Assembly (NCBI GenBank): GCA_016222805.1
Contig: JACRQG010000046.1
Coordinates: 277,077 to 310,162 of the forward strand
Reading direction: 5' to 3'
Length of the DNA stretch: 33,086 nucleotides
Origin: Verrucomicrobiota bacterium
GTDB taxonomy: Bacteria > Verrucomicrobiota > Verrucomicrobiia > Opitutales > Opitutaceae
Below are positions 1 to 33,086 of this stretch, piece by piece. The notes beneath the pieces are model-generated. The model saw only the letters and a list, made by a program, of their open reading frames with translations, had not been told where the DNA came from and made no database searches. A program made the translations under genes and the position numbers. Position 1 is the stretch's first letter; every line of letters starts with the position of its first letter.

Positions 1-825
1 GATCACCGCCATGTTGGCGCCGCCGGGGAGCGGGCCCCAGAGGGCACAGACGCCGGCGGCGACGGAGGCGAATAGATTGGCGCCCGACGACGCGACCATG
101 CGCACCGTCGAGGTGGAGCAGTTCTGCTCGTGATCCGCGTGGAGAAGGAGGAAGAGGTTGAGCGCCTGCGCGACCTCGGGCGTCGGCACATAGTCCTCGT
201 AGGGCTGGGAGAACATCATGTGCAGGAAGTTCTCACAGTAGGGCAGCGTGCGCTTCGGGTAGATGTAGGGCAGGCCGCGGCTCTTGCGGTAGGACATCGC
301 CGCGATCGTACGGACCTTGGAAATCGCGATCGCCGCCGCCTCGTCGAAGTTCGCCAGGTCCTCCTGCACGCGGTTCGTCGCGAGATGCGGGTAGTAGCAG
401 CCGAGGGAGTTCAGCAGCGCCGAGAGAATCGCCATCGGATGCGACCCGATCGGGAAGCCCTCGAAGAGGTGGTCCATCGCCGAGTGCACCGGCGAGTGCA
501 GCCGCAGCAGGTCGCCGAACCGCCGGCGCTCGACCGCATTCGGCAGGTGCCCGTTGATGATCAAGTATGCGGCCTCGACGAACGACGAATGTTCGGCGAG
601 CTGCTCAATCGGGTAACCCCGGTACCGGAGGATGCCGACCTCACCGTCGATGAACGTGATATCACTCAGGCACGAACCCGTGTTGCCGTATCCATCGTCG
701 TAGGTGATGTAGCCGGTCTGCGCCCGCAGGTTGCGCACGTCGATGGCCTTTTCGCCTTCGGTACCCACAATCAGGGGCAGCTTGTATTCCTTACCTTCGA
801 GATGGAGAGTGGCTTCGCTTGGCAT
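1..825 (-). CDS. gltA: citrate synthase, N-terminal 275 codons (gene runs off the left edge)
   Basis: Type II (GltA-like) citrate synthase, which condenses acetyl-CoA and oxaloacetate at the entry of the TCA cycle. The visible part has the small N-terminal beta domain (residues about 8-65) and much of the helical large domain. The signature [14 protein letters not shown] begins at H229, equivalent to the conserved E. coli H229. The next block, normally GP(L/A)HGGAN around residue 264, reads GPLPGGAN: Pro267 (codon 25-27, CCC) stands where the catalytic His that stabilises the acetyl-CoA enol is expected. The remaining catalytic residues lie beyond the window. ATG 825 is the only sensible start, giving [11 protein letters not shown]; a pyrimidine-rich stretch rather than a Shine-Dalgarno precedes it. 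The gene lies 109 bp downstream of hisH and has its own candidate promoter. Family assignment is secure; activity is doubtful if Pro267 is real. Confidence 0.93.
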
Positions 826-902
826 AGGGGGAGGGATGACGGGAAAAACTAAGTGGAATGGAACGAGAGGGTTGCAGCCCAAACTCGCTTGGCCAACCGG
901 AA

Positions 903-931
903 ATTAGAAAATAAGCGGGAGCGCGAACCAA
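903..931 (-). promoter_or_regulatory. candidate sigma70-type promoter of gltA
   Basis: On the minus strand TTGGTT (926-931) is followed after exactly 17 bp by TCTAAT (903-908), which matches five of six bases of the -10 consensus. The -35 matches three of six. It lies in the AT-richest stretch of the hisH-gltA gap, about 80 bp before the gltA ATG. Prediction from sequence only. Confidence 0.42.
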
Positions 932-934
932 AAC

Positions 935-1567
935 TTAAGTCCGATCCGCCAGGAGCGCGAAATTTCGATACACCTGCAGGCCCTTGGCCTGGCTTTTCTC
1001 CGGGTGGAACTGGGTCGCGAACACCCGGCCCCGGCCCACGGCGGCACAGAAACGTCCGCCGTAGTCGCACTCGGCCAGCGTCAATCCGCTGTCCGTCGGC
1101 ACGCAGTGAAAACTGTGCACGAAGTAAAAGGCCTCACCCTCGGTCGCGAGGCCCGCCCGCAGGGGCGACTCCGGCTGGAGGAAGCGCACGGAGTTCCAGC
1201 CCATGTGGGGAATCTTGCATTCCCGTGGACGCCGGAACCGCACCACCTGACCTGGAAAGACGCCCAGTCCCTGAATGTCCCCTTCCTCGGAGTGATCGAA
1301 CAGCACCTGCATGCCCAGGCACACCCCCAGGAACGGGCGGTCGGCGGCAATCCACTCCCGCACCACGGCATCGAGCCCCGACGAACGCAGCGAGGCCACG
1401 CAGTCGCGCAGGGCCCCCACCCCGGGAAGGACCAATCCCCGCGCCCCCAGCGCCGCCAGGTCGGCGGGCCGATGCACCACGTGCGGCGCGGCACCCACCG
1501 CTTCGAGCGCCTTGGTCACGCTCCGCAGGTTGCAGATTCCGGTGTCGATGACGGCGACGGGAGACAT
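935..1567 (-). CDS. hisH: imidazole glycerol phosphate synthase, glutaminase subunit HisH
   Basis: Class I glutamine amidotransferase that supplies ammonia to HisF, which makes imidazole glycerol phosphate and AICAR in histidine biosynthesis. It has 210 residues, the normal length. The nucleophile sits in GVCLGMQ (Cys83), and the catalytic His and Glu in FATQFHPEKSQ (H188, E190). The oxyanion loop is PGVGAL (about residues 48-53). The start is ATG 1567 (MSPVAVIDTG) because the family begins directly with this beta strand; the frame stays open further upstream without homology. hisB ends 78 bp upstream on the same strand. The partner hisF and hisA are not downstream, since gltA follows, so the pathway must be split over several loci. 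No Shine-Dalgarno is visible. Confidence 0.95.
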   Translation of the reverse strand: MSPVAVIDTGICNLRSVTKALEAVGAAPHVVHRPADLAALGARGLVLPGVGALRDCVASLRSSGLDAVVREWIAADRPFLGVCLGMQVLFDHSEEGDIQGLGVFPGQVVRFRRPRECKIPHMGWNSVRFLQPESPLRAGLATEGEAFYFVHSFHCVPTDSGLTLAECDYGGRFCAAVGRGRVFATQFHPEKSQAKGLQVYRNFALLADRT

Positions 1568-1645
1568 GGGAGCGGCTCTGCGGCCGGCGGCATTCGCAGG
1601 AAGACTGGTTCCGTTCGGAGAAGGTGCCACGTGTCCGGACGGGAA

Positions 1646-2248
1646 CTAAATCTTCCCCTTGGTCGAGGGCAGCAAGTCAGCCGCCCGCGGCTCGACCTGG
1701 GTCGCCATGTCGAGGGCCCGGGCCAGGCACTTGAAGATCGCCTCCGCCACATGATGGGGCTCCTCGCCGTAAACCAACTGCACATGAAGGTTGCAGCCCA
1801 GCGCGTTGCTGAACGCCCGGCAGAATTCCTTCACGAGGACGAGGTTGAAATCGCGCACGAACATCGTCGGAGCCTCCGCCTTGTACTCGAGGTGCGGACG
1901 GCCGCCGATGTCCACCACCACCCGCGCCAGGGACTCGTCCATCGGCAGGAGGAAGAAGCCGTAGCGTCGGATGCCCACCTTGTCGCCGAGTGCCTCCTTG
2001 AAGGCCTGCCCGAGCACCAAGCCGACATCCTCGACCGTGTGATGATAATCCACCTCGACATCGCCCTTGGCCTTCACGGTGAGGTCGAAGAGCCCATGCT
2101 TGGCGAACAGGGTCAGCATGTGGTCGAAGAAGGGCACCACGGTGTCGATCTTCGCCTGCCCGCGGCCGTCGATCGCGAGCGAGAGCGTGATGTCGGTCTC
2201 CGCGGTCGTGCGGGTGACCGTGCTTACGCGTTGGGTGCTTTTTGCCAT
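1646..2248 (-). CDS. hisB: imidazoleglycerol-phosphate dehydratase
   Basis: Converts imidazole glycerol phosphate to imidazole acetol phosphate. It is the monofunctional 200-residue dehydratase, without the N-terminal histidinol phosphatase domain found in enterobacteria. The metal-binding motifs of the duplicated fold are present: FFDHML (residues 40-45), DYHHTVED (67-74) and [13 protein letters not shown] (161-173). The ATG at 2248 lies inside the end of hisC (stop at 2224), a 25-bp overlap in another frame, so the two genes are probably cotranscribed and translationally coupled. The product of HisB is the substrate of HisC. Confidence 0.96.
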
Positions 2249-3333
2249 GCGTCGAGGGTGTCGCTGAGAACCTGCATTTCCTGGTCGGTGCCGACGCTGA
2301 TGCGCAGGAATGAGGCGGTCAAGGCGTGGCTCGGAAAGTACCGCACCAGGACGTTTCGGGCGTAGAGGAAATCGTACGCCGACTTCGCCACCGCCGGGCC
2401 GCTCCCGCCTCCGGCACCGCGCGGCTCGGTGAAGATGAAGTTGGCTGCGGAGGGATAGGTGAACCAGCCGCGTCGCTCCACGAGGTAGCGGAGGAACCGG
2501 TCCCGGGTCGCGCGCACCTTTGCCACGACTCCCGCGTAATAGGGTACGTCGCCAAGCGCCGCGACCGCGGCGGCCTGGGAGAGGCGGTTGACGTTGTAGC
2601 TGTCGCGCACGCGATCAAGCACCTCGATGATCCCGGGGTCGGCCAGCGCGTAGCCCACCCGCAGACCGGCCAAGGCGTAGGCCTTGGACAGGGTGCGGAC
2701 GATGACGAGACGGGGATGCCGGGAAAGGAGCGGCACCGCGTCCTCGTCGGCAAAGGGCGCGTACGCTTCGTCGACCACCAGGAGGCCGCGGAAAGACTCC
2801 AGCACGGCGGCGATCTCGGCGTTGCGAAAGGCCACTCCCGTTGGGGCGTTGGGCGAGGTTAGGAAGAAGGCCCGCGCCCCGGAGGACGCGATCCGCTCCA
2901 CCGGTAGCCGCATGGATCGATCGAAGGGAATCACGTCCGTCCGCCCGTCCTGGATCTCCACGAGGACCGGGTAGAGCGAATAGCTCGGCAGGGTGAAGCC
3001 CGCCGCGGCCGTGCTCGTGCAAAAGGCGCGGACCAGCAGGTTGAGGATGTCATCGGAGCCGTTGCCGATGCAGACGTTGGCCTCGGTCAGACCGCCGCCA
3101 TGGAGCGCCGCGACCGCCGATCGCAGGGAGGCACTCCGCGGATTCGGGTAGAGGCGCAAGGCGGCGCCATCCTCCCCCACTTCGCGCCGGATGGCCTCTG
3201 CGACTTTCGGGCTCGGCGGGTAGGGACACTCGTTGGTGTTGAGCTTTACCCAACCCGGACCGGTGGGCTGCAAGCCGGGCGTGTAGGCGTGCAACTTGGC
3301 AACGTGAGGAAGCGCGAGGGAGATCGGTGACAT
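2224..3333 (-). CDS. hisC: histidinol-phosphate aminotransferase
   Basis: PLP-dependent class I/II aminotransferase that transaminates imidazole acetol phosphate to histidinol phosphate. It has 369 residues. Visible motifs are [12 protein letters not shown] (31-42), the cofactor-phosphate region NGSDD (91-95), SPNAPTG (160-166), VVDEAYAPF (186-194, Asp188 pairing with the PLP ring nitrogen) and [16 protein letters not shown] (214-229), with Lys217 as the Schiff-base lysine. ATG 3333 ([14 protein letters not shown]) is chosen because the residues encoded further upstream in the open frame are low-complexity and not family-like. hisD ends 203 bp upstream and hisB overlaps by 25 bp downstream. 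Paralogous aromatic aminotransferases look alike, but the histidine-gene context settles the role. Confidence 0.95.
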
Positions 3334-3536
3334 GCGGCAAGAAGACGCGGCAGAAAGGAAGCCTGTCAGTGAGTTCGATTCCGCCCTCCGGGTAAAGCCG
3401 CACCTTGGCGGTGGGCCGGCACAGGTCCCTCGCCCAACGGGGCCCGCCTGTCGCACCCGGATCGCGTCTCCAAACCCCGACGAGATCGGCTGCACCTCTT
3501 CCCGGCCGCCAGCGGCAATCCGCCGGACCGCCTGGC

Positions 3537-4738
3537 CTACCGCAGCCGCACCTTCACCGAACGACCGTGCGCATCGAGCTTTTCCATCGCCGCGAAGGCA
3601 GCCACCACCGGCGCGGCCTTCTTGAGGCTGGCCCGATCATACCGGATCACGCTCGTCCGGCGCAGGAAATCCGCCACGCGCAGCCCGCCAAAGTACCGCC
3701 CGGCCCGCCCGGTGGGCAGGACATGGCTCGGGCCGGCCACGAAGTCTCCCAGGGCGGTCGGCGAATGGTTGCCCACCATGATCGCCCCGGCGGTGGTGAT
3801 GGCCGCCGTGAGTTTCCGGGCGGCGGAATCGGCCACCATCAGTTCCAAATGTTCGGGCGCGACAAAGTTGGCCACCTCCGCAGCCTGGGCCAACGACTCC
3901 ACCTCAACCGCGAGAAATCCCTGATCGATCACCCGCTGGGTCTTCTCGCTGCGCGAGATGAGCTGCAGTTGCGTGCGGATCTCACAGGCGACCGCCGAGA
4001 GGATCGCGGCGGAGGTAGCCACGAGGTAGACCTTCTCCCGGCCGGATCCGTGCTCCGCCTGGGCCAGCAAATCGGCCGCCACAAACGCGATGTCCGCCGT
4101 TTCGTCCGCGATGATCATCACCTCGCTGGGGCCGGGCAGCGAATCGACGCCGACGGTTCCGAACACCTGCCGCTTGGCCTCGCACACGTAGGCATTGCCC
4201 GGGCCGAAGATCTTGTCCACCGCCGGTATCATCATCGTGCCAAAGGCCATCGCGCCGATCGCCTGCACCCCTCCCACCCGATACACTTCAGTGACCCCAA
4301 GCAGGTGCAGCGCCGCCAACAGGCCGTCCGCCACCTTTCCCTCCGGACTCGAGGGCGTGAACACCGCCACCTCCGGGCAGCGCGCGATCCGCGCCAGCGT
4401 CACGGTCATGAGCACGGTGGAGACCAGCGGCACCTCGCCGCCGGGCACGTAGAGCCCTCCACCGCGGCCCGCGCGGCCTGCAAGGCCCTCAAATCTGCGG
4501 GGGGCAGTCGCTTGGAGGCGGCGGCAAGGTCGCCCACCGGCACCCGAAAATCCCGCGCCCGGAGCTTGGCCCCGTCGAACTTCGCCGCGTAATACGCCAC
4601 CGCCTCGTCGCCCCGCTGGCGCACATCGGCCAGGATCGCGGCAACCGCCTCCGACATCTCGCGGGGAGGCAGGGCGCCCCGGCAAAACGCGGACAGTTCA
4701 TCGGCAAACGTCTTCGAGGTGAACTGGATCGTATGCAT
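3537..4738 (-). pseudogene. hisD: histidinol dehydrogenase, disrupted by an internal deletion and frame change
   Basis: NAD-dependent histidinol dehydrogenase catalyses the last two oxidations of histidine synthesis. The sequence is in two frames. From ATG 4738 to about 4457 one frame encodes a normal N-terminus (residues 1-94, ending ADLRALQAARAAVE). From about 4457 to the TAG at 3537 another encodes the rest, starting GLYVPGGEVPLVSTVLM and including FGPGNAYV, QAEHG (Zn ligand), PEHLEL, GNHSPTALGD and SHVLPTGRAGR. In E. coli HisD about 31 residues separate the equivalent points (the fh..Q to rPv.~vG stretch); here they are absent. The frames require the missing bases to number 1 modulo 3, so roughly 94. 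The sum is about 400 residues against the usual 430. Either the gene is truly broken or the assembly lost a short segment. The catalytic C-terminal parts are well preserved, which favours recent damage or artefact. Confidence 0.88.
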
Positions 4739-4753
4739 GGACCGATATCACCT

Positions 4754-4789
4754 GCGGTTTATCGCAGCCGTCGAAAACCGCGAGTACAA
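4754..4789 (-). promoter_or_regulatory. candidate hisD promoter overlapped by an inverted repeat
   Basis: On the minus strand TTGTAC (4784-4789) and TGCGAT (4761-4766) are separated by 17 bp. The -35 is fair (four of six) and the -10 weak (three of six). A 7-bp inverted repeat, GCGGTTT (4754-4760) and AAACCGC (4775-4781), spans the -10 and spacer, an arrangement expected of an operator. It lies 16-51 bp upstream of the hisD ATG. Confidence 0.3.
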
Positions 4790-4888
4790 TTTCGGTTCGT
4801 GGCGCCGGCAGGGCGATTTCCGGAGACCGGCCACCGTTCCACGCGACCCAAAAGCTCAGCCGAAAATGAGACACGGCATCAGGTCGCG

Positions 4889-4943
4889 GGCCTCGCCGAG
4901 GCCGGCCTTCAACCGGAGATTGGCCACGCCGTCCGGGGTCGGC
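4889..4943 (-). repeat. 55-nt composite palindromic repeat (family B, copy 1)
   Basis: Read on the minus strand it is GCCGACCCCGGACGGC, 20 variable bases, then GGCCGGCCTCGGCGAGGCC. The same ends with the same 20-nt spacing recur on the plus strand at 16228-16282. Internal hairpins are GGCCTC/GAGGCC (4889-4903) and, extending just past the edge, CCGGGGTC/GACCCCGG (4933-4951). It fills the 297-bp gap between hisD and the LolA-like gene and may also act as a transcript end. A further small hairpin, GTGGCA/TGCCAC, lies at 4994-5009. Confidence 0.6.
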
Positions 4944-5035
4944 GACCCCGGCGACATCTGAACTGCCACAAAACGGCACCCAGCGGCGCAGTCGTGGCAT
5001 TGCTGCCACCGGAATCCGCCCGGCCCCACCCCGCC

Positions 5036-5800
5036 CTACTTCCCCCGCACCGGAGCCGGCACCGCAAAAAGGATGGCGGGGAACTCCTCGTTCACGGTGA
5101 TCTTCTCGAACTCAATCGTGACCGACACCGACTGGCCCTTCTGGTTCTTGCTCGTGGTCACGATGCTCTTCGGAAACCGGACGCCGTTCACCACGATCTC
5201 CCCTTTCTCGCGAATGGATCCGCCGGCCTCGGTTTCGGTCATGACCAGGCGGCCGGTCGCCAGGTCGAAATAACGGTAGAAGATGATGTTCGGGGTATGG
5301 ATGAAGGCGATCTTCTGGCAGGCTACCCCGTCGATCGTCGCGGGCCCCTGATCTTCAACACGCCCGCCCACCTTCTCGATCCCACGGAAGTAGGCCAGGT
5401 TCTCCCAGGTGTTTGCCCGCAGTCGCCGCACCTGATCCGGCCCCAGCAATGTCTGCCGCCACTTGGAGGAATCCGCGGCATCCTGCACGCGCTGCCAGCC
5501 CTCGTAGCCATCCAGCGCGGTCACCTCGACCACCTTGTCGGACGTGGCCTTGATTCGCTGGCGTTCCGGCTTCTGGAAGATGATCTCCATGGCCGCCCGC
5601 GACTGCTTGGTCGCGTCGTTGGGATCCGCGGTGATCAGCGTGCCGACGTAGTGCACCGACTTCATGGCGTTGAGCGCAGCCTCGGAGCCGATGTACGCAC
5701 GGGCCTTTGCAAGGATCGCCAGTTCGGCGGCGGAAACGGACACGCACGACAACAGCAGGGCGGCGGCAAGGGCCCCGCGGCGGGGCTGGGAGAGTTTCAT
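5036..5800 (-). CDS. secreted LolA-like hypothetical protein
   Basis: A 254-residue protein with a Sec signal peptide at about residues 1-24 (basic start, then ALAAALLLSCVSVSAA). The mature part resembles the beta-rich LolA/LolB-like outer-membrane lipoprotein-sorting fold: a helical start (AYIGSEAALNAMKSVHYVGT), a strand with KQSRAAMEIIFQKPERQRIK, then TALDGYEGWQRVQDA, IDGVACQKIAFIHTP and RYFDLATGRLVMTETE. This pattern is common in Bacteroidota and Verrucomicrobiota hypothetical proteins annotated as LolA-like. It has no lipobox cysteine, so it is probably periplasmic. ATG 5800 is chosen because it places the signal peptide at the N-terminus; the frame is open for about 100 further codons of unlikely sequence. 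guaA ends 74 bp upstream. True LolA function is not supported; the role is unknown. Confidence 0.75.
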   Translation of the reverse strand: MKLSQPRRGALAAALLLSCVSVSAAELAILAKARAYIGSEAALNAMKSVHYVGTLITADPNDATKQSRAAMEIIFQKPERQRIKATSDKVVEVTALDGYEGWQRVQDAADSSKWRQTLLGPDQVRRLRANTWENLAYFRGIEKVGGRVEDQGPATIDGVACQKIAFIHTPNIIFYRYFDLATGRLVMTETEAGGSIREKGEIVVNGVRFPKSIVTTSKNQKGQSVSVTIEFEKITVNEEFPAILFAVPAPVRGK

Positions 5801-5874
5801 GGTCGGATGAATGGATTGAGAGGTATGCCGGGCGGATTCGTTCCCCGCAATGCCAAGGTTCGCCCGCGGGAGGA

Positions 5875-7413
5875 CTACTCCCACTCGATCGTCGCCGGCG
5901 GCTTCGAGCTGATGTCGAACACCACGCGCCCGACCCCGCGCACCTCGTTGGTGATCCGGCTCGAGATCCGTTGCAGGAGTTCGTGCGGCAGCTTCGCCCA
6001 GTCGGCGGTCATGGCGTCGGTGCTCTCCACGATGCGCATCGCGATGACGTAGTCGTAGGTCCGCTCGTCGCCGAAGACTCCGACCGTGCGGACCGGCAGG
6101 AACACGCAGAACGACTGCCACACCTTGTAGTAATAGCCGCTGCGCTTCATCTCCTCGATCAGGATGGCGTCGGCATTGCGGAGGATATCGAGCTTCTCGG
6201 CGGTGATGTCACCCATCACGCGGACGCCCAGGCCCGGCCCGGGAAACGGCTGCCGCCAGACGACTTCCTTCGGCAGGCCCAGGGCCGAACCCACGCGCCG
6301 CACCTCGTCCTTGAACAACTCCCGCAGCGGCTCGATGAGCTTCAGCTTCATCCGCTCGGGCAGACCGCCTACGTTGTGGTGCGTTTTGATCAACGAGGCG
6401 GGATTGCCGCCGATCGAGACACTCTCAATCACGTCCGGATAGAGGGTCCCCTGCCCCAGGAAATCCGCGTGCCCGATCGACTTCAGGGACTTCTCGAAAA
6501 CCTCGACGAACGTGCGGCCGATGATCTTGCGCTTCTGCTCGGGCTCCGTGACGCCCTTCAGGCGGCGGAGGAAGAGCTTCGAGGCATCGACCACGCGGAG
6601 ATCGATGTGAAAATGGTCGCCGTAAAGCTTCTCGACCGACTGGCGCTCCCCCTTGCGCAGAAGGCCGTTGTCCACGAACACGCAGGTGAGCTGCCGGCCA
6701 ATCGCCTTGTGCAGCAAGGCCGCCGCCACCGAGGAATCGACGCCGCCCGACAACCCGAGCAGCACCCGTCCCTTGCCGACCTGGGCGCGGATGTTTTCCA
6801 CCGCGTGGGTGATGAAGTCGCGCGTCGTCCAGTCGGCGCTGGCGCCGCAGATCCCGAGGAGGAAATTCCGGATGATCTCCACGCCGCGCTCGGTGTGGAA
6901 AACCTCCGGGTGAAACTGAATCCCATAAAACCCGCGGCGCTCATCGGCGATTGCGGCGTAGGGGGAGTTCTCCGTGGTGCCGATCGCGCGAAACCCCGGC
7001 GGCAGGTGCGTGAGCTTGTCGCCATGGGAGTTCCACACGCGGAGCTTTCGCGGCAGTCCGGCGAACAACTTGCCCGCCCGCCGCACGGTCAGGACGCCAT
7101 GGCCGTACTCGCGCGCCTTGCTGTGCGCCACTTCGCCGCCGAGGAGCTGCCCCATGAGCTGCACGCCGTAGCAAATCCCGAGCACCGGCACCCCCAGGTC
7201 GAAGATGGCGCGATCCGGATGGGGGGCCTGGCGCGAGTAGACGCTCTGCGGCCCGCCCGACAGGATGATCCCCACGACGTTGTCCTCCCGCAACTTCGCC
7301 GCCGGGGTCGAATAGTGGTAGATCTTCGAGAAGACCTCGCACTCGCGGATGCGACGCGCAATGACCTGCGTGAGCTGCGAACCGAAGTCGAGGACGGCGA
7401 TGGTTTGTGGCAT
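5875..7413 (-). CDS. guaA: GMP synthase (glutamine-hydrolysing)
   Basis: Converts XMP to GMP using ATP and glutamine. It has 512 residues, the normal length, with all three domains. The N-terminal class I amidotransferase (1 to about 190) has nucleophile Cys81 in GICYGVQ and H168/E170 in GIQFHPE. The ATP pyrophosphatase domain has the PP-loop LSGGVDSS (221-228) and a later [11 protein letters not shown] segment. The C-terminal dimerisation domain ends in the conserved [12 protein letters not shown] 7413 begins [13 protein letters not shown], the standard family start, and is preceded by CCCC rather than a Shine-Dalgarno. It sits between the sugar-isomerase-like gene (101 bp upstream) and the LolA-like gene. 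Confidence 0.97.
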
Positions 7414-7460
7414 GGGGAACGTTCGAAACGGAGGCGTCGGAAAAGGGAAAGCGGCGAGCG

Positions 7461-7479
7461 TGCGGGCCCGGGGCCCGCA
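7461..7479 (-). terminator. GC-rich hairpin after the sugar-isomerase-like gene
   Basis: TGCGGGCC (7461-7468) and GGCCCGCA (7472-7479) form an 8-bp stem with a 3-nt loop, 36 bp past the stop of the 7515-8459 gene. On the minus strand a T-rich but interrupted tract (CTTTCCCTTTT) follows about 12 nt later. It is an imperfect intrinsic terminator at best. Confidence 0.3.
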
Positions 7480-7514
7480 GTGTCAATGCTCTCGCCACCG
7501 GCAGGCGCCGGCGG

Positions 7515-8459
7515 TCAGACGTCGCAGATCCGCACCGCCTGGCTGAGGGACGCCACCTTGTCGCGCAGGGGCACGAACTCCTGCCCCACGTGGCCGCGAT
7601 AGCCGGTCTCGACAATGGCCCGCATCACGGCGCCGTAATTCAGCTCCTGCGTCTCGTCGATCTCGTTGCGCCCCGGCACGCCCGCGGTGTGGTAGTGCCC
7701 GATCCACTCCCGGTGCTGGCGGATGCGGGTAATCACGTCGCCGTGCATGATCTGCACGTGATAGATGTCGAACAGCACCTTCACGCGTTCGGACCCGACC
7801 CGGCGGCAGATCTCCACCGCCCGGTCGATGTCGTCGCAGAAATAATCGGGGTGGCCCTTCATCTCCTCCCTGACCCTGGAGTTCAGCATCTCGAGGCAGA
7901 GTGTGACCCGCCGCTGCTCCGCGTACCCGGCGATCTGCTTCAGGCCGTCGACCATGTTCTTCATCCCGACCTCCTCCGGAAGGCCGCGGCGGAAACCCGA
8001 GAAGGTGATCACCGCCGGGAACCCCGCCGCCGCGGTGGCATCGATGCGTTCCCGCAATACCCGCAGGCACTCGGCATGCTCCTCCACGTGCGCAAACCCC
8101 TTCGCGAAGCCATGGCTGCCGGTCAGCGCGCAGATCAGGCCGTGCTGCCGGAGGACGGGAAACTTGTCGGGGGTTACCAGTTCGACCGAGGTCAGCCCGA
8201 GGCGCGCCGCGTGGCCGCAGAGTTCCTCCAGGGTCATCGGCCGGAAACACCATGGCACCACCGACTGCCGGATGCGCCCATGCTGCACGTGGTACGTTGC
8301 CGAACCCGCCGCACGCGCAGCTTCCCCGTCTCCGCCGGCTACCGACGACGACGCCAGGATTCCGGCTCCGGCGGCCAAGGCTCCCTGGATCACGGTGCGG
8401 CGCGTGACGCGCCGGTCGAGGGGCAAGCGGACAGGTTCGGAAAGCGGTGGGGTGGGCAT
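7515..8459 (-). CDS. Tat-exported hydroxypyruvate isomerase-like TIM-barrel protein
   Basis: A 314-residue member of the xylose-isomerase-like / hydroxypyruvate isomerase (Hyi) superfamily. The N-terminus carries a twin-arginine signal (RRVTRRTVIQ at residues 16-25, then a hydrophobic ALAAGAGILASSS), so the protein is predicted to be exported folded, unlike cytosolic Hyi enzymes. Barrel motifs include VELVTPDKFP, PAVITFSGFRRG, LCLEMLNSRV (metal or catalytic Glu), VKVLFDIYHVQIMHGD, IGHYHTAGVPGR and GQEFVP (second Glu). ATG 8459 is taken because it puts the Tat motif at the expected distance. The gene lies 168 bp downstream of the PL26-like lyase on the same strand and may act on a sugar or sugar acid released outside the cytoplasm. 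The exact substrate cannot be told from sequence. Confidence 0.85.
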   Translation of the reverse strand: MPTPPLSEPVRLPLDRRVTRRTVIQGALAAGAGILASSSVAGGDGEAARAAGSATYHVQHGRIRQSVVPWCFRPMTLEELCGHAARLGLTSVELVTPDKFPVLRQHGLICALTGSHGFAKGFAHVEEHAECLRVLRERIDATAAAGFPAVITFSGFRRGLPEEVGMKNMVDGLKQIAGYAEQRRVTLCLEMLNSRVREEMKGHPDYFCDDIDRAVEICRRVGSERVKVLFDIYHVQIMHGDVITRIRQHREWIGHYHTAGVPGRNEIDETQELNYGAVMRAIVETGYRGHVGQEFVPLRDKVASLSQAVRICDV

Positions 8460-8595
8460 GGTCCCGACGCAACACGTCCGGCCCGATTGAGCCAAGATCG
8501 GAGTGTGTCGCCTCCCGCCTTTCGACCGCACCCTCCCGCGGCGCAATCCAATGCGGACCCGCGCCTCGGGCGCGCAGTTAATCACGAAGGCCGGT

Positions 8596-8614
8596 GGTCC
8601 GGCCCAGCCGGACC
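8596..8614 (-). terminator. hairpin downstream of the PL26-like lyase
   Basis: GGTCCGGC (8596-8603) and GCCGGACC (8607-8614) form an 8-bp stem with a CCA loop, 14 bp past the lyase stop codon. No T tract follows on the minus strand, so termination would have to be Rho-assisted. The rest of the 168-bp gap shows nothing recognisable. Confidence 0.33.
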
Positions 8615-8627
8615 GCCTCCCATCTCG

Positions 8628-11036
8628 TTATTCCAGCATCCCCAGGGCGTGGGGGGCGAAGAACGTCATTTGCCCGACGCCCTTGCCGAAGCCGTCGCCG
8701 CCTCCGTGTGCCACCGCGGACTGGAAGCCCTCCCGCAGGATGCGGCGATGCTCGGCGTTGCCGGTCAGCCGTGCCTCGTAAGCCATCGCCTCGGCCGAAA
8801 GCATGAAGAGGCCATAGGGCGTCTTGGTCGAAAGGGGGCACGCGGTGTAGCGAAAGGTCTTCACGTCCTCCTGCCAGCACTCGCGGATCATCTGATCGAT
8901 TCCGATGGTGATCGCCCGCAGCACCTCGGGGTCTCCGCTGTGGCGGTGGTAGCGTGCCAGGGCGCACAGGGTCAGCCCTTCCATGAAGGGCACGTTCCCC
9001 TCGCAGCGCTGGTCGCGGTACTTGGTGTCGCGCTCCTTCTGCGTGCTTCCCGCCGGGTGCAGGCAGTGATCGCCCGCCAGTTTCACCACCCACCCGCGCT
9101 GCGGATCGAGTCCTTGCTTCAGGGCCTGCCAGTTGCGCGCCGCGGCCTCCAGGTACTTGCGGTCGCCGGTCGCCTCGTAGGCCGACAACACCAGGATCGT
9201 CGGCCAGCCCAGGGTGCGGATGTGCGTGCCCACCTTGGCGGTCATCGCGGAAGTCATCATGTCCGCCACCTGCAACGCCACTTCCCGCGCCCGCCGGTCG
9301 CCAGTCAGGTAGTAGTAGTCGAGATCCCCGCTGATCCACACGTGGCCGTAGTTCGCGCTGTGCCCCATCTGGTAGGTTCTTTCCACCGGCAGCGGCGCAT
9401 TGGCATAGTAGCCGCCGGTGTGATTCAGGCTGTGGAGCCAAATCTCCCCCACTTTGGGTGGCAGCCCGAACGGATTCTTCAGGAGCGGATTCACCGCATG
9501 CACCACATCGACGTCGATGTGGTGCCGCGCGGCCTGGGCACCGCGTTCGAAATACCGCCGATCTCCCGTGCGCAGGTACTGCACCAGCATGCCGCGCTGG
9601 AGATCGTATTCCAGGTTGCCCCAGTTCACCTGGCGCTCGCCATACCAGTCCCCGTAGTTGAGCAGGCCGTACTCGCGCGCCTGCTCCCGGCGCCGCAGAT
9701 GGCCGGCGAGCGCCCGCTCGAGCCAGGCGTCGTACCCGGAAAAGCGTCGGGGGTCTGCCGGAGGAAACTCCCCCGCCGCCCCGGTCGCACTCGCGTGCAC
9801 CGGATCGACCGTGGCCAGCAGCGGCTCCTCCGCCGCGGCAAAGAAGCGGCCGGGACCGTCCGCGGTCACCGGCGTGGCGAAGAAATTCACCCAGATCTCG
9901 TGGGTCTTGGCCACGCCGACCTTGAAGGTGTGCACGCCGCGCCGCAGCGCGTAGTAGAGCCGGCTTTCCTCCTCCAGCGGATGTCCGTCGTATGAGCCCG
10001 CGGGAAAGTCCGGGCACAGCCCGAGGGTCACCACACCGCCGCGCGCCTCCACGGACTTGGGCCATTGCTGCCAGAACTCGCGCACGCCGGCCGCGAAGCC
10101 GGCGTGGCGTCCCGCGACCAGCGCCCACCCCGGCGCGCGGCCGTCCCTCCCCCGCCCGTCGACCGTGAACGAGCGTTCGTCGACCTGGAAGAGTCTGCCC
10201 TCGCCCGGCGTCTGCCCTCCCAGCTGGGCCGCGCCCGCGGGCCCGGCCTCGTCCGCCAGCCGCAGGTCCACGCCAAGTTCCTCCAGACTGGTCATCACCT
10301 CGCCCGGACGGTCGTTGATGAAGGTGTAGCTGCACTTCAGATACGGCTGCCCGCGAAACGCGTGCAGGCGCAGGACGTACCGGAAGAAACTCCCCTCCGC
10401 GCCCCCGTGGCTCCCGCTCACCCGGACGACCGCCCGCAACGGACCCGCCTCTTCCACCACGATCTCCGCCGGCGCACGCGCGGCCTCGTACCGGCCGCCC
10501 TTGGTGTCCCGCACGAAGATCCCGCCGCCCGGACGCGTCACCCGTTCGTTCGCCGCGAACCGCCCGTCGCCATCGCGATCGAGCCAGACCGCGCCGAAGG
10601 GGTCGAAGCCGTCGCGGGTCAGTTCCACCTTGAGCGGCCCCGTTTCTAACGTGGCGCCGGTGGAGGTCGAAATCACCCGGAGGACCGGGCCGGTTGCCGG
10701 CACCGCCAGAGGCGGCGCGCTGACCAGCCGGTACCGCCCGCGCGATCCGGCGGCAAGATCTGCCTGGAAATCGACCAGCAGCCAGCGCACGGAGCCGTCC
10801 GGCCAGCGCACCAAGGCCTCCGCCTGCACCGGCCGGTGCTGCCCGACGTCATCCTTCAACGCCACCGCCGCCGGGTCCCGCAGCGCCCCGGGAGCCAGCG
10901 GCACACCGCTGGTGACCGGCCAGGCGCGGCGGACGACCTGACTCGGCTCCACCACCGTCAGGGGGACATCGACCGCCGCACCGGCCGACACCACCGTTCC
11001 AATCACAACGAGGGAAAAGAGGATCTGGATCTTCAT
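8628..11036 (-). CDS. exo-rhamnogalacturonan lyase-like protein (PcRGLX/YetA, PL26-type)
   Basis: An 802-residue exported protein with a Sec signal at about 1-21 (MKIQILFSLVVIGTVVSAGA). The arrangement fits the PcRGLX/YetA family. An N-terminal RIFT-barrel-like domain carries VRRAWPVTSGVPLAPGALRD and VRWPDGSVRWLLVDFQADL. A central beta-sandwich (about 120-420) includes LRLHAFRGQPYLKCSYTFIND, GRHAGFAAGVREFWQQWPKS and THEIWVNFFATP. A C-terminal alpha/alpha toroid (about 440-802) carries GLLNYGDWYGER, HHIDVDVVHAVNP, HTGGYYAN, MGHSANYGHVW and EGLTLCALARYHRHSGD. PL26 enzymes release unsaturated galacturonyl-rhamnose from rhamnogalacturonan I ends, so a pectin-degrading role is likely, but YetA homologues are diverse. 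It is followed by the Tat-exported isomerase-like gene, probably in one transcript. Confidence 0.82.
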   Translation of the reverse strand: MKIQILFSLVVIGTVVSAGAAVDVPLTVVEPSQVVRRAWPVTSGVPLAPGALRDPAAVALKDDVGQHRPVQAEALVRWPDGSVRWLLVDFQADLAAGSRGRYRLVSAPPLAVPATGPVLRVISTSTGATLETGPLKVELTRDGFDPFGAVWLDRDGDGRFAANERVTRPGGGIFVRDTKGGRYEAARAPAEIVVEEAGPLRAVVRVSGSHGGAEGSFFRYVLRLHAFRGQPYLKCSYTFINDRPGEVMTSLEELGVDLRLADEAGPAGAAQLGGQTPGEGRLFQVDERSFTVDGRGRDGRAPGWALVAGRHAGFAAGVREFWQQWPKSVEARGGVVTLGLCPDFPAGSYDGHPLEEESRLYYALRRGVHTFKVGVAKTHEIWVNFFATPVTADGPGRFFAAAEEPLLATVDPVHASATGAAGEFPPADPRRFSGYDAWLERALAGHLRRREQAREYGLLNYGDWYGERQVNWGNLEYDLQRGMLVQYLRTGDRRYFERGAQAARHHIDVDVVHAVNPLLKNPFGLPPKVGEIWLHSLNHTGGYYANAPLPVERTYQMGHSANYGHVWISGDLDYYYLTGDRRAREVALQVADMMTSAMTAKVGTHIRTLGWPTILVLSAYEATGDRKYLEAAARNWQALKQGLDPQRGWVVKLAGDHCLHPAGSTQKERDTKYRDQRCEGNVPFMEGLTLCALARYHRHSGDPEVLRAITIGIDQMIRECWQEDVKTFRYTACPLSTKTPYGLFMLSAEAMAYEARLTGNAEHRRILREGFQSAVAHGGGDGFGKGVGQMTFFAPHALGMLE

Positions 11037-11167
11037 GGCTCACGCTGCTTCCAACACGCAACTCGCAGCCCAGCCGAAGGCCCGGCCCAAAGCGAGCTCA
11101 CACCCTCGGGTACCGCCCAGCCTATCGCCCGCGAAGTTCCCCGGCGGAACCGGCGGCCAATCCCGGC

Positions 11168-14092
11168 TCACTTCTCCGGCACCAGCGCCACGCGGAAACC
11201 GACGTTGTGGTTCCGCGAGTCCGCTTCGGCCTTGCCGCGCACGGTCGACCGGAGCATCGCGGCGCTGATGATCCAGCTTCCGCCCCGGCGCACGCGCGCG
11301 CTTCCTCCGGCCGGCGGCTTGGGATCGGTCACGGGCGCGCCGGCAAGCTTGTCCACATACCGATCCGCGCACCACTCCCAGACATTGCCGTGCATGTCGC
11401 ACAGTCCCCAGGCATTGGGTTTACGCGTCCCGACCGCCTGCGGCCGCCGCGCGCTGTTGCCCTCGTGCCAGGCCAACTCGTCGATCGGCCCGGAAAAATC
11501 CCCAGTCGTGCCGGCGCGGCACGCGTGTTCCCACTGCGCCTCGGAGGGCAGGGCATAGACGTAGCCCGCGGGCAGCCGATCCGCCTCCCGCTCCCGCTGG
11601 GTCAACCGCCGGCAATACTCCACCGCCTCCTCCCAGGTGACGCTCTGCACCGGCAAATCGTCCCCTTTCACCGGCGACGGATTCACCTCGCCCATCAGGA
11701 CGCTCCACTCGCGCTGGCTGACCTCCGTCCGGCCGAGCCAGTACGGTTTGGTCAACGTGACCGGGGTCAGCGGCAGCTCATTGTCGATGCCGTGTTCCGA
11801 ACCCATCGTGAACCGGCCGGGGGCAATCGGCAGCAGCGCCAGTCCGAGGTTGGGCACCGTCCAGGGCTCACCCTCCTTCGGGACCACGACCGCTTCCAGT
11901 TCCACCGCGAGATCCTGCACGCGGCCGGCCGGCAGCGTCACCGACTGGCGCACGGTCTTGAACCCCGGCGCGGCAATTTCCAGGGCCAGTGGTTGCTCCG
12001 CCGGGAGCGACAGGCGCCCATTTCGGACCGGCGTCACCTTGCCGCCGACCTTAAGGCTGAATCCGGTGGGTCCCTTCACCGCCAACGCCAGGATCCCGGG
12101 CTTCGGGGTCAGCTTCACCGCCACCTTCACCAGCTGCGCATCGCGCACCTCCACGGTCTGCTTCCACGGCTCGTAGTTGCGGACCACGACCTCCACCACG
12201 TGCGGTCCGACTTCGAGACCTTCGAGCCGGCCCTGGGTCGGAACCACGGCGCGACCGTCGATGCGCACGGTCGAACCGGGAACTCGCCAGGGCCCGTCCC
12301 CCGATCGGAGCTCAATACCGCCGCTCGTGGGGATCAGGGTGCCCGCATCAACGCTCCGGGTTTCTCCCGGGCGCAGCGTGACGGCCTCCCGGAAACGACG
12401 ATGCCCGCTCAACACGACCTCCAGTTCCAGGGGTTTCTCGCTCGGCAGCAGCGGCAGCGTCGCCGGGGTCACGCCAACGCGTTCGCCGTGCAAACGGACT
12501 TCCGCTCCCGAGGGCAGGGAAAACACCCGCAGTTCGCCGGGACGCGCTGTCTGCGCCGGGGCCACGCGAACCAGCCTCTCGACCGCCAGCGTCACGTCCT
12601 CCTGCCGGACCTCCACACAGTCCGGATGGGTGAGCAGGAAATGGTAATTGCCGACCGGCAGTGAGCCTTCGACCCGGAGGCTGCCGGACTTGGGCACCTC
12701 TCCCACGGAACGGTGCCGACCGCGGGAATCGACGGCGACCACGGCGGTTCCCGGTCGGGCCGTGATTTCGACCACCCCGGGTACGACCGCCAGCCGCACC
12801 GCCACTTCACCGCGCCCCTCCCGCACCTGGACCTTGTCCTTGAATGGCCGGTGGCCGTCGGCTTGGACGATCAACTCATACTCGCCGTCAGGCAGATCGG
12901 CGATTGCCAGCCGCCCATCGTCGGCGACCGGGAGGTCTGACCTCGGTCCCAGCCACACCCTTGCTCCCACCTCGGGAGGATCCACGCGGACGACAAACTC
13001 CCGCACCTCCGCCTTGGCCACCGCTCCCGCGGTTATCCCCGGGGGGACAACCGGCACCGGTGCAGGCTCGCGACGCCACATCCCCAGCCACGCCACCGCC
13101 AGCAGAGCGGCCACCCCCAGGCCCAATGCCCCCCATCGCCACGCCGCCCAACCCGCGGGCGGAACTGCCGGCTCGCCGGGCATGGCTCCAAACGAAGTGC
13201 CCGGACGGGCGATTCCCAGCCTCGCCGCCACCTCACCCGCACTCTGCGGCCGGGCCGAGGCCTCCTTCGCCAGGCAGGCGGCAATCGTTGCCTCCCATTC
13301 GGCCGGAATCTCGCCTCGCCCCTGGATTCCCAGGGCCGCCCGGCGTTCCGCCATCCGCGGAGGCACCACCTCGCGCACCTGCAGGCTCAGGTTGCCTTCG
13401 TAGAACGGGGGCTTGCTGGTCAGCAATTCGTACAGCGTCGCGCCGAGGGAGTAGATGTCGTCCGTCACCACGGGCGCCGCGCCGAGCAGCTGCTGCGGTC
13501 CCGCATACGCCAGGGAAGCCGCGGTTGTCCGACCCTCCCGGCCCGTCACGCGGGTGTGCGATTCCCGCAGCCGCCGGGCAATCCCGAAGTCGACGATCTT
13601 CAGGTCCCCCTCCGAGTTCACCAGGAGGTTCAGGGGTTTCAGGTCCCGATGAACGATCCGCGCCTTCGCGTGGGCGTAATCGAGCGCGGAACACAGCTGC
13701 CCCACCCACGGCGCAATCTCCTCCGGATTGAAACACCGGTCCGGCTGGCCGAGTTTCCGGTCGGCCAGCGACGGCCCATCGACATACTCCATGCTGATCG
13801 CAGCCTGGCCGGGCTCCTCCACCAGATCATAGACCCGTACGATGTGCGGATGCGTCAGCTCCAGGCACCGCCGGGTCTCCGCCGCGAGATCCGCCATGGC
13901 TTCCCGATCCCGCACCACCAGTTCCGGGAGAAACTTGAGCGCCACCGGCCGGTTGAGCTTGAGATCATGGGCCCGCCACACGACGCCCATGCCGCCGCGA
14001 CCGATTTCCGCCGTCAGGCGGTAGCGGGTGTGAAAGACCCGCTCCGACGGCTCGATCGGAAGCGTTTTGGCCGGATCGAAGGGCTCGGACAT
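11168..14092 (-). CDS. membrane-anchored Ser/Thr protein kinase with PEGA repeats and a cysteine-less FGE-like domain
   Basis: A 974-residue Hanks-type kinase. The kinase domain (about 24-292) is complete: glycine loop GRGGMG (31-36), Lys53 in VALKF, HRDLKPLN (148-155) and DFG (168-170). The usual SPE motif reads GPQ (198-200). A single membrane helix follows at about 318-339, which puts the remainder outside the cytoplasm. Residues about 360-745 hold roughly five beta-rich PEGA or carboxypeptidase-regulatory-like repeats (for example GEYELIVQADGHRPF, VGPHVVEVVVRNYEPW, GFKTVRQSVTL). Residues 747-971 are an FGE-sulfatase domain (FTMGSEHG, LPVQSVTWEEAVEYCRRLT, LPSEAQWEHACRAG, DMHGNVWEWCADRY, RGGSW, VGFRVA). 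The two active-site cysteines of formylglycine-generating enzyme fall at Ile942 and Leu947, so no oxidase activity is expected. ATG 14092 is the family-like start. It is divergent from the TPR/cyclase-like gene. Confidence 0.92.
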   Translation of the reverse strand: MSEPFDPAKTLPIEPSERVFHTRYRLTAEIGRGGMGVVWRAHDLKLNRPVALKFLPELVVRDREAMADLAAETRRCLELTHPHIVRVYDLVEEPGQAAISMEYVDGPSLADRKLGQPDRCFNPEEIAPWVGQLCSALDYAHAKARIVHRDLKPLNLLVNSEGDLKIVDFGIARRLRESHTRVTGREGRTTAASLAYAGPQQLLGAAPVVTDDIYSLGATLYELLTSKPPFYEGNLSLQVREVVPPRMAERRAALGIQGRGEIPAEWEATIAACLAKEASARPQSAGEVAARLGIARPGTSFGAMPGEPAVPPAGWAAWRWGALGLGVAALLAVAWLGMWRREPAPVPVVPPGITAGAVAKAEVREFVVRVDPPEVGARVWLGPRSDLPVADDGRLAIADLPDGEYELIVQADGHRPFKDKVQVREGRGEVAVRLAVVPGVVEITARPGTAVVAVDSRGRHRSVGEVPKSGSLRVEGSLPVGNYHFLLTHPDCVEVRQEDVTLAVERLVRVAPAQTARPGELRVFSLPSGAEVRLHGERVGVTPATLPLLPSEKPLELEVVLSGHRRFREAVTLRPGETRSVDAGTLIPTSGGIELRSGDGPWRVPGSTVRIDGRAVVPTQGRLEGLEVGPHVVEVVVRNYEPWKQTVEVRDAQLVKVAVKLTPKPGILALAVKGPTGFSLKVGGKVTPVRNGRLSLPAEQPLALEIAAPGFKTVRQSVTLPAGRVQDLAVELEAVVVPKEGEPWTVPNLGLALLPIAPGRFTMGSEHGIDNELPLTPVTLTKPYWLGRTEVSQREWSVLMGEVNPSPVKGDDLPVQSVTWEEAVEYCRRLTQREREADRLPAGYVYALPSEAQWEHACRAGTTGDFSGPIDELAWHEGNSARRPQAVGTRKPNAWGLCDMHGNVWEWCADRYVDKLAGAPVTDPKPPAGGSARVRRGGSWIISAAMLRSTVRGKAEADSRNHNVGFRVALVPEK

Positions 14093-14244
14093 GCGTCTAT
14101 TGATGCACGCTGCGCACCCGTGGCAATAGGGAGTGCTCACCTCCCACCGGGAGGCCGATACGCATCGCCTCCGGGCGAAAATATCCGCCACGCGGCGCGA
14201 GTGCGGCATTGAAGCCGGGCGAGGAACTCCCAGCATCCGCCGCC
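14093..14244. promoter_or_regulatory. shared divergent control region of the kinase and TPR/cyclase-like genes
   Basis: This is the only gap between two divergent starts, so both promoters probably lie in these 152 bp. A 6-bp inverted repeat, CCTCCC (14140-14145) and GGGAGG (14149-14154), sits near the middle and an AT-rich GAAAATAT near 14177. No convincing sigma70 box pair was found on either strand. Confidence 0.3.
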
Positions 14245-16206
14245 ATGAGCCCCGAACCGCAGCAGCCGGAAGAATCCTCCCAGACGCGCTCCGCCCTCGC
14301 CCAGGACGTCCTGGAATACGAGAAGATGGTGCAGCAATCGGCGTCGTCCGGACAGCTGCTGACGGCGATCGAGGTCGCCCGCGACGGCCTGAATCGCTTC
14401 GGCGGGGGCAAGACCCTCCAGCAGCAGCTCGCCCTGGCGCTCGCCCAGACCGGGGCCCTCGACGCCGCCCGCCAGGTGCTCGGCGAAATTCTGAAGAACT
14501 CGGCGAAGGACGAGGAAACCCTCTGCCTCCTCGGCCGGGTGTACAAGGAGATGTGGCGGCACGCGTCGGTCCCCGCCGAGGCCAAGGAAGCCATCGAACA
14601 GGCGTGCAAATACTACGGCGATGCCTTCGCCCTGTACGAATCCTACTACCCGGGCATCAACCTGGCGTTCACGCTCGCGGCGGCCGGCGAACGCGCCAAG
14701 GCGGAGCAATCCGCCAAGAAGGTCGCCAAGCACTGCCGGGCGGAACTCGCCCGCGCATCCGGCGGCGGCGGCTGGTTCAACAAGCTCCTCGGTTCCGAAC
14801 CGGAGCAGGCCGCCGGTCCCGTGGACGGCTGGCTCGTCGCCACCCTCGCGGAGGCGCTGACACACCTCGGCGAAAAAAAGGAGGCCGCGCAGTTCTACCG
14901 GCAGGCGGCGCAGATCTTCCAGGGGCGCTGGCGCGACCTCGCCTCGATGCGCCGCCAGGCGCGGGAGATCCTCCGGTTCAACGGCCAGCCTCACGACTGG
15001 CTCGATGCGTGCTTCGAGTTTCCGACCGTCGTGGTCTTTTCCGGCCACATGATCGACGCGGCCGGCCGGTCCAGCCCGAGGTTCACCGCGGAGATGGAGC
15101 CCGCCGTCCGCGAGGAAATCCGCGCCTACCTGCAGCGGGTGAAGGCCGGGTTCGGCTACTCGTCCGCCGCCTGCGGCGGCGACCTGATCTTCTGCGAGTG
15201 CCTGCTCGAGATGGACGCCAAGGTGAACCTGGTGCTGCCGTGCCCGGTCAACGCCTTCCGCCGGCAGAGCGTCAGCATCGGCGGACCCGAGTGGGAGAAG
15301 CGCTTCAACGACGTGCTGGCCCGCGCCACCAACACCCTGATTGCCAACTCCACCGGCTATGGCGCCACCCATGAGGACGGTGCCAACTCGATCGGCCTGA
15401 TCTACGCCAACCGCATCCTCACCGGCCTGGCCGCCCTGCAGGCGCAGGCGCTCGATCTCGATCTGAAGCCGGTGGCCCTGTGGGACGGCAAACCCAACGG
15501 CCGCCACGGGGGCACCGCGAGCGTCGTTGCCGAATGGGAGAATCGCGGCTTCCATCCCCACGTCGTGAGCCTGAAGTCCGCGGACGGCTCCGTGCCGGCG
15601 GCGACGGTGCCCGCCGAGGCGCCGTCCCCGGAAGTCCAGGGCACCGGCGGCGCCTCCCTGCCGCAGGAGATCAAGACCCTGGTCTTCGCCGAGGTCGTCA
15701 ACTTCCGAAAGGTCGGCGAACACCAACTCCCGGCCTTCGTGCGCGAATTCAAGCAGGAGACCGCCCGCCTCATCGCCGGCCTGCCGGCGGCGCCGCTCGT
15801 CGCCGATGCCTCGGCCGGCTCGATGTACTTCGTCTTCGACGGGCTCGACGCCGCCGCCAAGCTGGCGCTCGACCTTCGCGACCTGATGGGCCGCAAGCCG
15901 TGGAGCGAACTCGGGCTGCCGCCCGATCTCAGCCTTCGCGTGGCGTTGCACGCGGGCCCGGTCTTCGTGTTTCCCGACCCCGTCACCGGCCGGCCCTCCT
16001 GTCTCGGCGCCCACATCACACGTGCCCAGCACATCCTGCCCACGGTCGCCCCCGGGCAGGTGTACGTCAGCCAGGAATACGCCGCCCTCGGCGGTGCCGA
16101 ACGGATGTCGGGCGTGTCCTTCGAATTCCTGGGCCGCCTGCCGACCACGCGCATGTTCGAGGATGCCCCACTCTACCGGCTCGAACGCCGGAAGTCGTCC
16201 CGCTGA
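14245..16206 (+). CDS. TPR (TRAFs-binding-like) + SLOG-like + degenerate class III cyclase-like fusion protein
   Basis: A 653-residue soluble protein in three parts. Residues about 20-250 are helical tetratricopeptide-like repeats of the TRAFs-binding/TPR-S type (ALAQTGALDAARQVLGEIL, YYPGINLAFTLAAAGERAKA, LGEKKEAAQFYRQAAQIF). Residues about 258-420 look like a Rossmannoid SLOG-type domain (VVVFSGHMIDAAGR, GYSSAACGGDLIFCECLLEM, VNLVLPCPVNAFRRQSV). Residues about 475-650 resemble a class III nucleotide cyclase (TLVFAEVVNF, LRVALHAGPVFVF, LGAHITRAQHI, FEFLGRLPTTRM). The first metal Asp is Glu483, the second is replaced near Gly525, and the Asn and Arg of the VNxAxR motif are Thr592 and His596, so catalysis is unlikely. 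ATG 14245 is preferred; a TTG at 14209 in frame would add 12 residues. The Rossmannoid assignment is inference. Linkage to a Ser/Thr kinase suggests a signalling or stress role. Confidence 0.82.
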   Translation: MSPEPQQPEESSQTRSALAQDVLEYEKMVQQSASSGQLLTAIEVARDGLNRFGGGKTLQQQLALALAQTGALDAARQVLGEILKNSAKDEETLCLLGRVYKEMWRHASVPAEAKEAIEQACKYYGDAFALYESYYPGINLAFTLAAAGERAKAEQSAKKVAKHCRAELARASGGGGWFNKLLGSEPEQAAGPVDGWLVATLAEALTHLGEKKEAAQFYRQAAQIFQGRWRDLASMRRQAREILRFNGQPHDWLDACFEFPTVVVFSGHMIDAAGRSSPRFTAEMEPAVREEIRAYLQRVKAGFGYSSAACGGDLIFCECLLEMDAKVNLVLPCPVNAFRRQSVSIGGPEWEKRFNDVLARATNTLIANSTGYGATHEDGANSIGLIYANRILTGLAALQAQALDLDLKPVALWDGKPNGRHGGTASVVAEWENRGFHPHVVSLKSADGSVPAATVPAEAPSPEVQGTGGASLPQEIKTLVFAEVVNFRKVGEHQLPAFVREFKQETARLIAGLPAAPLVADASAGSMYFVFDGLDAAAKLALDLRDLMGRKPWSELGLPPDLSLRVALHAGPVFVFPDPVTGRPSCLGAHITRAQHILPTVAPGQVYVSQEYAALGGAERMSGVSFEFLGRLPTTRMFEDAPLYRLERRKSSR

Positions 16207-16227
16207 CCATCGGTTCGCGCCGGTGGC

Positions 16228-16282
16228 GCCGACCCCGGCCGGCAGGTTCGATCCTCGGGGCCAGGCCGGCCTCAGCGAGGCC
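16228..16282 (+). repeat. 55-nt composite palindromic repeat (family B, copy 2)
   Basis: GCCGACCCCGGCCGGC (16228-16243), 20 bases, then GGCCGGCCTCAGCGAGGCC (16264-16282). The ends differ from the copy at 4889-4943 by one base each, while the middle 20 bases agree at only about nine positions. It sits in the 140-bp gap between two convergent genes, where its GGCCTC/GAGGCC hairpin could help end transcription on both strands. Confidence 0.6.
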
Positions 16283-16346
16283 AGCCACCTCCGGCAGTAT
16301 CCCGTCGGCTGGTGGCGGCGTCGCAACGCGCCGGAAAAAACGCAGG

Positions 16347-17288
16347 CTAGTCCTGCAGCGCCGGCATGGTCGCCTGCGCCCCGTGCAACTGGGGCAGCCA
16401 GAGGCGCACCCGCGTGCCGCGCCCGAGTTCGGACCCGATCCAGAACCGCCCGCCGAACTGACGCGTGGCGAGCACCGCCTTGGTCAAGCCGCAACCCGCG
16501 CCATAGGATCGCACGTCGGACACGTTGCTCCCGCGGCGGCCGAACTTCACCACCTCGGCCAGTTCCCCGGCCGGAATGCCGCGGCCGGTATCCTCCACCA
16601 CGCAACGAAAGCCCGCCGGGCTCGAATGCAGGGCGACGCGCAACTGGCCCCCGGGCGGCGTGTACTTGCGGGCATTCGCGATGAGATCGCGCAAGGTATC
16701 GCGCAGCAGCGTCGGCAGGACCAAGCCGGAGGATCGCGTGCTCTGGATCCGCAGGTCGACGTAATAGTCGTGCGCCTCCTGGACGGCGAGATTGTAGACG
16801 AACCGGTACCGCCCGCGGCTGTGCTGTTCCAGTGCGCGGAAGAACTCCTGCAGGTCGAGTTCGAGTTCCGCAATGGCGAGTGGGGCGACATGCCCGGGAT
16901 CCGCGACCCGGGCCACCAGTTCGCGAGCGCGCACGCTGAGGATCCAGAAGATGACGTCGAGTTGCGCACACGTTGCCGCCGCCGCCCCCGCGCCCGTCGG
17001 TCCATGCGCCGCCCGGTGCAGATCGATCTCGCCGCGAACCAGCGCCTCGAGGTCGTGCACATGCACCGCGTCGTGCATCGCGGCGCCGTGCTCCGTCAAT
17101 CGCTCCACCCTCCGCGCGCACTCCCCCAATCCCGCGGCCAGCAGCGCCGGGTCCCCGGTCATCTCGCGGCCGAGTTGCCCGAGTTCCTCCCGCAGAACAT
17201 TGTACAGATTGAGAAGCGAATGGCAGTTCGCGACTGACTGTTGCGCGGGACTCAGGGGAGCGATCTCGGTGATTTCGATTTCCGGCAT
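16347..17288 (-). CDS. cytosolic histidine-kinase-type ATPase without a canonical H-box
   Basis: A 313-residue protein with no signal peptide or membrane segment. The C-terminal half (about 185-300) is a GHKL/HATPase domain: N-box DLIANARKYTPPGG (Asn205), G1 box VEDTGRGIP (231-239), G2 box YGAGCGLTKAV (262-272), then GGRFWIGSELGRGTRVRLWLP. The N-terminal half is helical, but no standard HisKA H-E-x-x-x-P sequence is present. The best candidate phosphoacceptor is His23 in NCHSLLNLYNVLREEL, reminiscent of Spo0B-like or HWE-type helices. There is no receiver domain in the protein and no response regulator next door. ATG 17288 starts the compact protein; the frame remains open upstream without meaningful sequence. 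It is convergent with the TPR/cyclase-like gene and divergent from the lipoprotein gene. It could be an orphan kinase, a phosphatase or an anti-sigma-like ATPase. Confidence 0.85.
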   Translation of the reverse strand: MPEIEITEIAPLSPAQQSVANCHSLLNLYNVLREELGQLGREMTGDPALLAAGLGECARRVERLTEHGAAMHDAVHVHDLEALVRGEIDLHRAAHGPTGAGAAAATCAQLDVIFWILSVRARELVARVADPGHVAPLAIAELELDLQEFFRALEQHSRGRYRFVYNLAVQEAHDYYVDLRIQSTRSSGLVLPTLLRDTLRDLIANARKYTPPGGQLRVALHSSPAGFRCVVEDTGRGIPAGELAEVVKFGRRGSNVSDVRSYGAGCGLTKAVLATRQFGGRFWIGSELGRGTRVRLWLPQLHGAQATMPALQD

Positions 17289-17298
17289 GGAAGAAGCG

Positions 17299-17320
17299 CC
17301 GGGGACTCCAGCATCCCCGG
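17299..17320. promoter_or_regulatory. inverted repeat in the divergent gap before the lipoprotein gene
   Basis: CCGGGGA (17299-17305) and TCCCCGG (17314-17320) with an 8-nt loop lie in the 125-bp gap between divergent starts at 17288 and 17414. It starts 11 bp before the ATPase gene and could be an operator or a leader hairpin. No clear promoter boxes accompany it. Confidence 0.28.
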
Positions 17321-17413
17321 ACCCGCGCCGCAACTCTGGTCGCGAAAAACCCACCAACCGTTCATCCCCCGCGTGGCTTGCACCTCCCGCATCGGAAGCC
17401 TCAGACTGGCCCC

Positions 17414-17902
17414 ATGTCCTCCCTCCCGCTCCTTGCGTCGATTCACCGGGCACTCGCGGGCGCCCTCGCCCTGGTCCTTCTCGGCACCGTGGTCGCCTGC
17501 CGGAAGGCGGACAGTTCCGCCCCTGCCCCGGCGGCCGCGACGGCCCCCGCGGCGGCGCCGGCCGACGCAGGCGCACCGCCCGAAGTGCAGAAGATGCTGG
17601 GCCGCTGGCTGCGGTCCGACGGCACCTACGAACTGGAGCTAAAGGGCGCCGACAAGAGCGGCGTCGTGCAGGCGGCTTATTTCAATCCCCGCTCGATCAA
17701 CGTCTCGCGCGCGATCTGGATGCGCGGCGCGGAGGGACTGCAAATCGTGGTCGAACTCAACGACGTCGGCTACCCCGGCGCCACCTACGTGCTCTCCCAC
17801 GACGCGAAGGACGACCGGCTGTTCGGCAAGTACAACCAGCCGCAGATGGGACAGACCTTTGAGGTCGATTTTGTCCGGAAGAAGGCGTCGCCGCTACGCT
17901 GA
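17414..17902 (+). CDS. small lipoprotein of unknown function
   Basis: A 162-residue protein. The N-terminus has a lipoprotein signal ending in LLGTVVAC, so Cys would be residue 29, and is followed by an Ala/Pro-rich linker (about 30-55) typical of membrane-tethered lipoproteins. The globular part (about 55-160) contains MLGRWLRSDGTYELELKG, VVQAAYFNPRSINVSRAIW, QIVVELNDVGYPGATYVLSHDAKDDRLFGKY and QTFEVDFVRK. This looks like a small beta-barrel that recurs in bacterial hypothetical proteins, but the family is not identified here. ATG 17414 is chosen over an in-frame TTG at 17378 because it gives the proper signal length. It lies 43 bp before the DTW-domain gene on the same strand and may be cotranscribed with it. 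Confidence 0.78.
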   Translation: MSSLPLLASIHRALAGALALVLLGTVVACRKADSSAPAPAAATAPAAAPADAGAPPEVQKMLGRWLRSDGTYELELKGADKSGVVQAAYFNPRSINVSRAIWMRGAEGLQIVVELNDVGYPGATYVLSHDAKDDRLFGKYNQPQMGQTFEVDFVRKKASPLR

Positions 17903-17945
17903 TGGCCACTTGCCGGCGAATCCGCGGGGGGCAGGGGCGCGTCCG

Positions 17946-18623
17946 ATGCGCCGGCTGACCGCCAACTTCGCGCAACGCTGTCCGCGGTGCCTGCTCACCC
18001 GCCGCTGGTGCGTGTGCCCGGCGCACCGCGAGGTCCGTTGCGCGCTGGCCGTCGACGTCCTGATGCACCCGCGCGAGCAGTTTCGCCCCACCAGCACCGG
18101 GCACCTCATCCGTCGCGTGCTGCCGGACTCGCGGCAGCATGTCTGGACCCGCGAGCGCTCGCTTGCCGCCGACGCGGTGCGGCGGCCGGGACGCGAACTC
18201 TGGGTCCTCCACCCGCACGGCCAGCCTCCGCCCATCGAATCGTCGCCGGAGCAGGTGCAGGTGCTGCTGCTCGACGGCGTCTGGAGTGAAGCCACGGCGA
18301 TGGCCCAGGCCGTCGCCGGCTGGGGCCGGCTGGTCGCGCTGCCGATGCAAGGCACGAGCCGTTTCTGGCTGCGCACGCAACAGGACGGCGGCCGGTTCTC
18401 GACTGTGGAGTCGCTGCTGTTCCTCCTGCAGACCTTCGGCCTCCGGGAGGCGCATGACGAACTGCGCCTGCAGTTCGAGTTGCACGTCTACGCCAGCCTG
18501 CGCGCCCGCGGCCGGCGCGACCTCGCGGAGCATTTCCTCGACGGCTCGCCCGCGGCCAAGGCCTTCGCCGGCTTCCTTGCCCAACTGCACGCCCGGCGTC
18601 CCCTCGCACCGCCCCCTCCCTGA
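17946..18623 (+). CDS. DTW-domain protein, probable tRNA-uridine aminocarboxypropyltransferase
   Basis: A 225-residue protein of the DTW family, whose characterised members (TapT/YfiP, DTWD1/2) transfer the aminocarboxypropyl group of SAM to tRNA uridine to make acp3U. The N-terminal zinc-ribbon-like cysteines are present (C12, C15, C22, C24 in CPRC...WCVC). The signature region reads LLLDGVWSEATAMAQ, that is D110-G-V112-W113: the Thr of the defining D-x-T-W motif is replaced by Val. Downstream FWLRTQQDGGRFSTVESLLFLL matches the conserved STxE segment (152-155). Start ATG 17946 directly precedes the cysteine motif. The context, after a lipoprotein gene and before a receptor gene, gives no further hint. 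Confidence 0.85.
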   Translation: MRRLTANFAQRCPRCLLTRRWCVCPAHREVRCALAVDVLMHPREQFRPTSTGHLIRRVLPDSRQHVWTRERSLAADAVRRPGRELWVLHPHGQPPPIESSPEQVQVLLLDGVWSEATAMAQAVAGWGRLVALPMQGTSRFWLRTQQDGGRFSTVESLLFLLQTFGLREAHDELRLQFELHVYASLRARGRRDLAEHFLDGSPAAKAFAGFLAQLHARRPLAPPPP

Positions 18624-18756
18624 AACGGACGCAACCGGCGCCCTCCCGAAAAAACGTGGACTTGGCCGCCTCCCGTCCCTTGATTGAACACCTCCACAAT
18701 TGGACAGTCTGCGCCGACGCACCTGCCAGTGGGTCGCGCGCCCAACACCCAACAGC

Positions 18757-21700
18757 ATGAACTACTCCCCCGTCGGTTCCGTACCGCGTTGGCTGCGATT
18801 TGCAGCCCGCTTCGCCCTCCTCGCGGCGCTCGCCAGCGCCGCCCTCTCCGCCCAGACGGGCAGCGTCACCGGCTCGGTGACCAGCACCGCCACCCGCAAC
18901 GCCCTCCAGGGCGCGGTGGTGAGCATCCCGGCCCTCAACCGCACCGAGATCACCGACAGCGCGGGCAGCTTCCTTTTCCAGGGCCTGCCCGCCGGCCCGG
19001 TGGAACTCCTCGTCACCTACGCGGGCTTCGATGACCGCCGCATCCCGGCGACGGTGCGCGCCGGCGAAACAACCCGCCTCGACGCCGACATGAAGCCCAC
19101 CGCTGCGATCATGATGGAGGCCTTCACCGTCGCCACCGTCCGCGAGGGCCAGGCGCTTGCCATCACCGAGCAGCGCAACGCCCCCAACCTGAAGAACATC
19201 ACCGCACTCGACGAGTGGGGTGTCCTCCCGACCCAAAACGTCGGTGAACTGGTCTCCCGCATGCCGGGCATCACCGGCTGGCAGACCGACGAGGACGACC
19301 TGATCATGAATGTCAGCATCCGCGGCCAGCCGTTCAATTACACCCGCCTGAACATCGACGGCATGTCCTCGACCGGTGTCGGCGGCGACGGCCGCACCGC
19401 CACCCTGCACTCCTTCTCCGGGTCGATGTACGAACAAATCGAGATCATCGCCGGCCAGACGCCCGACAAGCGGGCCGATTCCCTCGGCGGCCAGCTCAAC
19501 CTCAAGACCCGCTCGCCTCTCGCGATGGCCGAGCGCCGGCGCGTGACCTACGCCGTCAGTGCACGCTATTTCCCCTCCTGGTCCAACGTCAACGACGTGG
19601 TGTCCAAGCGCCCCATCCGCCCCGACATCAGCGGCACCTACACCGAGGTCTACGATGTCCGCGGCGGCGTGCGCAATCTCGCCCTCTCCGTCAGCGCGTC
19701 CTACCAGGAGGTGTTGAGCCCGTTCGATTCCGACCTGCTGCAATACGAAAACACCACTTCGGACGTCGCGTTCTTCAACAACTACCTCCGAAAGAGCGGC
19801 TACAACAACCGCTTCATCACCGCCGTCAGCGCGCGCGCCGATTACCGCCTGTCGCCGCGGACGAACGTTTCGCTGCGCTACCTCTTCAATGCCGGGTCCG
19901 AACCGTTCTTCAACTACACGGACATCCAGCCGCGCGTGACCACCAACCTCACGGTCTTCAACCCGAATGTCGCCGGCTCCACCGGCGCCATCATGCCCGG
20001 CTACACCGCCAACCGCACCGAGATCCGCGCCGCCGGCAACTCGTCGATGTTCCTCAACCCGCAGCGGTATTCCTTCACCAGCCGCAATCCCACGGGCACG
20101 CTCGTCTTCGAGCACAACTTCGGCCGTCTGAAGCTCGACCACGCCTACCGCTGGTCCAAGACCCACTGGGACTCCGGTGCCGGCCGCAAGCGCGAGAACG
20201 GCACCCTCCAGCTCCGCACGCCCGACGGCCAGATCGGCTTCGTCCTCGATAACTCCAAGCGCTTCGGCCAGGTCTTCACCCAGACCTCCGGGCCCGACGT
20301 CTACAATCCGGCCAACTACGCCGCCTTCCAGACGGGCGCCGCCAACGCCACGACGCAGCCCGTGCCCACCACCTCGGTGATCTTCAACAAGCGCGACACG
20401 ATCACCGACACCAACGAGGTCACCGGCACCGTCAACGCCAACTACGCCTTCGCCACCGAGATCCAGCTCAGTCTCAAGGCCGGCCTCGACAGCATCAACC
20501 GCCGCGTCAACAACCGCCAGCCGTACAACCAGCGTTGGTACGGGGTCGTCGGCACCACCCTCACCGGTACCCCGCTGATGGAACTCACCGAGTTCGAGCG
20601 CGAGCACGGCGGCCGGCGCCTGCCGGTCTTCGATCCCACCGTGGTCAGCACACAGCTGAACAATCCGGCCCTCTGGTACCAGGACCTCAACGTCACCGCG
20701 ACGTCGATCTACACCAATCGCCGGCTCCTCGAGGAAAGCGTTGATTCGGCCTACCTCCAGGGCCAGACCCGCCTGAAGGGCCTCACGATTCTCGGTGGCG
20801 TCCGCGGCGAATGGGTCAGCACCGACACCTTCACCTACGCCTTCCGCACCACCCGCACGCCCATCGCAGTCGAACCCGACCACTTCAAGCGTGCCAAGAT
20901 GGACGCCGTGGCCATCACCCGCGACGGCAAGTACCACAAGTTCTTCCCCAGCCTCCATCTCGCCTACGACATCACGCCCAACCTCAAGCTGCGCGGCAGC
21001 TACTCGACCAGCTACGGCCGGCCGTTCCTCGCCCAGCTGATCGCCGGCGTCACTCCCAACGACACCGCCCGCACGGTCACGATGGGCAACCCGGAGCTGA
21101 AGCCGCAGATGGCGAAGAACTACGATCTCAAGCTGGAATATTATTACAGCAACAGCGGCATGTTCTCGGTCAGCGGCTATCGCAAGACGATCAAGGACTA
21201 TATCGGCTCCGCGGCGCGCTCCGGCTACGTGATTCCCGACGGTCCGGACAACGGATTTGAGGGCAACTACGTCGGCTACGAAATCGTCCAGGCCAACAAC
21301 CTCGGCAGCGCCAAGCTCCGCGGCATGGAGGTCGATTTCCGTCAGCGCCTCGTCTTCCTTCCCGGGGTGCTCAAAGGCCTGACTGTGCGGGGCAACTACA
21401 CCTACCTGGAAACGGAAGGCCGTTTCAACGGCACCGTCGACCTCAAGAACGGCCAGGTCGCCGGTTTTGTGCCCCGCGCGGCCAACCTCGGCCTCCAATA
21501 TGCCTACCGGAAGTTCGGCGCCTCCTTCGACGTGAACTACACCGGCCGCTACCCGACCGGCTATAGCCTCACCTCGCCCGGCAGCGGCAATATCTACCGC
21601 GACAAGATTATCCGGATGAACGCGGGCGTGACGTACAAGGTGCGGCCGAACGCGACCGCGTTCCTCAACATCATCAACCTCGCCGAGGAAGGGACGGAAA

Positions 21701-21783
21701 TCTACACCTACACGCCCTCGCGGCCGCGCCAGGCTCTGGTTGCGTCCCAGGCGCTCAAGTTCGGCGTGACGGGCCAGTTCTAA
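18757..21783 (+). CDS. TonB-dependent receptor with carboxypeptidase-like N-terminal domain (paralogue 1)
   Basis: A 1008-residue outer-membrane receptor. A Sec signal (about 1-32, ending ALSA) is followed by a carboxypeptidase-regulatory-like domain (about 36-115, NALQGAVVSIPALNRTEI, GLPAGPVELLVTYAGF). Then come a TonB-box-like stretch (MEAFTVAT), the plug domain (about 135-260, TQNVGELVSRMPGI, VSIRGQPFNYTRLNIDGMSS, LGGQLNLKTRS) and the long beta-barrel, ending in the aromatic Phe of VTGQF. The style matches the TonB-Xanth-Caul type receptors that import oligosaccharides, but the ligand cannot be read from sequence. ATG 18757 is chosen for its signal peptide over a TTG at 18700. It is closely related to the next gene and is followed by a strong terminator. 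Confidence 0.94.
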   Translation: MNYSPVGSVPRWLRFAARFALLAALASAALSAQTGSVTGSVTSTATRNALQGAVVSIPALNRTEITDSAGSFLFQGLPAGPVELLVTYAGFDDRRIPATVRAGETTRLDADMKPTAAIMMEAFTVATVREGQALAITEQRNAPNLKNITALDEWGVLPTQNVGELVSRMPGITGWQTDEDDLIMNVSIRGQPFNYTRLNIDGMSSTGVGGDGRTATLHSFSGSMYEQIEIIAGQTPDKRADSLGGQLNLKTRSPLAMAERRRVTYAVSARYFPSWSNVNDVVSKRPIRPDISGTYTEVYDVRGGVRNLALSVSASYQEVLSPFDSDLLQYENTTSDVAFFNNYLRKSGYNNRFITAVSARADYRLSPRTNVSLRYLFNAGSEPFFNYTDIQPRVTTNLTVFNPNVAGSTGAIMPGYTANRTEIRAAGNSSMFLNPQRYSFTSRNPTGTLVFEHNFGRLKLDHAYRWSKTHWDSGAGRKRENGTLQLRTPDGQIGFVLDNSKRFGQVFTQTSGPDVYNPANYAAFQTGAANATTQPVPTTSVIFNKRDTITDTNEVTGTVNANYAFATEIQLSLKAGLDSINRRVNNRQPYNQRWYGVVGTTLTGTPLMELTEFEREHGGRRLPVFDPTVVSTQLNNPALWYQDLNVTATSIYTNRRLLEESVDSAYLQGQTRLKGLTILGGVRGEWVSTDTFTYAFRTTRTPIAVEPDHFKRAKMDAVAITRDGKYHKFFPSLHLAYDITPNLKLRGSYSTSYGRPFLAQLIAGVTPNDTARTVTMGNPELKPQMAKNYDLKLEYYYSNSGMFSVSGYRKTIKDYIGSAARSGYVIPDGPDNGFEGNYVGYEIVQANNLGSAKLRGMEVDFRQRLVFLPGVLKGLTVRGNYTYLETEGRFNGTVDLKNGQVAGFVPRAANLGLQYAYRKFGASFDVNYTGRYPTGYSLTSPGSGNIYRDKIIRMNAGVTYKVRPNATAFLNIINLAEEGTEIYTYTPSRPRQALVASQALKFGVTGQF

Positions 21784-21811
21784 TCCCGGATCCGCTTCCG
21801 GTTGTTCTCCC

Positions 21812-21844
21812 CGCCCCCGGCCGCAACGCCGGGGGCGTTTTCTT
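21812..21844 (+). terminator. intrinsic terminator of the first TonB-dependent receptor
   Basis: CGCCCCCGGC (21812-21821) pairs with GCCGGGGGCG (21828-21837) to give a perfect 10-bp GC-rich stem with a 6-nt loop. The tract TTTTCTT (21838-21844) follows immediately, 28 bp after the stop codon. This is the clearest Rho-independent terminator in the window. Confidence 0.88.
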
Positions 21845-21881
21845 ACCGGGCACCTCACTTGCGCCCGCCGTCCGCCACCCG

Positions 21882-21958
21882 TGTGGGCGCGGCGACCCCG
21901 CCGCGCGCCCTAACCGGTTATCCGACGGAATCAGCGGGGCGAGGTCGCCCCGCCCACA
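21882..21958. repeat. 77-nt inverted pair of palindromic repeats (family A)
   Basis: Plus-strand TGTGGGCGCGGCGACC at 21882 and minus-strand TGTGGGCGGGGCGACC read from 21958 face each other. Each continues into its own hairpin: GCGCGGCG/CGCCGCGC (21887-21906) and GCGGGGCG/CGCCCCGC (21934-21953), both with 4-nt loops. The two hairpins are 27 nt apart. The same layout recurs at 29560-29635 and half of it at 25117-25141. Confidence 0.72.
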
Positions 21959-22100
21959 GGGGAAAAGGCCCTGCCGGCGGGCGTGCCTCCTCGGCGCTTT
22001 CGCCACTCCGCCACTCCACTCCGGCGCTTGAACCCCACCCGGCCTCGTGGTGCACTTCGCGACCAGCGGCCGGTGATCTCCCCGGTCCTGCCCTGCTCCA

Positions 22101-25076
22101 ATGAACTGCCTCCTCGGTCTCCGCGACGCTCACCGCCGACTCCGGCGAATCCTCGGTCTCTGCGCCCTCGCGCTCCTCGGCTCACCCGCCGCCCTGCCCG
22201 GTGCCACCGCTCCGGCCTCCACCGGCACCCTCGTGGGCACGGTTACGAGCACCGGCACGCAGAACGCGCTGCAGGGCGCGGTCGTGACCATTCCGGCCCT
22301 CAGCCGGAGCGAACTCACCGACAACACCGGCAGTTTCGCCTTCTCCGGCCTCCCGGCCGGCGCCGTCGAACTCGTCCTCTCCTACACCGGCTTCAACGAT
22401 GAACGCCGCACCGCGGCCATCCGTGCCGGCGAGACCAGCCGACTCGCCGTCGCCCTCACGCCGACTCCGGCCATCACGATGGAGGCGTTCACCGTCTCCG
22501 CCGAACGCGAGGGCCACGCGCTCGCCGCCACCGAGCAGCGCAACGCCGACAACATCAAGACCGTCGCCGCCATCGACTCGTGGGGCAACATGCCGAACAT
22601 GAGCGTGGGCGAACTCGCCATGCGCCTTCCCGGCATGACGTTCCAGCTCGATAGCGACGACGTCGTCATGAACGTCAGCATCCGCGGCATGTCGACGGAC
22701 TTCACGCGACTGAGCATCGATGGCATGTCCTCGACCTCGGTCGCCGGCAACGGCCGCACCGCCAGCCTCCACTCCTTCTCCGGCGCCCTCTACGAGCAGG
22801 TCGAGGTCGTGTCCGGCGTGCTGCCCGACAGCTCCGCCGATTCGATCGGCGGTTCCGTCAATCTCAAGACCCGCTCCAGCTTCAGCATGGGGGAGAAGCG
22901 GCGGATCAACTACAGCATTGGCGCCCGCTGGGCACCGCCCTTCTTCTACCGCACCCCGGAGCGCGCCGAGCGCAACCTGCATCATTCGGTCAGTTTCTCC
23001 TACTCCGAACGCTTCAGCATCCGCGGCGGGCGCAACAACCTCGGCGTGTCCGTGAGCCTCGCGCAGAGCGAAAACGTGAATCCGTTCAACATCCGAATCT
23101 TCGACTACCAGGCGACCACCAATGCCGCCGCCTACCTGCGCGATTTCCAGACCTTCAGCGGCATGAACAACCGCCATCTCACCGCCGTGAACCTGAAGGC
23201 CGACTACAAGTACTCCGACGCCTCGAAGTTCTCCGTCAGCCTGATCTACAACCGCGGCGCTGAACCGTCCTTCGACCGCAACGTCATCCAGGCTTCCACC
23301 GCCTCCACCACGCCCACGGTCGGCACCGCCGCCACCGCCCAGATTGTCCCGGGCTACACGGAGAGTCGCACGGAGATCCGTCCGGTCACGGGTTCCAACT
23401 TCGACATCAGCCAGGCGCACTGGTCGTTTTTCAGCGACAACCCCACCGTCACGTTCTCCGGCGATCACCGCTGGGGCCGCCTCGTGGCCGACTACGCCGC
23501 CCGCTACAGCTACACGCACTTTGACTCCGGCACCGGCAAGACCGGCCCGGGCAAGGCCTCCGGCGGCCAGCTCACCATGCGCGTGCCCGGCATCGGCTTC
23601 GTCCTCGACAAGTCCGACCCCGACGGCCGCGTCTTCACCCAGACCGCCGGGCCCAGCGTGTATGACCTTTCCAGCTACACCAGCAACCTCGTGTTCACCA
23701 AACGCGACTCGATCTCCGATGTGCCGGAGGTCAGCGCCAACGCCAATGCCGCCCTCACGCTGCCCACGCGGCTGCCGTTCACCGTCAAGACCGGCGTCAA
23801 CTTCCGCCGCCGCGGCTGGGAAACGCGGCAGCGCGACACCCGCCGCTGGAACCGCACCGCCGGCGCGCCCCCGTTGCCCGCCGTGTTCGTGCCGCTCTCG
23901 ACCTTCGATCTCCGCCAGGGCGGCCCCCGCATCCCCGCTGTCGACGTTCGCGCCCTTAACGACGAGCTCTCCAACCCCGCGCTCTGGACCGAGGATCTCG
24001 TCTACCGCGCGCAGCAGAAGTACGTGAGCAACCGCAACGCCACCGAGGAAATCCAGGCGGGTTACGTGCGCCTCACCACCCGCCTGCAGCGACTGGGCCT
24101 CACCGGCGGACTCCGCGTCGAGAACACCGAAATCCAGGGCTACACCTTCCTGAAGTTCCGCAGCACGACGGTGGCGCAGGAGCCCGACCCCTTCAAGCGC
24201 GCCGCCCTCGACTATGGCGACGTCAGCAATCGCGGCGACTACCGGCGGTCGTTCCCGAGCCTCCATGCCACCTACGATCTCGCCGCCAATCTCAAGGCCC
24301 GCGCCAGCTGGTCCACCAGCTTCGCCCGGCCCAACTTCGTCAGCCTCATCCCCACCGCCACGGTCAACGAGGCGCAGCAGACGGTCACCGGCTCCAACCC
24401 GGGCCTCGGCCCGCAGTATGCCCGCAACCTCGACGCCAAGCTCGAGTATTATTTCAAACCCGCGGGCCTGCTCTCGGTGGGCTACTTCAAGAAAAACATC
24501 CGCGACTACATCGTCACGCAGGAGGTCGGCATCGTGCCGTTCGGGCCGGACAACGGCTTCGACGGCTTCTACGAGGGCTACCGGTTCTTCACCAGCGTCA
24601 ACGGCGGCACCGCCAACGTCCGCGGCTGGGAGTTCGACTATCGCCAGCAGTTCACCTTCTTGCCCGGTCTCCTGCGCGGGCTCGGGCTCATGGCCAACTA
24701 CACACGCCTCGAGACCGAGGGCGACTTCGGGGGCACTTACCGCCGCACCGACGAAATCACCGGGTTCACCCCGCGCTCCGCCAACGTCAGCCTCACCTAT
24801 ACCTACCGTGGCTTCACGGCCCGCGTGACCACGAGCTACACCGGGCGCATCATCACGACCTATTCCGCCAACGAGGCCAACCGCGTCTACCGGAAGCCGA
24901 TCACCACGACCAACCTGAACCTCTCCTACCGCGTGCACCGCCACGCCAACCTCTTCTGCGATGTCAGCAACCTCCTCGAGACCGGACCGTCGTTCTATCG
25001 CTACATTCCCGCGCGCCTGCGCGAAACACGCTTCCTGCCTTCGGCCGTGACCTTCGGGGTCAATGGCCAGTTCTAG
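22101..25076 (+). CDS. TonB-dependent receptor with carboxypeptidase-like N-terminal domain (paralogue 2)
   Basis: A 991-residue outer-membrane receptor and close paralogue of the preceding gene. The order is the same: signal peptide (about 1-35), regulatory-like domain (NALQGAVVTIPALSRSEL, GLPAGAVELVLSYTGF), TonB-box-like MEAFTVSA, plug (MSVGELAMRLPGM, VSIRGMSTDFTRLSIDGMSS, IGGSVNLKTRS) and barrel ending VNGQF. N-terminal and plug domains are nearly colinear with paralogue 1, while the barrel diverges in loop lengths and sequence (for example the TTRLQRLGLTGGLRVENTE region), so the ligands probably differ. ATG 22101 gives a plausible signal peptide. No SusD-like partner is encoded nearby, as expected outside the Bacteroidota. 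Confidence 0.93.
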   Translation: MNCLLGLRDAHRRLRRILGLCALALLGSPAALPGATAPASTGTLVGTVTSTGTQNALQGAVVTIPALSRSELTDNTGSFAFSGLPAGAVELVLSYTGFNDERRTAAIRAGETSRLAVALTPTPAITMEAFTVSAEREGHALAATEQRNADNIKTVAAIDSWGNMPNMSVGELAMRLPGMTFQLDSDDVVMNVSIRGMSTDFTRLSIDGMSSTSVAGNGRTASLHSFSGALYEQVEVVSGVLPDSSADSIGGSVNLKTRSSFSMGEKRRINYSIGARWAPPFFYRTPERAERNLHHSVSFSYSERFSIRGGRNNLGVSVSLAQSENVNPFNIRIFDYQATTNAAAYLRDFQTFSGMNNRHLTAVNLKADYKYSDASKFSVSLIYNRGAEPSFDRNVIQASTASTTPTVGTAATAQIVPGYTESRTEIRPVTGSNFDISQAHWSFFSDNPTVTFSGDHRWGRLVADYAARYSYTHFDSGTGKTGPGKASGGQLTMRVPGIGFVLDKSDPDGRVFTQTAGPSVYDLSSYTSNLVFTKRDSISDVPEVSANANAALTLPTRLPFTVKTGVNFRRRGWETRQRDTRRWNRTAGAPPLPAVFVPLSTFDLRQGGPRIPAVDVRALNDELSNPALWTEDLVYRAQQKYVSNRNATEEIQAGYVRLTTRLQRLGLTGGLRVENTEIQGYTFLKFRSTTVAQEPDPFKRAALDYGDVSNRGDYRRSFPSLHATYDLAANLKARASWSTSFARPNFVSLIPTATVNEAQQTVTGSNPGLGPQYARNLDAKLEYYFKPAGLLSVGYFKKNIRDYIVTQEVGIVPFGPDNGFDGFYEGYRFFTSVNGGTANVRGWEFDYRQQFTFLPGLLRGLGLMANYTRLETEGDFGGTYRRTDEITGFTPRSANVSLTYTYRGFTARVTTSYTGRIITTYSANEANRVYRKPITTTNLNLSYRVHRHANLFCDVSNLLETGPSFYRYIPARLRETRFLPSAVTFGVNGQF

Positions 25077-25116
25077 CCCGGACATGCCAATCACCTCCGC
25101 GACTCCACCGCCTAGC

Positions 25117-25141
25117 TGTAGGCGGGGCGACCCCGCCCCGC
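25117..25141 (+). repeat. single family A palindromic repeat
   Basis: TGTAGGCGGGGCGACC begins a 25-nt unit whose core GCGGGGCG/CGCCCCGC (25122-25141) folds into an 8-bp stem with an ACCC loop. It matches one half of the paired elements at 21882-21958 and 29560-29635; no partner is seen nearby. It lies 40 bp past the second receptor and could serve as its transcript end. Confidence 0.65.
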
Positions 25142-25199
25142 ACGGGTGCGCAGGTGTCCCTGGCGCTCGGTACGTGGCCGTTCCTCCCCTCCTCAGCCG

Positions 25200-26210
25200 A
25201 TGAGACAACGGCCACCGCCTTCTCGCCCCGCCTGTGCCACAATCCTCTGGTGCCTGTTGGTCCTGGCGCTGCCGGCGCCGGTTCTGCCCCTCTCCGCCGC
25301 TGAAGCCTTCCCGGCCGTGGCGGCCGCACTGGTCGATGCCAGCACCGAGTTCCCCCGCGCCGCGGCCACGTGGCTCGAGGTGCAGGTGGAGCTGTCCCGG
25401 CGCGGCTTCTCAGGCGGATCGATCGACGGCATCCGCGGGCCGCAGTCGGAGGCCGCGCTCAAGGCCTTTCAGCGCCGGGAGGGTCTCGCCGAAACTGGCG
25501 AACTGGACGCCGCGACCCGCGAAGTTCTCCAGCTGGAGGCTCCCGCGCTCGTCTGGGCTTCGCTGGCCGAGGCCGACCTCGCCGGGCTGCAGCCGCTGGA
25601 AAAGACCTGGGTCGGCAAATCGCAACAGACCCAACTCGCCCACGAAACCGCGCTCGAACTCGCCGCCGAACGCTTCCGCGCCGGCGCCGCCTTTCTCCGG
25701 CGAATCAACCCGGACCTCGACTGGGACGCTCTCACGCCCGACACACTGTTCGTCGCGCCGGCCGCCGAGTTTGTCGGTCGGCTGGGACGAGCCGCACGCC
25801 TCGAAATCCGGCTGGGCGCGCGCACCCTCGAGGCGTTCGACGCCGGCGACCGCCTCATCGCCCATTTCCCCGTGAGCATCGCCAAAAAGGCCGAGAAGCG
25901 GCCGGTCGGCGAATTGCGAATCAAGGTCGCGATCGCCAATCCCGACTACACGTTTGACCCCGCCGTCTTTCCCGAATCGGCGGAGGCGCGCAGCCTCGGC
26001 CGCAAACTCATCCTCCCCCCCGGGCCGAACAATCCGGTTGGGGTGGCGTGGATCGGCCTCGACCGCCCCGGTTACGGCATTCACGGCACGCCCGACCCCG
26101 CCAAGATTGGCTACACCGAGTCGCACGGTTGCTTCCGCCTCGCCAATTGGGATGCGCAGACGCTCCTTTCGCTCGTGTCCATCGGCCTGCCGGTAATCGT
26201 GGAGCCGTAG
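25200..26210 (+). CDS. exported L,D-transpeptidase with peptidoglycan-binding domain
   Basis: A 336-residue YkuD-family L,D-transpeptidase, predicted to make 3-3 crosslinks or attach proteins to peptidoglycan in the periplasm. An N-terminal hydrophobic signal (about 11-33) is followed by a PG_binding_1 domain (about 57-110, VQVELSRRGFSGGSIDGIRG, ALKAFQRREGL). A LysM-like stretch (about 160-188, FLRRINPDLDWDALTPDTLFVAP) comes next. The YkuD catalytic domain spans about 200-336. The catalytic signature is HGTPDPAKIGYTESHGCFRL, with His295, His309, Cys311 and Arg313, all conserved. ATG 25200 gives the best signal peptide; an upstream in-frame start at 25146 would add 18 unlikely residues. The symporter gene starts 40 bp downstream. 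Confidence 0.93.
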   Translation: MRQRPPPSRPACATILWCLLVLALPAPVLPLSAAEAFPAVAAALVDASTEFPRAAATWLEVQVELSRRGFSGGSIDGIRGPQSEAALKAFQRREGLAETGELDAATREVLQLEAPALVWASLAEADLAGLQPLEKTWVGKSQQTQLAHETALELAAERFRAGAAFLRRINPDLDWDALTPDTLFVAPAAEFVGRLGRAARLEIRLGARTLEAFDAGDRLIAHFPVSIAKKAEKRPVGELRIKVAIANPDYTFDPAVFPESAEARSLGRKLILPPGPNNPVGVAWIGLDRPGYGIHGTPDPAKIGYTESHGCFRLANWDAQTLLSLVSIGLPVIVEP

Positions 26211-26250
26211 GGAGGCGAGGCCTTCGCTCCCGGCCGGACCGCCCTTTTCC

Positions 26251-27991
26251 ATGCCCCACTCCACCCACTTCGGCCCCCTGGACTGGGTGGTGCTGCTCAC
26301 GTACCTCGGCGGCATCACGGCGTTCGGGCTGTGGCTGTCGCGGCGCGCGCGGACAGCCGGCGGATATTTTCTCGGGGATCGCCGGCTTCCGTGGTGGGTG
26401 ATGGTAGGGCAGGCTTTTGGCACCGGCACGCACGCCGAGCAGCCGGTGGCGCAGGTCGGCGCCACCTTCGACAAGGGATTTGCGACCATTTGGTTTCAGT
26501 GGAAAAACATGCTCATCACGCCGCTCTACTGGCTGATGGCGCCGTGGTACCGGCGCAGCGAACGCACCACCGTGGCGGAGATGATCGAGGATCGTTATGG
26601 TCGCATGCTGGCCGGGGTGTACACCGCCTTTGCGATCGCGTTCTTCGTGCTGAACCAGGGCGTGATGCTGAAGGGTGCCGGCAAGGTCATTGCGGTCGCC
26701 ACCGGGGGCGAGCTGATCTCGCCGAACGGCGTCGTAGTGGCGATGACGGCGACCTTCCTCCTCTACAGCTTCTTCGGCGGACTTGTCGCCTCCGCCTACA
26801 CCGATTTTGTGCAGAGCCTGCTGATTCTCGTCCTGTCTTTCCTGCTGATCCCGCTCGGGCTGCACGCGGTCGGCGGGTTCGCCGGCCTCCGGCAGACGCT
26901 GCCGTCCAGCTTCTTTGACCTCTACAGCGAAGTGAGCGGGATCGACCTCTTCACCATCGCCATGCTCGCCCTGAACGGCTTCGTCGGCATGACCGCCCAG
27001 CCGCACGTCTTGTCGATGTGCGCCACCGGGAACACCGAGCGGGCGGGGCGGATTGGCCACACGTACGGGGCCATGACCAAACGCTTCTGCACGATCGGCT
27101 GGGCGCTGACCGGCCTGGTCGTGGCCGCCCTGGTGACGCAGCGCGGCGTGACGCTGGCGGACCCCGAACACGCCTTCGGTTATGCGAGCCGCGAATTGCT
27201 GGGACCCGGCCTGATCGGGCTGCTCGTGGCGTGTGTGCTCGCCGCCAACATGTCCACCTGCTCGAATTTCATGGTGAACACGGGCGCCCTGTTCACGCGC
27301 AACGTCTGGCTCGCCTACGTGCGCCCGGCGGCGGAGGATCGTGAGCTCCTGTGGATGGGTCGGGTAAGCGGACTCGGCCTGACCGGGTGCGGAATCCTGT
27401 TTGCGCTCCTCATCGACAACGTGCTCCAGGCGTTTCTCTTCTCCGAGACAATCGCCGCGCTCTTCGGCGTGATGTTTCTCGGGGGCATCCTCTGGCGGCG
27501 TGCCAATCGGCAGGGCGCGGCGGCAGCGACCCTCGTGGCCTTCGCCTCGTACTATGCGGCCCTCTACCTGACCACGTGCGCCCCGGGCACAGCGGCAAAG
27601 CCGCTCGACCTCTCGTCCCACGGGCCGGATCCTGCTGGTGTACCGCTGGCTTCCAGGGCCCTTCGGATGTTGTCTTCTGCTCAGCGTGGCAACGCTGGTC
27701 ATCGTGAGCCTGCTGACCCGACCAGAGGACCCGGAACGGACCGGCGCGTTCTTCGAACGAATGCGAAGGTCGAGCGACGGAGATCCGCTGGGGGCGGTCC
27801 AAGGCAAGCCGCTCGCGGCGGAGCGGGGCGAGGACCTGCTTCTGCTGGACCTGGGCGCCTGGTTCACGGTGGCCCGGTGGCGGGGTTTCTGGCACCGCTA
27901 TCGGGAGGATCTCCAAGGCTTCGCGATCGCCTGGGGAGCCGTCGGTGTGATGATCCTGATCGCCTGGCTGTTGATGCAGATCGGCCGCTGA
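26251..27991 (+). pseudogene. sodium:solute symporter (SSS family), frameshifted near the C-terminus
   Basis: A sodium-coupled sugar or solute transporter with many membrane helices. From ATG 26251 one frame encodes about 457 residues including DWVVLLTYLGGITAFGLWLS, GGYFLGDRRLPWWV (substrate-region loop) and the SSS signature FFGGLVASAYTDFVQS (174-189). At about 27620 the frame turns to non-membrane sequence, while the next frame continues with RILLVYRWLPGPFG, a hydrophobic helix, SLLTRPEDPERTGAFFERMR and a last helix (IAWGAVGVMILIAWLLMQ), stopping at 27991. Removing one G from the GGG at 27622-27624 would join the frames into about 579 residues, a normal length. It may be a true one-base insertion or a homopolymer error. 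The other frame runs on to 28116 but looks non-coding after the break. Confidence 0.87.
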
Positions 27992-28157
27992 GAGCGGCGC
28001 GTCGCGAGCCCTTGCCTCCCGCATCGCCCTGGAACAAGGGCTGGGCTTCGGAAACCAGTGCGACCGCCGAGCCGGCGCGGGCTCCGGCGCCCGATCGCGG
28101 TGGCTCCCGGGCTTGACGTGACCCGCGAGGGAGTGACGCTGAGGCGCAACGCCCCCC

Positions 28158-29543
28158 ATGAACCCTGCCCCCGGCCTGACTCGTCGTACCTTTCTGCATC
28201 GCTCCACCGTGGCTGGCGCCGTCGCTGCCTTCCCCGCCGTTCTCCGCGCGGCGCGTCCCAACAGCAAGGTGCAGATCGCCGCCATCGGCGTGAGCGCCCG
28301 CGGTTACGGCGATCTCCATAGCGTCGCCTCCCATCCCCAGGCGAAGTTCGTCGCCTTTTGCGACGTCGACGAGAAGGCCTTCGCCAAGGCCGATGCCGAT
28401 CATCCCGGCACGCCCCATTTCTCCGACTTCCGCGTCATGCTCGCCCAACTCGGCGACAAGGTCGACGCCGTGATCGTCGCCACCCCGGATCACATTCATG
28501 CTCCTGCCGCCATCGCCGCGATGCAGCGGGGCAAACATGTCTTCTGCCAGAAGCCGCTCGCCCACACCGTCTGGGAATGCCGGCAGATGCGCCTGTGGGC
28601 CGAGAAGAAGGGCGTGGTCACGCAGATGGGCAACCAGATCCACTCGGCCGTCGAGTATCGCCTCGCCACCCGCCTGCTGCGCGAAGGCGCCATCGGCAAG
28701 GTCAAGGCCGTGCATTCGTGGGTCGGCGTCAGCGGCAACGAACGCACCTGCCTGCTCGAACCACCCGCCGAGTCCGCGCCGGTGCCGGCCGGCCTGTCGT
28801 GGGACCTCTGGCTCGGTCCCGCCCCGGGGCGGCCTTATGCCCCGGGGCTTTATCACCCGTTCGCCTGGCGCGACTGGCAGGATTTTGGCGGCGGCGCCCT
28901 GGGCGATTTCGGCTGCCACATCCTCGACCCGGTCTTCACCGGCCTCGGCCTGACGGCGCCCCTCTCCGTGGCCGCGGAAAACAGCGGAATCAACCGCCAC
29001 ATCTGGCCCACGAATGAGACGGTGCGTTTCGTTTTTCCCGGCAACGAACTCACCGCTGGACCGAAACTCGAGGTCACCTGGACCGACGGCGGCCTGCGCC
29101 CGGAGCGCAAACTCGCCCGGATGCCCGCCGAACTGGACCTACCCAAGAGTGGCTCCCTCTTCCTCGGGGAGAAGGGCAACCTCGTGCTGCCCCACGTCGG
29201 CGGTCCGCGCCTGTACCCGACCGAAAACTTCCAAGGCTTCACCTACCCGAAGGATATCAAGGGCCTCAACCATTGGCACCTCTGGGTCGACGCCATCCTC
29301 GCGGGCGGCCGCACGTCCGCAGGTTTCCACTACGCCGGCTGGCTGGCGGAGACGGTGCAACTCGGCAATGTCGCCACCCGGGTGGCGCGCCGCACCACCA
29401 TCACCCGCGGCACCCGCAAGTCCGACGCCTCGGCCGGCGCCCTGCAGTGGGATGCCGCCAATCTGCGCTTCAAGAATAGCGAAACCGCCAACGCGCTTCT
29501 CTCGAAAGCCTACCGCTCCGGCTGGGAAGTGCCCGCCGCGTAG
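28158..29543 (+). CDS. Tat-exported Gfo/Idh/MocA family oxidoreductase
   Basis: A 461-residue NAD(P)-dependent oxidoreductase. The N-terminus holds a twin-arginine signal (LTRRTFLHRS at 7-16 plus a hydrophobic GAVAAFPAVL), so it is probably a periplasmic member that keeps a tight nucleotide. The Rossmann domain starts VQIAAIGVSARGYGDLHSV (38-56), continues VAFCDVD and VIVATPDHIHAPAAIAAM, and has the catalytic-type Lys132 in CQKPLAH. The C-terminal domain contains WDLWLGPAPGRPY, YHPFAWRDWQDFGGGALGDFG and HILDPVF, the pattern seen in the large Verrucomicrobiota, Planctomycetota and Bacteroidota subgroup with Tat signals, including glycosidase-like and sugar-oxidising members. It follows the symporter gene by 166 bp. 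The substrate is unknown. Confidence 0.93.
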   Translation: MNPAPGLTRRTFLHRSTVAGAVAAFPAVLRAARPNSKVQIAAIGVSARGYGDLHSVASHPQAKFVAFCDVDEKAFAKADADHPGTPHFSDFRVMLAQLGDKVDAVIVATPDHIHAPAAIAAMQRGKHVFCQKPLAHTVWECRQMRLWAEKKGVVTQMGNQIHSAVEYRLATRLLREGAIGKVKAVHSWVGVSGNERTCLLEPPAESAPVPAGLSWDLWLGPAPGRPYAPGLYHPFAWRDWQDFGGGALGDFGCHILDPVFTGLGLTAPLSVAAENSGINRHIWPTNETVRFVFPGNELTAGPKLEVTWTDGGLRPERKLARMPAELDLPKSGSLFLGEKGNLVLPHVGGPRLYPTENFQGFTYPKDIKGLNHWHLWVDAILAGGRTSAGFHYAGWLAETVQLGNVATRVARRTTITRGTRKSDASAGALQWDAANLRFKNSETANALLSKAYRSGWEVPAA

Positions 29544-29559
29544 CGCTCTGTCTGGCGAT

Positions 29560-29635
29560 TGTCGGCGGGACGACCCCGTCCCGCGTCCGTATCACTGGAG
29601 CCGCTTGGCCGCGGGGCGGGATCGCCCCGCCTCCA
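29560..29635. repeat. 76-nt inverted pair of palindromic repeats (family A)
   Basis: Plus-strand TGTCGGCGGGACGACC at 29560 faces minus-strand TGGAGGCGGGGCGATCC read from 29635. Hairpins are GCGGGACG/CGTCCCGC (29565-29584) and GCGGGGCG/CGCCCCGC (29611-29630), 26 nt apart. It fills the gap between two convergent genes and may end transcription from both. Confidence 0.7.
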
Positions 29636-29649
29636 GCAATCAGATCCCT

Positions 29650-30504
29650 TCAGCGCAGGTCACGCACGCCGTTGGGCAGGCGCAGCAACTGGCCCACCTC
29701 GGCCGCGGTCAGCGCGCGGTTGAAGACCGCCAGGTCATCCATGTGCCCCACGTACGCCGCCGCCAGGACCAGCTGCACCTTCGCCGCCTCCCAGCCAAAG
29801 GTCAGGTCCCAGTCCTGGATGCTCCCCTGCAGTTGCCCGTCGAGGTAGAGCCGCCCGACTCCGGCCTTGCCGGCGTTCAGGCGATCAAAGGTGAAGACGA
29901 CGTGCGTCCATTTGGTCCGCGCAAAGGGCGCCCGCGCCACCTGCACCATCGGCCGTTCCGCATCCGTCATCTTCGCCCAATCCTGGTTCTTCGGATTCCA
30001 GATCTCAAAGAGCGGGCGGATCGCATAGCGAAACAACCGCGGGTTCTCGTCCTTCGACCACTCGAGGAAAATGAAACCCTTTTTGCTGTCGCCCCCGACG
30101 ATCTGCACGGGGTCGCAGTAACCCGGCTCCAAATCCTCGTCCGGCGTCAGTTTCAACCACACCGAAACCGATCCGCTCCAGTTCGCCGCCTGGTAGTCGA
30201 TCATCCCCGGCGCCCGGAAGTACGGGCGGATCGGGTTCTTCTTCGTCACGTGCAACGCCCCGCCAAAACGCCCGGCCCCCGGCACCACTCGAATCGCCTC
30301 GCCGGGTCCGGGCGTCGCCCCTTTCGGTGTGCCCGCAAAGTACATTGTGCGGTCCCCGCGGGAAAAGTCCGCGTCCAGGCCGGAGTCAAAGGAGGCGTGG
30401 TGAGTCAGCGCCTCCCGCAACGAGCGCAGGTCGCGGTCCTGGGCCGCGAAGAGGAGGCTCGACAACAACAGGAAGGCAACAGCCAGGCAGTGTGGGGTCT
30501 TCAT
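29650..30504 (-). CDS. secreted LamG/concanavalin A-like domain protein
   Basis: A 284-residue protein with a Sec signal at about 1-21 (MKTPHCLAVAFLLLSSLLFAA). The mature part is a jelly-roll of the LamG / concanavalin A-like glucanase type: HASFDSGLDADFSRG near the start, GRFGGALHV, GSVSVWLKLTPDEDL, GFIFLEWSKDENPRLFRY, KWTHVVFTFDRLNAGKAGVGRLYLDGQLQGS and the closing YVGHMDDLAVFNRALTAAEVGQL. This ending is typical of LamG domains in carbohydrate-binding or matrix proteins. There is no catalytic domain, so it would bind glycans or other proteins in the periplasm or outside. It is convergent with the oxidoreductase gene and divergent from the third receptor. Confidence 0.82.
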   Translation of the reverse strand: MKTPHCLAVAFLLLSSLLFAAQDRDLRSLREALTHHASFDSGLDADFSRGDRTMYFAGTPKGATPGPGEAIRVVPGAGRFGGALHVTKKNPIRPYFRAPGMIDYQAANWSGSVSVWLKLTPDEDLEPGYCDPVQIVGGDSKKGFIFLEWSKDENPRLFRYAIRPLFEIWNPKNQDWAKMTDAERPMVQVARAPFARTKWTHVVFTFDRLNAGKAGVGRLYLDGQLQGSIQDWDLTFGWEAAKVQLVLAAAYVGHMDDLAVFNRALTAAEVGQLLRLPNGVRDLR

Positions 30505-30850
30505 GGGTAAGGGAGCCGCCGGGGTCGGGCGACTCGCTCCCGTGATGCGATTCCCCCCGCGGACCGCAAACGCAAACCGACAAGCCAGGCGCCCTTTCCA
30601 GATGCGCGGTTGTAGCCGGCCGCGTCGAGGCCGGCCCGGGGATGTCGCTCCCCGGGAATCTCAAAAGGCCTCGAAGAGGCCCGACAGGGATCGAGGGTCG
30701 GAATCGCATCGCCGCACAGAAGCACCACCGCGCCACCGCGTGGCGCCAGCCCTGAAAGCCAACCGTCGCAACCGCCATTGCCTTTCGGTGCTGCCACCGG
30801 TATCTCCGGGCCAAACCTCACCCGCTCCCGTGCCGCCGGCTCCCTCCTCC
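30505..30850. other. 346-bp divergent gap with four hairpins, before the third receptor
   Basis: No gene was found. Hairpins are GCCGGCC/GGCCGGC (30615-30635), CCCGGGGA/TCCCCGGG (30635-30656), GGCCTC/GAGGCC with loop GAA (30667-30681, like family B) and GCGCCAC/GTGGCGC (30730-30746). Because vitamin B12 receptors often follow a cobalamin riboswitch, the gap was searched for B12-box-like sequence and none was recognised. Promoters for both flanking genes must lie here but were not identified. Confidence 0.55.
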
Positions 30851-32896
30851 ATGACACGCTCGCTCCGCCCGATTGCTGTCCTCCTCGCCCTCCTCCCGCC
30901 CCTGGCCGCGCAAGTGGCCACCGAAGCTCCCACCAAACTCGCCGAGTTTGTCGTGACCCCCAGCCGCTTTGGTGTGGCGGATGTCGCCACCACCGCCGCC
31001 GCTTCCCTCACGGCCGCGGAACTCGAAGTGCTGCCCCAGGTGGGGGACGATCTCTTCCGCTCGATCGCGCGCCTGCCGGGTCTCGCCGCCGACGACGTCT
31101 CCGCCCAGTTCTGGGTGCGTGGCGCGCCTCACTCGGAACTGCTCGCCCGCCTCGACGGGGTCGATCTGATCGAGCCCTTTCACCTCAAAGACGTGGATGG
31201 GGCGCTCTCCATCGTCGACCCAGCAGTGATCCGCTGGCTCGAACTCGGCACCGGCGGATTTGGCGCAGAGTACGGCGACCGCCTGGCCGGCGTGCTCACG
31301 ATGGAAACCAAGAGCGAAACCCGGCCGCTGACGGCGCTGAATCTCAGCCTCACCGGGCTCGGGGCCACCAAGCAGGGCACCTTCGCCGGAAATCGCGGGC
31401 GCTGGCTGGCCACGGCTCGCCGCGGGTACCCCGACATCGCGCTGCGCGCCTCCGGCCGCGATGACGATGTCTCGCCGCGGTATTACGACGCCATGGCCAA
31501 GGTCGAATACGACGTCGCTCCCGCGCACACCGTCTCCCTCCATCTGCTCCACGCCGGGGATGGCCTGCGCTATGTGCGCACCAACTCGCCCTCCCTGTCC
31601 TCCAGTTACGACAGCGACTACGCCTGGGCCCGCTGGCGCGGCGAAGCGACCCCAAAGCTTCGCGGCGAGGCGGTGCTCTCCTGGACGCGCCTCACCTGGA
31701 ATCGCAACGGCAGTGGCCGTCTCGACGGGTTTCCCTTCTCCCTGCGCGATCACCGGCGCCTGACCAGCACCGCCCTGCGCAATGACTGGACCTACCAGGC
31801 GGGCGAGGCGGCGATCCTGCATGCCGGCCTCGAGGCGCGTTCCGGCGAGGCTCGTTACGACTACGACCTCCGCCACCAGCGCACGGGCGTGGCCAACGGC
31901 GTGCAGGTGGTCGTAACTGAAACGGAAAACGCCCTGTTGTCACCCGACGGCACCTCGCTGGGCGCGTTTGCGTCGGTCAAGTTCCGCCCGGTGGCGCCGC
32001 TGGTGATCGAGCCGGGGTTGCGTTTCGATCGGCACGACCATGTGGGGGATGACCAACTCGAGCCCCGACTCAACGCCGCCCTCGCCCTGGCAGGCACCAC
32101 GGTGCGCGCCGCCTGGGGTGGCTATACCCAGGCCCCCGGATTGCAGGATATTGCCGTCGCCGACGGAGAACGTCGTTTCGGCCGCATCGAGCGGGCCGAG
32201 CACCGCGTACTCGGCGTGGAGCGCCCACTCGGCGCCCGGGCGGCAGTCCGGCTCGAAGCCTACGAACGCATCACCACCCGCGTCCGGCCGCGCTGGGAAA
32301 ACCTCGACAATGCCTACGATCTCTTTCCGGAGGCCCAGTCGGACCGGGTGCTCTTCGCCCCCGACCGCGCCCGGGCGCGCGGGGTGGAACTGCTCTTCTC
32401 CAGTCGCGGCCAGAGTCGCTGGCAGTGGCACGTCAGCTACGCCCTCGCCCGGACGGAAGAGCGGCTCGCCAACCGCTGGGTACCGCGCGCACGGGACCAG
32501 GAACACTCGTTCTACGCCGACGTCACGTACGCACCCAATTCACGCTGGCAGTTCAGCGCCGCCTGGCACTTCCACACCGGCTGGCCCACCACGGACGTGG
32601 TCTACTCGCTCTCGACGCTGAACAACGGGCGACGGCTCCTGGTCTCCACCAATGGGCCCGCCTACGGGCTCCGGCTCCCCGACTACCACCGGCTCGATCT
32701 CCGCGCCACCCGGCGCTTCAAGCTCCGCCTTGGCGAACTCCGCGCCTTCATCGACCTCTTCAACGCCTACGACCGGACCAACATCCTCGGCTACGACCAC
32801 AACGTGTCCGTGAGCGGCACCACCGTCACCGATCGCCGCAAGGCCCGTGAACAACTGCCCTTCCTCCCGAGCGTCGGCGTAAGTTGGGAGTTCTGA
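30851..32896 (+). CDS. smaller TonB-dependent receptor (third copy, different subfamily)
   Basis: A 681-residue outer-membrane receptor with a Sec signal (about 1-20), no carboxypeptidase-like domain, and a TonB-box-like stretch KLAEFVVTPSRF directly before the plug. The plug includes DDLFRSIARLPGLAADDVSAQFWVRGAPHSELLARLDGVDLIEPFHLKD and GGFGAEYGDRLAGVLTMETKS. The 22-strand barrel follows and ends with VSWEF. Barrel segments such as LRFDRHDHVGDDQLEPRLNAALA and DLRATRRFKLRLGELRAFIDLFNAYDRTN are typical of this fold. Length and layout resemble siderophore, cobalamin or small-ligand receptors more than the two 1000-residue receptors to the left, but no specific ligand can be assigned. ATG 30851 (MTRSLRPIAVLLALL) is chosen because it begins the signal peptide; the frame is open from 30503. 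Confidence 0.9.
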   Translation: MTRSLRPIAVLLALLPPLAAQVATEAPTKLAEFVVTPSRFGVADVATTAAASLTAAELEVLPQVGDDLFRSIARLPGLAADDVSAQFWVRGAPHSELLARLDGVDLIEPFHLKDVDGALSIVDPAVIRWLELGTGGFGAEYGDRLAGVLTMETKSETRPLTALNLSLTGLGATKQGTFAGNRGRWLATARRGYPDIALRASGRDDDVSPRYYDAMAKVEYDVAPAHTVSLHLLHAGDGLRYVRTNSPSLSSSYDSDYAWARWRGEATPKLRGEAVLSWTRLTWNRNGSGRLDGFPFSLRDHRRLTSTALRNDWTYQAGEAAILHAGLEARSGEARYDYDLRHQRTGVANGVQVVVTETENALLSPDGTSLGAFASVKFRPVAPLVIEPGLRFDRHDHVGDDQLEPRLNAALALAGTTVRAAWGGYTQAPGLQDIAVADGERRFGRIERAEHRVLGVERPLGARAAVRLEAYERITTRVRPRWENLDNAYDLFPEAQSDRVLFAPDRARARGVELLFSSRGQSRWQWHVSYALARTEERLANRWVPRARDQEHSFYADVTYAPNSRWQFSAAWHFHTGWPTTDVVYSLSTLNNGRRLLVSTNGPAYGLRLPDYHRLDLRATRRFKLRLGELRAFIDLFNAYDRTNILGYDHNVSVSGTTVTDRRKAREQLPFLPSVGVSWEF

Positions 32897-32963
32897 AGCG
32901 ACTGTCTTCGCCCTGATTTGTCCTCCCTGCTCCGGCGAGAAAATGGGCTCTTCATCAAAGAAT

Positions 32964-32999
32964 GGGGACATGCCGCTGAGAACCAGACAGCATGTCCCC
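32964..32999. repeat. 10-bp inverted repeat near the right edge
   Basis: GGGGACATGC (32964-32973) and GCATGTCCCC (32990-32999) with a 16-nt loop. Both arms are perfect. It lies 68 bp after the last receptor and 5 bp before the open frame at 33004. Terminal GGGGACA-type hairpins are reminiscent of REP-associated transposase elements, but no transposase is visible in the window. Confidence 0.5.
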
Positions 33000-33003
33000 T
33001 GCG

Positions 33004-33086
33004 ATGTTAGAGCTAACGATGAAGGGGTATCGGACCTTAGGGGTGGTACTCAAGCCTGAGGTCGTGATCGAAGTGGAGCCGGTGGA
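33004..33086 (+). CDS. possible start of an unidentified gene, cut by the right edge
   Basis: ATG 33004 opens a frame that stays open for 27 codons to the edge, reading MLELTMKGYRTLGVVLKPEV and onward. Base composition is visibly less GC-rich than the neighbouring genes. It is too short to assign to a family. A second in-frame ATG at 33019 is an alternative start. It could be part of a mobile element together with the inverted repeat just upstream. Confidence 0.3.
   Translation, partial: MLELTMKGYRTLGVVLKPEVVIEVEPV

Follow-up and report, generated by a model that had tools for sequence, protein, structure and literature searches.

A TPR-S protein with a Rossmannoid domain and a degenerate class III cyclase in Opitutaceae, and its neighbouring kinase and GHKL genes

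Three neighbouring genes of an Opitutaceae genome (Verrucomicrobiota) raise the question whether they belong to one signalling module and, if they do not, what the protein encoded by the middle one might be. They are located in a stretch of 33,086 nucleotides, here called the window, and encode a transmembrane kinase with PEGA and FGE domains, a protein in which a TPR-S region, a Rossmannoid domain and a cyclase fold are joined (the fusion), and a GHKL ATPase; open reading frames and Pfam matches agree with this annotation (Table 1). Genes and domains are present as drawn in a preliminary description of the locus, but two further points made there, that the genes may act as one signalling block and that the ATPase lacks an H-box, were not borne out.

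Table 1. Features of the three-gene region, with positions in the window.
Feature	Positions	Strand	Basis
Ser/Thr kinase with TM segment, PEGA and FGE domains; not a conserved partner	11168..14092	-	Pfam, neighbourhoods
FGE-sulfatase-type domain of kinase, residues 754-969	11186..11833	-	Pfam, E 4e-42
Likely transmembrane segment of kinase, residues 320-339	13076..13135	-	hydropathy maximum
Kinase domain, residues 24-283; VALK, HRDLK and DFG motifs	13244..14023	-	Pfam, motifs
Spacer between divergent starts of kinase and fusion, 152 bp	14093..14244	.
Fusion gene: TPR-S, Rossmannoid (SLOG-like) and pseudo-class-III cyclase, 653 aa	14245..16206	+	ORF, Pfam, homologues, structure
TPR-S / TRAFs-binding-type TPR region, residues 16-245	14290..14979	+	Pfam E 2e-22, helical repeats in model, ASK1 profile match
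Rossmannoid middle domain, residues 255-445, SLOG-like by fold	15007..15579	+	alternating strands and helices in model, Foldseek
Class III cyclase fold, catalytically degenerate, residues 471-650	15655..16194	+
First metal-Asp position, Glu here (E483)	15691..15693	+	Asp in 7/120 listed close homologues
Second metal-Asp position, Gly here (G525)	15817..15819	+	Asp in 0/120 listed close homologues
Terminator-like stem, end of GHKL gene	16341..16357	-	pattern scan, 3 sites in region versus 1.9 expected by chance
GHKL protein, soluble and histidine-kinase-like; adjacent but not conserved as partner	16347..17288	-
HATPase_c (ATP-binding) domain of GHKL protein, residues 193-300	16389..16712	-	Pfam
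His23, candidate phosphoacceptor	17220..17222	-	120/120 listed homologues

Domains of the fusion protein

The TRAFs-binding-type TPR region proposed earlier was recovered with the TPR-S profile of Pfam (80.1 bits, curated cut-off 27.6) and with the MAP3K_TRAF_bd profile (51.8 bits, cut-off 24.1), and a profile of the fusion family matched the ASK1 structure 5ulm with E 3.8e-4. Structure prediction, on which the Rossmannoid reading of the middle region had been made to depend, yielded alternating strands and helices and thus a Rossmannoid fold. Foldseek, with the whole fusion model and not the middle domain alone as query, found a DprA-like viral protein of 153 residues (TMt 0.76, E 2.8e-5) and a YspA/cpYpsA-related SLOG protein at E 0.016; fold searches of PDB and VIA with the whole fusion returned mostly cyclase-domain matches and therefore did not test the middle domain. 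Residues G267, H268, D313, E318, W350, R353, D414 and GGT422-424 of this domain are conserved to at least 95% over 131 aligned sequences. Pfam gave no meaningful match for it, and a PDB profile search yielded chance-level matches only. Two candidate identities, LOG (PF03641) and nucleoside deoxyribosyltransferase (PF05014), were rejected, since hhalign profile comparisons, which covered these two families, gave 0.3% for each, within the range of reversed or unrelated controls (0.1–0.7%). The predicted middle domain is thus Rossmannoid and SLOG-like by fold only, without support from sequence profiles.

The C-terminal domain has the predicted fold of a class III cyclase, and the two metal-binding aspartates of an active enzyme are replaced by E483 and G525, as would be expected from the dead cyclase described before; judged from these residues, the cyclase of the fusion is a pseudoenzyme. 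Among the close homologues (the best 120 of 273, the window's own protein included) the first aspartate is missing in 113 and the second in all 120, compared with 19 of 20 more distant loci in which both are kept (11 of 11 distant aligned loci, L111, and seven of eight further loci of the phylum). The intact-type set of 19 leaves out L190, where the metal residues are lost, and L191, which is partial and located at a contig edge. In a tree of 45 rows, with outgroups on long branches, 30 rows of the dead clade fell on one side of a branch supported at 100/100 and the intact types on the other. In some family members an RyR domain is fused to the protein or encoded beside it.

Mean identity to the window fusion over 119 homologues was 67% for the TPR region, 62% for the middle domain and 56% for the dead cyclase domain, which is thus still conserved. 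Many class III cyclases function as dimers, and heterodimeric cyclases have regulatory halves; a conserved domain with retained cyclase fold would be consistent with a regulatory pseudo-cyclase which heterodimerises with, and controls, a separate active cyclase encoded at another place in the genome. We regard this explanation as unlikely.

Neighbourhoods of the kinase and GHKL genes

Gene neighbourhoods were compared in three directions, starting from fusion, kinase and GHKL loci, and speak against a three-gene module. At 33 fusion loci of other genomes, 21 of the dead clade (22 with the window) and 12 of intact type, the fetched flanks held neither a match to a Ser/Thr kinase domain (E 1e-4) nor an orthologous GHKL gene; other close relatives, with fusion identities of 74–80%, were left out of the comparison. 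Of the loci read, L040, L042, L096, L104, L105, L109, L114, L116, L188 and L191 had short flanks on at least one side. The fusion was found near none of four kinase loci and none of six GHKL loci, the searches covering 25 (kinase) and 28 (GHKL) of 252 genomes. The conserved order of the three genes, which had been set as a test, was therefore absent from every direction of comparison. Kinase, fusion and GHKL genes are three genes without a conserved bond, and the two neighbours of the fusion most likely function in pathways other than its own.

The GHKL protein has N, G1 and G2 boxes, with N205, D233, G235, G237, G263 and G267 present in 120 of 120 listed homologues. His23 is likewise invariant in these 120, which speaks against an ATPase without an H-box; it stands at the start of a predicted helix (residues 23–44), and fold alignments place it near the H-box helix, as judged from the end residues of the alignments without residue mapping. 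The closest known systems are WalK, HK853 and other histidine kinases. The protein has, according to its model, a histidine-kinase-like fold and is a candidate histidine kinase only; a single weak PADLOC match (PDC-M43B, E 2e-4) was given no weight.

It would be conceivable that fusion and GHKL protein form a pair limited to the closest relatives, in which the histidine-kinase-like partner reads the state of the fusion. For the entries P0008 (close fusion homologue, 74%) and P0190 (close GHKL homologue, 68%) the longest contig is given as 26,635 bases in each case, so that they may share one contig, but this equality is a hint only. In the genome G003, whose fusion is 76% identical, the flanks fetched around it held no GHKL orthologue. 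G002, G006 and G008 do carry GHKL orthologues, but searches of these genomes gave no fusion, and the two genes are convergent in the window and therefore have no common operon. Such a pair seems rather improbable.

Still less probable is the prokaryotic ASK-like module of the preliminary description, in which a periplasmic PEGA/FGE sensor would drive the kinase and this would phosphorylate the divergent fusion. The kinase motifs are present, the two genes diverge from a common short spacer, and the TPR-S region of the fusion is related to the TPR region of ASK1; however, a kinase was neither fused to the TPR region nor conserved beside it at the 33 other loci, the four kinase loci were without the fusion, and the genomes G008 and G094 possess a full-length kinase while the fusion is absent. 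PADLOC gave 33 matches to the kinase, apparently to generic kinase-domain models (PD-T4-6 and the like), which were given no weight.

Intact relatives and the origin of the fusion

Genes for TIR, NACHT/nSTAND or subtilase (S8) proteins were located within about 2 kb at 14 of 19 intact-type loci, versus 1 of 22 dead-clade loci, window included, a figure which is perhaps too low, because the older loci were searched without queries for other TIR types. TIR neighbours were counted from fetched loci together with open reading frames and Pfam; the TIR genes at L184 and L189 escaped the tblastn search. The 14 loci are not independent, since six belong to genus g47 and two to genus g32, and g47 has also one intact-type locus without such a neighbour. 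The intact-type loci without these genes are L046, L117, L183, L185 and L188, the last one being cut by a contig end. Because TIR genes are common in the genomes concerned, with 92 or more matches in G003, some adjacency is to be expected by chance. The sole S8 match of genome G599, and the sole DUF4062 match of G035, is the gene adjoining the fusion relative. In G497 a dead-cyclase protein outside the clade is still found near a subtilase gene; within the dead clade, a TIR gene adjoins the fusion in G136 and lies at about 4 kb in G051. The window gave no match to the TIR queries. The earlier hint at a conflict system is thus supported by partners other than kinase and GHKL protein, since most relatives with intact cyclase have TIR, STAND NTPase or subtilase genes next to them, and of the earlier interpretation as a whole the domain reading survives and the module reading does not.

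We consider the fusion, with a probability of roughly 60%, to be a sensor which derives from a conflict-signalling family built on cyclases and has become orphaned. It would be a derived member of a family whose proteins join a TPR-S region to a Rossmannoid, SLOG-like domain and to a class III cyclase. We infer that the TPR-S/Rossmannoid part of the intact-type proteins probably responds to a ligand derived from stress or from NAD or nucleotides and switches the cyclase, and that the resulting cyclic nucleotide triggers the TIR, STAND or subtilase effector encoded nearby. In the window's Opitutaceae clade the metal site of the cyclase has been lost, most simply once, and the linkage to effectors has mostly disappeared; the window fusion is now probably a cytosolic ligand-sensing adaptor whose pseudo-cyclase serves as a nucleotide-binding or dimerisation module. 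Of these points, the architecture, the cyclase fold, the loss of residues and the neighbourhoods rest on computed results, the ligand, the direction of signalling, the activation of effectors and the adaptor role on inference. Decay of a gene without function in the dead clade is highly improbable: catalytic residues and most of the linkage to effector-type genes are lost, and the fusion locus of G003 has one TAG stop within an open-frame stretch, but the 120 listed homologues have lengths of 627–733 aa, similar to the window protein, and all three domains hold 56–67% mean identity to it.

Relation to known conflict systems

With TPR-S proteins of predicted conflict systems and with animal ASK (MAP3K5) the fusion shares the TPR-S and MAP3K_TRAF_bd profiles and the match to 5ulm; it differs in that a kinase is neither part of the protein nor a conserved neighbour, and in that its TPR region is followed by a Rossmannoid domain and a cyclase. 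Several intact-type relatives resemble Pycsar in having a class III cyclase beside a TIR gene. For Pycsar, D102 and D146 are described as the metal residues of PycC, and a CNBD-TIR protein as the receptor (PMC11224242). The window fusion, in contrast, lacks both metal aspartates and has no TIR match in the window; and no cyclic-nucleotide-binding domain was among the matches listed for the Pfam-scanned TIR, NACHT and nSTAND neighbours of its relatives (one list comprised the best 25 of 33, and of the dead-clade neighbours the scan covered the TIR gene of L100). PADLOC listed no model for the fusion or for two intact relatives.

The vWA-MoxR/VMAP conflict systems (cNMP cyclase, TIR, SLOG, FGS, kinase) have several parts in common with the window proteins; several of their vWA-fused cNMP cyclases are described as catalytically inactive and may only bind nucleotide (PMC7159879). 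A vWA, MoxR or VMAP component was not noticed here. Among the matches listed, with parts of PMC8195603, PMC7159879 and PMC11224242 considered, there was no paper on the TPR-S, Rossmannoid and cyclase architecture, which is not a claim of its absence from print. The fusion family is little-described, and its parts resemble published conflict systems. A relevant earlier article is that of Burroughs and Aravind (2020, J Bacteriol).

A bolder and quite doubtful extension would be that the TPR-S/SLOG-like/class III cyclase family, some members with RyR, represents an immune system based on cyclic nucleotides which is new to the literature and whose TIR, STAND and subtilase effectors can be exchanged. 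In Opitutaceae it would have been converted once to a form that works without messenger, the pseudo-cyclase sensing nucleotides directly, and the PEGA/FGE kinase of the window would be an effector recently brought into the divergent position which TIR genes occupy in relatives.

If the fusion is indeed an orphaned sensor of this family, a signalling family of defence type, which is based on a cyclase and uses effectors of several kinds, would be available in two states, one intact with linked effectors and the other naturally messenger-dead and mostly without effectors. The role of pseudo-cyclases as nucleotide sensors would become testable, and so would the question of what is sensed by TPR-S, a region which is common also to the animal ASK kinases.

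Gene layout and conservation of the three-gene block

The three genes are positioned in the window as the preliminary description had drawn them, and both their coordinates and the gap of 152 bp between the divergent starts of the kinase and the fusion agree. By fusion we denote the protein composed of TPR-S, a Rossmannoid domain (SLOG-like by fold) and a class III cyclase fold; its other neighbour encodes a histidine-kinase-like (GHKL) ATPase. The genome which contains the window has a size of 7.9 Mb; its relatives place it in Opitutaceae, and G003 is listed under the same genus.

Coordinates of genes and domains in the window and in the loci (L) of other genomes (G; G000 is the window's own)
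Feature	Source	Coordinates	Strand	Remarks
Kinase	window	11168-14092	-	Pfam: kinase, PEGA, FGE domains
Fusion	window	14245-16206	+	Pfam: TPR-S, MAP3K_TRAF_bd
GHKL ATPase	window	16347-17288	-	Pfam: HATPase_c
Small lipoprotein-like gene and DTW-domain gene	window	17378-18623		downstream of the fusion region
Two tandem outer-membrane-receptor-like genes	window	18700-25076		first is a TonB receptor (Pfam)
Second GHKL copy	window's genome	G000:C50:433022-433942		46% identical
RyR domain at intact-type TPR-S/cyclase protein (fused or adjoining)	L110	8540-10816
RyR domain, likewise	L186	9189-11525
RyR domain, likewise	L184	10927-11214
Second dead cyclase	L190 (G497)	9446-11098		another family of the class

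Among 252 genomes of the family, the fusion was found in 31 (a count that includes the genome of the window), and three more genomes of the order also had it; its surroundings were read from 33 other genomes, with flanks of up to about 9–11 kb, less at contig ends. Within these fetched flanks, a search at E 1e-4 gave no match to the kinase domain at any of the 33 other fusion loci, and an orthologous GHKL gene was likewise absent from all of them; the sole matches were two weak ones to the GHKL domain (L097, L099) and, at L045 and L110, FGE domains not accompanied by a kinase. Conserved gene order of the three proteins, which had been proposed as a check, thus fails, and the three-gene block is not conserved.

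Kinase orthologues, for which 25 genomes were searched, were full-length in G094, G008 and G001, and represented by the kinase domain alone in G003. The open reading frames around them matched the window by the kinase only, save for one 32% match of two distant frames, and pairwise comparison of the kinase loci yielded, beyond the kinase, just weak matches of 26–39%. With no kinase match in the fetched flanks of the 33 fusion loci and no fusion at the kinase loci, the idea that kinase and fusion form a module is not supported.

A pairing of the fusion with the GHKL protein has one hint in its favour, i.e., the close homologues of the two proteins (P0008 for the fusion, P0190 for GHKL) are listed with contigs of equal size. 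In five other genomes with GHKL orthologues, neither the kinase nor the fusion occurred in the fetched stretch, and the same was true for the second GHKL copy in the window's genome; in three of these five genomes the fusion was not found.

Neighbours of the fusion and of its relatives

In the window's clade, where the metal site of the cyclase is lost ("dead" clade), neighbours of the fusion are common to subgroups, not to the whole clade. Four relatives (G003, G009, G015, G020) have the lipoprotein-like and DTW genes conserved together with the fusion, which does not hold for the genes of the kinase and the GHKL protein. In three other relatives the shared neighbours are a membrane transporter and a flavoprotein of the HI0933 type, and one gene family adjoins the fusion in five of 14 further loci of the clade. 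The second of the tandem receptor-like genes in the window matched the same relatives as the first, with lower identity.

Relatives which keep both metal-binding Asp residues of the cyclase ("intact-type") showed other surroundings: in Opitutales, a TIR, DUF4062-NACHT or subtilase gene was located within about 2 kb in 10 of 12 loci, and the end of the cyclase gene was separated from the start of a NACHT gene by 7 bases in G035 and from that of a TIR-FGE gene by 12 bases in G025. A phylum-wide sample comprised 387 genomes, 16 of them with a match, and nine loci were read, from families beyond those already covered. Both Asp residues were present in seven of the nine, and four of these seven adjoin TIR (G465, G351), nSTAND (G544) or subtilase (G599) genes. 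Altogether, effector-type neighbours were found at 14 of 19 intact-type loci, compared with 1 of the 22 loci that make up the dead clade (p 7e-6 by Fisher's test, with loci counted as independent; of the 14 linked loci, six are from one genus and two from another).

At least 92 TIR_2 matches were present genome-wide in G003 (92 candidates scored). A short homologue of the fusion's middle domain occurs near TIR genes on rhizobial plasmids; on a plasmid of Tolypothrix, a short cyclase gene is followed 92 bases on by a TIR gene.

Architecture varies as well. In G599, G572 and G351 (L187, L188 and L189) the cyclase has its own open frame, which overlaps or abuts the TPR-S/Rossmannoid frame (split gene or frameshifting). 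A RyR domain is fused to the TPR-S/cyclase protein in G101 and G544 and encoded by an adjoining gene in G465. The second dead cyclase (G497), whose metal positions are occupied by His and Ala, has a subtilase gene nearby.

Possible mechanism and related systems

The most economical reading would be that a sensor (TPR-S and the SLOG-like domain) gates the cyclase, which in turn may act on an effector; in the window's clade, the metal site of the cyclase and most of the effector linkage would have been lost, and sensor and fold kept. Inactive cNMP cyclases in conflict systems are reported in PMC7159879, where nucleotide binding is raised. The intact-type relatives resemble in outline Pycsar as described in PMC11224242, but among the domains listed for the scanned neighbours there is none that binds cyclic nucleotides. 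The fusion itself is real and belongs, as a somewhat unusual member, to a family of conflict type.
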